NCBI GenBank assembly: GCA_002084705.1
Contig: NBLX01000002.1
Span: 1 to 57,517, forward strand
Length of the DNA stretch: 57,517 nt
DNA from: Desulfobacteraceae bacterium 4572_35.1
GTDB taxonomy: Bacteria; Desulfobacterota; Desulfuromonadia; Desulfuromonadales; Desulfuromonadaceae
Direction of reading: 5' to 3'
In this document: one piece after another, positions 1 to 57,517 of the stretch
Position numbering within the stretch: position 1 is the stretch's first letter
Layout of the letters: each line of letters starts with the position of its first letter
Position numbers and translations under genes: made by a program
The notes under the pieces: generated by a model
What the model was told of the DNA's origin: nothing
What the model saw: the letters and a program-made list of their open reading frames with translations, nothing else
Databases searched by the model: none

Positions 1-951
1 GATGGAGACCGTCAGGAGGAAGATGCCACTGAGTTCTATGGTTTGGGGATAGAAAAATATTATTCCATATCTGCAGAACACGGACGCGGCATCGGTGATC
101 TTATTGCCGATATCTTGGGTGAATTGCCACCGGTTGCTAAGGATGATGCCGCTGAAAATGAGGTGCGCCTGGCTGTTATTGGAAGGCCAAATGTTGGCAA
201 ATCGTCTCTGGTAAATAAAATGCTTGGTTATGAACGTGTTGTCGCTAATCCTGTTGCTGGAACCACCAGAGATAGTATTGATTCGCCGATAACTTACAAT
301 GGTAAACGCTACACTCTAATCGATACAGCAGGGATAAGACGTAAGGGTCGAGTGAGCCAGAAACTTGAAAAATATTCGATAATTCAAGCATTGAAGGGGA
401 TGGATCGTGCCCATGTGGTGATGCTGCTCATAGATGCAGAAGAGGGGATAACTGAGCAAGATCTGACGATTGCTGGTTACGCTCTTGAACGCGGACGAGC
501 TATTATTTTGGTGGTAAACAAGTGGGATACCTTGACCAAAGATAATTACACCATGAAAAAGTTTACCGATGAAGTGCGTCTGCAATTTAAGTTTATCCCT
601 TTTGCTCCCATCATGTTTGTTTCAGCATTAACCGGACAACGGGTTGCTAAAATCATGGATACGGTCGAAGAGGTTGCCGTTCAATTTAATCGTAAAATTT
701 CTACATCGGAATTGAATCGAGTGTTGCAGGAAGCGGAACAGGCACATCAACCGGCTATGTATCACGGCAAACGGGTGAAATTTTTTTATATCACCCAAAC
801 AGCGGTGCGCCCACCAACTTTCACCATTTTTGTTAATAAAGAAAAAGGGGTACACTTTTCATACCGGCGTTATATAGCCAATAAAATTCGTGCCCCTTTT
901 GGTTTTAGCGGTTGCCCGTTAAGAATCAATTATCGCGATCGTGAGAGGTAG
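1..951 (+). CDS. der: Ribosome-assembly GTPase Der (EngA), 5' end outside window
   Basis: Der is a tandem-GTPase needed for 50S subunit maturation. The open frame runs from base 1, so the start codon and most of G-domain 1 lie upstream of the window. What remains begins just after the NKxD region of the first G domain (DGDRQEEDATEFYGLG) and includes a complete second G domain: P-loop GRPNVGKSS near base 181, the switch region with AGTTRDS, DTAG, and NKWD near base 520. The C-terminal KH-like domain ends with PLRINYRDRER, typical of the family. The next gene follows after a 129-base gap. Identification is secure; only the 5' truncation by the window edge limits it. Confidence 0.95.
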   Translation, partial: DGDRQEEDATEFYGLGIEKYYSISAEHGRGIGDLIADILGELPPVAKDDAAENEVRLAVIGRPNVGKSSLVNKMLGYERVVANPVAGTTRDSIDSPITYNGKRYTLIDTAGIRRKGRVSQKLEKYSIIQALKGMDRAHVVMLLIDAEEGITEQDLTIAGYALERGRAIILVVNKWDTLTKDNYTMKKFTDEVRLQFKFIPFAPIMFVSALTGQRVAKIMDTVEEVAVQFNRKISTSELNRVLQEAEQAHQPAMYHGKRVKFFYITQTAVRPPTFTIFVNKEKGVHFSYRRYIANKIRAPFGFSGCPLRINYRDRER

Positions 952-1080
952 TTGTTCGCCACTGCGATTGTGTGATATGCTACCCGCGTTTGTTTGGCAT
1001 GCTATATTTTTTTGGGCACATCTACAACTCTAACTTGCTATAAGCAGGGTTTACTCCTCGAGTATTGAAAGGTGGCTATC

Positions 1081-1443
1081 TTGAATAAAAAGATAATGAT
1101 TGTAGAAGATGAAAAGTGTCTGCTAAAATTGGCAACAATCATTTTAACTGCGCGTGGTTATGAAGTGGTTGGTGCTGCGGACGGCTTACAAGCCCTGAAG
1201 ATTATGGAGCGGGGTGATATCGATCTTATACTGCTTGATGTTATGTTGCCCGGAATAGATGGTTTTGAGGTATGCAGGCGAATTAAACAAAATGACGCCT
1301 ACTCTGATATACCTGTGGTTATGTTGACCGCTAAAAAAAATCAAACAGATTTAGATCGTGGCAATGAGGTTGGTGCCGCATGGTATATTACCAAACCGTT
1401 CAAGTCATCTAATGTGATAGAGACAGTAGAACGACTGCTTTAA
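1081..1443 (+). CDS. Single-domain response regulator (CheY-like receiver)
   Basis: A stand-alone receiver domain of 120 residues with no output domain. Visible signature residues are the acidic pair in IVEDE near the N-terminus, the phospho-acceptor Asp in LLDVMLPG, the Thr of MLTA and the conserved Lys of ITKPF. I chose the TTG start at 1081 because AAAGGTGG at 1067-1074 sits at the right distance upstream; a GTG at 1072 is the alternative and lies inside that ribosome-binding site. No histidine kinase is adjacent, so its partner and target are unknown. It could relay a phosphate or bind a protein such as a motor switch. Confidence 0.85.
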   Translation: MNKKIMIVEDEKCLLKLATIILTARGYEVVGAADGLQALKIMERGDIDLILLDVMLPGIDGFEVCRRIKQNDAYSDIPVVMLTAKKNQTDLDRGNEVGAAWYITKPFKSSNVIETVERLL

Positions 1444-1506
1444 TGGCAAACTAAAAATATATAGCATAACATGGTGTTGTTACGCCGTTTGTTCTTATCC
1501 GTTTGC

Positions 1507-1535
1507 TTGACAAGCATGCGATATAAGTGTTAAAT
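1507..1535 (+). promoter_or_regulatory. Probable sigma-70 promoter for infA
   Basis: TTGACA at 1507-1512 is a perfect -35 element. A 17-base spacer leads to TTAAAT at 1530-1535 (4 of 6 matches to the -10 consensus). It lies about 50 bases upstream of the infA start and fits an independently expressed infA transcript ending at the hairpin near 1900. Confidence 0.55.
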
Positions 1536-1585
1536 GCTTGGCACTGTTTTTTAGGTTTTATTGAATTAATAATTTGGAGGATCTT

Positions 1586-1804
1586 TTGGCTAAGGAAGAA
1601 GCAATTGAAGTAGAAGGCACCGTCGTTGAACCGTTACCCAACGCCATGTTTCGGGTGAAGTTAGACAATGACCATGTGGTTTTGGCACATATTTCCGGTA
1701 AAATGCGTAAATTTTACATAAGAATTCTCCCCGGTGATCGGGTAACTGTAGAGTTATCACCTTATGACCTGACTCGCGGTCGTATCACCTATCGTGAAAA
1801 ATAG
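1586..1804 (+). CDS. infA: Translation initiation factor IF-1
   Basis: A 72-residue S1/OB-fold protein, the standard IF-1 length. It binds the ribosomal A site during initiation. The sequence carries the family hallmarks [34 protein letters not shown] and the C-terminal LTRGRITYR. The TTG start at 1586 is preceded by GGAGG at 1576-1580 with five bases of spacing, and gives the usual MAKEE-type N-terminus; a TTG at 1574 would overlap the ribosome-binding site and is unlikely. It is flanked by its own promoter and terminator, so it is probably a single-gene transcript. Confidence 0.96.
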
Positions 1805-1895
1805 ATCGATCCTTTGTTGATATTTACACCTTTTGCTGGTAGTTGCAAAAACTGCTGCAGATTGTGCTAAAGATTCTTAAGAATAAAGATAAAAG

Positions 1896-1921
1896 AAAGC
1901 CGGCTATAGGCCGGTTTTTTC
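1896..1921 (+). terminator. Rho-independent terminator downstream of infA
   Basis: CCGGC at 1900-1904 pairs with GCCGG at 1910-1914 around a TATAG loop. A run of seven T follows, and flanking A residues can pair with part of the T run. It lies between infA and leuS. Confidence 0.75.
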
Positions 1922-1960
1922 ATTTTGAGGGCTTAACTGCTCTTGAATTGCGGAGGCAGC

Positions 1961-4513
1961 ATGGAAGAACGCTATGATCCAATTAGCATAGAACTGGCGT
2001 GGCAACAAACTTGGGCAACCGGCAACAAATATTCTGTTAGTGAGCAATCAGAAAAACAGAAATACTATCTTCTAGAGATGTTCCCATATCCATCTGGGCG
2101 AATTCATATGGGTCATGTGCGCAACTATTCTATAGGTGATGTGGTAGCACGGTTTAAACGCCTTCAGGGATTCAATGTTCTTCATCCCATGGGTTGGGAC
2201 GCGTTTGGTATGCCCGCCGAGAATGCTGCTATCCAGCATGGTATCCACCCCGCTAAATGGACAGTTGAAAATATCGCCAACATGCGCTTGCAACTGAAAC
2301 GGATGGGTTTCTCCTACGCTTGGGATCGTGAGTTTGCTACCTGTGATGTAGATTATTACCGCTGGGAACAGCAAATATTTTTGCAGATGTTGAAAAAAGG
2401 GATGGCCTATAAAAAGAGCTCTATCGTTAACTGGTGTCCTGAATGTCAAACAGTGCTAGCAAATGAGCAAGTAGAAGATGGTTGTTGCTGGCGTTGTAAT
2501 ACTACGGTAGTGGATAAGGAGCTGGATCAGTGGTTTCTTAAAATTACCAACTATGCTGAGGAACTCCTCGATTGTATTGATGACCTCAGTGGTTGGCCTG
2601 ATTCTGTCCTTACCATGCAACGCAATTGGATAGGGCGCAGTGTCGGTTGTGAAGTTGAATTTCCCTTGGAAAATTCACCAGAGAAGATAAAGGTGTTTAC
2701 CACCCGCCAAGACACATTATACGGCGCCACTTTTATGAGCCTGGCACCTGAACATCCCCAGGCACTGCAACTGACAACACCAGAACAGCGCGATCAGGTA
2801 GAAAAATTTATCGCTAAGGTTCGCAGTCAGGATAAAAAAAATCGGACCAGTGAAGATTTTGAGAAAGAGGGCGTTTTTACCGGTTCCTACTGTATTAACC
2901 CCCTTACTCAGACGAAGATGCCGATCTTCTTGGCTAATTTTGTGTTGATGGATTACGGCACTGGCGCGGTCATGGCGGTGCCAACCCACGATCAGCGCGA
3001 TTTCGATTTTGCTAAAAAGTATGATCTGGAACTGGTTGTTGTCATCCAGCCAAAAGATCAGCCTCTTGATCCGGCAGATATGACTGAAGCTTGGACGGGT
3101 ACCGGGATTATGGTGAATTCAGGTCAGTTCGATGGCCTGGATAATGAGTCTGCCAAGGAGCAGATAGCCGATTATCTGGAACAACAGCAGATTGGTGCCA
3201 AGACTGTCAATTATCGTCTGCGTGACTGGGGTGTGTCTCGCCAACGTTATTGGGGTAACCCAATTCCGGTAATCTATTGTGATAAATGTGGAGTTGTGCC
3301 AGTGCCGGAACAGGATTTGCCGGTAGTGCTGCCAACCAATGTTAAATTTACCGGTGAGGGTGGCAGCCCTTTAGCTCAGCATACAGAATTCTATCAGACC
3401 ACTTGTCCTGAATGTGGTGGTGCTGCGCGGCGGGAAACCGACACCTTCGACACTTTTGTTGAGAGCTCATGGTATTTTGCCCGTTATGCCTGCCCCTCTT
3501 TCACCGATGGTGCAATAGATAAAGATGCCGCTGAATATTGGCTCCCTGTAGATCAGTATATCGGCGGTGTTGAACATGCGGTAATGCACTTGCTATATGC
3601 GCGTTTTTTTACAAAAGTATTGCGCGATTTAGGTTACATGGATATCGACGAACCATTTACTAATCTATTGACTCAGGGGATGGTTTGTAAGGAAACCCAG
3701 TCGTGTCCTGAGCACGGGTGGTTGTACCCTGAAGACGTGGTAGACGGCAAATGTAATAAGTGTGGTAAGACGGCAAATGTCGGTCGAATCGAAAAGATGA
3801 GTAAGTCAAAGATGAATGTGGTTGATCCCGATCATCTTATTGCCAAATATGGAGCTGATACTTCGCGGTTGTTCTCCTTGTTTGCAGCTCCGCCGGAAAA
3901 AGATCTTGAATGGAACGAACAGAGTGTTGAAGGATGCTATCGTTTTCTGAATCGTGTCTGGCGCGTTGTTTATGACAATCGGGAGTTGTTGGCTGAGAAG
4001 ACACAACCTGAGACAAGTGGTGCTGCCCGTGAATTGCGCCGTATAAGTCATAAAACAATTAAAAAAGTGACCGAAGATATTGATGGACGTTTTCACTTCA
4101 ATACAGCGATTGCAGCAGTGATGGAGCTAGTAAACGCTATTTATGCTTTTGACGCTAAGCAGCAATATCCCGGAGCATTCAAAGAAGCTGTTGAGACGAT
4201 GGTGCGCTTGTTGGCTCCCTTCGTACCGCATATAACTGAAGAGTTGTGGTATAGTATTGGCAATAAAGATGATCTTGAAGCTGCTGGGTGGCCAGCGTGG
4301 GATGAACAGGCTCTTGTTGTTGATGAAAATCTTATTGTCATTCAGGTGAATGGCAAGATTCGCTCTAAGATTACAGTGTCAGCGTCAGCAGATAAGGCAA
4401 CAGTTGAAGCTGCCGCTTTAGAGGATGAAACAGTGCAACGATTCATTGCCGATAAGAGTATTCGCAAGGTTATTGTGGTGCCAGGAAAACTGGTAAATGT
4501 GGTGGTTGGATGA
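1961..4513 (+). CDS. leuS: Leucyl-tRNA synthetase
   Basis: Class I aminoacyl-tRNA synthetase charging tRNA-Leu, 850 residues, close to the usual bacterial length. The HIGH-type motif is HMGH at about residues 49-52 in a [16 protein letters not shown] context, and KMSKS is at about 612-616. The CP1 editing domain contains [12 protein letters not shown], and zinc-binding CxxC pairs are visible (CPEC, CWRC, CDKC, CPECGG). The ATG at 1961 is preceded by GGAGG with good spacing; an upstream in-frame TTG at 1943 lacks such a site. The stop codon overlaps the lptE start (ATGA), so leuS, lptE and probably holA are cotranscribed. Confidence 0.98.
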
Positions 4514-5022
4514 AAAATGTAATTACAGTTTTTGCTTTGATGATGCTAACAATTGCCGGTTGTGGTTATCATCTTCCCGGTCGTGGTGGCACTTTACCGG
4601 AAGATATTGCCACTTTGATGATTGAGGCAGTGGAGAATAAAACAGCTGAACCATTTATCGAAACTCAGTTAACTAATGAGGTGCGTGATCAGTTTGCCCG
4701 TCGGCAAACGGTAACGATCGTAGCAGATGCCGAGCAGGCTGATGCGATACTTACTGCTAGCATAATCAGTTATCGTTCCAACGCAATCACCTACAATCAA
4801 GATGATGATATCAGTGAATATCGGTTAACCATGCAGGTTGATGGGAAGCTGGTACGACGTTTGGATGATGAGGTGATCTGGCAGGGTACAGTACAATGGC
4901 AGGAGGAGTTTTTTGCCAGTGATGATCGTGCGGAGCAGGATCAACGTGAAAGTGATGCGCAGTTAAAGGCTACCAAACGTCTGGCGCAAGAGGTTTACAA
5001 CCGAATAACTGATAATTTTTGA
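4510..5022 (+). CDS. lptE: LPS-assembly lipoprotein LptE
   Basis: A 170-residue outer-membrane lipoprotein that plugs and assembles the LptD channel for lipopolysaccharide export. It has a lipoprotein signal peptide with a lipobox ending at Cys18 (TIAGC), followed by GYHLPGRG, a characteristic LptE N-terminal motif. The LptE fold is supported by the [14 protein letters not shown]...LTNEVRDQF pattern. It overlaps the leuS stop by four bases and sits ten bases before holA; leuS-lptE-holA is a widespread proteobacterial order. Together with the LpxL-type gene it shows an LPS-bearing outer membrane. Confidence 0.9.
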
Positions 5023-5031
5023 TTTACCATT

Positions 5032-6027
5032 ATGACTGATTATGAGCTGCGCAAAGCAGCTAAAAACAATAAGCTTCCTCCCCTGATTTGTTTATACGGT
5101 GAGGAAGCTTTTCTTTTAGAAGAATGTCTAACCTGTCTACTTGATGAAACTTTGGATAAAAGTAGTCGTGACTTCAATCTGCTGGTGATCAACGGTCGAG
5201 ATGTCGATCCCGCAAGTTTGATGGATACTGCTAAAACATTTCCGGTATTTGTACAAAAACGGATGATAATCGTCAAGCAGGCGCAAGATTTGCTAGCCCA
5301 CCAGTTAGATAACTTAATAAGTTATATAAGTGATCCAGTGCCAGAGTGTTGTATGATTTTTTGCGCGAATAAGGTTGATAAGCGCAAAAAGTTTTATCAA
5401 CAATTTAAAAAAAATGGGGTTTTGGTTGAATTTAAATCGCTATATGCCAATAAAATACCACCATTCGTGTGTGAGCGGGCTCGAAGTGCCAATAAACAGT
5501 TTAGTGAAGATGGACTGGCGTTGTTTTGTCGTCGAGTTGGTAATACCCTCGGTGAGATCGTCACAGAATTAAATAAGCTATTTAATTATTGCGGTGACAA
5601 TCATTTTATTGATGTTCCTGATGTTGCAGCTGTCGTATCCGATACCCGAATAGATTCAGTTTTTGATTTAACCGACGCCATTGGCGCGAAGGATTTGTCA
5701 CGGGCGTTAATATTATTAGAAAGGTTGCAGGACGACGGAGAGGCACCACTTAAAATATTGGCGATGATAACGCGCCATTACCGTCAACTGTGGAAAACCA
5801 GCGCTCTGTTGGAACAAAACGTCGGTAAACAACAAATTGCCAGCACAGTTAAGATCAACCCCTATTTTTTGACCGAGATCATCCGTCAAACTAAAAAAAT
5901 TAGTAAGTTAAGCTATCCACAATCGTTTGAATTATTTATAAAGTTGGATTTGGCTTTGAAGTCAACAGGGGCCCAGCCACGAGCACTATTGCAGAAATTG
6001 GCTCAAGATCTGATTTGTTTGAATTGA
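5032..6027 (+). CDS. holA: DNA polymerase III delta subunit
   Basis: The delta subunit opens the beta sliding clamp within the clamp-loader complex. At 331 residues it has family length and signatures: PPLICLYGEEAFLLEE near the N-terminus, the AAA-like region with FPVFVQKRMIIVKQAQ, the central GNTLGEIVTELNKL and the C-terminal collar with LKILAMITRHYRQLWK. It is the last gene of leuS-lptE-holA. Its 3' end overlaps the 3' end of the opposing rpsT frame by 25 bases, with no terminator between them. Confidence 0.93.
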   Translation: MTDYELRKAAKNNKLPPLICLYGEEAFLLEECLTCLLDETLDKSSRDFNLLVINGRDVDPASLMDTAKTFPVFVQKRMIIVKQAQDLLAHQLDNLISYISDPVPECCMIFCANKVDKRKKFYQQFKKNGVLVEFKSLYANKIPPFVCERARSANKQFSEDGLALFCRRVGNTLGEIVTELNKLFNYCGDNHFIDVPDVAAVVSDTRIDSVFDLTDAIGAKDLSRALILLERLQDDGEAPLKILAMITRHYRQLWKTSALLEQNVGKQQIASTVKINPYFLTEIIRQTKKISKLSYPQSFELFIKLDLALKSTGAQPRALLQKLAQDLICLN

Positions 6028-6251
6028 ATTTCATAAAAAATTGACTTATGAATAATACCTTTAGTACATACTTTATCAATATAAGGAACAGCTTTTTTCA
6101 ATATTGCAGTGGCGGTTTCCTTGTCACCAGCAGCAACTGCCAAGCGTACATTTTTAACCAAAGTCCTCATGGTAGTACGCGCATGCACGTTGCGTTGATT
6201 TCTGATGATACTTTGTTTATTTCTTTTAATTGCTGATTTGTGGTTAGCCAT
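6003..6251 (-). CDS. rpsT: Ribosomal protein S20, C-terminus replaced
   Basis: S20 is a primary 16S rRNA-binding protein of the 30S subunit. Residues 1-69 (MANHKSAIKRNKQS ... KGIIHK) match the family well. The usual C-terminal helix after IHK, about 18 residues beginning NKAAR-like, is missing and replaced by 13 unrelated residues, giving 82 instead of about 87. The replaced end lies against and over the end of holA on the other strand. The ATG at 6251 follows GGAG at a good distance. The gene has a strong promoter and is probably expressed, but the C-terminus looks truncated by rearrangement or by an assembly join. Confidence 0.85.
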   Translation of the reverse strand: MANHKSAIKRNKQSIIRNQRNVHARTTMRTLVKNVRLAVAAGDKETATAILKKAVPYIDKVCTKGIIHKSIFYEIQFKQIRS

Positions 6252-6300
6252 ATAGATCTCCATTTGATTTAGCTACGTGTAAAAAATTTACTGAAGACGT

Positions 6301-6329
6301 TTTATAGCATTGTAGCTGAATGCAGTCAA
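6301..6329 (-). promoter_or_regulatory. Probable sigma-70 promoter for rpsT
   Basis: On the minus strand TTGACT (6324-6329) is followed by a 17-base spacer and TATAAA (6301-6306), about 50 bases upstream of the rpsT start codon. This is one of the best promoter matches in the window and fits a ribosomal protein gene. Bases 6330-6429 upstream of it hold no gene; they contain a short AT-rich motif (TATAGAAAA) twice. Confidence 0.7.
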
Positions 6330-6429
6330 TATAGAAAAATTCTAATTCACTATAGAAAAGTCCTATAAATCAAGGTAGATACAATTATTTTATTACGTAT
6401 TAAATAAAAATAATCCCGCTGTTTGCATA

Positions 6430-7653
6430 TTGGATATAATGGGGGCAGGTTTTGCTCATGTAGCCGGCAAACTGGAACTAACGATTCATCTTACCCGGTT
6501 GATGTTTCCATACATATTTTTTGTTAGTTTGTTGGCGCTGCTCACTGGGGTACTGAATGTGTATGGTCATTATTTTATACCAGCATTTTCACCATTAATA
6601 CTCAATTTGGCCATGATTGGTAGTGCTCAGTTTTTTTATCAATATTTTGCAATCCCCATTGAGGCATTGGCATGGGGGGTGGTAGTGGGTGGTTTTCTGC
6701 AACTGGCTATGACGCTGCCCATGATGCGTCGCTACGGCTTTAATCTTAAATTATCCATACACTGGCGTGACGCAGTGGTGCAACGTATTGGACGGTTGAT
6801 GATTCCAGGTGTCGTCGGGGTTGCTATATATCAAATTAACATTGTGGTAACACGACTGTTGTCATCATTTCTAGATCAAGGCAGCGTTTCATATCTGTAT
6901 TATGGTCAGCGTTTGTTTGAATTCCCGCAAGGTATTTTTGTAGTTTCGTTAGCACAGGCGGTGTTGCCAACCATGAGTAAACAGGCTGCAGCGGGTGATA
7001 TCGCCGAGGTTAAAAATTCACTGCGTTATGCATTAATGCTGATTATGCTGATTACCATACCTGCCAGCGCTGGTTTGATGGTATGTGCCGTGCCGATATA
7101 CAGCCAACTGTTTATGAATGGAGCTTTTGATTTTGCTGCAGTACAGCAGACCGCTATAGCCTTGGCTGCTTATGCGCCAGGGTTGTTGTTTGTCGGTATC
7201 AGCCGAGTGGTAGTTCCAACCTTCTATGCCATGCAGGATACGCGTACTCCGGTATGGATATCGTTTTGGACACTGCTGGTTAATGTGGGCGTTGGTCTGT
7301 TGTTGATGGGGCCATTTAAACACGTTGGCCTGGCTGTAGCTCTAACCTGTGCATCTATCTTCAATGCCGTGATGTTGCTGATGCAGTTGAAACGCAAGCT
7401 GGGTTCAATCGCTTTGACTGGCGTGTTGTGGACTGGAGCGCGGGTAGTTGTCGCAACTACGGTCATGGTTGCGCTGGTGGATAAAATTTTATTGTTAGGC
7501 ACCTGGTCCCATGGCTTAACTATGATGAATATTACTTTGTTGCTAGGAGCAATTGGAGCCGGTATATGCTTGTATTGCACCAGTTGTTATGTATTGAGGG
7601 TTAAGGAGATGTGCGATGTTGTCGCTTTAGTTAAACGACGTATTAAACGTTGA
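6430..7653 (+). CDS. murJ: MurJ lipid II flippase, N-terminal ~115 residues missing
   Basis: MurJ flips lipid II across the inner membrane for peptidoglycan synthesis and normally has about 510 residues and 14 membrane segments. Here 407 residues remain. Homology begins near family residue 110 (LTRLMFPYIFFVSLLALLTGVLN) and continues to a normal C-terminus. In-frame sequence upstream hits a TAG at 6376 and shows no flippase similarity, so the first three or so membrane helices, with essential cavity residues, are gone. The start given (TTG 6430; ATG at 6439 is the alternative) is arbitrary. MurJ is essential unless Amj or another flippase substitutes, so this is a pseudogene, a rearranged copy or a misassembly. 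Confidence 0.8.
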   Translation: MDIMGAGFAHVAGKLELTIHLTRLMFPYIFFVSLLALLTGVLNVYGHYFIPAFSPLILNLAMIGSAQFFYQYFAIPIEALAWGVVVGGFLQLAMTLPMMRRYGFNLKLSIHWRDAVVQRIGRLMIPGVVGVAIYQINIVVTRLLSSFLDQGSVSYLYYGQRLFEFPQGIFVVSLAQAVLPTMSKQAAAGDIAEVKNSLRYALMLIMLITIPASAGLMVCAVPIYSQLFMNGAFDFAAVQQTAIALAAYAPGLLFVGISRVVVPTFYAMQDTRTPVWISFWTLLVNVGVGLLLMGPFKHVGLAVALTCASIFNAVMLLMQLKRKLGSIALTGVLWTGARVVVATTVMVALVDKILLLGTWSHGLTMMNITLLLGAIGAGICLYCTSCYVLRVKEMCDVVALVKRRIKR

Positions 7654-8134
7654 AAGTGTCAACTTGGCGCAGTGCTTCGTACAGTACTATCCCGGCAGAG
7701 GTGGATAAATTAAGGCTGCGCACTGCTGTACCAGCTAAGGGGATAAGGAGGCAATTGTCTGGATTGTCAGCCAACAATTGTTTGGGCAACCCTTTGGTTT
7801 CTTTGCCAAATACAATAAAATCACCAGCAGAAAAGGTGGCCTGTGTGTAAGATTTGTCGGCGGTTTTCGATGTGTACCACCAGTTCCCAGCGGCAGATTC
7901 AGTAAAATCTTTATGCAATTGTTCTAGGCTGTCCCATATATGTAATGATACGTGAGGCCAATAATCCAGACCAGCTCGTTTGAGGTAGCGATCATCTAAG
8001 GAAAACCCAAGTTTGCCTACCAGATGCAGATTGGTACCTGTTGCCGCACACAGACGGGCAATGTTGCCAGTGTTGGGTGGAATTTCCGGTTCAACAAGAA
8101 CGATATTGAAAGTTGGGAATGGTGTTTGTGTCAT
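7643..8134 (-). CDS. trmL: tRNA (cytidine(34)-2'-O)-methyltransferase TrmL
   Basis: SPOUT-class (trefoil-knot) methyltransferase that 2'-O-methylates the wobble base of leucine tRNAs. It has 163 residues, close to the family norm. Motifs seen are VLVEPEIPPNTGNIARLCAATG at the N-terminus, then FGKETKGLP and the knot sequence IPLAGTAVRSLNLSTSAGIVLYEALRQ. The ATG at 8134 was chosen because it begins just before the conserved fold; the open frame extends 15 codons further upstream into the neighbouring gene. It overlaps the upstream acyltransferase by four bases, and its 3' end overlaps murJ by 11 bases in the convergent orientation. Confidence 0.93.
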   Translation of the reverse strand: MTQTPFPTFNIVLVEPEIPPNTGNIARLCAATGTNLHLVGKLGFSLDDRYLKRAGLDYWPHVSLHIWDSLEQLHKDFTESAAGNWWYTSKTADKSYTQATFSAGDFIVFGKETKGLPKQLLADNPDNCLLIPLAGTAVRSLNLSTSAGIVLYEALRQVDTFNV

Positions 8135-9030
8135 TTTTTCTCCGCAGACTTTCTCCACCGGCGGTGTACCCAGAACCATTGGTCAGGTTGTTCGCGAATT
8201 GCTTTCTCAACAATATCGGTAAGCCGTTGGGTGCAGTTTTGAACTGACTCAGGGGTTATTGGTTCAGAAAAAACAATTGGTTCACCAACCACAATTTTAT
8301 AACTGAAGTCGGGATTGCGGTAAGAAAAAGCTGGAATAATAGGGGTTTTTGTTTTTAAAACTATCTGTGGAATAATAGGGGTCGCATAAGCTGGGCGGTC
8401 AAAGAAATTGACAATCACCGCACGTTTTTTGGATATATGTTGATCAAGAAGGATACCTACAAAACGGTTTTGACTGAGGGTACGCATGATACGCCTTGCA
8501 CCGTGCTTGCTATCGAGACAATGACCACCGGCCGATTGGCGTTGCTTACGGAAAAACCGGTCGACGTACGGGTTGCGGATAGTTTTGGTGACAAAATCAA
8601 TTGGAAAACCAAGCTGTGGGAAAACAACTGTGCCACATTCCCAGAACCCGATATGAGCGGTCATCAGAAATGCGCCTTGCCCCTTTTCTTTTAACTTTTC
8701 CAGATTTTCTAGCCCCTCAATGGTGAACAGTTTTTCGATGGAGCCAGGTTTATTAAAGCGATCCAGGCATAACATCTCAACTGCACTAATACCCAAGTGT
8801 TCGAAAACCTGACAAATTTGTTGTTTTATCCATTTAGTGTTTTTGTCGGGGTAGGCTAGGTGCAGGTTGTCAGAAGTTGTTTTGACCCGCTTAGGTAAAA
8901 AGAAACGACTCATTCGTCCGAGAAAACGCCCTAACTTTAACGCTGGTATGCGTGGCATAGCACGAAATATGAGAGCCAGAGCAAAAAATAGGGCAGCTTC
9001 AATTATATTTTGTATCTTGTCTTTTGTCAT
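8131..9030 (-). CDS. LpxL/HtrB-type lysophospholipid (lipid A) acyltransferase
   Basis: A 299-residue inner-membrane acyltransferase of the LpxL/LpxM family, which adds secondary acyl chains to the lipid A precursor from acyl-ACP. It has a hydrophobic N-terminal anchor (about residues 10-25), the catalytic HX4E motif as HIGFWE near residue 123, and the DQHISKKRAVIVNFFDRPAYATP block typical of the family. The C-terminal WVHRRWR is also characteristic. It is translationally coupled to trmL (four-base overlap). Which acyl chain and position it serves cannot be told. Confidence in the family is high, in the exact LpxL role moderate. Confidence 0.85.
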   Translation of the reverse strand: MTKDKIQNIIEAALFFALALIFRAMPRIPALKLGRFLGRMSRFFLPKRVKTTSDNLHLAYPDKNTKWIKQQICQVFEHLGISAVEMLCLDRFNKPGSIEKLFTIEGLENLEKLKEKGQGAFLMTAHIGFWECGTVVFPQLGFPIDFVTKTIRNPYVDRFFRKQRQSAGGHCLDSKHGARRIMRTLSQNRFVGILLDQHISKKRAVIVNFFDRPAYATPIIPQIVLKTKTPIIPAFSYRNPDFSYKIVVGEPIVFSEPITPESVQNCTQRLTDIVEKAIREQPDQWFWVHRRWRKSAEKK

Positions 9031-9145
9031 CTCAACCTTTTTTACTTATGATACGCTGCGACGGGATATTAACACGGTCAATTTGATTCAGGCAAGTTGT
9101 CAGATATTGATATTACACAATTAATGGGAAAATTTGATTGTTATG

Positions 9146-10753
9146 ATGGATTATTTTTTTCTGCAGGCAATGGTTTGTCAGTTGCGAACCGAATTGCAGG
9201 GAGCCTTACTCAACAAAGTCTTTCAACCGCAACGCAACATATTGATCTTACGTTTTTGGAATGGAAGAATTCAACAACGCTTATTGCTGGGGATAGATGA
9301 CGCCGGACCACGAATGTATATAACCGATGAGTCTTACCGCAATCCTCTGCGCCCACCAAGGTTTTGCCAGTTGCTGCGCTCGCGGTTACACCGCCTCTTG
9401 CATTTTGATATTGATGCGGCAGATCGGGTGGTGAAACTATCTTTTGTCGGTAAAAATGGTGAACAATATACCCTTGTTGCCGAAATGTTCAAGCGTGGCG
9501 GTAATATAATCTTGCTGGATAGTGAGCAACAAGTTGTGGACAGCCTTCACCGTTCAACACCTAATGATAGCCGTCAAATAATCGTTGGACAACTTTATGC
9601 CCCAGTACCAATACCCGGTGAAATCACTTTACCGGATGCTGCTGATAATATACCAGACCATGGTGATAGTGCTGAGTGGTTGACCTCTAAAGTTGTTCCC
9701 ATGAGTCGAGTAGTAGCCATGAACTTGAAAGAACAGCATGATGGGTTGAGTTTGTCTGATCGTGTGCGTAAGTTTGTAACTAGTTGGCAGAATGGCCACC
9801 TGCATCCATGCAAACGTGGGTCGATACTGACCATGTGTGTTGACCAGATACTCATGGGGGAGGATTTATCCCAAGTGGCTCGGCAGCACTACGCAGAGTT
9901 GGCGGACGTAACTAGAAGTGATGGTAATATTGAGCTACACAAGGCGGTAAAAAGCGGGTTAAAAAAACTGCACAAACGTTTGGAAAAAATAGATCAGCAG
10001 ATTGAAAAATGTCTGTTGGCTGATGATGAGCGTCAAAAGGGTGATCTTCTGTTGGCCAACTTGCATCAGATGCGACGTGGAATGGATAAGATAACGGTTA
10101 TGGATTATTATAGTGATCCGCCAGTACCACTTGTTATAGTTCTTGATCCGGCAAAAACACCTAACGATAATGCTCAAGCATGCTTTAAACGTTACCGTAA
10201 AGGAAGCCGTGGGTTAGAGCATTGTGAACGTCGCCAGCAACAGACCAATTACGAAATTGAATGGTTGGAGCAGATCGGGCAACAACTCAAAGATGCAGAC
10301 AGTGGCGCTGATTGCGATATTATTCGTCAGGAACTTATTGATGGACATTGGTATCGTCCGAAAACCGCCATACAACGGGATACTAGAGCTATTAATCCCT
10401 CGACCTTGATAAATCACGGCAAGACACCGGGAGGGTGGGAGATTCTATGGGGCGGTAATAATAAAACCAATGATTTTATTACTAAAAATCAGCTTAAAGA
10501 TAATGATTTATGGTTTCATATTCACAATATGCCCGGTTGCCATCTTATATTAAAATCTGGAGGTGCTGATGTTGAAAATGTCGACATCATCTATGCGGCT
10601 AAAATTGCGGCTCAACATTCTAAGGCAAAACATGAGCGCAAGGCTGAAGTTATGGTTACCGATGGTAAGTGGGTGCAACGGATAAAAGGAGCGCCCCTCG
10701 GTCTGGTTAAGGTTAAGAAATATCGGGTGGTAACGGTGATGTTAGATAAATAA
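9146..10753 (+). CDS. rqcH: NFACT-family ribosome quality-control protein (RqcH/FbpA-like)
   Basis: RqcH binds obstructed 50S-peptidyl-tRNA complexes and directs C-terminal alanine tailing of stalled nascent chains. The 535-residue protein has an NFACT-N domain from MDYFFLQAMVCQLRTEL, a central helical region rich in Lys, Glu and Gln (about 265-390) and a C-terminal NFACT-R/DUF814 domain beginning near GGWEILWGGNNKTNDF with LWFHIHNMPGCHLILKSG. The ATG at 9146 gives the canonical MD-FFL start; an ATG at 9143 and a TTG at 9134 are alternatives. In-frame sequence after its stop codon carries a remnant of a different gene. Confidence 0.88.
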   Translation: MDYFFLQAMVCQLRTELQGALLNKVFQPQRNILILRFWNGRIQQRLLLGIDDAGPRMYITDESYRNPLRPPRFCQLLRSRLHRLLHFDIDAADRVVKLSFVGKNGEQYTLVAEMFKRGGNIILLDSEQQVVDSLHRSTPNDSRQIIVGQLYAPVPIPGEITLPDAADNIPDHGDSAEWLTSKVVPMSRVVAMNLKEQHDGLSLSDRVRKFVTSWQNGHLHPCKRGSILTMCVDQILMGEDLSQVARQHYAELADVTRSDGNIELHKAVKSGLKKLHKRLEKIDQQIEKCLLADDERQKGDLLLANLHQMRRGMDKITVMDYYSDPPVPLVIVLDPAKTPNDNAQACFKRYRKGSRGLEHCERRQQQTNYEIEWLEQIGQQLKDADSGADCDIIRQELIDGHWYRPKTAIQRDTRAINPSTLINHGKTPGGWEILWGGNNKTNDFITKNQLKDNDLWFHIHNMPGCHLILKSGGADVENVDIIYAAKIAAQHSKAKHERKAEVMVTDGKWVQRIKGAPLGLVKVKKYRVVTVMLDK

Positions 10754-10909
10754 GCTTTAACGATGTTATTTAAATATTCCGCCGCCATGAAACGGGTAAT
10801 AATAACTCTTGAGAACATGTATGGCTCCGGTGGTGGATTTTTAAGTTCTCATCCTTCAAATCCAAAGCGCAAAGAGCAAATTGACAAGGTTATTGCAAGC
10901 TTACACTGA
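10754..10909 (+). pseudogene. Remnant of an M48-type metalloprotease gene (C-terminus only)
   Basis: Directly after the rqcH stop codon the same frame continues open to a TGA at 10907-10909. Its last part reads MYGSGGGFLSSHPSNPKR and then KEQIDKVIASLH. The FLS(S/T)HPSNPxR element with a preceding glycine-rich stretch is what one finds at the C-terminus of M48 (YggG/LoiP/HtpX-like) peptidases. No HExxH or membrane region is present, so only the last 40-50 codons survive. I see no ribosome-binding site. The call rests on this one motif and is moderate. Confidence 0.5.
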
Positions 10910-10913
10910 TAAT

Positions 10914-12419
10914 TCAGATCATAAATGGAGCATGATTAGAGGTGAACAGCGGTGGATCGCGACGTAAAATAGCGGCAACCAGAGGATCACGTTTAAATTC
11001 ATGCTTGAGAAAATAGCGAATCTCTTTGCGGTTCCAGCCAAGGGGATGAATAAAATCACTGTAAAGGGTTAGGTCGCCGCGATAAAAATCACGCAGTTGC
11101 AGTTGTCTTGCTTCCGGGCTGCCTAGGGGCAGGTTGAAGATTGCCAGATTTAGGAATGTAATTGCTTGATGGTGCCGTTGGACAAAGTGCAGGGTATGCC
11201 GTGCTTTATCTGCAGTTTCCGTCGGTGTGCCAAACAACAGATAGACGTAGGTGGCAATCCCTGCTTGGTGCAATGTCTCCAGTACTCGAGCGGTTAATTC
11301 AACGCTGATCCCCTTGTCCATGGCATCAAGAACTTCCTGATCTCCAGACTCAACACCCAATTTAAGCATGGTGCAACCGGCTTTTTTTAACTCTTTGCAA
11401 AAGTCCAGATCACATAACTGTTCATCAGCGCGAACGAAGCCGTACCACGGCACCTGTGGAGGTGTATAAATAAATGCTTTCAATAAATTCGGGCTGATAG
11501 CGTTATCGAGAAGATGCAGCATCGATGGCTGATTTGTCTCAACCAACTGGCGGATATTTTTTATAGTTTCGGATGTTTTAAGGGGTTTATAGAGGCTTCC
11601 CTCGGCGCGTTCAGGACAAAAATTACATCTATTCCAATAACATCCGCTTGATGCCGAAAAAGGGAGAATTATCCCCGGTGCAATATAGTCATTAAGGGGG
11701 AGGTCGGAGTAATCGGGAGTAGCGTGATGCAGCGATCCGCTGTGATGTAAATACTTTAATAATGGCAACTCACCGGGCCCATCAACCATGTGGTCAACTA
11801 TAGATTTGAAATGGTTTGTCCAGTTGGAACTGCGCATCCACGAGGTGAGCAAACCACCACCGAGGAGTAACGGAATGGTTGGGTAGTGTTGTTTCAGAAA
11901 GCCCAGCATGGCAAAAGTGGTGGGGGCCTGACTGAGAAAGTTTAGAGAAAAACCTATATGGCTGGGGCAATGCTCGGCAATAAGTTGTGGTAAACGATGG
12001 GAAAAATAGGGATAAAATAAGTTTTCGTGGGGATATTGTGCTGCATGAAGCAAGTTTGCGCTGTCGTTAGCAGAACCTTTTCCCCCTTGGTAGTTACCCA
12101 GCGTGAGCTGAACAGCGTAGGGACGGGCGCTGATCTCCAATATCCGGTTTATGTCTGAGATGGCACGCTGGTAACGGGCTGGATGCTGATAAATTTGTGC
12201 AGAGCGCAGCGCAGCTAAATGATTATGGATATTTTTTGTTGCGCGTTTACTCCAGGTGTCGTCGGCAAGTGGAGCATTGTTGAGCAGGAACAATAACCCT
12301 TCAATGTTTGCATCAACCGCGGTGCAGGGGAACCCGTGCTCACGCAAAGTTCCGCTTAAACGGGTAATCCCGGCGGGGGGCTCACATGGTTTGGCGACTG
12401 GTGGGTAGATGAGCAGCAT
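10914..12419 (-). CDS. B12-binding-domain radical SAM protein
   Basis: A 501-residue radical SAM enzyme. The N-terminal part (about 1-215) resembles a cobalamin-binding domain (MLLIYPPVAKPCEPPAG, later PTIPLLLGGGL), followed by the radical SAM core with the CxxxCxxC cluster motif CYWNRCNFC near residues 258-266. Later elements are LKLGVESGDQEVLDAMDKG and YVYLLFGTPTETADKA. Such proteins methylate or rearrange diverse substrates; nothing here fixes the substrate. It stands alone between the M48 remnant and a DUF2835 gene, close to the ole operon on the same strand, which could hint at lipid chemistry but is no proof. Confidence 0.85.
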   Translation of the reverse strand: MLLIYPPVAKPCEPPAGITRLSGTLREHGFPCTAVDANIEGLLFLLNNAPLADDTWSKRATKNIHNHLAALRSAQIYQHPARYQRAISDINRILEISARPYAVQLTLGNYQGGKGSANDSANLLHAAQYPHENLFYPYFSHRLPQLIAEHCPSHIGFSLNFLSQAPTTFAMLGFLKQHYPTIPLLLGGGLLTSWMRSSNWTNHFKSIVDHMVDGPGELPLLKYLHHSGSLHHATPDYSDLPLNDYIAPGIILPFSASSGCYWNRCNFCPERAEGSLYKPLKTSETIKNIRQLVETNQPSMLHLLDNAISPNLLKAFIYTPPQVPWYGFVRADEQLCDLDFCKELKKAGCTMLKLGVESGDQEVLDAMDKGISVELTARVLETLHQAGIATYVYLLFGTPTETADKARHTLHFVQRHHQAITFLNLAIFNLPLGSPEARQLQLRDFYRGDLTLYSDFIHPLGWNRKEIRYFLKHEFKRDPLVAAILRRDPPLFTSNHAPFMI

Positions 12420-12508
12420 CGATTATTCCTGTTGGGATACTTAGTTGTGGGTTCGCTACAGGTAACATGGTTATGGAAAACCCAGCAAGAATAATGTTTG
12501 TGCCATAA

Positions 12509-12730
12509 TTATTTCAACCGCTTTAGCGCCGTCATTTTGCTGTTGTTATCAAACTGCAGGAGAAAACGGCCGTTAATGCCAGCGTGGGTTAAATATGGAC
12601 GCAGGTGCTTAGCGGGGAGCTTTAGGCGGCGGCCATCTTCGGCGACAATATTAACCCAACTTGCCTGCCCTTGATAAAATTTCAAATAATTTTCTGAAGA
12701 AATTTTGACATTAAAAATCAGTTGATTCAT
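12509..12730 (-). CDS. DUF2835 family protein
   Basis: A 73-residue protein with the pattern of the DUF2835 family: YLKFYQGQASWVNIVAEDGR, LPAKHLRPYLTHAGINGRF and FDNNSKMTALKRL. No signal peptide or membrane segment is seen. The family's function is unknown to me. It lies downstream of the ole operon on the same strand, separated by about 220 bases that contain a hairpin, so cotranscription is uncertain. Confidence 0.75.
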   Translation of the reverse strand: MNQLIFNVKISSENYLKFYQGQASWVNIVAEDGRRLKLPAKHLRPYLTHAGINGRFLLQFDNNSKMTALKRLK

Positions 12731-12853
12731 CGGAAAATTCCCGTTTCTTGTCCTGAAATTTCACTTATTATCTGTGTCCACAGCAGTTGTGGATAAGTGC
12801 TGGAAAACCCATTAAACAGAGCGCTAACTTACTTAATTTTCGATTGCTTTTGC

Positions 12854-12876
12854 AAAATGCCTATAAAATAGGCAGT
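12854..12876 (-). terminator. Possible terminator of the ole operon
   Basis: A perfect inverted repeat, TGCCTAT (12858-12864) and ATAGGCA (12868-12874), with a three-base loop. On the minus strand it is followed by TTTTGC. It lies about 80 bases after the oleD stop codon. The stem is short and AT-rich and the T run only four long, so it is a weak candidate. The rest of the 12731-12953 gap shows no gene. Confidence 0.4.
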
Positions 12877-12953
12877 ATGGATATGTCTAATAAATACAGC
12901 GAGTTACCTATTTGTGAATACAGTTGTTGTCGTGGTTTTAGTTGATATTGTGG

Positions 12954-13973
12954 TTATTTAATAATGTTTTTTTGCTTGACATGATTTTCAACTTTAAGCC
13001 ACTGGCGTAACATTTTTAACCCTTCTTCAATGGAGATGGTGGGCTGATAATCAAAATCTTTTTTTGCCGCACTGATGTCGAACCAGTGGGCTGTAGAGAG
13101 TTCACGGGCTAAGAAACGGGTCATGGGAGGCTCAACCTGTTTTTTTAACAGACGGTAGCTAATTTCCAACAACCAGCCGATAGGGTAAGCGATTTTGAAT
13201 GGTATACTGCTGGTTACCGGAGCGATGTCAGCGCTGGCCAGAATACCATTGACTATATCCCACAGATAACGAGGATCATCCTGAGAAATGAAATAACATT
13301 TTCCAGCTATTGCAGAATTAGGGAAAAGTTTTTTTGCCGCCAAAAGGTGTGCTGATGCTGCGTTGTCGATATAGATACAATCAACCTTATGATCCAGTTT
13401 ACCAACCTTTTTTAATTTGCCGGCGCGGCCCCGTTCAATTATGCGGGGAGTTAGATGATTATCTCCAGGACCCCAGATAAGATGGGGACGCAGTGCTATT
13501 GTAGCTAATTCGTTACTGTTGGCAGCGATGATATGTTGTTCGGCTATGGCCTTGGTTGCGGGATATGCTGTTTCGTAGTGATCGGGGTAAGGGAGAGATT
13601 CATTAAGTCCCTGCATAGACTTGCCGTTAAATACCACGCTAGGTGAACTAGTATAGATCAGTTTTTCAATTTTAAATTGCTGACAGGCTTTTATTACATT
13701 GTCTGTACCGGTAACGTTGGCTCGGTAGTAATCAGCGTAATCACCCCAGATGCCAGCTTTCGCCGCCACATGAAATACGCTGTCGCAACCCCTTGCGGCT
13801 TGTTCAACCGCGCTGTAGTTACTTAAATCGCCAATGTGCTGTATCGCACCTATTTTGTCGAGTTTTTGGTAATGATTGCGCGCCAGAGTATGAACTTCTG
13901 CCCCTTGTTGGCGCAATATTTTTACTATAGCAAAACCGAGAAAACCACCCCCACCGGTAACTAAGGCTTTCAT
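12954..13973 (-). CDS. oleD: OleD, NAD(P)H-dependent 2-alkyl-3-ketoacid reductase
   Basis: OleD reduces the 2-alkyl-3-ketoalkanoic acid made by OleA to the 2-alkyl-3-hydroxy acid in long-chain olefin synthesis. The 339-residue protein is an extended short-chain dehydrogenase/epimerase: Rossmann motif TGGGGFLG near residue 7, catalytic YPATK (YxxxK) near 140, and RPHLIWGPGD, typical of the 3-beta-HSD/OleD branch. The ATG at 13973 overlaps the oleC stop by four bases (ATGA). It is the last gene of an oleA-oleB-oleC-oleD set, which makes the assignment firm even though the family alone is broad. Confidence 0.88.
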   Translation of the reverse strand: MKALVTGGGGFLGFAIVKILRQQGAEVHTLARNHYQKLDKIGAIQHIGDLSNYSAVEQAARGCDSVFHVAAKAGIWGDYADYYRANVTGTDNVIKACQQFKIEKLIYTSSPSVVFNGKSMQGLNESLPYPDHYETAYPATKAIAEQHIIAANSNELATIALRPHLIWGPGDNHLTPRIIERGRAGKLKKVGKLDHKVDCIYIDNAASAHLLAAKKLFPNSAIAGKCYFISQDDPRYLWDIVNGILASADIAPVTSSIPFKIAYPIGWLLEISYRLLKKQVEPPMTRFLARELSTAHWFDISAAKKDFDYQPTISIEEGLKMLRQWLKVENHVKQKNIIK

Positions 13974-15631
13974 GATAATTTCTTGCCGGCCCATACTGCC
14001 AGTTTTTCCCGAAATATTTTAGCATTGTGGCGGATGTCCACCGGAAAAGAGGGGTGAAACAATATTTCCACTATCGATTTAGTATGGGGATACTTTTCTT
14101 GAATGATACGCAGCTCTTTTGCAATAGTGGCGCTATTTTTAAGATCCTGTTTATTGAGCAGTTCGACACATAGAATTGGCTGTTGATTGCCCGGTTTGCC
14201 TATGCCAACCAAAGCTGTGCGATAAACTTTAGGGTGGGTGTTGAACACTGCTTCGCAGGGGATGGTAAACATTGTTTCTTGTGTGGTTTGTACCCGTTGC
14301 GTTTTACGTCCACAAAACCATATTTTACCATCGTTGTCGCAATAGCCAAGATCTCCCATGCGGTGATAAAAGCCATCAAAACAAGGGATTTTAGCCAATT
14401 CAGTTGCCGCATCAAGGTCGAAATATCCTCGAGTTACCTGTTCCCCTTTTACACATATCTCGCCAATTATCCCATTGTCGACGCACAAATTGTCATCCCA
14501 GATGTCAATGGCATTATCATCAATGGAAATAATCCTGACATCTGCTCCATCAACTGGACAACCTACACATATCCCCTGTCCTGAATCGGTTAAATAGCGG
14601 GTGTGGTTAAGGATGGTATTGCTGTCGATGGAACATACGGGCAAGGCTTCTGTTGCACCATAAGGTGTGTAAATGGGGGTCTTGTCGTTGAGCATGGAGC
14701 TAAATTGTTCAAGCACCGCCGCAGGTACTGGTGCTCCAGCAGAGATGACCCGTTTCAGTGTTGGTAATTTGAGCTGTTGTGTAGTGCCGAAATTTGCGAC
14801 ACGACGTAGCAGTGCTGGCGAACCGAACATATTGGTAACGCCAAAATTTTCAATAGCTTCAAAAATACGTTGAGGATTAACCTGTGCCGGCTTGGTAGCA
14901 TCCATGTCTGGGATAATCGCTGTCATTCCCAATGCCGGAGCAAACAGAGCAAACAGCGGGAAAGTGCACAGGTCTATCTCGCCAACCTGAATGTTGTATA
15001 ATCTCTGCAATGCATTGATTTGGGCATTGAAGTTAGCGTGGGTATATATTGCTCCTTTGGGTGTGCCGGTACTACCGCTGGTAAATAATATTGCGGCGAT
15101 CTCGTCATTGCTCGGCTGATGTGTTGTGAAACTGAGCTTTGAACCGCTCTGCTGCTTCAACTTTGGCAAACTCTGGCAGTCGGGAAAGCATACTGAGGCG
15201 GTGGTAAATATTTTCTGCAGTGAGCCTTTACCCCAACTTAACAATTTGCGCGCTAACTGAGCTTTGCTAATACCGATAAACACCTGTGGTTTAGCCTGTT
15301 CTAGGCACCTCTTGATGTTTTTTATCCCCATGCCTGGATCAATCAGAACCGGGATAGCTCCAAGTTTAAACAGAGCAAAGGTGATCGCAAAAAAATCGAG
15401 ACCAGGTTTGACCATTACTACCGTACGCTGACCACATTCAACGCCATTTTTGTGTAGAGTGGCGGCGAGATGGTCACTTTCTTGGTCTAACTGAGCATAG
15501 GTATAATGGATATAACTTACTTGACCAGCTTTGCTTCGGTGGTCAGGATATACAACGGCTGCACTGTATGGAATCTGTTTAGCCCGTTGGGATAAATAAC
15601 TGGCAATATTGGGAGTTGATTTGTTGTCCAT
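13970..15631 (-). CDS. oleC: OleC, beta-lactone synthetase (AMP-forming superfamily)
   Basis: OleC activates the 2-alkyl-3-hydroxy acid with ATP and closes it to a beta-lactone. The 553-residue ANL-superfamily protein has the P-loop-like AILFTSGSTGTPKGAIYTH, the YGATEALPV motif of the A5 region, and GEICVKGEQVTRGYFD with HRMGDLGY further on. The shortened C-terminal domain with TTQETMFTIPCEAVFNTHP resembles OleC rather than acyl-CoA ligases. The start ATG touches the oleB stop (one-base overlap) and the stop overlaps oleD, so the whole set is one translationally coupled operon. Confidence 0.88.
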   Translation of the reverse strand: MDNKSTPNIASYLSQRAKQIPYSAAVVYPDHRSKAGQVSYIHYTYAQLDQESDHLAATLHKNGVECGQRTVVMVKPGLDFFAITFALFKLGAIPVLIDPGMGIKNIKRCLEQAKPQVFIGISKAQLARKLLSWGKGSLQKIFTTASVCFPDCQSLPKLKQQSGSKLSFTTHQPSNDEIAAILFTSGSTGTPKGAIYTHANFNAQINALQRLYNIQVGEIDLCTFPLFALFAPALGMTAIIPDMDATKPAQVNPQRIFEAIENFGVTNMFGSPALLRRVANFGTTQQLKLPTLKRVISAGAPVPAAVLEQFSSMLNDKTPIYTPYGATEALPVCSIDSNTILNHTRYLTDSGQGICVGCPVDGADVRIISIDDNAIDIWDDNLCVDNGIIGEICVKGEQVTRGYFDLDAATELAKIPCFDGFYHRMGDLGYCDNDGKIWFCGRKTQRVQTTQETMFTIPCEAVFNTHPKVYRTALVGIGKPGNQQPILCVELLNKQDLKNSATIAKELRIIQEKYPHTKSIVEILFHPSFPVDIRHNAKIFREKLAVWAGKKLS

Positions 15632-16524
15632 TATTGATTACTGCTGTTTTTGCAACGGATGAAATCCGATATAATCGGAATAACTTCATCGCTGATATCT
15701 TCAAGAATATAGTGGCCGACGTTGTGCCAACTTTTTACTGTTGCTTTGGGAAAGCGAAGTTTCCACTGAGCCAAAAATTGACTATTAAAAACAAAGTCTT
15801 TTTCTCCCCAACAGATAAGCATGGGGACGTTTGTTAATTTATTCAGATTATTTTCAACCCGGTCAACTTCGGCATAAGCACTGTCAGTAGGAGATAGGGG
15901 AATATCCTGAACAAATCGTAAGGTGGCGATGCGGTTGCGCCAACTGTTGTATGGCGCGGTGTAGGCGCAGCGCAGTGCCCGTGGTAGGGGGTTTTGTTTG
16001 CACCCAACCCATGCAGCACCGAGGCTGAAGGCGTTGCCTGCGCGAATTAAAAAAGAACCCACAGCAGTGTCACGGCAAATTTTTAGACTGAAGGGGAGTT
16101 GTTTATCTTTGGGCAGGTGAAATGCCGCAGTATTCATAATTACCAGTTTGGCAATTCGCTCTGGATATTTTGTGGCATAAGCCATGCCGATCATGCCGCC
16201 CCAGTCGTGTACGACTAGTGTGATGTTCTCTTTTATCTCTAGCGTGTCGAGAAGTTGTTCCAAATTGTCGACCCGACTGGTGAGGGTGTAATCATACTGC
16301 TCATCGCCTGGTTTATCTGACAAACCACAGCCAACGTGATCGGGGACGATAACGCGATGATCGCTGCTTAGTTGCACAGCTAAGCGGCGGTAATAGAAAC
16401 TCCAACTCGGATTGCCGTGCAACATCACAACAGGTGATCCTGTGCCAGCATCGAGATAATGGTAGTTTATCCCACCATCTAATTTTAGAAATTTACCAGA
16501 GAAAGGTAATAAACGTTTCACCAC
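15631..16524 (-). CDS. oleB: OleB, beta-lactone decarboxylase (alpha/beta hydrolase)
   Basis: OleB decarboxylates the beta-lactone from OleC to give the cis-olefin. It is a 297-residue alpha/beta hydrolase close to haloalkane dehalogenases: oxyanion-hole HGNPSWSFYYRRL near residue 36, nucleophile Asp107 in VVHDWGG (Asp instead of Ser, as in OleB and dehalogenases), and the catalytic His in NVGHYILED near the C-terminus. The start is GTG at 16524, overlapping the oleA stop by seven bases. Outside this operon it would be called a haloalkane dehalogenase; the neighbours decide for OleB. Confidence 0.88.
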   Translation of the reverse strand: MVKRLLPFSGKFLKLDGGINYHYLDAGTGSPVVMLHGNPSWSFYYRRLAVQLSSDHRVIVPDHVGCGLSDKPGDEQYDYTLTSRVDNLEQLLDTLEIKENITLVVHDWGGMIGMAYATKYPERIAKLVIMNTAAFHLPKDKQLPFSLKICRDTAVGSFLIRAGNAFSLGAAWVGCKQNPLPRALRCAYTAPYNSWRNRIATLRFVQDIPLSPTDSAYAEVDRVENNLNKLTNVPMLICWGEKDFVFNSQFLAQWKLRFPKATVKSWHNVGHYILEDISDEVIPIISDFIRCKNSSNQ

Positions 16525-17561
16525 TCAACTCCTAACATCATACAGTTTAAACCGCTGCCAATCCCTAACATTGCAACCTTGTGTCCAGCTTGCAGTACGT
16601 TGCGTTCTGCGGCGATGGCTGCAGTTATCGGTAAAGAGACAGTTCCAATATTACCTAAAAACGGGTAGGTGCTGAAATCCTTATCGGCACTGATATTTAA
16701 TTCATGCAAAATTGCGTTTTGATGGGCTGAACCCACTTGGTGACAGATAATTTTGTCGATATCATCTCCGCTCCAATTCATAGTATCAAGAAACACCCGC
16801 CAGGTCTCTTTACCCAAGGCTACACCATTTTGCATTACTGCCACGGCGTCGGTGTTCATAAATTGACGAAACTGGTCTTGACCATCCTTTTCAACCCCCC
16901 AGCGACATAATTCATGGTGCCGTGGTTGAGCCATGGTGGTACCACCAAGTAGACGATGGCTGTTGGAACTGGCAAGGGAAGAATCAGTCAATAATACTGC
17001 TACCGCTCCAGAACCACCAGTAAGGGTGGCAATAGAACGGGCAAAAAACGACATATCTTTATTAGCTAACATGCGTCGAATTGTGGTTTCGTTTAATTCC
17101 CGTGCACTTTCGCACGACACCACCAGCCCTGCACGTATTTGTCCCAATTCGATACGGTTGGCGATGTCGAGGATACCATTCAATACACCGAGGCAGGCGT
17201 TGCTAATATCGTATATCATAACTTCGCCAGAGATCCTCAGCTCATTGGCTACGCGGCAGGCGGTGGCAGGTTCAAACAGTTCCCGGCAGACCCCGGTGTA
17301 GGTAATTGCCCCGATATCATCAGCCGATATGGACGCTGTTGCTAAAGCTTTTTTGCCAGCTTGAGCAGCCCCCTGTGATAGGGGAGTGTCCGGTTGCCAC
17401 CAGCGCCGTTCTCGAATACCTGTTAGCGCTTGAAGTTGCCCCGGAGTAATATGGAGAGCCTCGTATAGCCCACTTAATTGCTGCTCGAGTTCAGCTGAAC
17501 TGACAACAACTGGCGGTAATTCGTAAGCTATGTTGTTAATATAGACGTTACTATATCTCAT
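16518..17561 (-). CDS. oleA: OleA, acyl-CoA head-to-head condensing enzyme
   Basis: OleA is a thiolase-fold enzyme that joins two fatty acyl-CoAs by a non-decarboxylative Claisen condensation, the committed step to long-chain olefins. In the 347-residue protein I see the catalytic Cys123 (NACLG), His274 (CHQVGSAH), Asn304 (LGNIGT) and Glu97 in RELFEP. The 26-residue Glu-Cys and 30-residue His-Asn spacings equal those of characterised Xanthomonas OleA. FabH-type KASIII enzymes lack this Glu. I chose the ATG at 17561, inside the end of the preceding gene (11-base overlap); a GTG at 17591 is possible. Confidence 0.92.
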   Translation of the reverse strand: MRYSNVYINNIAYELPPVVVSSAELEQQLSGLYEALHITPGQLQALTGIRERRWWQPDTPLSQGAAQAGKKALATASISADDIGAITYTGVCRELFEPATACRVANELRISGEVMIYDISNACLGVLNGILDIANRIELGQIRAGLVVSCESARELNETTIRRMLANKDMSFFARSIATLTGGSGAVAVLLTDSSLASSNSHRLLGGTTMAQPRHHELCRWGVEKDGQDQFRQFMNTDAVAVMQNGVALGKETWRVFLDTMNWSGDDIDKIICHQVGSAHQNAILHELNISADKDFSTYPFLGNIGTVSLPITAAIAAERNVLQAGHKVAMLGIGSGLNCMMLGVEW

Positions 17562-18012
17562 TATCCGACTTTGTGTATGAATCACAGCCACTATTGTTTT
17601 GCTGTGTTGAATAATTATTGATAGCGTAATTTTCGATCATGGCTCTGCCACCAGAATTGAGCCATCTTATCCCTATAGCATAAAGGCGATCCTGCTTGAG
17701 TTTGTTGTAAAAAGCGTTTAGAACAACGGAAACACGGCGTGTCTGTTCCGGTGTCCATTGGTGCGCTGGATGAAGATGTATATGATGAAGAAGCTCTTGA
17801 TCATCACTGTTCTCAGGGTAGCATTGGATATAATCTATAGCCCAAGATAACATGTCAGGATGTGAATTATGTTTGTGGTGGATCGCTTCTCCACTTAACA
17901 GAAGAGGAATTGATAATTTGTTTTTACGTAGCACCAGTTGCGCCAGTAAAAATACCGATTTTTGATCACGATTAACTAACAAGAAACTTACTCCACTGAA
18001 GTTAAAATTCAA
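17551..18012 (-). CDS. Unknown protein, first gene of the ole operon
   Basis: I do not recognise this 153-residue protein. It is soluble, rich in His in the middle (LLHHIHLHPAHQW), and has a basic, Leu-rich N-terminal half (FLLAQLVLRKNKLSIPLLLSGEAIHHK). It starts with TTG at 18012, preceded by GGAG at a proper distance, and its 3' end overlaps the oleA start by 11 bases, so it is translationally coupled to the olefin pathway. It could be a regulator or accessory protein; the sequence gives no motif to choose. The 178 bases upstream, before the divergent gene at 18191, should hold the operon promoter, but no convincing -35/-10 pair was found. Confidence 0.7.
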   Translation of the reverse strand: MNFNFSGVSFLLVNRDQKSVFLLAQLVLRKNKLSIPLLLSGEAIHHKHNSHPDMLSWAIDYIQCYPENSDDQELLHHIHLHPAHQWTPEQTRRVSVVLNAFYNKLKQDRLYAIGIRWLNSGGRAMIENYAINNYSTQQNNSGCDSYTKSDNEI

Positions 18013-18190
18013 ATAATTCTCCGGAGCGCATACTGTCAGAAACTGGACAACTGCGCAAGAAAATTACTGAAAAGGATGGTTAAGCTATAGCTTTTTTGAT
18101 AAGTTTGCCTCAAAAAAAATAGATTCAGTATTGCGACAGATCTCTTTTGGTTAAATTATAAGCTGTTTTTAGAGGAAGGGAAAGATCTCC

Positions 18191-19015
18191 ATGCAGTGGT
18201 TTGCATATTTTATCTGGGGTGCGCTCTCATTATGTATAGTTGCGGCTTTGTTTAGTTATTTTTATGCTCGTTATTTTGGCAATAGATCACAGAAAATAGA
18301 AACCGACGAAAACAATGCTGATAATGAACAGGAATTTGCCTTTGATGACAGACGTTGGCAGGTGTTGCTCAACAGCAGCCCATTTAATGAAAGTGAAGTT
18401 CCAGAAATGTCCCAAGAACGGATTAAATGGGCTGGTGAATTGTTTGGTGTTGCCCCGCAATGGTTTGCCGGTGGTGATGATCCTATGTTTGACTGTCTTA
18501 CTTTTCATAATAATGTTGGAGCAAGTGTAGAATTTATTCGTCAACGGATGGATGAAAATAAACGGCTGCGTCTATATGCAATTAAGCCATTAGGAGTTGA
18601 ACTTTCTGAAACAGCTTACGATGCCTGTGTTGTTCTATGTTTTGCTTCACCTGTAAGTTATGGTGAAAAGGCTGCATGGCGTTTTTGGCCGGTAAATGTT
18701 TATTGGGAGTGGGGTTATGAACCGGAACAGATGCAGTGCCGGCAGATAATATATACTGCCATGCAGTGTGGCTGTGAAGTTGTTGGATTGGAGCTTGATC
18801 TTAACGAATTGTACTTTTTGCTCGAAAGTAAATTGATACCTGAGCCATTGTATGCCTTCTCACCGCAGCCAGATAATACAACACTTGCGCCACAGTGGAA
18901 TGCATTGTCTCTGGCTAATGCAGGGGAGTCGGTGATGGGGCAATGTGAATCTACCCTGTCAGCTGACGACCTAAATCAGTTGATTCAGGAAACCGGGTTG
19001 GCAACCGGAAAATGA
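18191..19015 (+). CDS. Unknown membrane-anchored protein
   Basis: A 274-residue protein with one N-terminal membrane helix (about residues 4-26, FAYFIWGALSLCIVAALFSYF) and an acidic soluble remainder, probably cytoplasmic. No domain is recognised. The ATG at 18191 has a strong GAGGAAGGG ribosome-binding site. It is the only plus-strand gene inside the otherwise minus-strand ole/pfa region, diverging from the ole operon. Its 3' end overlaps the end of the PilZ gene by 65 bases, and both frames look genuine. Confidence 0.65.
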   Translation: MQWFAYFIWGALSLCIVAALFSYFYARYFGNRSQKIETDENNADNEQEFAFDDRRWQVLLNSSPFNESEVPEMSQERIKWAGELFGVAPQWFAGGDDPMFDCLTFHNNVGASVEFIRQRMDENKRLRLYAIKPLGVELSETAYDACVVLCFASPVSYGEKAAWRFWPVNVYWEWGYEPEQMQCRQIIYTAMQCGCEVVGLELDLNELYFLLESKLIPEPLYAFSPQPDNTTLAPQWNALSLANAGESVMGQCESTLSADDLNQLIQETGLATGK

Positions 19016-19271
19016 AGTAAAACCCGATTGTATCGTCGTTAAAGTGGTTGGCAATGGCATTAAATTCAAGACATATGTCACTACCTTCCAAAACCATTGT
19101 GATGACACATTTCTGCTCTGCTTGCAGTTGTGGAACTTTATCTTTGGGGAATCGCAGTAAAGCTCCCTTGAGGGAGATATCCATGACGCAACAATCGTTG
19201 TTTATGCCATCACATTTCAGATGAGCTTTTTCGATAAATTGCACACGCGCATAACTTCTCTTATTTGGCAT
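18951..19271 (-). CDS. PilZ-domain protein (probable c-di-GMP receptor)
   Basis: A 106-residue single PilZ domain. The N-terminal RSYARVQF approximates the RxxxR c-di-GMP-binding motif, and MDISLKGALLRFP corresponds to the D/NxSxxG motif. The ATG is preceded by GGGAGG with five bases of spacing. PilZ domains bind cyclic di-GMP and relay it to motility, envelope or biosynthetic targets. It lies between the ole and pfa gene groups, so it could link lipid production to c-di-GMP, but no direct evidence exists. The last 65 bases are antisense to the opposing gene. Confidence 0.75.
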   Translation of the reverse strand: MPNKRSYARVQFIEKAHLKCDGINNDCCVMDISLKGALLRFPKDKVPQLQAEQKCVITMVLEGSDICLEFNAIANHFNDDTIGFYFIFRLPTRFPESTDLGRQLTG

Positions 19272-19318
19272 TCAAGCCTCCCTTTTGAAGCAATTTTAGT
19301 AAAAATATAGACTGATAT

Positions 19319-20173
19319 TTAAGCCGACGGATGATATAGCAAGGCGCTTCCCATACTGCAGCCAATATCGGCGGCGATAACCGGGCACTTTGTTTTGAGC
19401 AAAAAGAATATGTTTGCTTTGTTGTCGCTGAGGGTTTCATAATTACCCTGTCCCTTAGCTATAATCATATCAGCCTTGTTAAATAGAGCAACAAAAGCGG
19501 GGTCACAATTATTTAAAATAGTGCCAGGGCTTATGTCTCCATTATCGATAACCGTAACAAGTTCAGTTATTCCGGCCTGCTGCGCTTCTGCATAGGTGGC
19601 ATCATTAATGATTGGACCGCCACGCACTGCAAAAGTTGTTTTATCGAGGGGTAATTGGTTAAGCAGGATCTTATCCAATACAATCTCACCAGCGTTATCA
19701 CCCAAATACAGTATAGATTCCGCTTTGGCTATAGAAGCAGCGAAGTTGTCCAAATCCCCGAGCAGTGGTACCTCCAGAGCTTGTTCAACGCTGGTTAGTA
19801 TCTGTTCAACGGTCATTCCATGATATACCCCGTGATCGATACTGTTGCCGGCAATGGCTACCAACACTGCTGCACGGAGCTTATTGTCGGCCATGAGTAC
19901 TTGTTGCTCCAATTGAGGCAACAGTTGCATGGCCAGTTGTTGATCACGTTGTTTTTCTGTTAAGTATGGATCGCTGATACCACTTTGTTCACGAATTAAT
20001 TTGTGTATCTGGCGTGCCATTGCTGGCGGAGAATGATGAAAATCAATTGTGCTTAGATATTTCAACACCGCCCGTAAAGTTTTTTCCCGTATCTCGTCAT
20101 TGAGTTCAACTAACTCCATAACACTCATTGTCTGTTTTACAAAACAGGGGATACATTCAAGATATGTTTGCAT
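19319..20173 (-). CDS. DUF89 (ARMT1-like) damage-control phosphatase family protein
   Basis: A 284-residue DUF89 protein. Family members are metal-dependent phosphatases thought to remove damaged phospho-metabolites. Visible signatures are CIPCFVKQTM near the N-terminus (typical of the prokaryotic subfamily), LGDNAGEIVLDKIL with metal-binding Asp and Asn, VRGGPIINDATYAEA, and the substrate-site KGQGNYETL. It follows the PfaA-like gene on the same strand after 64 bases and may be cotranscribed. A role in protecting a cofactor or thioester intermediate would be speculation. Confidence 0.82.
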   Translation of the reverse strand: MQTYLECIPCFVKQTMSVMELVELNDEIREKTLRAVLKYLSTIDFHHSPPAMARQIHKLIREQSGISDPYLTEKQRDQQLAMQLLPQLEQQVLMADNKLRAAVLVAIAGNSIDHGVYHGMTVEQILTSVEQALEVPLLGDLDNFAASIAKAESILYLGDNAGEIVLDKILLNQLPLDKTTFAVRGGPIINDATYAEAQQAGITELVTVIDNGDISPGTILNNCDPAFVALFNKADMIIAKGQGNYETLSDNKANIFFLLKTKCPVIAADIGCSMGSALLYHPSA

Positions 20174-20237
20174 GAAAGCTTCCTGATAATGTAACTATTC
20201 AGCGTGTTGGGCTAAATAGTTACTTGATAGTTTAGCG

Positions 20238-22724
20238 TTACAATTGATTATTTACAAAGGCCTGATGTAAATTTTCAGTCATGGTACACTCATAGCCCTC
20301 TAATCGAGCCAGCAATTGGCGCGTGCGCTCATCTATAAAGTCAATATTTGCGCTGGCACTGTTTTGGCTAGTTTTGGTGACCCGGCATTGAATACGAGTG
20401 GTTCCAGATGGAAATTGTTCACAATATTGACGGTATTGGGCGGCAAAGTTTGGCAATGAACCTAGATGTTTCTGTGCAAAACTCCATAAGATCATCATTT
20501 GAAAGGCGCTATCCAGCAACTGCGGATCGGCTACCCAAGTGTTGCGCAAAGGATTTTCCATCCATTTTGCTGGTGGAGGCGCATTGCTGGACAGGGCAAT
20601 TATCCCTTCGGTGTTGTTGCCGATAACTTGCTTTAATCCCTGGAGTAATGGACCGTGAAATAGTTGCCCGGCTGAATATATTTCACCCTGAGTCGCCATC
20701 TCTGCGCCGTCAACAACCAGGGGATCAATAGCAGGTCGTTGATCAGGCAGTGCAGAGGACAATATGATGTCGGCGCTGGCGTGAATCGTTTGATCCGTCT
20801 CGTTGTAGATTTGCATAGGGATGATAAATGTTCCATCCTCGACACTGGTGCCGCCGTAACGTAGACCAATAGCTGTGTCGTTATTTGCTGCCAGCTTGAT
20901 TCCGTTGAGGATACGCAGATTGTCAAAACCGTAAAATATTAAGCCGGGATTGTTATGTAATGCACCTTGTGCCAGCCATTCTACCAGCAATGCCATTGGT
21001 ACTACCGCTTTGTTGTTGATCACATGGTGATGTAACACTGGCATATTGTTGCTGTTCAGGTGCAGATCAAAAACCTTATCCGAGTAGACATTGCTGACAG
21101 GTTTTTTTTTGCCGTTATTGTCGCCATTATTGTGTTCATCGCTCTTGTCATTTTTAGCCGGGGTCTGCTCCGTTCCACCAAGAATAACGACTTCGACTTC
21201 GTTATCATTGTGAGCCAGCTCCTGGAGCAGGTAGTGGGAACCAACTTGAAGATCAATTACACCTATACCTTCGGCGGCAAAAATTTTCTTCAAGGCAGGC
21301 GTAACCATGCCGCCGTCCCATGGACCCCAGTTGAAAGAGACGATACGACAACTTTTCCGTTGCCGTGTCAGTGCTTGGGCACTTTTATTAAGAACTTCGT
21401 TGGCAACGGCATAATCTACCTGTCCACTGCGACCGAAGCGTCCAGTTGATGATGAGAATAGGGCGATAAAGTCAAGATTGTCATTATAGGTTGCTTGAAT
21501 TAGCGCTTGCAATCCGTTGATCTTGGTTGAATAAACCATCTCAAACTGTTCCGGGGTTTTATCCTCTATTTTTCGATCGGCCAAAACGCCAGCACCGTGA
21601 ATGAAACCACGGATATTGCCAAGATCACGGGCCTCTGTAACGGCGGATGCAACAGCTTGCTCGTCGCGTATATCAACACTGCGATAGATCACTTTTGATC
21701 CTGCTTGCTGTAGACGCTGGATATTATGAGTGAGCTCACGGTTGTTTAACACTTTACTGCAGGCGTTGTTAAGTTCACGTGGTTTTAACGGCTGCGCCGC
21801 GTGAGTCATAAGCGCTTTTTTTATTGCGGCTTCGTCATGTGCGGCTAAGAGCCAGTTTTGTTCAGGCTCCGGTAGAGGACTGCGCCCTAAAAGCAGTAGA
21901 GTCGGTTGCCCAGAGTTTGCCATGGCGTTGGCTACTTCGGCGGTAACACCGCGAGCGCCACCACTGATTATAACAACATCTTCAGCGGTTAAGTGCAGGG
22001 CAGGGCTGTCTGTTGCCAGATTCTTTTCCTGTAACGCTAGAGTACACCTGCCGCTGGCATTTATCCCAACTTCCAGTGGATCTGCGTGCAACAACTCGTC
22101 AATAACTGATTCAGCTTGAGCGGTTTCACTGAGATCTGCACCTAAATCAACAGCCTTGCAATTTACTTCGGACCATTCATGGCTGGCAGTTTTGCTTATC
22201 CCAGCTAACCCGCCGGATAGAGGGTCAATGATCGTTGTTTCACCACCAAAACCACACTTGCCGTCCAAACGTGAGACGGTTACCAAGCAGCTGGCTTCGT
22301 CAGCGCCATGATTTTTCAATGCTGCGCCACAGCGTTGTACCAGTTGAAAACTATCACTTAAAAATTGGCTATCGGTGCCAACTTGTGGGGCGATAATTAC
22401 CAGCCCCACAAGTTGTTGTGGAACAATATCGTGATTGGGGCTGATAAGCTCTGAATTAAACCCGCGTTGTTGCAATTGCTCAACAATGGTTGTGCTCAAT
22501 GTTGAACAATCATTGACTACCCATATTGTGCCGTTCTCCTTTAATGGTAATTGATCACGATGCGTTGGTAGCTCCGTTAGAGTAATTACCTGACGGCTGA
22601 TGGTTGCAGTACTAAGGTCTTTTTTTTTATCGTTTGTTGCAGTTGCCGTTAAATCTGGTGCAGCATTATTTTGATTGCCAGATGTTACTTCCATGGCTTC
22701 AACAATCTGCCGTAGAGTTTGCAA
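20238..22724 (-). CDS. pfaA: PfaA-like synthase, C-terminal part: ACP end, ketoreductase, dehydratase
   Basis: This frame continues a PfaA-type polyunsaturated acyl-chain synthase. It opens in the last helix of an acyl-carrier domain (TLRQIVEAMEV); the apparent TTG start is just the Leu of LGSLQTLRQ. Next come a PfaA-style ketoreductase with VVIISGGARGVTAE near residue 247, FIHGAGVLADRKIEDKTPEQ and the FSSSTGRFGRSGQVDYAVANE catalytic region. The C-terminus carries a hot-dog dehydratase-like fold with catalytic-type His in PVLHHHVINNKAVVPMALL. The frame equals that of the KS-AT part at 22851-26342, from which it is separated only by the scrambled ACP segment. One gene of about 2,000 codons is inferred. 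Confidence 0.85.
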   Translation of the reverse strand: MQTLRQIVEAMEVTSGNQNNAAPDLTATATNDKKKDLSTATISRQVITLTELPTHRDQLPLKENGTIWVVNDCSTLSTTIVEQLQQRGFNSELISPNHDIVPQQLVGLVIIAPQVGTDSQFLSDSFQLVQRCGAALKNHGADEASCLVTVSRLDGKCGFGGETTIIDPLSGGLAGISKTASHEWSEVNCKAVDLGADLSETAQAESVIDELLHADPLEVGINASGRCTLALQEKNLATDSPALHLTAEDVVIISGGARGVTAEVANAMANSGQPTLLLLGRSPLPEPEQNWLLAAHDEAAIKKALMTHAAQPLKPRELNNACSKVLNNRELTHNIQRLQQAGSKVIYRSVDIRDEQAVASAVTEARDLGNIRGFIHGAGVLADRKIEDKTPEQFEMVYSTKINGLQALIQATYNDNLDFIALFSSSTGRFGRSGQVDYAVANEVLNKSAQALTRQRKSCRIVSFNWGPWDGGMVTPALKKIFAAEGIGVIDLQVGSHYLLQELAHNDNEVEVVILGGTEQTPAKNDKSDEHNNGDNNGKKKPVSNVYSDKVFDLHLNSNNMPVLHHHVINNKAVVPMALLVEWLAQGALHNNPGLIFYGFDNLRILNGIKLAANNDTAIGLRYGGTSVEDGTFIIPMQIYNETDQTIHASADIILSSALPDQRPAIDPLVVDGAEMATQGEIYSAGQLFHGPLLQGLKQVIGNNTEGIIALSSNAPPPAKWMENPLRNTWVADPQLLDSAFQMMILWSFAQKHLGSLPNFAAQYRQYCEQFPSGTTRIQCRVTKTSQNSASANIDFIDERTRQLLARLEGYECTMTENLHQAFVNNQL

Positions 22725-22902
22725 ACTGCCGAGTTGATCTGGTTGTAGTGCTGGCAGCTCGGGGAGTTTTTCCTGAATAGCCGATAGAATTTCTAGCCGA
22801 TAGAATTTCTACCCGCTTAATGGAGTCGATACCAAGGTCGGCATCGAGGCTCATATCCAGCTCCAGCATCTCTTGCGGATAGCCGGTTTTTTCAGCCACC
22901 AC
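22699..22902 (-). pseudogene. Out-of-frame ACP fragment within the PfaA-like gene
   Basis: This short frame carries the middle of an acyl-carrier domain: VAEKTGYPQEMLELDMSL, then DADLGIDSIKRVEILSA, with the phosphopantetheine Ser in GIDSIKR near 22823. It then runs out of frame at a 16-bp tandem duplication. It is not a separate gene; it is the piece of the synthase displaced into another frame between the two repeats described below. Deleting one copy of each repeat would fuse it in frame with both neighbours. Confidence 0.75.
22779..22810. repeat. 16-bp tandem duplication that shifts the frame in the ACP
   Basis: The unit AGCCGATAGAATTTCT occurs twice head to tail (22779-22794 and 22795-22810). 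With one copy the minus strand reads VEILSAIQEKLPEL, a normal ACP; with two copies it shifts by one base. There is no mismatch between copies. Confidence 0.9.
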
Positions 22903-23034
22903 TTCAAGTAAGGTGGCTGAAACATCCGCACCTGTTGTTGCGCATCGAGGCTCATATCCAGCTCCAGCATCTCTTGCGGATAGCCGGTTTTTTCAGCCAC
23001 CACTTCAAGTAAAGTGGCTGAAACATCCGCACCT
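22841..23034. repeat. 93-bp direct repeat in the ACP region (period 101 bp)
   Basis: Bases 22841-22933 and 22942-23034 are identical at 92 of 93 positions. Each copy encodes the N-terminal half of a PfaA-type ACP (GADVSATLLEVVAEKTG ... LDMSLDA). The period of 101 bases shifts the frame by two. The sequences just outside the copies differ and encode two different inter-ACP linkers (ATTGADV versus SSTIGADV), so at least two ACP units lie behind it. Confidence 0.92.
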
Positions 23035-26000
23035 ATAGTTGATGAGGCTGCCGTAACTGTACTTGCTATGCTAGCTGACGGCGTTGGAATAGCTGGTGAA
23101 GCTGAAATCGGAGCCGATATGGGCGCTGGAGTAACTACAGCAGAAGTTGTTTGTGCGTTGGCAACAGTTGTAGTTGTACCTGTTGTTGGGCTAATAGGTG
23201 CGGACACCATTTGATGATCCATCAGTGAACGCATTGCTTGAACTGCTGCAGCCTGACCTTCAAGGAATTTGTTGTGTAGCTTAGCAGTATCTTCCTGCAT
23301 CCGTTGCAATACTGTCATGTTTTCCTGTAGAGAACGTAGTGAATCAGCGCTGGACTGATACTGAGTGTTGATGACAGTGGTATCGTTGTTTACCTCCGGG
23401 GCTACCGCAACAGGTGGTTGGGTTTGTTGCTGAACAACAGTTTTGACCTGACTCTCATCAACCAGCTTACGTGTGCTGACTGGGCGTACTTTTTTCTCTT
23501 TGACATAGTTGGCACCACATATTGATACCGTCATTCGTGGAGCTTTTGGTTCTGGCAGCTTCAATTGTTGTTGAGCATAATTTTCGTCCCACTTGCTCAG
23601 TTGAAGCGGATATCCACTTGCGACCAGTTGTACCAAAACGCGAGCCATATCGGTAAGCCCGCTACGTTTACCGTTAGATGAGTCGAGGGCGATGGCGTTA
23701 ACCTGTTTACCCTTAAGAATTTTACCCACCATGCCGGTCAGACGTGCACCTGGGCCGATCTCGACAAAAGTCGTTACACCGTCGCTGTACATCTGTTCTA
23801 TCTGTTGAACAAATTCTACTGGATTAGCTATCTGTTCTGCGAGCAGACTACGCATAGCGGCTGGATCATCAGGGTAGGGTGCAGCAGTTTTGTTGGCATA
23901 TACTGGAGTAGCTGTGCCATTAACCTCTACTTTTTGTAAAGCCATAAGAAAAGGGGCCGAAGCGTCGGCTACCAATTTGCTGTGAAATGCAGCAGCGACA
24001 TCAAGGCTGACGCAGCGTAACCCACGATCTTTACATAGTTTTGCTGCGCGCTCAATTTCACTGCGTGCACCGGACAGAACCCCCTGCGTTGGAGTGTTGC
24101 GATTGGCGAGAACCAGATCCAACTGCTCTTCTGCAAGTAATTGTTCAATTTTGTCCATCTTAGCCGATACCGCTAGCATTGTACCTTTATCACTGCCATC
24201 ACCGGCCATCAATTCGCCACGCAGTCGGGATAACCGGAATAGATCTTCTGCGTTAAAACCGCCAGCAGCGCACAACGCTGTTAACTCACCATAGCTGTGA
24301 CCACCCCATGCCTGAGGTTTGAGACCGAAAGTTTCCAGATATTTCCAAGCACCTAAACTAACGGTGCCAATAGCTGGTTGGGCAACTTGTGTAGCCTGAA
24401 GGTTGGCTATAGCCCGATTATTGTCGTCATCGGTATATATTGAGTGGGGATAAATAATGGAGCTGAGTTTGTCGTCGAGCTTGAGAGTGCCGTCGGCATC
24501 CTGTAACACATTAAGCAACTGTGGTGCGTGACAGGCGAGGTCGCTGAGCATGTGAGGATATTGTGCACCTTGTCCGGGAAACAGCACCGCCAGTTTCCCG
24601 TTACTATTGCTGTTGTTGCCATACCAGATGCCTGTTGGAGTTCCTGCTAACGCCTTATCGCTGTTGAGTAATTGCTCGGCGCTTGCTGTAATTGTCGCAA
24701 CATCCTTATCCGCTTCGATAACAAACAACAGTCGTTCAGTGGCGTTATTATCAAATTCAGCTCTGGTTTTAGCGGCAAAACGGCGTAACTGCTCAGGTGT
24801 ACCAGCCGTTGGCAGTTGCTGAAGCTGCTGCTTGATCGCAGCTTTGTTGTCGCCACACAATGCTATTATCTGTGGTGCATCACTCCAGTCACTGCTTAAA
24901 CGCTTATCTTGGTGCTCCTCCAATACACAGTGAAAATTGCTACCGCCAAAACCAAAGGCACTCACGGCTGCACGCCGGGGATGATTTGGGGTAGCCAGCC
25001 AAGGTCGACTCATTGTGTTGACATAGAATGGAGTATTGCCTTCGGAGATAACCCGTTGTGGCTCTTTAACATTAATAGTTGGCGGTAATACTTTGTTGTG
25101 AAGAGCTAGAGCCATTTTGATCAGGCCGGCAGAACCTGCTGATGCCTTGGTGTGACCAATTTGCGATTTTACTGAGCCGAGAGCACACCACGGCTTCCCA
25201 TCGCTTTCGCCATATACTTCGCGTAAAGCCTTTATTTCCGTAGCATCACCAACACGGGTTCCTGTGCCGTGTGCTTCAAGCAGGGTTATTGTTTTTGGGT
25301 CAATATTGGCAAGTTGATAGGCATGGTTGAGGGCTTTTTTCTGTCCGTTGGCATTGGGCTCGTAGATAGCTCCTTTTTTACCATCACTCGCTGTGCCAAT
25401 GCCGCGGATAACTGCATAAATATTGTCATTGTCGCGTTCGGCGTCTGCCAGCCGTTTCAGCACTACCAGTCCTAATCCCTCTCCTATCAATGTGCCGTCA
25501 GATTGGCTGTCAAAAGGGCGGATAATGTTGGTTGGGGATAACGCTGGAGTTTTGCTAAAGCAGGTGTACATAAATATGTCGTTGAAGGTATCTATACCAC
25601 CGGTGATAACCATATCACTGCGTCCGCAGGCTAACTCCATGGCAGCCATGTGAACGGCACTCAGTGAACTCCCGCATGCTGCGTCAATAACGCTATTGGT
25701 TCCGCCGAGATCGTACTGCTTGCTGATTCGACCGGCAACAACATTACCTAATAAACCAGGAAATGAATTTTCCTGCCACTCTACATAATTGTCAGCTATC
25801 CGATCCACTACCTCTTCGGCTACATCGGCGGGGATACCGGCATCTTTAAGGGCTTTGCGCCAGTATGGATGACCCAAACGGGCACTGAGGGGGATCACCA
25901 TCTCTAATGCACCGGTAACGCCGAGGAGGACGCTTACACGTTCACGGGCAAAATCGCCTTCGGGGTCGTAACCTGCATCTTTAAGAGCTTCACGTGCGGC

Positions 26001-26342
26001 GACTAAGCCTAACAGTTGTGAAGTGTCAATTGCTTCCAAGATATTAGGTTGGATGCTGAATTCAAGGGGATTGAAATCGATAGGGTCGAGAAAACCACCC
26101 CGTTTGCCATAGCTTTTATCCGGTGTTTTAGGATCTGGGTCATACAGGTCGGCGATGCGCCAATGCGTTTCCGGCACGTCAGTGATTGTATCTGTCCCGG
26201 CCTTGATGTTGGCCCAGAAAGCATCCTTGGTATTTGATTTTGGGAAAAGGCAGCCAATACCGACTATCGCTAGTGGTACATTTAGGGTTTCAGGATTGGT
26301 TGTTGGCTGTGAACTATTTTTATTTGCACCCGAATTAGTCAC
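22851..26342 (-). CDS. pfaA: PfaA-like synthase, N-terminal part: ketosynthase, acyltransferase, start of ACP
   Basis: The N-terminal part of a PfaA-type iterative synthase. The ketosynthase (about residues 20-485) has Cys223 in DAACGSS, His in EAHGTGT and His in GHTKASAG. A malonyl-type acyltransferase follows (about 585-900), with FPGQGAQYPHM and catalytic Ser near 680 in GGHSYGE. A Pro/Thr/Ala-rich linker leads to the first half of an ACP. After LDMSLDA the frame enters the second repeat copy wrongly, and the last ~29 residues are spurious. The ATG at 26342 overlaps the pfaD stop by eight bases. The canonical PfaA order is KS-AT-ACPn-KR-DH, as found here together with 20238-22724. Confidence 0.9.
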   Translation of the reverse strand: MTNSGANKNSSQPTTNPETLNVPLAIVGIGCLFPKSNTKDAFWANIKAGTDTITDVPETHWRIADLYDPDPKTPDKSYGKRGGFLDPIDFNPLEFSIQPNILEAIDTSQLLGLVAAREALKDAGYDPEGDFARERVSVLLGVTGALEMVIPLSARLGHPYWRKALKDAGIPADVAEEVVDRIADNYVEWQENSFPGLLGNVVAGRISKQYDLGGTNSVIDAACGSSLSAVHMAAMELACGRSDMVITGGIDTFNDIFMYTCFSKTPALSPTNIIRPFDSQSDGTLIGEGLGLVVLKRLADAERDNDNIYAVIRGIGTASDGKKGAIYEPNANGQKKALNHAYQLANIDPKTITLLEAHGTGTRVGDATEIKALREVYGESDGKPWCALGSVKSQIGHTKASAGSAGLIKMALALHNKVLPPTINVKEPQRVISEGNTPFYVNTMSRPWLATPNHPRRAAVSAFGFGGSNFHCVLEEHQDKRLSSDWSDAPQIIALCGDNKAAIKQQLQQLPTAGTPEQLRRFAAKTRAEFDNNATERLLFVIEADKDVATITASAEQLLNSDKALAGTPTGIWYGNNSNSNGKLAVLFPGQGAQYPHMLSDLACHAPQLLNVLQDADGTLKLDDKLSSIIYPHSIYTDDDNNRAIANLQATQVAQPAIGTVSLGAWKYLETFGLKPQAWGGHSYGELTALCAAGGFNAEDLFRLSRLRGELMAGDGSDKGTMLAVSAKMDKIEQLLAEEQLDLVLANRNTPTQGVLSGARSEIERAAKLCKDRGLRCVSLDVAAAFHSKLVADASAPFLMALQKVEVNGTATPVYANKTAAPYPDDPAAMRSLLAEQIANPVEFVQQIEQMYSDGVTTFVEIGPGARLTGMVGKILKGKQVNAIALDSSNGKRSGLTDMARVLVQLVASGYPLQLSKWDENYAQQQLKLPEPKAPRMTVSICGANYVKEKKVRPVSTRKLVDESQVKTVVQQQTQPPVAVAPEVNNDTTVINTQYQSSADSLRSLQENMTVLQRMQEDTAKLHNKFLEGQAAAVQAMRSLMDHQMVSAPISPTTGTTTTVANAQTTSAVVTPAPISAPISASPAIPTPSASIASTVTAASSTIGADVSATLLEVVAEKTGYPQEMLELDMSLDAQQQVRMFQPPYLKWWLKKPAIRKRCWSWI

Positions 26343-27843
26343 GCAGGTACTCCTTGATCTGTTCGATGGTTAATGGATTCAGGGAGATGCTGTTTGCGTC
26401 TATGTCGATCCCCTGTTGTCGCAGATAATTGGCTCGTATAAGAACTGCCGCATTAAATAAAATGTTGAGATTGACGCATGCTACATTGCGGTTTTCCGGT
26501 TGTTGTAAAAAGGTATCTTTTGCCCATGCGTTAAATGCACCCATGGCTGGGCCGCACCACACCTGAAAATCCATTTTACGACCTGGATCGCCAGCGTTAG
26601 CCCAATGGGTTGCCTGCCCGAGATAGGCGCGGAACACCAACGCCATTAGATGTTTAGGATCGCGTTCAGCACGTTCCACCTGGCTTGGATCACGTTGCAG
26701 AAAATAATCACGGGTTTTTTGCCAAACATTATTTAGCGGTTCACGAAAAAAAGTTTGCTCCAACTTTAGTCGCTCTGGCTCTGGTATGGCGTCAAGGCTG
26801 GGATGCTGGCGATATATTTCATATAATTTTTTGGCGCGCATGGAGAACATGGTTCCCCGTTTAAGAACCTGTACATCAACACCCATTTCAAACATATCCG
26901 CTGCCGGTGCCATGGCTACATCAGCCTGTCTTGTTTCGGCCAGCATTTGACGCACCATATCTGAGGTGCCTGATTCTACACACGCCTGATTGACACTGCC
27001 GGTAACCATGTATGCAGCTCCCATAGCTATAGCCGCAGCCGCTGCATGCGGTGTGGCGATGCCCCCTGCTAAACCGATACGTGGAGTAGTTGGATAGTTG
27101 TATTGTTTTTGTAGTTGATCACGTAAGGCGCAAATAGTTGGGAACAAGGCAAGTGCTGGGCGATTGTCGGTGTGCCCGCCAGAGTCTGCTTCAGCGGTAA
27201 TATCTTCAGCCATCGGTATTTTTGCGGCTAGAGCAGCCTGCTCTGGTGTGATAACCCCTTGCTCCACTAGTTTGTTAACCATTTTTTGTGGTGGTGGTGA
27301 AAGGAAATGGTGCGCTACTTCTTCGCGCGAAATTTTGGCGATAATTCGATTTGGAGCAATGATATTGCCGGAGCTGTCGCTGTGGATTCCATGAAGTCGG
27401 TAGTGAACTAAAGCCAAACTCATGGTTAAAAAGGCAGAGGCTTCGATTAGGTGGATATCGTTGGCTATATATAACTTTACCAGCGCCTGTTCCAGAGATA
27501 TTTCATGCGGGCTGTGGATTAGATTGCAGCCGTATTGACCTTCAGGTAGAGCTTTTTTTATGATGTTTATCTGCTCTTGTACTTGCTCTAGTGGTAGACC
27601 GGCAGCACCGAAAAAGCCGAGCATTCCAGCTGTGCCCATGGCAATCACCATCTGTGCAGAAGATATCCCTTTTGCCATAGAACCGGCTATAATGGGATAG
27701 CGCAGTTTGTGTGTACGTAGAAAGAGTGGGTCACCGCAAAATTCTAATTTTATTGGTGGGATATCAAGTGTACCGTCTGTTGCTGCAAAGCGCAGAGGTT
27801 TATTCAGATGTTGAAGTGTTGAAAGATTCGTCAAGTTGTCCAT
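26335..27843 (-). CDS. pfaD: PfaD-family trans-acting enoyl reductase
   Basis: PfaD is an FMN-dependent TIM-barrel enzyme of the nitronate monooxygenase fold that reduces enoyl intermediates for Pfa-type and related polyketide synthases. The 502-residue protein has the family features: YPIIAGSMAKGISSAQMVIAMG near the N-terminus, RIGLAGGIATPHAAAAAIAMGA around the flavin phosphate site, and the PfaD-specific AADMFEMGVDVQVLKRGTMF and PLNNVWQKTRDYFLQRDP. It is the first gene before the PfaA-like gene and overlaps its start, so they form one transcription unit. PfaB, PfaC and PfaE homologues are not adjacent. Confidence 0.93.
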   Translation of the reverse strand: MDNLTNLSTLQHLNKPLRFAATDGTLDIPPIKLEFCGDPLFLRTHKLRYPIIAGSMAKGISSAQMVIAMGTAGMLGFFGAAGLPLEQVQEQINIIKKALPEGQYGCNLIHSPHEISLEQALVKLYIANDIHLIEASAFLTMSLALVHYRLHGIHSDSSGNIIAPNRIIAKISREEVAHHFLSPPPQKMVNKLVEQGVITPEQAALAAKIPMAEDITAEADSGGHTDNRPALALFPTICALRDQLQKQYNYPTTPRIGLAGGIATPHAAAAAIAMGAAYMVTGSVNQACVESGTSDMVRQMLAETRQADVAMAPAADMFEMGVDVQVLKRGTMFSMRAKKLYEIYRQHPSLDAIPEPERLKLEQTFFREPLNNVWQKTRDYFLQRDPSQVERAERDPKHLMALVFRAYLGQATHWANAGDPGRKMDFQVWCGPAMGAFNAWAKDTFLQQPENRNVACVNLNILFNAAVLIRANYLRQQGIDIDANSISLNPLTIEQIKEYLRD

Positions 27844-27972
27844 CTTATTGAATGTTTATCCATTTCGGGGGATATGTTTTTATCTATCAATGCTCATACG
27901 AAGTAACAATATCTGTGCTGGATAGATCAGCACTAAAAAAGGGTAATTATTGCACGTTCCGTACGCCAAGGC

Positions 27973-28009
27973 AAAAAAAAACGCCACCTGTTAAAGGTGG
28001 CGTTTTTTC
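27973..28009 (-). terminator. Rho-independent terminator after the octaheme cytochrome gene
   Basis: ACGCCACCT (27981-27989) pairs perfectly with AGGTGGCGT (27995-28003) around a five-base loop, flanked by a run of A on one side and T on the other. It can work in both directions. On the minus strand it ends the cytochrome transcript before pfaD. The remaining 27844-27972 gap should hold the pfaD promoter; I see no clear match. Confidence 0.85.
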
Positions 28010-28036
28010 CCATCATGGATGAATTTTAGTGTGGTA

Positions 28037-29311
28037 CTAGTGTGCTTTTGTGTGGGTAGCACGCATTGTCTTTGCCAACTCTTCTATTTCACTTAAATCG
28101 TTGGTCATCTGTGCCCAACCATACCAGTATGCATAGTCTGGGTTGACGTGGAATTGTCCCTGGTAGGTCCGCATCCGATGTTTCATATACATTTTGAACA
28201 GCACCTGATCAATATGGCTCATGCCGTCTATTTTCCTCCCGTTGGTGCGCAGGAAATACAGGAAATCAGGGTAGGCAAATGGATAGTCTGCTGGCTTTTC
28301 AATAATTCCATCTTTGTATAACCCAGCTACAATACGAATACCCTTAGCTAGCAGAAAATCGGCTTTCTGTAACATGCTGTCACCCATCTCCATTTGAGCG
28401 CGGGCATATGATTCGGAATGACATTTTTTGCAGGTTTCGATCATTTTATTTCGCTCAGTGTCGAAAGCCTCTTTGGTGGAGCGGATCATATCTACCGATT
28501 GTACCAGCGCTAAACGTTCTGTGGGCTTACCGGTTTCAGGATTAAGAACTCCCATGGCTTTCAAGATGGTGATTTGGTCGGCTTTCCACTGAGGATCTTC
28601 GGGCAGGGGCAGGCGTACGCCGAGGAAACCCCACGCGGTATGGTTACTGTGGTTACCATTAGGCAGATGGCACTCTTGACAGGTTGGCGCTTTTGCCCCT
28701 TCTGGTAAGCGACCTGATTCTTTAGCAAACCAGCGAGTACCATGTTTTGCGCTGCTCCACATCTCCCACTGGGGATGGTCGTAGCCCATATGACACTGTT
28801 GACATGCACGAGGATCTTGAGCTTCTTTTTTAGAGAAACTATGCCGAGTATGGCACTCATCGCAGGAATTGTTCTGGTAACGGTAGCCTTTGGCCAACTG
28901 CTCAGCTTTTTGTGCTTCAGTTTTAATGCCCATGTTGTGGCAGCCGCCGCAGCCACGCCCACCTTCCATCAACTCATCCGGTTCTACGTGGGTGATGGGC
29001 AGTGCGTTTAATGATGTCCAACCAAAATTGTGTTTACCGTGGCTGAACTGTTCAAACTGTTCTGCATGACATTCCTGACAAACGTGCTCGTCGGGAAATT
29101 GCACCTTGGCAATATCGTTTGCGTTAACGTGCTCTTCACCGTGGCAGGCAGAGCAGGTTATATCATTGTCGGCGTGAGCACTGACACGCCAGTCCTCAAC
29201 CTGTCCAGGGGTTATTTTACTATGACATTCTATACATGCTTCCTCTTCAGCGTAGGCGATGCCAGTTATTAACAGCATCCCCACAAGAAAACAAAGTGCT
29301 ACCTTTTTCAT
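28037..29311 (-). CDS. Periplasmic octaheme cytochrome c of the hydroxylamine oxidoreductase (HAO) family
   Basis: A 424-residue secreted cytochrome. The signal peptide ends near residue 21 (AYA/EEE). Eight CxxCH heme sites begin at about Cys26, 53, 78, 121, 150, 170, 211 and 294. The MGYDHPQWEMWSSAKHG segment after heme 6 and the position of heme 8 after a long gap follow the HAO family. In anaerobes HAO homologues are generally considered to work reductively on nitrite, nitric oxide or hydroxylamine. Whether the Tyr that cross-links the catalytic heme in ammonia oxidisers is present cannot be decided without an alignment. The ATG has an AAGGAGG ribosome-binding site. No NapC/NrfH-type partner is adjacent. 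Confidence 0.87.
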   Translation of the reverse strand: MKKVALCFLVGMLLITGIAYAEEEACIECHSKITPGQVEDWRVSAHADNDITCSACHGEEHVNANDIAKVQFPDEHVCQECHAEQFEQFSHGKHNFGWTSLNALPITHVEPDELMEGGRGCGGCHNMGIKTEAQKAEQLAKGYRYQNNSCDECHTRHSFSKKEAQDPRACQQCHMGYDHPQWEMWSSAKHGTRWFAKESGRLPEGAKAPTCQECHLPNGNHSNHTAWGFLGVRLPLPEDPQWKADQITILKAMGVLNPETGKPTERLALVQSVDMIRSTKEAFDTERNKMIETCKKCHSESYARAQMEMGDSMLQKADFLLAKGIRIVAGLYKDGIIEKPADYPFAYPDFLYFLRTNGRKIDGMSHIDQVLFKMYMKHRMRTYQGQFHVNPDYAYWYGWAQMTNDLSEIEELAKTMRATHTKAH

Positions 29312-29373
29312 CGCAAAATCCTCCTTAGTAAAGTAATGTAAATGGTTTATTGTGCTTTTTTAATAACTAGCAC

Positions 29374-29418
29374 AAAAAAATGGGGTTGCACAACTATTAA
29401 ATGATGCGCAACCCCCAT
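29374..29418 (-). terminator. Rho-independent terminator after the rubrerythrin gene
   Basis: On the minus strand TGGGGGTTGCGC (about 29406-29417) pairs with the GTGCAACCCCA arm (29381-29391) and is followed by seven T. It lies 27 bases after the rubrerythrin stop codon and before the cytochrome gene. Confidence 0.75.
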
Positions 29419-29444
29419 GATCTAGACCATTCTATCGTGATTCT

Positions 29445-29987
29445 TTATGAAAAATAGCGCTTCAACAGCCCTTGGAAAGCTTGACCGTGGCGTGCTTCAT
29501 CTTTGCACATCTCATGCACTGTATCGTGGATAGCATCCAAATTGAGTTCTTTTGCGCGGGTGGCAATCTTCTTTTTGCCGGCGCAGGCACCATTTTCTGC
29601 TTGAACGCGCAGCTCAAGATTGGTTTTGGTGTCACTTACAACTTCACCGAGCAACTCAGCAAATTTCGCCGCATGCTCAGCTTCTTCCCAAGCAATTCGC
29701 TTATATGCTTCTGCCACTTCCGGGTAGCCTTCGCGGTCTGCTTGGCGACTCATAGCGATATACATGCCGACTTCGGTACATTCTCCTGTGAAGTGGGCAC
29801 GAAGATCCTCAACGATCTCAGGATCGACACCTTTGGCGACACCAATACGATGCTCGTCTGCCCATACCAGATCAGAGTCATCCTGAAGTTCAAATTTGTC
29901 AGGTCCTACGCCACATTGAGGACATTTTTCTGGTGGGTTCTCTCCTTCATGAACATAACCACAAATTGTGCAAATCCATTTTTTCAT
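29445..29987 (-). CDS. Reverse rubrerythrin (N-terminal rubredoxin, C-terminal ferritin-like)
   Basis: An oxidative-stress protein of anaerobes that reduces peroxide or oxygen with electrons from NADH-dependent reductases. The order is reversed relative to classical rubrerythrin: a rubredoxin domain with [10 protein letters not shown] and CPQCG (residues 6-25) comes first, then a diiron ferritin-like domain with EEAEHAAKF and DEARHGQAF providing ExxH-type ligands. The ATG at 29987 gives the [11 protein letters not shown] start and follows AGGAG; the open frame extends 12 codons upstream without family similarity. It has 180 residues and its own terminator, so it is probably monocistronic. Confidence 0.9.
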
Positions 29988-30083
29988 TCTTTTTACTCCT
30001 TTTTGATGATTGACAAGAATCATAACTATTTTTGTAATATATCAAATTATTTCTTTTTGTCAATCTGATTGGATAGATTTTTT

Positions 30084-30506
30084 TCAATGTAGGGTGTGAT
30101 GGGTTTGTTCTGTTGCCTGTTGTTTGAAGACTTGGGCAAAGTCAATTTGTGGGATGTGCAGTGGGGGAAACCCAGCGCGACGACTGATATCGGCGATAAT
30201 TTCTCGCATATAAGGAAATATGGTGGTAGTGCAGTAGGTGTGAGTCAGTTCTTCAATTTCAGTATCGTTGAGTGGTTTTTTTAATTCAAACAGTCCAACT
30301 CCTTCCAGGTGTATCGAAAATGGAGCTGTTTTGTCTTTGAAGAATATTGTTAGATACACTTTTAGGCGGGCGCCATTATTTTCTTGGCGGACTTTGAATT
30401 CTGTCCGGACTGTAGCTTGACCTACGTTACTGAACTGCTCGTTTATGCAGAAGTCCAGTTTCACCAGACGAAAATCTAAAAATGTTAAGTCGTTTGAATC
30501 AGTCAT
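30084..30506 (-). CDS. SecB-like protein-export chaperone
   Basis: A 140-residue protein with the SecB family pattern: a beta-rich N-terminal half and the C-terminal signature FPYMREIIADISRRAGFPP followed by LHIPQIDFAQVF, which corresponds to the FPyaR-I-----GFPPL-L-PIDF block of SecB. SecB keeps preproteins unfolded and hands them to SecA; some SecB-like proteins instead guard toxin-antitoxin modules, but no such genes are nearby. The N-terminal part is divergent, so true SecB versus SecB-like is open. Confidence 0.75.
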   Translation of the reverse strand: MTDSNDLTFLDFRLVKLDFCINEQFSNVGQATVRTEFKVRQENNGARLKVYLTIFFKDKTAPFSIHLEGVGLFELKKPLNDTEIEELTHTYCTTTIFPYMREIIADISRRAGFPPLHIPQIDFAQVFKQQATEQTHHTLH

Positions 30507-30589
30507 AGGTTAAAAATAGCACTGAGCGCAGGTTAGTGCAAGCCATGAAAGATGTGTTGTTTGGCAAAAAAGAGATCTGCAGTGAGAAA

Positions 30590-30835
30590 TTATAAAGTAA
30601 TTTTTTCTCCCTTTAAGCTGTGAACATATACAGCGGGTATCAGGGTATTAGCTTTTGTAACTTGTGTATCAGACTTGTCATTGTTGAGCATGTTTGCCGC
30701 CGCATAATATAAAGAAAAAATGGTAATTATTATAAGCACCAAGGCAAACAGGTTTTCCAAAAAGTGTTTTGTTCGGTTGCTTGAATATTGCTGTTGTGGC
30801 AAGGAGTATGGTTGATGGTATTTGCCTGATGACAT
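30590..30835 (-). CDS. Small single-pass membrane protein, unknown
   Basis: An 81-residue protein with a Gln/Tyr-rich N-terminus, one membrane helix (about residues 27-47, NLFALVLIIITIFSLYYAAA) and a short C-terminal tail. The ATG at 30835 is preceded by GGAG at six bases; an ATG 12 bases upstream overlaps that site. I recognise no family. It is divergent from lepA, with the two starts about 195 bases apart. Confidence 0.55.
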   Translation of the reverse strand: MSSGKYHQPYSLPQQQYSSNRTKHFLENLFALVLIIITIFSLYYAAANMLNNDKSDTQVTKANTLIPAVYVHSLKGEKITL

Positions 30836-31030
30836 TTTGCGCTCCATTTGTATTGGGTATTTAAATTGATTTAGCCAAGATGAAAACTCTGTACCTACTT
30901 ATCGACACCTGTTTGAAAATGATTAGGATAAATGATCAAGGAAAATGATTGTGATTACTGCTTTACAAAGCAAATGAATCTTACTAGTCTAACATGCTTC
31001 AAAAATCACCTGCATTTACATGAGGATTTA

Positions 31031-32830
31031 ATGAATCAAAACAACATCCGCAACTTCTCCATAATTGCCCATATTGACCATGGTAAGTCGACCTTGGCAG
31101 ATCGTCTTCTTGAAGAGACTGGCGCATTGTCTGAAAGGGAAAAAACTGACCAGTTTCTGGATAAGATGGATATCGAGCGGGAACGCGGCATAACCATCAA
31201 GGCACAGGCAGTATGTTTAAAATATCATGCCGATGATGGCAATGATTATATTCTTAATCTTATAGATACTCCAGGGCATGTCGATTTTACTTATGAAGTT
31301 AGTCGTTCGCTTACTGCTTGTGAAGGTGCTCTTTTAGTCGTCGATGCATCCCAGGGGGTAGAAGCGCAAACGCTGGCTAACGTTTATCTGGCTCTTGATG
31401 AAGATTTGGAAATATTTCCGGTATTGAATAAAGTTGATCTGCCGGGCGCTGAACCAGAGCGTGTCAAAGAGGAGATTGAGGAAATTATTGGTCTCGATAC
31501 TTCCGATGCCATTGTCGCCAGCGCCAAGGAGGGAATAGGTATACACGACATTCTGGAAAGAATTGTCAGAGAAGTTCCTCCACCTGTTGGCGACCCTGAT
31601 GCGCCCTTAAAAGCGCTTATATTTGACTCTTGGTATGACTCATATCAAGGGGTTATTGTTTTGGTGCGTATCATCGATGGTGGGCTTAAAAAGGGTGATA
31701 AAATCCAGTTGATGGCCAGTCGCGGAACTTATGAAGTTTTGAAGGTGGGAGTTTTTTCTCCTGCGGCTGAAACACGCCCGAGTTTGGATGCTGGCGATGT
31801 TGGTTTCATTATTGCCGGTATCAAAGTAGTTCAGGATGCTAAGGTGGGTGATACCATAACTCATTTGCATCGTCCGGCAGAGAAGGCTCTTGCAGGGTTT
31901 CAAGAAGTGAAACCGATGGTTTTCTCCGGATTGTACCCCATAGATACCAGTGAATATGAGTTATTACGCGATGCTTTGGAAAAGCTGCAACTCAACGATG
32001 CTTCTATAAGTTACGAACCGGAAAGTTCGGTTGCCCTTGGTTTTGGTTTTCGTTGTGGTTTTCTTGGCCTGCTCCACATGGAGATAATTCAGGAACGGCT
32101 TGAGCGCGAATTTAATATCGATTTAATCACTACCGCACCGACAGTTGTATATAAAGTTACTACGGTAAAAGGGGAAGTGCTGAAGGTTGATAGTGCGAAC
32201 AAGTTGCCTGAAGTTCAAAATATTGAAACAGTTGAGGAGCCTTTTATTCTGGCATCAATCCATACTCCAAACGAGTTTGTCGGAACAGTTCTGGCTCTAT
32301 GTGAAGAGAAGCGGGGGGTTCAACGGGAGATTAAGTATTTAACTGAATCCCGTGTGATGATTGTCTACGAGTTGCCCCTTAATGAAATTGTTATGGATTT
32401 TTATGATCGTCTGAAATCCATTTCACGCGGATATGCTTCATTGGACTATGAGCATCTTGATTATCGCCCTAGTAAACTGGTGCGGATGAACGTAATGATT
32501 AATGGTGAAGTTGTTGATGCATTATCTCTCATTGTCCATCAAGATAAAGCTCAAAGTCGTGGTCGTGAGCTAGTTTCCAAAATGAAAGAGTTTATTCCCC
32601 GTCAACAGTTTGTTGTAGCGATTCAGGCTGCCATTGGCGGCAAAATTATAGCCCGAGAAACTGTAAAGGCACTGCGTAAAGATGTTACCGCTAAATGCTA
32701 TGGTGGTGATATAACGCGTAAACGCAAATTGCTTGAAAAACAGAAAGAAGGAAAGAAGCGGATGAAACAGATTGGCAGTGTTGATTTGCCCCAGGAAGCT
32801 TTCCTTGCAATCCTTAAGGTTAAGGAATAA
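31031..32830 (+). CDS. lepA: Elongation factor 4 (LepA)
   Basis: A ribosomal GTPase that promotes back-translocation or subunit assembly under stress. The 599 residues match the family length exactly from the ATG at 31031, which starts [21 protein letters not shown]; the open frame extends 33 codons upstream without similarity. Motifs are HIDHGKST (P-loop), RGITIKAQ (switch I), DTPGHVDF and NKVD, plus the LepA-specific C-terminal domain ending near [20 protein letters not shown]. It sits five bases before lepB, the classical lepA-lepB operon. Confidence 0.97.
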
Positions 32831-32835
32831 TAAGC

Positions 32836-33510
32836 ATGAGTAAACCCCTTGAAAAAACGGTAAAAAATGGCGGCAAGAAACCATGGTATAGAGAGTATGC
32901 CGAATCTTTGATTATCGCAGCTATCCTGGCACTCATAATCAGAACGTTTGTTGTTCAAGCCTTCAAAATACCTTCTGGATCGATGGAAGATACTCTCCTT
33001 ATCGGGGATCATCTACTAGTATGCAAGTTTATATATGGCACCAAAATCCCCTTCATGGACAAATTCTATTTCCCCATAAAGGATCCACAGCGCGGCGATG
33101 TTATAGTTTTTGAATATCCGGGTGATATGGACAAATCATGGTTGGAACGGCGCGATTTTATTAAACGTGTAGTTGGTGTCCCTGGTGATGTAGTAGAGGT
33201 ACGCAACAAGAAAGTTTATGTGAACGCAGAGCAGTACGTATTGTCCCAGGAAAGGCACAAAGAAGATTCTCTTATTTTGCCCGGCACACGGCAATCTCCA
33301 CAAGATCGACGCGATTTCATGCCTCCGGTGACTGTACCACCTAATAGCTATTTTGTTATGGGCGACAATCGAGATAGATCATACGACAGTCGCTTCTGGG
33401 GGTTTGTAGATCGGTCAGCTATTAAAGGAAAGGCCTTTATTAAGTATTGGTCGTGGGACAAGGAAAAAACTTGGCCCAGATTTGACAGAATTGGGCGTTT
33501 GATAGAGTAA
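32836..33510 (+). CDS. lepB: Signal peptidase I
   Basis: A membrane-bound serine protease that removes signal peptides of secreted proteins. The 224-residue protein has one N-terminal membrane helix (about 24-41), the nucleophile Ser in IPSGSMEDTL, the general-base Lys in RRDFIKRVVGVPGD, and box E GDNRDRSYDSRFWG. It follows lepA by five bases. A terminator lies after it. Confidence 0.96.
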   Translation: MSKPLEKTVKNGGKKPWYREYAESLIIAAILALIIRTFVVQAFKIPSGSMEDTLLIGDHLLVCKFIYGTKIPFMDKFYFPIKDPQRGDVIVFEYPGDMDKSWLERRDFIKRVVGVPGDVVEVRNKKVYVNAEQYVLSQERHKEDSLILPGTRQSPQDRRDFMPPVTVPPNSYFVMGDNRDRSYDSRFWGFVDRSAIKGKAFIKYWSWDKEKTWPRFDRIGRLIE

Positions 33511-33536
33511 CTGTTTTGAATAAAATATATTAAATC

Positions 33537-33576
33537 AACAGGTTATGGTTTCAATCGAAGCGATAACCTGTTTTTG
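33537..33576 (+). terminator. Rho-independent terminator of lepA-lepB
   Basis: ACAGGTTAT (33538-33546) pairs with ATAACCTGT (33563-33571). Inner GTTTC/GAAGC pairing extends the stem to a four-base loop. It is followed by TTTTT. Confidence 0.8.
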
Positions 33577-33676
33577 TATCCATTGAATTTTACGCCACCA
33601 CTCTCAACCTTTCTGAGTAAGGGTGACACAGGGCGTCGAACGATTGGAAATACTTATTTTACTTGAGGTAGATGAT

Positions 33677-36298
33677 ATGGCAGCTCAAACTCCGATGATG
33701 CGTCAATATATAGAGATAAAGAGCCAATACCCGGATGCAATTCTTTTTTTTCGCCTTGGTGATTTCTATGAGATGTTTCTTGAGGATGCGGTGACCGCTT
33801 CACGAATATTGGATATAGCGTTAACTTCACGCAATAAGGGAGCAAATGACGAAGTACCACTGTGTGGCATTCCATATCACAGTGCACAGCCTTATATTGC
33901 CAAACTGGTCGAACATGGTCATAAAGTTGCCGTATGTGAACAGGTTGAAGATCCCAAGCAGGTTAAAGGAATTGTTCGCCGCGAAGTTGTGCGTGTTGTT
34001 ACGCCGGGGATGGTGATGGAAAATGATTTACTCACCCCTGATGAAAATAATTATCTGTTGGTTATTTCCATATCTGCTTCCGGTTTTGGTGTCTGTGTTC
34101 TGGATATTTCTACCGGTGAATTTCGGGTAACTCAAGGAAATTCGCTTGATGATGTAAAACGGGAGATTGCTAGCGTTAATCCCCGTGAAGTTATCGTCAA
34201 CGAAACCGACAGAGAACAGATATGCCAACAATTGAGTGAGCAATTATTGCAGTGCATGGTGAATACTGCCCCCGAATGGGTTTATGATTGTGCTGATGCC
34301 AAAGAACGCATTACCAATTTTTTCAAAGCTGATTCATTAGCTTCGTTTGGTTGTGAAAACTTACCAGATGCAATCTGTGCAGCTGGGGCTGCACTCTATT
34401 ATGTTGAGCACACTCAAAAAGCTACGGTGTCTCATCTCCAACCATTGACCACGTATCATATTTGCGACTTTATGGTGCTAGATGATGCGACACGCAGAAA
34501 TCTGGAACTTACGGCAACAATAGTTGACGGTAAACGTAAGGGGTCTCTGCTCGGCTGTTTAGATAAAACAGTAACAGCAATGGGTGGACGCAAGTTGCGT
34601 CAGTGGATAAGTCAACCACTGCTTAACTGTCAGACAATATGTTCACGTCATCAGTGTGTGTTAGAGATGGTCAATGCTCCAATCTTACGTGATGATTTAC
34701 GTGATTGTCTTGACGGTTTCTACGATCTTGAACGTTTGACTGCCCGGATCTCCGTTGCGAGTGCTAATGCCAAAGACCTGGTAGCATTGCAGAGATCTTT
34801 ACAACGTCTGCCTCAGTTGCTGCAACTTCTATCAGTTGTCAACTCCTCTCTTGGTGAGCAATTACGCGATCTGATAGATCCGTTACCCGATGTTACAGAA
34901 CTTATCGGGAACTCTATTGCCGACAATCCCCCATTTGTGTTGCGCGATGGTGGACTGATTCGCGATGGTTTTCTTCCTGAATTGGATGAATTACGCCTGA
35001 TTTGTCGCGAAGGGAAGGGCTGGATTGCCCGTCTGGAGAAAAGTGAGCGTGAGAATACGGCAATCACAACCTTGAAAGTCCGTTATAACCGGGTGTTTGG
35101 ATACTATATAGAAGTACCTAAAACTCAAATTGGCAAAGTACCGGAGCACTATGAGCGTAAGCAGACTCTGGCCAATTCTGAGAGATATTTTACTCCAGAG
35201 CTCAAAGAGTATGAAGACAAGGTGTTAGGAGCACAGGAGAAACTGGTTGCCCTAGAGTATCAGACTTTTCAATCTATCCGTGAGCAAGTTGCGCAACACA
35301 GTGCTCGTATCCAAACCACTGCTGATGCTGTTGCCTGTCTTGATGTGCTGTTAAGTTTTGCTGCCATTGCACACGAGCGTGATTATGTGTGCCCGGTTAT
35401 GGATGAGGGGACGGTGTTGCATATAGATGAAGGGCGACATCCGGTTATTGAAACCATGACCTTGAACGAAAAATTTATTCCCAACGATCTCCACCTAGAC
35501 AATGAAGCTGATCAACTGTTGATCATTACCGGACCAAATATGGCCGGAAAATCAACTTTTATGCGCCAGGTGGCTTTGATAACACTGATGGCACAGGTGG
35601 GTTCACTTGTCCCAGCTAAGGCTGCCCACATCGGTGTTGTTGATCGCATATTTACCCGTGTAGGTGCCAGCGATAATCTGGCTCAGGGGCAATCTACTTT
35701 CATGGTGGAGATGAGCGAAACAGCGCATATCCTCAATCATGCCACTAAGCGTAGCTTGATAATCCTTGATGAGATCGGGCGCGGTACTTCGACATTTGAT
35801 GGAGTAAGTATCGCTTGGGCTGTGGCAGAATATTTGCATGATAACGAAAGCGTGGCAGCAAAAACATTATTTGCTACCCACTATCACGAACTGACCGACC
35901 TGGCTAAGACTAGGTCAGGAATTAAGAATTTCAATATTGCCGTGCGTGAATGGAACGATCAAATTGTTTTTTTACGCAAAATTGTGGCTGGTGGTACTAG
36001 TCATTCATATGGCATACAAGTTGGTCGTTTGGCTGGATTGCCAGCAGCGGTAATTGCCCGGGCAAAAGAGGTGCTGGCCAATCTAGAACGTGGTGAATTT
36101 TCCTGTGAAGGTGAGCCACGTTTGGCTCATAGTGGTGATAAAAATGGGGAGGAATTGGAAACCTTAAAACAGTCACAATTGTCATTGTTCAGTGGGGCAG
36201 ATGATCCGCTGCGTCAAAGGTTGCTGGATATTGATCTCAATGCCATCACTCCCATTGAAGCCTTGAATTTGATGAATGAATTAAAAAAACTAATGTAA
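33677..36298 (+). CDS. mutS: DNA mismatch repair protein MutS
   Basis: MutS recognises mismatches and recruits MutL. The 873-residue protein has the mismatch-contacting Phe-x-Glu within GDFYEMF near the N-terminus, Walker A GPNMAGKST near residue 619, Walker B LIILDEIGRGTST, and ATHYHELTDL. The ATG at 33677 gives MAAQTPMMRQY, the usual MutS start, and follows a GAGG; the frame runs 18 codons further upstream from a GTG. Followed by the amidase gene after 24 bases. Confidence 0.97.
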   Translation: MAAQTPMMRQYIEIKSQYPDAILFFRLGDFYEMFLEDAVTASRILDIALTSRNKGANDEVPLCGIPYHSAQPYIAKLVEHGHKVAVCEQVEDPKQVKGIVRREVVRVVTPGMVMENDLLTPDENNYLLVISISASGFGVCVLDISTGEFRVTQGNSLDDVKREIASVNPREVIVNETDREQICQQLSEQLLQCMVNTAPEWVYDCADAKERITNFFKADSLASFGCENLPDAICAAGAALYYVEHTQKATVSHLQPLTTYHICDFMVLDDATRRNLELTATIVDGKRKGSLLGCLDKTVTAMGGRKLRQWISQPLLNCQTICSRHQCVLEMVNAPILRDDLRDCLDGFYDLERLTARISVASANAKDLVALQRSLQRLPQLLQLLSVVNSSLGEQLRDLIDPLPDVTELIGNSIADNPPFVLRDGGLIRDGFLPELDELRLICREGKGWIARLEKSERENTAITTLKVRYNRVFGYYIEVPKTQIGKVPEHYERKQTLANSERYFTPELKEYEDKVLGAQEKLVALEYQTFQSIREQVAQHSARIQTTADAVACLDVLLSFAAIAHERDYVCPVMDEGTVLHIDEGRHPVIETMTLNEKFIPNDLHLDNEADQLLIITGPNMAGKSTFMRQVALITLMAQVGSLVPAKAAHIGVVDRIFTRVGASDNLAQGQSTFMVEMSETAHILNHATKRSLIILDEIGRGTSTFDGVSIAWAVAEYLHDNESVAAKTLFATHYHELTDLAKTRSGIKNFNIAVREWNDQIVFLRKIVAGGTSHSYGIQVGRLAGLPAAVIARAKEVLANLERGEFSCEGEPRLAHSGDKNGEELETLKQSQLSLFSGADDPLRQRLLDIDLNAITPIEALNLMNELKKLM

Positions 36299-36322
36299 TT
36301 AATAAGTATAGACGGGTTGAGA

Positions 36323-38068
36323 ATGTTATACATTTTGCAAGTTGTTTTGCGCATTTTTTTTGTTGTTATTATAAGTAGCAGTTATGCAACAGCCAGTGCT
36401 TCAGTCGACAACCAGTATCGAACTGCCCGCGATGGATATGTTCAATTGCAAAAAAATGTTGCCAAACAACAATATCGACATAATTGGGAACGAGTAATTA
36501 AAAAACTGCGTTTTTTTAGCGCAAACCATCCTGACCATGCGAAAGCAGCAGCAGCACATTATCTGTGCGGAAAAGCAAACAGGCAGTTGTATGAGGTATC
36601 ACGGGTAAAAAAAGATGCTCAGGCTGCCATCGACAGTTTTGCTAAGTTAGCAGAGAAATATCCGGACAGCTCTCTAGCTGATGACGCTCTTTATTTGCAA
36701 GCTGAAATAGCATTTAATATCACCCATCAGTTGAATTTTGCTCGATCCGTTTGTGCTCAGCTTATTAAGCGCTATCCTCATGGTGATATGATAGGGAAAG
36801 CACGTCAATTATGGAAAAAACTTCCGCCTCCCGTTGTGTCCAAAAAAAACAACTCTGGCAAGCGTAATAAAAGTAAAAAAAAGGTAAAAGCTGGCAAGTC
36901 AGAAATTACTCAAATACGTTTTCAAGGTGATGCTCAACACACTCGTATTGTTGTTGAGCTGAGTGCACAGGCAACATATAAGGTCAATACTCTGGCTTTC
37001 AGTCAAAAAAACAACGCATTAGCACGTATCTATTTTGACATCATGGGTGCTCACAAAGGTGCTGATGTCGCTGCGTCACAGGCGGTGAATAAAGGGGTAG
37101 TGAAAAAAATCCGTGTTGGGGAAAACGGGAAATATACCCGTGTTGTCTGTGATTTGAAATATTTGACCAGTCATAAGGTTTTTGAACTATCAAATCCATT
37201 CCGGATTGTCGTAGATATTGCCAACAAAAAAGGGGTAGTTCTCAAGGCCGACATACCCCAATTGCAGGCTATGCCGGATGCCGAAGGCAACAAGGCTGGT
37301 CATCGAGCGATAGCAGCAGTAATGGATAAGGTGCCAAATAAGCAACAGCCTATGCGAGTTAACATTCCGGATGTAGTGCCGAAGAAGGGTAGTAAAATAC
37401 GGATAGTTGTGGATGCTGGGCATGGAGGAAAAGATCCTGGAGCTATTGGGTATAGCAAGCTATATGAAAAAAAAATAACTCTTAAGATTGCTAAATTATT
37501 ATCTGCACGCTTGAAGAAAGACCTTAATTGTGAAGTTTTAATGACGCGCAAGACAGATGTTTTTATCCCTTTGCGACAGCGTACAGCTTATGCTAACAAA
37601 GTTAATGCTGATCTTTTTATCTCAATTCATGCAAACTCCAGTAATAATAAAAAAGCTTACGGTATAGAAACTTTTTATCTTAACTTTTCTAAAAACGACA
37701 AGGCTGTTGCTGTAGCTGCACGGGAGAACGGGATGAGTTTAAAAGAGGTTGGAGATCTGGAACTTATTCTCTTCGACCTTATGGCCAACTCTAAAATAAA
37801 TGAATCCAGCCGTTTAGCGTCAGATATCCAGTCGTCGTTAGTGTCTAAACTGAAAAGTAAATATTCCAAAATTAAAGACCATGGTGTCCGGCAAGGTCCA
37901 TTTCATGTACTGCTTGGTGCCACTATGCCGTCAGTACTGGTTGAAGTTGCCTTTATCAGTAATAAACGGGAAGCCAAGAGGTTGAAAAGTCGAGCCTACT
38001 GTGAAAGAACCGCTGAAGCTATTGCAAAAGGGATAAAACATTATCTTCAAGCACAAAACTTATTGTGA
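36323..38068 (+). CDS. N-acetylmuramoyl-L-alanine amidase (AmiC type, with AMIN domain)
   Basis: A periplasmic zinc amidase that cleaves peptide from glycan in peptidoglycan, needed for daughter-cell separation. It has a signal sequence (about 1-27), a TPR-like helical region (about 35-165), a Lys-rich linker, an AMIN domain (about 190-310, IRFQGDAQHTRIVVEL...FRIVVDI), and a C-terminal Amidase_3 domain (about 355-578) with DAGHGG, the Glu of YEKKITLKIA, SIHANSS and catalytic Glu in VEVAFISN. I used the ATG at 36323; a TTG two codons earlier is possible. Order mutS-amidase-glnD is familiar from Geobacter relatives. Confidence 0.9.
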   Translation: MLYILQVVLRIFFVVIISSSYATASASVDNQYRTARDGYVQLQKNVAKQQYRHNWERVIKKLRFFSANHPDHAKAAAAHYLCGKANRQLYEVSRVKKDAQAAIDSFAKLAEKYPDSSLADDALYLQAEIAFNITHQLNFARSVCAQLIKRYPHGDMIGKARQLWKKLPPPVVSKKNNSGKRNKSKKKVKAGKSEITQIRFQGDAQHTRIVVELSAQATYKVNTLAFSQKNNALARIYFDIMGAHKGADVAASQAVNKGVVKKIRVGENGKYTRVVCDLKYLTSHKVFELSNPFRIVVDIANKKGVVLKADIPQLQAMPDAEGNKAGHRAIAAVMDKVPNKQQPMRVNIPDVVPKKGSKIRIVVDAGHGGKDPGAIGYSKLYEKKITLKIAKLLSARLKKDLNCEVLMTRKTDVFIPLRQRTAYANKVNADLFISIHANSSNNKKAYGIETFYLNFSKNDKAVAVAARENGMSLKEVGDLELILFDLMANSKINESSRLASDIQSSLVSKLKSKYSKIKDHGVRQGPFHVLLGATMPSVLVEVAFISNKREAKRLKSRAYCERTAEAIAKGIKHYLQAQNLL

Positions 38069-38144
38069 CAATTTTTTACTTAGCTATCATATTTGGTTTG
38101 CCAAGCTTGACAATCTTAAAAAACTGTTGCCGGATAAATTTTCA

Positions 38145-40841
38145 ATGAAGGGGGTGCCAGTGTTCACTGTTGATAAAACCCTGTTTAGCAAGATCTTAAA
38201 CAATGCGCGGCATCAGCACAGTTTTGATAATTTACGCACAGATTTTCTTGAATATGCCCGTATATTTTTGGATAAACATCAGATCATTGTGCGTGAAAAT
38301 CATCGTAGCGGTGCTTCCGGTAGTGAAAGCGTTACCCATTTAACCGAAATGACTGATGCCCTGGTTGCCGCTTTATTTGAATTTGTTATGGTTGATGTAG
38401 AACAGCCTCCACCGTGCGTCATGATAGCATTGGGTGGTTATGGTCGTTGCGAAATGAATCCGCGTTCCGATATTGACTTGATGTTTTATGTTGAAGATTC
38501 AAACAGTCCATTTATTCATCAACTATCTGAGCGCATGTTGTATTTATTTTGGGATCTTGGTCTTGACGTTGGTCACAGTGTCCGCAATGAAACGGAGTGT
38601 CACAATATTGCCGCAAAAGATCTCAGTGCCTGTACCGCATTGCTTGATTCACGGCTTATCTGTGGCAACGAAACTCTATTCAATCATTATTCAAGAGAGG
38701 TGTTGCCATCAATTATTAAAGCCAACAGTAAACATTTTATTCGCGATAAAATTGACGAACACTTAAGCCGACAAAAAAAATATGGATCAACTGTTTATCT
38801 GTTAGAGCCAAACATAAAAGAAGGTAAGGGTGGACTCCGTGATCTGCATACCACTATGTGGATATGCAAAGTTAAGTATAAGGTAAAAAATTTGCGCGGT
38901 CTGCTTATCAAGGGTGTTATCAGTGAAAACGAAGAGAATCAGTTTAGGGCGTCTCTAAATTATCTCTGGCAAATCCGTACTGAATTGCATTACTTGTCAA
39001 CACGTAAAAACGAACAGATGCATTTTGAACAGCAGGAGAAGATCGCAGCCTTTTTAGGCTATAAAGACACTAAAGCTGCCCTTGCTGTAGAGCAATTTAT
39101 GCGCGATTATTATAAAGCTGCAAGTCGTGTAGAACACTTGACCTCAACACTTATTGCTCGGGCTACTGATCGTTTAATTATAGAACACGGGTCAATTGGT
39201 TTTGGGCGTCGGCGTAATGTAGATGAAGGTTTTTACGCCTTTAAAGGTGAATTATTTGTCAGCAATGATAGCCTTTTTATCCGAAATCCACCGGCAATAA
39301 TGAAAGCTTTTTGCTTGATTCAGGTACATAAAATTGAATTGAGCTTGCAATTGAAAACAATGATTCGGGATAATTTACATCTTATTAATGATAAATTTCG
39401 TCGTTCGCGCAAGGTGAATGAAGTTTTTTTAAGTATTCTCGGATATAAAAAAAATGTCTATTCTACTTTATCCCAAATGCACCATTTACTTTTCTTGAAT
39501 CACTATATTCCAGAATTTAAAAAAATTTATTGTCAAGTTCAACACGATGCCTACCACATTTATACCGTCGATACCCACACTCTGTTTGCCGTACAAGAAT
39601 TAAACAAATTGTGGTCTGGAGAATATGCGGATAAAAAACCGTTGCTGACTAAACTTGCAGAGGAAATTGAAAAACCAAGCTTGTTAACTCTTGCTGTTTT
39701 ATTACATGATATAGGTAAGGGGCAGGGGCATAATCATTGTGATAAGGGTGCAGTTATGATTCCAACCATAGCCAGAAGGTTGGGATTGGGCAAGGAGGAC
39801 AGCATAAGATTAGAGTTCTTAGTACGTAACCATTTACAAATGGCACACATATCTCAACGCCGTGATTTGAACGATTATCACTTAATTGCTCAGTTTGCTC
39901 AACTGATGGATAATAGTGAAAATCTTAAAATGTTATATTTGCTCACATTTAGTGACATAAAAGCTGTTGGTCCCGATGTTTGGAGCGAATGGAAGGGCTT
40001 TCTTCTCAAAGAGTTATACGAAAAAACTTATACAGTGATGGAGCGGGGTAATTTTGCAAGGGAACAGTTCTCAGAAAAAATACGTAAACGTAAACGCAAT
40101 ATTGTCGCTCGATTGTCGGATGATTTTGGAGAAAAAGAGATCAAGGATTGTTTGCGTAATTTTTCAACACGTTATCTGATGTCATATCGTTCCGCCGATA
40201 TCGCCAAACATATGCGGGTGATTCTTAATCGAGGACAGCGTACTCTGGCTATGCATGTGGAGCACAATCGTGAGCAGTGTTTTACCAATGTCATTATTTC
40301 CACCTTGGACATTCCCGCTCTTTTCAGTTTAATAACCGGCGTTATGGCAAACAACGGGGTAAATATACTCGGCGCTCAAATATTTACCCAGAAAAATGGT
40401 GTAGCTGTCGATATCCTCCAAGTTGGTCTTGACGGTCAAATATATGATGATGATGTAAAATGGAAAAATATTGAAGAAAAGTTAAACTGGTATTTAGAAG
40501 GACGTGGCAGCGTAGAAGAGATGATGCAAAAGAAAGAGAGATCATCTTTCGATTTATCTCATCCGGCACCGGAAGTAATCGTTCAAGTAGAGATAGACAG
40601 TGATGTATCACAAGAATATACTGTCATCGATATCGCAACCAGGGATAAGGTTGGTTTGCTATATCAGTTGACCAATATTTTTAGTAAATTAGGGCTGTAC
40701 ATCTATGTATCGAAGATAACAACTAAAGGTGACATGGCTGGTGACACTTTCTATGTGCAAGATATTTTTGGGGCCAAGATAACGCAGTTGGATAAACTGC
40801 AGGAGATCCGTCAAACATTAATGGATGAACTAAGTGTCTAG
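38145..40841 (+). CDS. glnD: Bifunctional PII uridylyltransferase / uridylyl-removing enzyme
   Basis: GlnD senses glutamine and modifies or demodifies PII to control nitrogen assimilation. The order seen is a nucleotidyltransferase domain with GGYGRCEMNPRSDIDLMFY near residue 100, a helical domain (KEGKGGLRDLHTTMWICK), an HD hydrolase domain with LLHDIGKG near residue 525, and two ACT domains (DIPALFSLITGVMANNGVN; DKVGLLYQLTNIFSKLGLY). The start is uncertain: ATG 38145, TTG 38127, or GTG 38160, the last of which has the best ribosome-binding site (AAGGGGG). The stop overlaps the xer gene by eight bases. Confidence 0.95.
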   Translation: MKGVPVFTVDKTLFSKILNNARHQHSFDNLRTDFLEYARIFLDKHQIIVRENHRSGASGSESVTHLTEMTDALVAALFEFVMVDVEQPPPCVMIALGGYGRCEMNPRSDIDLMFYVEDSNSPFIHQLSERMLYLFWDLGLDVGHSVRNETECHNIAAKDLSACTALLDSRLICGNETLFNHYSREVLPSIIKANSKHFIRDKIDEHLSRQKKYGSTVYLLEPNIKEGKGGLRDLHTTMWICKVKYKVKNLRGLLIKGVISENEENQFRASLNYLWQIRTELHYLSTRKNEQMHFEQQEKIAAFLGYKDTKAALAVEQFMRDYYKAASRVEHLTSTLIARATDRLIIEHGSIGFGRRRNVDEGFYAFKGELFVSNDSLFIRNPPAIMKAFCLIQVHKIELSLQLKTMIRDNLHLINDKFRRSRKVNEVFLSILGYKKNVYSTLSQMHHLLFLNHYIPEFKKIYCQVQHDAYHIYTVDTHTLFAVQELNKLWSGEYADKKPLLTKLAEEIEKPSLLTLAVLLHDIGKGQGHNHCDKGAVMIPTIARRLGLGKEDSIRLEFLVRNHLQMAHISQRRDLNDYHLIAQFAQLMDNSENLKMLYLLTFSDIKAVGPDVWSEWKGFLLKELYEKTYTVMERGNFAREQFSEKIRKRKRNIVARLSDDFGEKEIKDCLRNFSTRYLMSYRSADIAKHMRVILNRGQRTLAMHVEHNREQCFTNVIISTLDIPALFSLITGVMANNGVNILGAQIFTQKNGVAVDILQVGLDGQIYDDDVKWKNIEEKLNWYLEGRGSVEEMMQKKERSSFDLSHPAPEVIVQVEIDSDVSQEYTVIDIATRDKVGLLYQLTNIFSKLGLYIYVSKITTKGDMAGDTFYVQDIFGAKITQLDKLQEIRQTLMDELSV

Positions 40842-41733
40842 TAAACTGTCAAGCTGTGTTGATTGTTACCTTAACTATTTGGCTGTGGAACGGGCTTTAG
40901 CTGAAAATACCCTTGAGTCTTACTCCCGTGATTTGTTACGTTACCTTGATTTTTTGGAACAACATTCGGTATACACCTTCAGTGGGGTAAATCAACATCT
41001 GATCCTGGAGTTTTTCTCTCATTTGAAAGAACATGGTCTTGGTGTCAGAAGTAGAGCTAGAATGCTGTCTGCGTTGCGTGGTTTACATGCTTTTGCCGTC
41101 AAAGAAGGGATAGCAGACAACAATTCTTTAGCCAATATAGAAACTCCGCGAATGTTGCATACTTTACCAGACACGTTGAGCGTAGCAGAGGTAGACAGAT
41201 TGCTGGCAATAACAGCAGATGGTCAAGCGCTGGCCCAAAGAGATAAAGCAATGCTGGAATTATTATACGCCACTGGGATTAGAGTTTCTGAACTGGTGGG
41301 TTTGCGTTATTCAGATTTACATTTACAAAGTGGATATCTGCGTACCTTTGGTAAGGGACGTAAGCAGAGAATAGTTCCTGTTTGTGAGATTGCCGCAGAT
41401 TTTTTGCGACAATATTTACATCAGGCTAGACCATTGTTGTTACGACAGAAAAAATCGGATTTTGTTTTTCTTAACCGCTCCGGCAATGGCTTGACACGTC
41501 AAGGGTTCTGGAAGATGATCAAACGTCGGGCACAACAGGCCGGAATAGTAAAAAATGTAACACCACACACATTGCGCCACTCCTTTGCAACCCATCTATT
41601 AGAAAATGGAGCTGATCTACGCATTGTGCAGACGCTGCTGGGTCATGTAGATATCTCAACTACCCAGATTTACACCCACGTTTCGCGTGAGCACATTAAA
41701 AAGGTGCACCGCCAATTTCATCCCCGCAGTTAA
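40834..41733 (+). CDS. Tyrosine recombinase XerC/XerD
   Basis: A site-specific recombinase of 299 residues that resolves chromosome dimers at dif with FtsK. An N-terminal SAM-like domain is followed by the catalytic domain with Arg in ATGIRVSELVGL, Lys in TFGKGRKQR, HTLRHSFATHLLE (HxxR), LLGHVDISTTQIYTHV with the final His and the nucleophile Tyr. The GTG start lies inside the glnD end, so the two are coupled. XerC and XerD cannot be separated by eye; the D-type is common at this place. Confidence 0.93.
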   Translation: MSSKLSSCVDCYLNYLAVERALAENTLESYSRDLLRYLDFLEQHSVYTFSGVNQHLILEFFSHLKEHGLGVRSRARMLSALRGLHAFAVKEGIADNNSLANIETPRMLHTLPDTLSVAEVDRLLAITADGQALAQRDKAMLELLYATGIRVSELVGLRYSDLHLQSGYLRTFGKGRKQRIVPVCEIAADFLRQYLHQARPLLLRQKKSDFVFLNRSGNGLTRQGFWKMIKRRAQQAGIVKNVTPHTLRHSFATHLLENGADLRIVQTLLGHVDISTTQIYTHVSREHIKKVHRQFHPRS

Positions 41734-41766
41734 TGTTTGGGGAAATTTGTTTTTTATGAGGATTAT

Positions 41767-42978
41767 ATGAAATATCTTGTATTACTTGGCGACGGTATGG
41801 CCGATGAGCCCGTAGCTGAATTGGACGGTAAAACTCCTCTGGAATATGCCAAAACTCCCAACATGGATAAGTTGGCAGCGCGAGGTGAGCTTGGATTAGT
41901 AGAAACCGTCCCTGATGGGTTTCATCCCGGCAGTGACGTAGCAAACTTGACGGTGTTTGGTTATGATACTTCCCGTTGCTACACTGGCCGTTCCCCCCTT
42001 GAAGCAGCTAGTATGGAAGTAGAACTTGGTGATAATGATGTCGCATTTCGTTTAAATCTTGTCGATTTAGTTTATAATTATGGCAAGTTGTATATGTCCG
42101 ATTTTTCGGCTGGACATATCAGCACTGAAGAGGCTGCTCAAATTATTGAAACTTTGCAACAGGAACTTGGAGATGAAAATTTTGAGTTCCATACCGGAGT
42201 TTCCTATCGCCACTTACTGGTATGGCGCAATGGAAAAGATCAAATGAAGTTTGTCCCGCCTCACGATATTATCGATCAAAGCATTGAAGATAAATTGCCT
42301 GCAGGGGAAGGTGCTGATGAATTGCTTGATCTCATGAATTCAGCTCAAATGCTACTCATAAACCATCCGGTGAATTTACGTCGTCGTGAGGCAGGTCAAC
42401 CGTTAGCCAATTCTATTTGGTTGTGGGGACACGGACGTGCGCCCCAAATGGAAACCTATAAACAGAAGTTTGGTTTAAGCGGTGCGGTTATCTCCGCAGT
42501 AGATCTGATTAAAGGGATAGGAGTATATGCAGGATTAAACATTATTGAAGTGCCGGGAGCTACAGGTTATCTCGACACTAACTACCGCGGTAAGGCTGAA
42601 GCTGCCCTTGAGACGCTTAAAAACCATGATTTTGTCTATGTTCACGTTGAAGCACCAGATGAAGCTGGGCACTCTGGTGATTTACAGGAGAAAATCAGGG
42701 CGATCGAGCGTTTTGACGATGAAGTAGTAGGCACGGTTTTGCAGGGGATCGACAAGTTGGGTGAATGGCGTATGCTGGTTTTACCCGATCATCCAACTCC
42801 GGTCGCGTTACGTACACACACTATTGACCCTGTCCCGTATATTTTGTGTACTTCAGAAGATATGCAGACGGGCAACAGTAGTGACACTACTTATAGTGAA
42901 AAGAATGCTCAAGCCTCTGGTGTTAAATATGATATTGGCTACAAACTTCTAGCGAAGTTGGTGCAAAAGGATGTGTAG
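41767..42978 (+). CDS. apgM: Cofactor-independent phosphoglycerate mutase (ApgM type)
   Basis: An alkaline-phosphatase superfamily enzyme interconverting 3- and 2-phosphoglycerate. It has 403 residues from the ATG at 41767 (MKYLVLLGDGMADEP), preceded by GAGG. Metal-binding motifs are GDGMAD near the start, PGSDVANLTVFGYD with the catalytic Ser, HVEAPDEAGHSGD and LPDHPTPVALRTHT. The length and GSDVAN motif match the archaeal/delta ApgM class rather than GpmI. It follows the xer gene by 33 bases. Confidence 0.94.
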   Translation: MKYLVLLGDGMADEPVAELDGKTPLEYAKTPNMDKLAARGELGLVETVPDGFHPGSDVANLTVFGYDTSRCYTGRSPLEAASMEVELGDNDVAFRLNLVDLVYNYGKLYMSDFSAGHISTEEAAQIIETLQQELGDENFEFHTGVSYRHLLVWRNGKDQMKFVPPHDIIDQSIEDKLPAGEGADELLDLMNSAQMLLINHPVNLRRREAGQPLANSIWLWGHGRAPQMETYKQKFGLSGAVISAVDLIKGIGVYAGLNIIEVPGATGYLDTNYRGKAEAALETLKNHDFVYVHVEAPDEAGHSGDLQEKIRAIERFDDEVVGTVLQGIDKLGEWRMLVLPDHPTPVALRTHTIDPVPYILCTSEDMQTGNSSDTTYSEKNAQASGVKYDIGYKLLAKLVQKDV

Positions 42979-42992
42979 TTTGAGCAGATACG

Positions 42993-43832
42993 ATGGTTAA
43001 GAGCGAACTGCTGCAGCGTATCATAAGCAATAAAATGGCAATGGCGGGCGCGTTGATGGTGCTTTTTATGTTTGCCATGGCACTTTTAGCCCCAATTATC
43101 GCTACCGATCCGGGACTGGTAGATATATCAAAACAGTTACAGCCGCCAAGTTTACATGCGATTTTGGGAACTGATGATTTAGGTCGCGATGTTTTTGCCC
43201 GCATTGTTTACGGCGCCCGTATTTCATTGCTGGTTGGTTTTGTCGCTGTCGGCATTGCCACGGTAGTAGGTGTGCTGTTTGGCGCCATAGCTGGTTATTA
43301 TGGTGGCTGGGTTGATATAATCATAATGCGCTTTGTCGATATTATGCTATGTTTCCCCTCGTTTTTTCTTATTTTGGCGGTAATAGCGTTCTTGGAACCA
43401 TCCATTTGGAATATAATGATCATCATTGGTCTTACTGGCTGGATGGGGGTGGCGCGTCTGGTGCGTGCTGAATTTCTGTCTTTGCGTGAACGCGATTTTG
43501 TTTTGGCTGTGCGTTCGTTAGGTGCCAGTGACAGTCGTATAATTCTGCGCCACATATTACCCAATGCAATGTCTCCTGTTCTTGTGTCGGCGGCGTTGGG
43601 GATAGCCGGAGCTATTTTAACTGAGAGTGCGCTGTCATTTCTAGGTATCGGTGTGCAGCCGCCAACCCCTTCGTGGGGAAATATGTTGATAATTGGTAAG
43701 CAGACATTGGGAACGGCATGGTGGTTGTCGGTTTTCCCCGGTTTGGCAATTCTACTTACCGTGTTAGCTTATAATCTTCTAGGTGAGGGGCTGCGTGATG
43801 CCCTAGACCCGCATTTGAGAAACGAAAGATAG
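42993..43832 (+). CDS. DppC/OppC-type ABC transporter permease, alone
   Basis: A 279-residue inner-membrane permease of the dipeptide/oligopeptide/nickel class with the N-terminal helix typical of DppC (about 15-40), GTDDLGRDVFARIVYGAR, and the EAA loop that contacts the ATPase (RSLGASDSRIILRHILPNA). C-terminal GEGLRDALDPHLR is diagnostic of DppC. Normally dppB precedes it, and ATPases and a binding protein are near; none is in this neighbourhood. It must rely on partners encoded elsewhere or be a remnant. Substrate unknown. Confidence 0.88.
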   Translation: MVKSELLQRIISNKMAMAGALMVLFMFAMALLAPIIATDPGLVDISKQLQPPSLHAILGTDDLGRDVFARIVYGARISLLVGFVAVGIATVVGVLFGAIAGYYGGWVDIIIMRFVDIMLCFPSFFLILAVIAFLEPSIWNIMIIIGLTGWMGVARLVRAEFLSLRERDFVLAVRSLGASDSRIILRHILPNAMSPVLVSAALGIAGAILTESALSFLGIGVQPPTPSWGNMLIIGKQTLGTAWWLSVFPGLAILLTVLAYNLLGEGLRDALDPHLRNER

Positions 43833-43838
43833 AGGCAA

Positions 43839-44339
43839 ATGCAAGTTGGCCGTAACGATCCATGCCCGTGTGGTAGTGGGAAAAAATATAAAAAATGTTG
43901 TTTAAATAATGGTGCTGGCAATAAAAGTGGTGAAAGCTTAAGCCCAACTCAGTTAGTAAAAGCACGTGCACGTGCATTTGCCGAAAATGATTTTGCCTTT
44001 ATCTACGACACTTTTCATCCCGATTCAAATTTTCGTTTACAATTCCCTAATAGAAGCCAATATATAAGCTATGGATTGACAACCTTAACTGATGACTATC
44101 TGATAAAAGAGTGTCGAGTTTTGAATGAGGTTGTAGATGGTGCAGTAGCCCAAGTGCTATTTTATTTGAAGGTTCACTATCAAGGAAAAGATGAGGAATA
44201 TTTCGAGCTATCAGAATTTCAACCGGTGGACAGTTGTTGGCGTTATTTACAAAGCCATAAATTATCACGCAGTGAGTTCAAAGGAAATATAGATGAAATC
44301 ACCTGTGATGATGTAGCTACTGCCGGAATTTGTTTTTAA
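43839..44339 (+). CDS. SEC-C zinc-motif protein (YchJ-like)
   Basis: A 166-residue protein with an N-terminal SEC-C zinc-binding motif ([18 protein letters not shown], residues 3-20) followed by an NTF2-like domain as in the YchJ/UPF0225 family ([46 protein letters not shown]). The function of the family is not established. It lies six bases after the permease and 12 before mutM, so it shares a transcript with both. Confidence 0.82.
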
Positions 44340-44351
44340 AAAAGTATCGAT

Positions 44352-45203
44352 ATGCCTGAATTGCCAGAGGTTGAAACTGTCCGTGCCGGTTTAGTAGATT
44401 TATTAGTTCAACAAACCATAAGCTCGGTGAAAATTTATCAGGGTAAATTACGTTATCCGGTGCCGGAACAATTATCCTCCATATTGTTCCAACAAAAGGT
44501 ACTAAGTTTTGAGCGGCGGGCTAAATATCTGTTGTTGCGGGTAGCTACCGGTACGGTAATTATTCATCTGGGGATGTCTGGCAGTTTGCTTTGGCAGGAA
44601 AAAACACAAGCTGCAAAGAAACATGATCATGTCGATCTCTTGTTCGAGAATGGTGGTTGTCTCCGTTATCATGATCCCCGTCGCTTTGGTTTGGTGCTGT
44701 GGCACCCAGGTGATCAGCCATTGCAACATCGTTTGTTAAATAAACTTGGCCCTGAACCTCTCGCCAGTGAATTCAATGCTCAATATCTATACGATATCTC
44801 CAGAACAAAAAAACGACCTATAAAAACTTTTCTTATGGATAGCCATGTTGTGGTTGGTGTTGGTAATATCTATGCTAATGAGGCACTGTTTCAGGCTGGG
44901 ATTCATCCAGAGTGTGCAGCAGGAGCTTTATCTTTCTCAACTTGTGAGCGGTTAGTAAAAATTGTGCAGGATGTTTTGCGAGCCGCAATTCGAGCTGGGG
45001 GAACTACGTTGCAGGATTTTGTCAACGGTCATGGTGCACCAGGTTATTTTCAACAGCAATTGTTTGTTTACGGTAGAGAAGGGCAACCGTGTTTGAAGTG
45101 TGGAACTCTGCTAATAAAAAAAAGAATTGGTCAGCGATCAGCGTTTTTCTGCTTCAATTGTCAGCCGCAACAGCATTGCAAATCAAGTTCCAGAGAAAGG
45201 TGA
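44352..45203 (+). CDS. mutM: Formamidopyrimidine-DNA glycosylase
   Basis: Fpg/MutM excises 8-oxoguanine and ring-opened purines and cleaves the abasic site. The 283-residue protein begins MPELPEVETVR with catalytic Pro2 and Glu3; HLGMSGSL, HDPRRFGLV, GVGNIYANEALF and the C-terminal zinc finger CLKC...CFNC are all present. A basic tail follows the zinc finger. Its last 21 bases overlap the end of the convergent pseudopilin gene. Confidence 0.96.
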   Translation: MPELPEVETVRAGLVDLLVQQTISSVKIYQGKLRYPVPEQLSSILFQQKVLSFERRAKYLLLRVATGTVIIHLGMSGSLLWQEKTQAAKKHDHVDLLFENGGCLRYHDPRRFGLVLWHPGDQPLQHRLLNKLGPEPLASEFNAQYLYDISRTKKRPIKTFLMDSHVVVGVGNIYANEALFQAGIHPECAAGALSFSTCERLVKIVQDVLRAAIRAGGTTLQDFVNGHGAPGYFQQQLFVYGREGQPCLKCGTLLIKKRIGQRSAFFCFNCQPQQHCKSSSRER

Positions 45204-45665
45204 CATTGGCAACAATTTACTCTCCTCAGTTATTGAACCATTGCTGTCAGTTAGATGCTTATACAGATATTGATCTTTTGTTCCATTTTGATTGCGATCA
45301 AAATTAGTGGCTATATGTACAATGTAGCCATATTGGCTGATGCTTTCAGGGTGGATGACTGAATATGTCTGTCCGTGGGGCAACATGATTTCCATGTTCA
45401 GTCCAGGCACTTCAATTGAATCTGTTTGATTAATTAGACTTACATCGCCAGCGTCAGGAAAATATTTCTGGTAATCGGTAAAATAAACCTCTTCAGCCAG
45501 GCGTAGCTGACGTAGGGTGCTAACCATCGTGACCATTTTTGCTTTATCACGATAACCACGATAATTGGGAATAGCAATGGATGCTAAAATGCCAATGATA
45601 GTAACCACCGTTAATAGCTCTATTAGGGTGTAACCGCCTTGATTATTTATTTGCTGCGGACTCAT
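45183..45665 (-). CDS. Type IV pilin-like / pseudopilin protein
   Basis: A 160-residue prepilin: short leader MSPQQINNQGG, cleavage expected before Tyr (GG/YTLIELLTVV, with the conserved Glu+5), and a hydrophobic helix up to about residue 35. The downstream body has a GspG/PilE-like pattern (TLRQLRLAEEVYFTDYQKYFPDAGD). Tyr instead of Phe at position +1 is unusual but tolerated in pseudopilins. It overlaps the upstream zinc-ribbon gene by 23 bases and is therefore coupled to it. No pilus assembly genes are nearby. Confidence 0.82.
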   Translation of the reverse strand: MSPQQINNQGGYTLIELLTVVTIIGILASIAIPNYRGYRDKAKMVTMVSTLRQLRLAEEVYFTDYQKYFPDAGDVSLINQTDSIEVPGLNMEIMLPHGQTYSVIHPESISQYGYIVHIATNFDRNQNGTKDQYLYKHLTDSNGSITEESKLLPMSPFSGT

Positions 45666-46212
45666 TGTTTCCCTCTGTTTTCAATGTAGTAATCTTCTTT
45701 GCGGCTATTTCTAACTCGTAGGAATCATTGCTAACCCGCTTGTATTTAAAATGATGGAATGCCGTCGCAACCGGATAGGGGATATACCCGTTAAGTAATT
45801 CATTAAGTGATGGTGGCAATTTCCCGTTGGTGGCAACATATTTATCTAGCGCAACAACTATTAATGAATATGACGAGTCCAGATCTTTATTGAAATCTAT
45901 GCTGGCAGTTTGTACCGGCTGTGGTTTGTTTTGCGCCATAAACCATTGCGCAGCAGCAAATACCAACAGTGTAACAACCAGCGCTATCAATGCCCGTTTG
46001 TTTCTTTGCGTGGACAGAGCCTTTCTCTGTGCCTCATATTGCTCCGCTTTACGCTCTGTAGCAATTTTTGCGGCTTGAGCAACCTCTTTCTTGGTCTGTT
46101 TGACTACACAATCACCACATAGGGTCAGTCCATCAACCTCAAGGGCAGATTTTTCCAGAATGCGGGCACCGCAACGATCGCACGTAGTATATTTTTCTTG
46201 TTCCTTACTCAC
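45643..46212 (-). CDS. Zinc-ribbon membrane protein with a pseudopilin-like C-terminal domain
   Basis: A 189-residue protein in three parts: a zinc ribbon with Cys11, Cys14, Cys32 and Cys35; a charged helix (about 36-72, likely coiled coil) with one membrane segment (74-92, LIALVVTLLVFAAAQWF); and an outside domain LVVALDKYVATNGKLPPSLNELLNGYIP, which resembles the GspG/pilin body helix plus loop. It lacks a prepilin cleavage site. The GTG start at 46212 is preceded by GGGGAA. I know no named family for this combination. It precedes and overlaps the pseudopilin gene. Confidence 0.65.
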   Translation of the reverse strand: MSKEQEKYTTCDRCGARILEKSALEVDGLTLCGDCVVKQTKKEVAQAAKIATERKAEQYEAQRKALSTQRNKRALIALVVTLLVFAAAQWFMAQNKPQPVQTASIDFNKDLDSSYSLIVVALDKYVATNGKLPPSLNELLNGYIPYPVATAFHHFKYKRVSNDSYELEIAAKKITTLKTEGNNESAANK

Positions 46213-46365
46213 GATAGATTCCCCATTTACAAATAATTATTAATACCCGTATTCTAAATTTATACGAATATTTCGTCAATAGGGAATTATGTGATATTAT
46301 TTTACTTTTTCTTGACTTGTGTATCGGTTATTAGTTAAAGTGAACTTCAAATTTATTTTTTTCCT

Positions 46366-46490
46366 TTTAAGCTGATCCAGAGAGGTTGGTAAAGGTGATT
46401 GTTTATGTGTTACGCGTTGCAACAGAAGCAAACTAAAGCTGTCTTATTTCAATACCCTTCCGTAAATTTATGGAGGGGTATTTTTGTTTT
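46366..46490 (+). promoter_or_regulatory. PyrR-binding attenuator leader of the pyrimidine operon
   Basis: The leader contains GATCCAGAGAGGTTGGTAAA (from 46374), a close match to the conserved PyrR-binding loop known from Bacillus pyr mRNAs (TCCAGAGAGGCT...AAGG). Downstream, AATACCCTTCC (46451-46461) pairs with GGAGGGGTATT (46472-46482) as an 11-bp terminator followed by TTTGTTTTT. GGTGATTG (46394-46401) can pair with CAATACC (46450-46456), a plausible antiterminator that excludes the terminator stem. High UMP would let PyrR bind and favour termination. A TTGACT at 46312 may be the -35 box, but its -10 is poor. Confidence 0.85.
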
Positions 46491-46520
46491 TACGGTGCCT
46501 CGATTATTGGGAGAGTTTTT

Positions 46521-47063
46521 ATGAATTTAGTTGAAACGGTTATTTTAGATGACAAAGCTATAGGGCGAGCAATAACACGTGTTGCCCACGAAATTCTCGA
46601 AAAAAACAGTGGCTGTGAAAATCTGGTTTTAATCGGCATACGTACTGGCGGAGATCATATCGCTAAAATAATTCACCAGAGAATTTTGGCGATTGAAGGA
46701 ACAGCTGTGCCACAGGGTGCTATTGACATCACCATGTATCGCGATGATATTTCCAGTGGCGTTGTCCGACCACTAGGTAAGACCGACATCCCCTTTGCTA
46801 TCAATGATTGTCATGTGATTTTAGTTGACGAAGTGCTTTATACCGGCAGAACAATTCGTGCCGCTATGGATGCCTTGATGGATCTGGGTCGACCTCGCAG
46901 CATACAGTTGGCAGTACTGATTGATCGTGGTCACCGTGAGTTGCCGATAAGGGCAGATTATGTCGGGCGTAATGTGCCATCTGCACGCGATGAGCAGATA
47001 GAGGTACTGTTTGATGAAAATAAAATTCCACTTGAGGTGTGTTTGATGAAACCCAAACAGTAA
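46521..47063 (+). CDS. pyrR: Pyrimidine operon regulator / uracil phosphoribosyltransferase PyrR
   Basis: PyrR binds pyr leader RNA in response to UMP and also has UPRTase activity. The 180-residue length from the ATG at 46521 is standard. The PRPP-binding motif is [17 protein letters not shown], and [15 protein letters not shown] and [17 protein letters not shown] are family blocks. The upstream open frame (17 codons) runs through the terminator and is not coding. It is the first gene of pyrR-pyrB-pyrC-carA-carB and is preceded by its own RNA target. Confidence 0.96.
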
Positions 47064-47120
47064 TATATGTGAATAACTTGGTAGTTCTTGTAAGTTTTCT
47101 GAAACGGGGAAGGGGACAGT

Positions 47121-48068
47121 ATGGCTATGGGGGAAATGTTTGCACACAAACATATCATCGGTACTCAACAGTTATCTAAAGATGATATTGAGTTGATCCT
47201 AAAAACTGCGGAAAGTTTTAAAGAGATAAATCAGCGTGAGATAAAAAAAGTACCAACATTACGTGGCAAAACCATCGTAAATCTGTTTTACGAGAACAGC
47301 ACCCGCACTAGAACCTCGTTTGAGTTAGCCGGAAAGCGGATGTCGGCTGATACTATCAATATCAGCGCATCGAGTTCGTCGGTAACCAAAGGGGAAACGC
47401 TTGAAGATACGGCTAAAAATATTGAGGCAATGGATGCCGACGTAATTATTATGCGCCACTCATGTTCTGGCGCTCCAGACTATCTGGCTCAGCGTCTTAC
47501 CACTTGTTCTGTAATAAATGCTGGTGATGGTTTTCATGAACATCCCAGCCAGGCCTTGCTCGACTTGATGACCATAAAAGAGCATAAGGGTAAAATTGAT
47601 GGACTGACCGTTGCTATTATTGGCGACATTGCTCGCAGTCGCGTTGCTAGGTCTGATCTGTATGCGCTAAAAACCATGGGGGCAACAGTAAGGTTAGCTG
47701 GCCCCGCAACTATGATCCCTCCGGGATTGGAAGAGTTGGGCGCTGAAGTGTACACCGACATCAATGAAGCAATAAAGGATGTCGATGTAGTTATGATGCT
47801 AAGGATTCAACTGGAACGGGAGGGAGGCAATAAGCTGATGCCGACCTTGCGTGAATATGCTCAATTTTTTGCTCTTAATACGGAGAACATGAAACTCGCT
47901 AAGCCCGATGCGATTGTTATGCACCCCGGGCCACTTAACCGTGGCGTTGAGATATCATCATATGTTGCCGATGGTGAACAGAATGTCATTCTGGAGCAGG
48001 TTGAAAATGGCGTTGCGGTGAGGATGGCGTTGTTATATCTGTTGGCCGGTGGCAGTGAAGAGAAATGA
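47121..48068 (+). CDS. pyrB: Aspartate carbamoyltransferase catalytic subunit
   Basis: Condenses carbamoyl phosphate with aspartate, the first committed pyrimidine step. In the 315-residue protein the carbamoyl-phosphate site is [16 protein letters not shown], with HPSQALLD and [12 protein letters not shown] further on. No regulatory pyrI follows, in line with PyrR-type control. The ATG at 47121 has AAGGGGAC upstream. Spacing to pyrC is 34 bases. Confidence 0.97.
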
Positions 48069-48102
48069 TATAAGTTAATTACCCTTTGCCAAGAGGTTTA
48101 CT

Positions 48103-49380
48103 ATGAAAATATTAATCAAAAATGGTCGGGTTATAGATCCATCACAGGATCTGGATGCCAACATGGATTTGCTGATTGAACATGGTTGTATAGCTAAATT
48201 GGCCGAAAATATTGATCCAAATGGTATTGAGGATGTCATCGATGCCGATGGGCTGGTGGTTACTCCCGGACTGGTGGATATTCATGTGCATCTGCGCGAT
48301 CCTGGACAAGAATATAAAGAAGATATACTTACAGGGACAAAGGCCGCTGCGGCTGGCGGTTTTACCTCTGTGGCATGTATGCCGAATACGGTTCCGGTGA
48401 ATGACAATAAGGCCATCACTGGCTACATTATTAACAAGGCTCGTTATGAAGGGTCAGCCAATGTTTTTCCAATTTGCAGTATCACCAAAGGGCAAAAAGG
48501 GGAATCGCTGGTAGAGATGGGCGATCTGAAACTGGCTGGTTGTGTCGGTTTTTCTGACGATGGCTTAAATGTGGAGTGTGGTGACGTGTTGCGCCGAGCC
48601 ATGGAATATGCCAACGCTTTCGGGATGCCTATCATAGCTCACGCTGAAGATGAAGCTATTAAGTCAGGCGGTGTCATGAATGAGGGCAGGGTCGCCACCG
48701 AACTTGGATTGTTAGGTAATCCGTGGGTGGCTGAAGCATCAACTATTGCTCGTGACCTAATGCTAGCCGAACTAACCGGAGCACGTCTTCATGTTTGTCA
48801 TATCTCTACCAGGCGCTCGCTGGAATTGATCCGTAATGCGAAAGAGCGTGGAGTAAAGGTAACATGCGAGGTTACCCCCCACCATTTCACCCTTACTGAA
48901 GAAGCTGTACGCGGGTACAATGTCAACGCTAAAATGGGGCCGCCTTTGCGCAGCGCCGACGATGTAGCAGCGATGAAAGAAGGCTTAGCCGATGGTACGA
49001 TAGATGCTATTGCAACTGATCACGCTCCCCATCACATAGATGATAAAAATGTTGAATTTAATGTAGCAGCAAATGGTTTGATAGGACTGGAAACATCTTT
49101 GCCATTAACGCTGCGCTTGGTAGAAGAAAAAATACTCAGTATTAATGAAGCAATAAGTTGTCTTAGTGATAAAGCCGCGAAGGCATTAAATATCCCGCGC
49201 GGAACCTTGAAAATCGGAGAACCCGGTGACGTCGCCATAATTGATCCAGAATATGAGTGGACGGTGGATGTAACTGCCTCATATTCCAAAGCACGTAACA
49301 CCCCATTTGATGACTGGGAGATGAAAGGTGCTGCAATGATGACATTGCGTGATGGAAGAATCACTTTTGAGCGCGATTAG
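48103..49380 (+). CDS. pyrC: Dihydroorotase (class I)
   Basis: Zinc amidohydrolase closing carbamoyl aspartate to dihydroorotate. It has 425 residues. Metal ligands are seen in DIHVHLRDPGQEYKED, HAEDEA, HVCHIST and the Asp in ATDHAPH. It belongs to the longer PyrC class usually next to pyrB. The gene ends 212 bases before carA. Confidence 0.96.
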   Translation: MKILIKNGRVIDPSQDLDANMDLLIEHGCIAKLAENIDPNGIEDVIDADGLVVTPGLVDIHVHLRDPGQEYKEDILTGTKAAAAGGFTSVACMPNTVPVNDNKAITGYIINKARYEGSANVFPICSITKGQKGESLVEMGDLKLAGCVGFSDDGLNVECGDVLRRAMEYANAFGMPIIAHAEDEAIKSGGVMNEGRVATELGLLGNPWVAEASTIARDLMLAELTGARLHVCHISTRRSLELIRNAKERGVKVTCEVTPHHFTLTEEAVRGYNVNAKMGPPLRSADDVAAMKEGLADGTIDAIATDHAPHHIDDKNVEFNVAANGLIGLETSLPLTLRLVEEKILSINEAISCLSDKAAKALNIPRGTLKIGEPGDVAIIDPEYEWTVDVTASYSKARNTPFDDWEMKGAAMMTLRDGRITFERD

Positions 49381-49592
49381 TTTGTAGAGATTGTGTAACT
49401 TCTCCAGTTGAGCACGTGCTTATTATGCTGAATAGCGCCCCACACCCTGCGGGCGAATTTTCACAGAGTAACTGAGAATGCTTACCTGCCTTGCAATGCA
49501 AGATGGTATCGCAAAAAATTGATTGAAGTTACCCAGAAGTTACGACATTGTTTAGCGTTAATTCAGATTTAAAAAAAGGAAAACACCAAAAT
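49381..49592 (+). other. Leader between pyrC and carA with two hairpins, function unknown
   Basis: The largest gap inside the pyr operon. It holds CGCCC/GGGCG (49436-49440 with 49451-49455, ten-base loop) and a second hairpin with CTTGC-AAT-GCAAG (49490-49502) extended by TACC/GGTA (49483-49486 with 49505-49508). Neither has a T run, and no PyrR-loop consensus is present. No open frame or tRNA is seen. It may hold an internal promoter or a translational control element for carA. Confidence 0.35.
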
Positions 49593-50723
49593 ATGAAAGC
49601 AATTTTGGCTCTTGCAGATGGCAGAGTCTTTAGTGGAAAGAGTATTGGCGCCATAGGTGAAACAAGCGGTGAGGTTGTATTTAACACCAGTATGACTGGC
49701 TATCAGGAAATTTTGACCGATCCTTCCTATTGCGGAGAGATCGTCACCATGACCTATCCTTTAATTGGTAACTATGGTGTAAATAGTGAAGATGTTGAGT
49801 CGCAGCGACCACACCTATCGGGTTTTATTGTTAAAGAGTGCAGCAAATATCCAAGCAATTGGCGCTCTGAGATGACCCTTGATGCCTATCTGAAACAGCA
49901 TGGGGTGGTGGGTATTCAGGGGCTCGATACTCGCGCCTTGGTTAAACATATCCGCGATCATGGTGCTCAAACCGGAATTATTTCTACTGAAGATCTTGAT
50001 TGCGACAGTTTGGTACGTAAAGCCCAGTTGGCACCATCAATTGTCGGTCAGGATTTGGTTCAACAGGTTACCACAAATAAACCATACGATTGGAAAGAGT
50101 CGGTATGGGATATAAAGGACGGCTATCTGATGATAGATGGGAAACCTGAGTACAGCGTTGTTGCTTACGATTTTGGGATTAAACGCAATATTTTACGTAA
50201 CCTTGTTGCAGCAAACTGTTCGGTAAAAGTTGTGCCAGCTTCTACCCCAGCGGCTGAAGTTCTGGCCATGAATCCTGATGGTGTTTTTCTAAGTAACGGT
50301 CCTGGTGATCCCGAGCCTATAAATTATGCTCAGGAAAATATTCGCCAGTTATTAGGTAAGGTTCCACTGTTCGGCATATGCCTTGGTCATCAGTTGCTAT
50401 CTATTGCCTTGGGTGGTTCAACATATAAATTGAAGTTTGGCCACCGTGGTGGTAACCAACCGGTTCAACAGTGTGAAAACAAAAAAGTAGAGATAACTTC
50501 TCAAAACCATGGTTTTGCCGTTGATGCAACCACTTTGGGTGGTGAAGTAAAAATCAGCCATATCAATTTGAACGATGATACGGTTGAGGGCATTATCCAC
50601 AAAAGTTTACCAGCTTTTTCGGTACAGTATCATCCCGAAGCTTCGCCCGGTCCTCATGATGCCCATTACCTGTTTGACCGTTTTGTTGAGATGATGAGAA
50701 ACTTCAAGCATAAGGTGAACTAA
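49593..50723 (+). CDS. carA: Carbamoyl-phosphate synthase small subunit (glutaminase)
   Basis: Class I glutamine amidotransferase subunit supplying ammonia to CarB. It has 376 residues from the ATG at 49593 ([17 protein letters not shown]). [17 protein letters not shown] marks the CarA N-terminal domain, catalytic Cys lies in [10 protein letters not shown], and the His/Glu pair in [23 protein letters not shown] upstream is the likely ribosome-binding region. carB follows after ten bases. Confidence 0.97.
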
Positions 50724-50733
50724 GGATAGATAA

Positions 50734-53700
50734 ATGCCTAAACGTACAGATATAAATAAAATTTTAATTATTGGCGCTGGGCCCATTGTTATAGGTCAGG
50801 CATGTGAGTTTGATTACTCCGGCACACAGGCGTGCAAAGCATTGAAGGATGAGGGATATGAGGTTGTTTTACTCAATTCTAATCCAGCAACTATTATGAC
50901 CGATCCAGACTTTGCGGATCGAACATATATAGAGCCAGTGACGCCGCAGGTGTTGACAAAGATTATTGAAAAAGAGCGTCCCGATGCTGTGTTGCCAACA
51001 TTGGGCGGGCAAACAGCGTTAAATACTGCCGTGGCGGTTGCTAAAGATGGAACGCTGGATAGATACAATGTTGAATTGATTGGCGCCAAATTGCCGGCCA
51101 TAGAAAAAGCGGAAGATCGTACCTTATTTAAACAGGCAATGGATAACATTGGGGTAGCGGTGCCACGATCGGGGTTGGCGCATAATTATGATGAAGCGAT
51201 GTCGGTGGTGGAGGATATAGGTTTCCCCGCAATAATACGTCCATCATTTACCCTCGGAGGAACCGGTGGCGGCATAGCTTATAATCGTGAAGAATATGAG
51301 AAGATGGCCGTGGCGGGCATCGACGCATCTCCGACAGATGAAATTTTGGTAGAGGAATCGATAATTGGCTGGAAAGAGTATGAGCTTGAGGTTATGCGTG
51401 ACCTCGCCGATAATGTGGTAATTATTTGCTCTATCGAGAACTTCGATGCCATGGGGGTACACACTGGTGATTCTATCACTGTTGCTCCAGCTCAAACTCT
51501 CACAGACAAGGAGTATCAGATACTTCGGGATGTTTCGCTGAAAATTATTCGCGAAATCGGGGTTGAAACCGGCGGTTCAAATATTCAGTTTGGTATAAAT
51601 CCTTGTGATGGTCGCCTAGTAGTGATAGAGATGAATCCTCGGGTATCTCGCTCCTCCGCTTTAGCTTCAAAAGCCACCGGTTTTCCTATTGCCAAAATTG
51701 CTGCCAAGCTTTCTGTTGGTTACACGCTGGATGAAATCCGCAACGATATCACCCGCGAAACATACGCTGCCTTTGAGCCAACTATTGACTATGTGGTTAC
51801 CAAGATTCCGCGGTTTACCTTCGAGAAATTCTCCAGCACTGATCCAACCCTTACGACACAGATGAAATCTGTTGGTGAGGCCATGGCTATCGGCCGTACC
51901 TTTAAAGAGAGCTTTCAAAAAGCGTTACGATCCATGGAGATTGGCTCAGATGGTTTTGAGAGCCGTATGTTTGATTCACCAGCTGACTACAAAAATACCT
52001 TAAACGATAAAGAGTTGGTTTTCCTGCGCGATAAGCTGCGGGTGCCAAATGCAGACAGGGTCTGGTATCTCGGTGATGCTCTGCGTATTGGGATGCCAAT
52101 TGAGGAAATTTACCAGATCAGTGGTTTTGATCCGTGGTTTATTTACAATATACAACAAATCATTACTACCGAGTGTGATTTGTATAACTCACGTAAAGAT
52201 ATCTGTGCCGCAACGGAGCGTGGTCTTGAACTATTGTTAACCGCAAAACAGATGGGTTTTTCCGACCGCCGTCTTGCCTTGCTGTTAGAAATTCATGAAG
52301 ATGATTTGCGTAAGTTGCGTCATGACAACAATATCCGTCCCGTATATAAGCGGGTTGATACTTGTGGAGCAGAATTTGAAGCATTTACCCCTTATATGTA
52401 TTCCACTTATGAGGATGAATGTGAAGCAGAGCCTACAGACAAGAAGAAGATCATGATATTGGGTGGTGGCCCCAATCGCATTGGTCAAGGGATTGAGTTT
52501 GATTATTGCTGTGTTCATGGAGCCTTTGCCCTGAGTGCCGATGGTTATGAAACCATTATGGTTAACTGTAACCCGGAGACGGTATCTACCGATTATGACA
52601 CTTCTGATCGCCTTTATTTTGAGCCCTTAACTCTTGAAGATGTTCTCGAAATAGTTGCCATTGAGCAACCTTACGGGGTTATTGTTCAATTCGGCGGGCA
52701 GACACCATTAAAGTTAGCGGTCGCGCTGGAAGAGGCTGGAGTGCCCATTATTGGTACCAGCCCTGATGCTATTGACCGCGCGGAAGATAGGGAACGTTTT
52801 CAGGCGTTGTTGAATAAGCTGGGGCTAAAACAACCTGAAAACGGTCTGGCGCGTTCTTTTGAGGAATCTGAAACAATTGCTAATCAAATCGGCTACCCTG
52901 TAGTGGTCAGGCCATCCTACGTATTAGGTGGGCGCGCGATGGAGATTGTTTATGATATTCAACAGCTGCAAAATTATATGAAATATGCGGTGCAAGCGTC
53001 TCCAGAACATCCGATATTAATCGATAAGTTCCTTGATAATGCCATTGAGATAGACGTTGATGCGCTAGCTGATGGTACAGATGTGGTAATAGGTGGCATA
53101 ATGCAACATATTGAAGAGGCGGGTATTCACTCAGGTGATTCAGCTTGCTCATTACCGCCATATTCCCTCTCAAAAGACTTTATTGATGAAGTTGGTAGGC
53201 AAACCAGAGCATTGGCGTTGGAGCTTGGGGTGATTGGCTTGATGAATATTCAGTTTGCTGTCAAGGGGGGTGATGTCTACCTCATTGAAGTAAATCCACG
53301 TGCCAGTCGTACATCTCCGTTTGTTTCTAAAGCAACGGGTCGTCCTTTGGCCAAAATTGCCGCTCGTTTAATGGCTGGGAAAAGTTTAAAAGAATTAGGC
53401 ATAGAGGGTGATATTGTGCCCGACCATGTAGCTGTTAAAGAATCGGTCTTTCCTTTCGCTAAATTCCCGGGCGTTGACACACTCCTTGGACCGGAAATGA
53501 AATCGACCGGAGAAGTGATGGGGCTGGATCGAGATTTTGGGAAGGCCTTTGCTAAAGCCCAATTGGGTGCTGGTGTTAATCTGCCCCTGTCTGGCAAAGT
53601 GTTCTTTAGTGTTAAAGATAGCGACAAAGAGAATGCTGTTCAGGTTGCCAGTAAGTTAATAAAATTTGGTTTCAGCGTAATTGCTACCAGCGGAACCGCC

Positions 53701-53985
53701 AAAGTTCTTGAGCAACATGGTATTGAGGTGCAGCGAGTTAATAAAGTTAAAGAGGGGCGACCACACTGTGTAGATGCTATTAAAAATGGTGATATTGCCA
53801 TAGTTTTTAATACTACATTTGGGTCTCAATCCATTGCCGATTCATTTTCGATCCGTCGTTCCGCTCTGATGTACAGTATTGCTTATTTTACCACCTTAGC
53901 TGGAATGGATGCCGTAATTGATGGTATTGCCGCCATGCAACGGGAAAGTCTTGACGTCGTAGCATTGCAGGAGTATAATTTCTAG
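50734..53985 (+). CDS. carB: Carbamoyl-phosphate synthase large subunit
   Basis: Makes carbamoyl phosphate from bicarbonate, ammonia and 2 ATP for pyrimidines and arginine. The 1,083-residue protein has two homologous ATP-grasp halves: the first with [23 protein letters not shown] and FTLGGTGGG, the second with [20 protein letters not shown] and [12 protein letters not shown]. The C-terminal MGS-like allosteric domain begins near [16 protein letters not shown]. It is the last enzyme gene of the operon; greA follows after 132 bases. Confidence 0.98.
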
Positions 53986-54081
53986 AAATTTTTTAAGTAT
54001 AAGTTTAACTTAATAAGGGTATTTAACTGGTTGCGGATGGTTTATAACTGTTCGCGACTTTTATTTTTTCCAACAATAATG

Positions 54082-54103
54082 GCTGCCTCTGTAAAGGGGC
54101 AGC
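54082..54103 (+). promoter_or_regulatory. Hairpin just upstream of the greA ribosome-binding site
   Basis: GCTGCCTCT (54082-54090) pairs with AGGGGCAGC (54095-54103) around a GTAA tetraloop, a nine-pair stem with one G-U. It ends two bases before AAAGG and 14 bases before the greA ATG. No T run follows, so it is not an ordinary terminator. It could stabilise the mRNA or tune greA translation. Confidence 0.5.
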
Positions 54104-54117
54104 GCAAAGGATCAAAA

Positions 54118-54594
54118 ATGTCACAAAGTGTTCCCATGACACCTGAATGTTATCAACGTCTTCAGGAGGAACTTAAAACCCGGGTCAAGATTGATCGACC
54201 TAAAGTTGTTCAGGATATAGCTGAAGCACGTTCCCACGGAGATTTGTCAGAAAATGCTGAATATGATGCTGCCAAAGATCGTCAAGGACACATTGAGGGC
54301 CGGATAGCTTATCTAAACGACAAGTTGGCTCGTGCAGAAGTAATTGATCCAAAGATGATGAAAACTGATAAAATTGTCTTTGGTGCAACTGTAACTCTGT
54401 TTGATGTAGACCTTGAAGATGAAGTTGTTTATCAAATTGTCGGTGAAGACGAGGCTGAGATTAAAAAAGGGAAAATTTCGGTAACTTCTCCTGTCGGTAA
54501 GGCTCTCATCGGTCACACCTTGGATGATGAAGTTCGTATCAATGTGCCTTCTGGTGTCAAGGTTTACGAAGTTACCGAAATAGAATATAAATAA
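54118..54594 (+). CDS. greA: Transcription elongation factor GreA
   Basis: GreA rescues backtracked RNA polymerase by stimulating transcript cleavage. It has 158 residues from the ATG at 54118. The N-terminal coiled-coil tip carries the acidic residues (EARSHGDLSENAEYDAAKDRQ), and the C-terminal FKBP-like domain has VTLFDVD, YQIVGEDEA and SPVGKALIGH. The open frame extends 29 codons upstream across the hairpin and is not coding. It follows carB, a combination also found in Geobacter relatives. Confidence 0.97.
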   Translation: MSQSVPMTPECYQRLQEELKTRVKIDRPKVVQDIAEARSHGDLSENAEYDAAKDRQGHIEGRIAYLNDKLARAEVIDPKMMKTDKIVFGATVTLFDVDLEDEVVYQIVGEDEAEIKKGKISVTSPVGKALIGHTLDDEVRINVPSGVKVYEVTEIEYK

Positions 54595-54625
54595 ATTACG
54601 ACTATTCTTAAAAAGGATTCATGCG

Positions 54626-54817
54626 TTGATTGATAAAATGACCAAAATGACAGAGGTAATAAAAATGCATCCCGATGCGCTAAAGGTGCTGGCTGATTTT
54701 GGGTTGAATTGTGCTGAATGTTCTGGTGCCAAACATGAATCTATACAGCAGGGGGCCATCAATCATGGGATCGACGTTAATGAGTTGTTGAAAAAATTAA
54801 ACGAATTATTCTCCTGA
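54626..54817 (+). CDS. DUF1858 domain protein
   Basis: A 63-residue helical protein of the DUF1858 type, common in anaerobes and often linked to hybrid-cluster or redox proteins. It has MTEVIKMHPDALKVLADFGLNCAECSGA, with a CxxC pair, and ends in DVNELLKKLNEL. I take the TTG at 54626, eight bases after AAGGA; an ATG at 54638 is the alternative. Function is unknown; the CxxC may bind metal or form a disulfide. It sits between greA and recG on the same strand. Confidence 0.82.
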   Translation: MIDKMTKMTEVIKMHPDALKVLADFGLNCAECSGAKHESIQQGAINHGIDVNELLKKLNELFS

Positions 54818-54856
54818 TTTCAGCAATAGCGCTACCTGTATTGGGAGCCGCCTATC

Positions 54857-56986
54857 GTGTCAGATAGCCATCCTGAATTATCTAAACAAGCCAATCTGAA
54901 TACTCCTCTAACTGTGCTTAGGGGAGTTGGCCCAAACTTGCAGCGTAAGCTCTCCCGCCTTAAACTTCACACCATAGAAGATCTCCTTTATTTTTTACCC
55001 TATCGCTACGAGGATAGGCGTCAACTGCTCCATATCTCACAAGTTAAAGTCTCAACAACGGTGCAATTTCTTGGCAAAATACTTTCCGCCGACGAAGTAC
55101 GTAATGGCAGGGGTAGAAAAAAAGTTTTCGAGATGCTTGTGAGCGATGGTAGTGGCCAAATATTGTTAAAGTGGTTCCATTATCGTCATGAATGGATGAA
55201 ACAGCGCTACCGTAAAGGTCAACAGCTTTTAGTAGTTGGAGAAGTGCATCAATTCAAAGGGAGGTATGAAATTTTACATCCTGAACTAGAGTTATGTTCC
55301 GACGGTAATATTCCCATAGAAAACCTACGTATATTGCCGGTATATCCATTAACTGAAGGGATAAGCCAAAAACAGATGCGTAAGCTGTGTCAACAGGTGG
55401 CTTTGGAATATTCCTCCTGTGTTGTCACTGCCATCCCGCAACATATAATTAAGCGGCGAGGGTTATTAACTTTAGCCGACAGCTTAGTTAAATTACATAT
55501 CCCACCATCGGATAGCGAGATAGAGCAGCTACAGTCAGGTAGAGATGTTGCCAGAAAAACTGTTGTTTTTGATGAATTTTTTTATCTTCAACTTGGTCTT
55601 GCGCTACGTAGACTTGGAGCCCAGTTTAAGCAAGGAATAGCTTTTAAAGTAAATCATCTTTACACCAAGCCCCTTGTTGACATGCTGCCGTTCAAACTGA
55701 CACAAGCTCAGCGTAGCGTGTTATCTCAGATAAAACACGACATGATGTCTGAACAACAGATGAATCGCCTAGTTCAGGGCGATGTAGGCAGTGGAAAGAC
55801 AATCGTTGCCCTGCTTGCCTGTCTTATTGCTGTAGAAAATAAAACCCAAGCCGCTGTAGTGGCACCAACCGCTATTTTGGCGGAGCAACATTTCCAGCAG
55901 TTTAATCACTGGTTGTCGCAGTTGGGTTTAAGCGCTGCCCTATTGACCGGAGCAACTACTTCCGCTGAACGGCAACATATATTGCGCCAATTAAGCGAAG
56001 GGACCTTAGATGTTCTTGTGGGCACTCACGCATTGTTGCAGCCAGATGTTGTTTTTCATTGCCTAGGTTTAGGAATTATTGACGAGCAACACCGCTTCGG
56101 AGTTCAACAACGCAATGATCTCCGTAAAAAAGGGGAGAACGCCGACATTTTGGTTATGACGGCTACCCCCATTCCGCGAACCCTATCAATGACTGTGTAT
56201 GGCGATCTATCTCTTTCGGTAATAGATCAATTGCCTCCGGGACGTACCCCCATTAAAACCAGAGTGGTCAGTACTGGCAAACGTTCGGCTGTCCTGGATT
56301 TTGTTAAGCGTGAACTCGATAAGGGTTATCAAGGATATTTTGTCTACCCTCTAGTCGAAGAAAGTGAGCGCTCAGATTTAAAAGCAGCAACAGACTCTCT
56401 GGATACGTTACAGCGTGATTTAGGAAACAACTATCGACTAGGACTGCTGCATGGTCGTTTGCGCCCTCATGAAAAAGAAGCTGTTATGCAACAATTTAAA
56501 CAGCATCAAATAGACCTGCTTGTTGCGACTACGGTAATTGAAGTGGGCATAGATGTACCTAACGCTTCCTTGATGATTGTTGAACATGCTGAACGCTTCG
56601 GCTTGGCTCAGTTGCACCAACTGAGAGGGCGGGTAGGGCGTGGCAGCGCTAAAAGCTACTGTATCCTTGTCCATTCAGATCAGTGTGGTCAGGAGGGGAT
56701 GCAGCGTCTTCAGGTGATGGAAAACAACAGCGACGGTTTTAAAATTGCGGAAGCAGATTTGGCTCAGCGTGGCCCCGGTGAATTCCTTGGAACCAAACAA
56801 GCGGGAATGGTCAATTTTAAGGTGGCAAACCTGATCTCGGATGGATATCTGTTGGAAATGGCACGTCAAGATGCTTTTGAATTAGTTGAACAGCCCAATT
56901 TCATCAAAGATAAAAAATATAAGTTGCTGTTGCAAATATTACATCAGCGCTGGGACACTCGATTGGAATTAGCAAACGTAGGATAA
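54857..56986 (+). CDS. recG: ATP-dependent DNA helicase RecG
   Basis: RecG remodels stalled replication forks and D-loops. The 709-residue protein has the N-terminal wedge/OB domain (LRGVGPNLQRKLSRL, LLYFLPYRYEDRR), Walker A GDVGSGKT near residue 309, DEQH box in IIDEQHRFGVQQR, motif III TATPIPRTLS, and helicase C motifs LHGRLRPHEKE, TTVIEVGIDVPNAS and QLRGRVGRG. The GTG start has TGGGAG upstream. The amidohydrolase gene begins four bases after the stop. Confidence 0.97.
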   Translation: MSDSHPELSKQANLNTPLTVLRGVGPNLQRKLSRLKLHTIEDLLYFLPYRYEDRRQLLHISQVKVSTTVQFLGKILSADEVRNGRGRKKVFEMLVSDGSGQILLKWFHYRHEWMKQRYRKGQQLLVVGEVHQFKGRYEILHPELELCSDGNIPIENLRILPVYPLTEGISQKQMRKLCQQVALEYSSCVVTAIPQHIIKRRGLLTLADSLVKLHIPPSDSEIEQLQSGRDVARKTVVFDEFFYLQLGLALRRLGAQFKQGIAFKVNHLYTKPLVDMLPFKLTQAQRSVLSQIKHDMMSEQQMNRLVQGDVGSGKTIVALLACLIAVENKTQAAVVAPTAILAEQHFQQFNHWLSQLGLSAALLTGATTSAERQHILRQLSEGTLDVLVGTHALLQPDVVFHCLGLGIIDEQHRFGVQQRNDLRKKGENADILVMTATPIPRTLSMTVYGDLSLSVIDQLPPGRTPIKTRVVSTGKRSAVLDFVKRELDKGYQGYFVYPLVEESERSDLKAATDSLDTLQRDLGNNYRLGLLHGRLRPHEKEAVMQQFKQHQIDLLVATTVIEVGIDVPNASLMIVEHAERFGLAQLHQLRGRVGRGSAKSYCILVHSDQCGQEGMQRLQVMENNSDGFKIAEADLAQRGPGEFLGTKQAGMVNFKVANLISDGYLLEMARQDAFELVEQPNFIKDKKYKLLLQILHQRWDTRLELANVG

Positions 56987-56990
56987 AAAC

Positions 56991-57517
56991 ATGGCAAATT
57001 TATACCGATTTAAACAGGATTTTTGTGCCATCTCCCAATTTGGGATATTAGCAAATGGTGGAGTGTCACGCATAGCCTTTAGTAAAGCAGACCATGAAGC
57101 CAGAAACTATCTTATCGATAAAATGCGGCAAGCTAATTTACAAGTGAGCATAGATCCTGCTGGCAATATCCGGGGTCTTCGCAATGGGAGTAATCCCTCC
57201 TTACCGGCGGTTATGATTGGATCACATTTAGATAGCGTGCCTCAAGGTGGACATTATGATGGAGTAGTTGGCGTCCTGGCCGCATTAGAGGTGATCAGAG
57301 CTCTTGATGACAGTGGAATTAAAACATTACGCTCCGTCGAAATAGTTAACTTTGCCGCAGAGGAATCCAGCAGGTTCGGAATGGCAACCATTGGCAGTAA
57401 AGCCATAACCGGAAAACTGTCTATAGATAAGATGAAAGAGTTCCGTGACAGTGATGGAGCAAGTTTGTTTCAAGTGTTAAGCAACAGCGGTTGTCAGCTG
57501 GAGAACCTGGAAAGTGC
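56991..57517 (+). CDS. M20-family N-carbamoyl amino acid / allantoate amidohydrolase, 3' end outside window
   Basis: Translation from the ATG at 56991 stays open to the window end (175 codons). It has the binuclear-metal hydrolase motifs GSHLDSVPQGGHYDGVVG and NFAAEESSRFGMATIGSKAI, and ITGKL, which together mark the Zn-dependent hydrolase group of N-carbamoyl-L-amino acid hydrolases, beta-ureidopropionases and allantoate amidohydrolases (AllC/HyuC). The substrate cannot be decided from this part. A nitrogen or pyrimidine salvage role would fit, but it lies in a different operon from pyr. Confidence 0.85.
   Translation, partial: MANLYRFKQDFCAISQFGILANGGVSRIAFSKADHEARNYLIDKMRQANLQVSIDPAGNIRGLRNGSNPSLPAVMIGSHLDSVPQGGHYDGVVGVLAALEVIRALDDSGIKTLRSVEIVNFAAEESSRFGMATIGSKAITGKLSIDKMKEFRDSDGASLFQVLSNSGCQLENLES

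Follow-up and report, generated by a model that had tools for sequence, protein, structure and literature searches.

The closest described systems pair a Pfa-type synthase with the olefin (Ole) pathway. In the parts of Shulse and Allen (2011; PMC3098273) drawn on here, Desulfuromonas acetoxidans and Geobacter are placed under the Type I synthases, whose published cluster includes a PfaBC fusion, and Type I is suggested to supply the precursors from which olefins are made. In a 2016 review (PMC4882568), the genes of G. bemidjiensis are described as pfaDABC-oleABCD-pfaE in tandem, and the product made as C31:9 (hentriacontanonaene). In addition, a 2019 study (PMC6463001) reports that gammaproteobacterial OleA acts on Pfa-derived chains and proposes that OleA interacts directly with the ACPs of PfaA. 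Measurements on Desulfotalea psychrophila gave C31:8 and C31:9 as well (PMC2649909); a reviewer's remark printed with that paper says that this organism lacks the polyketide route to PUFA, which does not fit a simple rule that such polyenes always need Pfa.

The locus considered here lies in a 57,517-nucleotide stretch of DNA (the window), which is the whole of contig C37 in the genome bin of Desulfobacteraceae bacterium 4572_35.1 (G000; 2.33 Mb in 166 contigs, 87.05% complete, 4.77% contamination). Window and bin together are best explained, with a probability of about 0.86, by a Type I secondary lipid synthase (PfaD, PfaA, PfaBC) acting with OleABCD in a Desulfuromonas-group bacterium to make a polyene hydrocarbon. 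Underlying this reading are the gene identities and catalytic motifs, the presence of pfaBC in the bin, and the co-occurrence and co-location of both pathways across the order; the published listing of D. acetoxidans under Type I supports the class assignment.

Gene content of the window and its bin

From high to low coordinates, the minus strand carries pfaD, pfaA (as two ORFs), an ARMT1-like gene, a PilZ ORF, a small ORF, oleA, oleB, oleC and oleD (Table 1). Between oleDCBA (12954-17591) and pfaA with pfaD (20238-27843) lie 2.6 kb, occupied by the ARMT1-like gene, the PilZ ORF, a plus-strand ORF and the small ORF, which runs into oleA.

Table 1. Features of the ole and pfa region, with window coordinates and the evidence for each.
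Feature	Position	Strand	Evidence or remark
oleD, 2-alkyl-3-oxoalkanoate reductase (SDR)	12954-13994	-	NF042423 438.1 bits, NF042422 425.1 bits; YPATK motif
oleC, beta-lactone synthetase (AMP-binding)	13970-15631	-	PRK09274 743.1 bits; TSGSTG and YGATE motifs
oleB, beta-lactone decarboxylase (haloalkane-dehalogenase-like alpha/beta hydrolase)	15631-16524	-	Abhydrolase_1; HDWGG and GHY motifs
oleA, head-to-head acyl condensing enzyme	16518-17591	-	NF006720 487.1 bits (cut-off 285)
Small helical conserved ORF, overlapping oleA, directly upstream	17551-18012	-	no Pfam or NCBIfam match
Conserved ORF between ole and pfa groups	18191-19015	+	adjoins ole in 12 of 13 same-family loci
PilZ-domain ORF, last gene of the block matching ole regions	18951-19271	-	PF07238 23.3 bits (cut-off 22.5)
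Junction of ole-side and pfa-side blocks, 47 bp	19272-19318		blocks 98 kb (G008) and 126 kb (G006) apart
ARMT1-like damage-control phosphatase gene	19319-20173	-	PF01937 E 5.8e-62; pfaA neighbour in the genus
pfaA 3' half, KR and PS-DH	20238-22724	-	PF08659 E 3.3e-39; PF14765 E 1e-9
pfaA ACP region	22725-23041	-	frame breaks; 101-bp and 16-bp tandem repeats; one GIDSIK motif
pfaA 5' half, KS-AT and linker	22851-26342	-	TIGR02813 917.8 bits; DAACGSSL, GHSYGE and AFHS motifs
pfaD, trans enoyl reductase	26335-27843	-	TIGR02814 622.7 bits (cut-off 449.25)

The four genes of the OleABCD pathway occur together, and OleA has the Cys-His-Asn-Glu set. Its residues Glu97, Cys123, His274 and Asn304 do not vary among 16 aligned OleA sequences from Desulfuromonadales; they are numbered from the ATG at 17561, a likelier start than the GTG at 17591. 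Both the residue set and the four coupled minus-strand ole genes had been claimed in a preliminary description of this DNA, and both are borne out. The broad cut-offs are reached for OleA (NF006720) and OleC (PRK09274, cut-off 478), and the NCBIfam equivalog cut-offs are missed for OleC (NF045785, 681.6 bits against 850) and OleD (580, with both scores in Table 1 below it). Against haloalkane dehalogenase models OleB scores 154.3 and 148.1 bits, below cut-off. In the 15 fetched loci of relatives in which tblastn detected oleD, its identity to the oleD of the window is 54-76%. The best PDB matches of OleA (3row, 3s1z and 3s20; E 1.4e-52) are deposited as 3-oxoacyl-ACP synthase III, and we take them to be Xanthomonas OleA. 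The catalytic motifs sought in OleA, OleB, OleC, OleD, both PfaA halves and PfaBC were found, apart from the ACP motif in the 3' PfaA ORF.

PfaD, a component of Type I, exceeds the TIGR02814 cut-off, and its gene overlaps pfaA by 8 bases (26335-26342). All KS-MAT-ACPn-KR(-DH') domains of PfaA are present, spread over two ORFs and with one ACP motif, so that the synthase first described as PfaA-like KS-AT-ACP-KR-DH with its PfaD stands as to domains and PfaD and has to be amended as to pfaA, which is not one ORF here. The 3' half matches TIGR02813 with 389.8 bits over model positions 1876-2582, and each half scores below the whole-protein cut-off of 1010.1. The ACP motif is absent from the 3' ORF and sits between the two ORFs in another frame, in a region that contains a 101-bp tandem duplication (22841-23041; 3 mismatches in 100 aligned bases) and a 16-bp repeat. 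In four same-genus genomes (G002, G006, G007, G008), pfaA is a single open frame of 2289-2376 aa with 4-5 ACP Ser motifs, against one in the window; the draft G001 has a pfaA frame with one ACP motif, and the fetched contigs of G004, G005, G009 and G011 end within or just before the ACP array. The ACP units of G006, G008 and G002 share 67-89% DNA identity, with an exact 107-bp run in G006. The break coincides with the 101-bp duplication and the 16-bp repeat. The split pfaA is probably an assembly fault, a collapsed ACP repeat array being the simplest reading; a genuine frameshift is a possible alternative. As such arrays are broken or collapsed in draft genomes, a pfaA that is called broken in a draft deserves doubt.

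PfaB and PfaC had been described as not visible in the window, with the suggestion that partners might lie elsewhere, and a search of the rest of the genome with the PfaA family has found them: contig C111 of the same bin encodes a PfaBC fusion as one 2310-aa ORF (L006:2658-9590), the one PfaBC found in G000. It contains two KS-type regions, an AT and FabA-like domains, with the KS Cys, the AT Ser and two HxxxxxxxPG motifs. Among the 60 matches listed of its 93 in the PDB, it has polyketide-synthase KS matches only, the best being to a chain with the name putative polyketide synthase. The PfaBC component of Type I is present, then, in the same mixed bin as pfaA and pfaD and on a different contig.

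The mixture is seen on contig C113, which duplicates three adjoining genes of C118 at 63, 86 and 80% amino-acid identity. C113 also carries a second oleA, which was considered as a paralogue and rejected: its three neighbours also occur on C118, so C113 probably comes from a sister species in the bin. Named from translations only, these neighbours are a TPR protein, a sugar or nucleoside kinase and MTAP. The C113 OleA lacks roughly 70-90 residues, His274 among these, and its frame changes. As the bin is mixed, the pfaBC of C111 might belong to the same sister species.

As the preliminary description had said of the window, a dedicated phosphopantetheinyl transferase (PPTase) is not visible: no Sfp-type enzyme, and hence no pfaE of a pfaABCDE synthase, was found in the 87%-complete genome, which gave a single AcpS-sized PF01648 match (134 aa, on C45), and the PPTase of G005 as query had no match in G000 at E <= 1. 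Across 25 genomes, PF01648 had at least two matches in 14 and one match in 11, the latter comprising G000, seven pfa- and ole-bearing genomes of the family (G002, G003, G006, G007, G008, G010, G012; the first five belong to the same genus as G000), and three genomes that have neither pfa nor true ole (G016, G027, G032). In G014, G015, G018, G026, G034, G035, G054 and G108, a second match, of Sfp size, is no more than about 6 kb from oleA, and G013 also has one near oleA. More widely, among the best 80 of at least 562 OleA relatives, 41 loci extend at least 7 kb downstream of oleA, and 28 of these have a PPTase match there. Lack of a dedicated PPTase may be the normal state for part of the family, or the enzyme may be too divergent to detect.

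Co-occurrence and layout in relatives

When 136 genomes of the order (G000 counted) were searched for OleA and PfaD, 69 gave OleA and 71 gave PfaD; the two occurred together in 63, and 59 had neither, with OleA alone in 6 and PfaD alone in 8 (Fisher odds ratio 77, p 2.6e-22, uncorrected for shared ancestry and with genomes that are non-independent). This puts a count on the tightness of the pairing: 63 of the 77 genomes with either gene have both. Ten of the 14 with one gene only are less than 90% complete, the remaining four being G049, G055, G059 and G074. These counts support the connection that the preliminary description drew between Ole and a Pfa-type synthase, one already proposed for this synthase type in the parts of PMC3098273 cited above.

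OleA and PfaD are encoded on one contig in 26 genomes, and in 21 of these they are 13.6-15.8 kb apart on one strand. One further case spans 22.5 kb, again on one strand; the three other same-genus genomes with both genes on one contig have them 107 kb (G008), 119 kb (G006) and 136 kb (G002) apart, and the window has them 8.75 kb apart. Three of the 21 that were read in detail (G015, G026, G035) show the order pfaD-pfaA-pfaBC-oleA, and G014, G018 and G034 have pfaD-pfaA-pfaBC with ole on a different contig.

Further counts come from GTDB loci, namely the best 80 of at least 562 confirmed relatives nearest to the OleA alignment. Within these 80, the DH region of PfaBC lies upstream on the same strand in 67. 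Of the 50 loci whose upstream sequence is at least 8 kb long, 46 have PfaBC there (the exceptions are L121, L175, L191 and L197), and of the 47 that reach at least 9.9 kb upstream, 40 have the KR of PfaA. Both occur upstream in records that bear the titles Acidobacteria (L167), Aquisphaera insulae JC669 (L181), Verrucomicrobia (L185), Singulisphaera (L188, L198) and Elusimicrobia (L190), the names being those of the record titles. Where the genes are linked, the usual order is pfaD-pfaA-pfaBC-oleABCD, in many cases together with a PPTase, and other phyla show this layout too.

Within the family (14 genomes, G000 counted), the layout is split: pfaBC is near ole, and pfaDA-ARMT1 is 107-136 kb off in G002, G006 and G008. 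Eight genomes have pfaBC and oleA on one contig, 3.0-11.2 kb apart (G002, G003, G006, G007, G008, G009, G010, G013), and five have them on different contigs (G000, G001, G004, G011, G012).

The junction of the ole and pfa blocks

The genes that flank the junction belong to two distinct neighbourhoods. On the ole side, the small ORF is present at oleA in all 13 same-family relatives' ole loci and also on C113; its predicted fold (pLDDT 78.4) gave no match at E <= 0.001 in a PDB search. The one locus in which the plus-strand ORF was not found is L071, whose contig stops about 0.5 kb beyond the preceding gene, and the PilZ ORF was matched beside ole in G001, G004, G006, G007, G008, G009 and G013. 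On the pfa side, ARMT1 is downstream of pfaA in all five same-genus loci read that far (G001, G002, G006, G007, G008). Of the 27 ORFs tested from ARMT1 rightwards to the end of the window, 26 match in the same order at G006 1241533-1281827, and inverted in G008, the sole unmatched ORF being a multihaem cytochrome (28037-29311); the block from PilZ to oleD maps instead to G006 1367975-1374503 and G008 2747127-2753575. The 98-kb stretch that separates the blocks in G008 contains pfaBC, and the pfaBC of the G000 bin adjoins other genes. A gene downstream of ARMT1 in G008, which was tried as a junction probe, encodes a protein with many paralogues, with 16 matches in G000.

The preliminary description took ole and pfa to be physically joined as one locus and proposed comparing their neighbourhoods across the order. 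Joined loci are indeed common there, but the three other same-genus genomes with both genes on one contig have pfaD and oleA 107-136 kb apart, and the window's own junction, pfaDA-ARMT1 against PilZ-ole, was seen in no other genome examined. A single pfa-ole operon is likewise not what is found, as the plus-strand gene at 18191-19015, conserved in relatives, stands between the two groups; for this reason they are probably separate transcription units.

The direct adjacency of pfaA-ARMT1-PilZ-ole looks like either a contig artefact or a later joining of two parts that lie apart in the genus. ARMT1 beside pfaA, and PilZ with the ORFs at 18191 and 17551 beside ole, are seen only in the family's split state, and G015, G026 and G035 have pfaBC in that place; the window is therefore best read as split first and rejoined later, and the route is best read as one inversion relative to G006 or as loss of the 98-kb stretch relative to G008. 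The full proposal, that the locus split in the ancestor of the family and was newly rejoined, with pfaDA-ARMT1 coming to lie by PilZ-oleABCD and pfaBC left elsewhere, is held tentatively, at just short of even odds. If true, rejoining would mean that the ole block is a module prone to rearrangement, which can be drawn back to its precursor genes.

Alternatively, the adjacency may be an assembly chimera, with the blocks apart in the organism as they are in the genus, a serious possibility that we put rather below an even chance. Blocks that are 98 kb (G008) or 126 kb (G006) apart meet here within 47 bp, on a contig that already carries a probable assembly fault in pfaA and in a bin that is mixed. 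Furthermore, ARMT1 was matched near oleA in none of the best 80 of at least 562 OleA relatives, nor was it seen on the ole contigs of the nearest relatives (G004, G005, G009). Against a chimera, the junction is outside the repeated ACP region, and a tandem-repeat scan reported no repeat there. The neighbour of the ole block also differs, being a large ORF that reads like NAD-glutamate dehydrogenase in G004 and an MTAP-like gene in G005 and C113 (names from translations), and boundary moves seem frequent in the subclade. On C111, the two usual neighbours of pfaBC come next after it, and beyond them are genes that were not found in this position in the fetched loci of relatives, the pattern to be expected of a real move. 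Base composition, taken as a further test for a chimera, favours neither reading clearly: GC content is 0.451 in ole and 0.480 in pfa, against 0.436 left of 12000 and 0.428 right of 30000.

Predicted product and comparison with described systems

In the preferred reading, the Type I synthase would need no oxygen to build a polyunsaturated acyl chain on the PfaA ACPs, with KS, AT, KR and DH' contributed by PfaA, KS-CLF-AT-DH-DH by PfaBC, and enoyl reduction by PfaD. OleA would join two such chains head to head, after which OleD would reduce the ketone, OleC would close the beta-lactone and OleB would release CO2. The product would be a long polyene, for which C31 with 8-9 double bonds is the likeliest form. 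The order OleA, OleD, OleC, OleB is that of the established pathway; substrate transfer, product and chain length are predicted from published work on relatives. The locus would add an uncultured Desulfuromonas-group member to the anaerobes with enzymes for polyene hydrocarbons.

It is unlikely that Pfa instead makes an unrelated product, such as a membrane PUFA or another secondary lipid, with Ole taking ordinary acyl chains and the neighbourhood incidental. Ole pathways without pfa do exist elsewhere; PfaBC is not upstream in 4 of the 50 loci with at least 8 kb in the best 80 of at least 562, and in the order the partner gene was not found in 6 of 69 OleA-positive and 8 of 71 PfaD-positive genomes. 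These cases are set against the strong co-occurrence and co-location of the two pathways, the 31:8 ketone obtained in E. coli from OleA with a cloned pfa operon (PMC6463001), and the C31:9 made by G. bemidjiensis (PMC4882568). Most improbable is a tempting reading raised in the preliminary description and corrected here, a minimal PfaA and PfaD synthase feeding Ole without PfaBC, which would suit the presence on C37 of pfaA and pfaD only and the Type J pair of pfaD and a pfaA homologue reported for one planctomycete (PMC3098273), but was rejected once the search of the genome itself gave a complete PfaBC fusion in the same bin, and 20 of the 21 PfaD-positive genomes among 40 relatives (G000 counted) have a PfaBC match beyond the KS level, the exception without a full match being the 88%-complete G005.

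Compared with the pfaABCDE and oleABCD genes of Shewanella and Photobacterium (PMC6463001), the locus is predicted to share the feeding of a Pfa chain to OleA; those bacteria have separate pfaB and pfaC genes and an EPA or DHA product, whereas a PfaBC fusion is encoded here. The G. bemidjiensis locus (PMC4882568) has the same enzyme set except for the PPTase, but is contiguous with pfaE, unlike the present genes, which are split, apparently rejoined, and come from a genome in which no Sfp-type PPTase was found. With the Type I synthase of Deltaproteobacteria, as treated in the cited parts of PMC3098273, the locus shares the pfaD-pfaA order, the pfaBC fusion, the Desulfuromonas lineage and the co-occurrence with oleABCD; it differs in having pfaBC on another contig, in the joining of pfaDA to ole through ARMT1 and PilZ, and in a pfaA that is broken at the ACP array in the assembly. 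Given that the Type I listing with its Ole proposal, the G. bemidjiensis tandem locus and the action of OleA on Pfa chains are already published, the pathway is a known one; what is new is the co-occurrence count and the derived layout of this contig, a minor novelty of arrangement and no new system.

A small conserved gene at oleA

The start of oleA is overlapped by a small open reading frame for a helical protein, which is retained at the ole genes in all 13 of the ole loci from relatives of the same family. Searches for a family and for a fold in the PDB returned no match for this protein. It is possibly an ole accessory protein or regulator.

Features next to the ole and pfa genes
Feature	Position	Strand	Placement
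Small conserved helical protein ORF	17551-18012	-	overlaps oleA start
Multihaem cytochrome	28037-29311		upstream of pfaD

On C113, another contig of the same genome bin, there is a second oleA (L059:4184-5004), which has lost approximately 70-90 residues internally and carries a frame change; an MTAP-like gene lies close to it. This copy probably comes from a contaminating sister species.

The pfaA carrier region and phosphopantetheinyl transferases

Within the acyl-carrier region of pfaA, 101 bp are duplicated in tandem at 22841-23041, as expected where a repeat has collapsed at a join in the assembly. At 0.48, the GC content of the pfa block (20238-27843) exceeds both the 0.45 of the ole block and the 0.43-0.44 measured elsewhere in the window. 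Among family members with both pfa and ole, the genomes G002, G003, G006, G007, G008, G010 and G012 each have a single match to the phosphopantetheinyl transferase family PF01648.

Cytochrome genes beside pfaD and pfaBC

In the relatives G006 and G008, the 200-kb stretches carrying the remainder of this region contain no match to the multihaem cytochrome gene. On contig C111 of the same bin (L006:974-2544), pfaBC is followed by a cytochrome c7-like gene and an uncharacterised ORF, and this same pair sits between pfaBC and ole in the relatives G003, G006, G007, G008, G009, G010 and G013.
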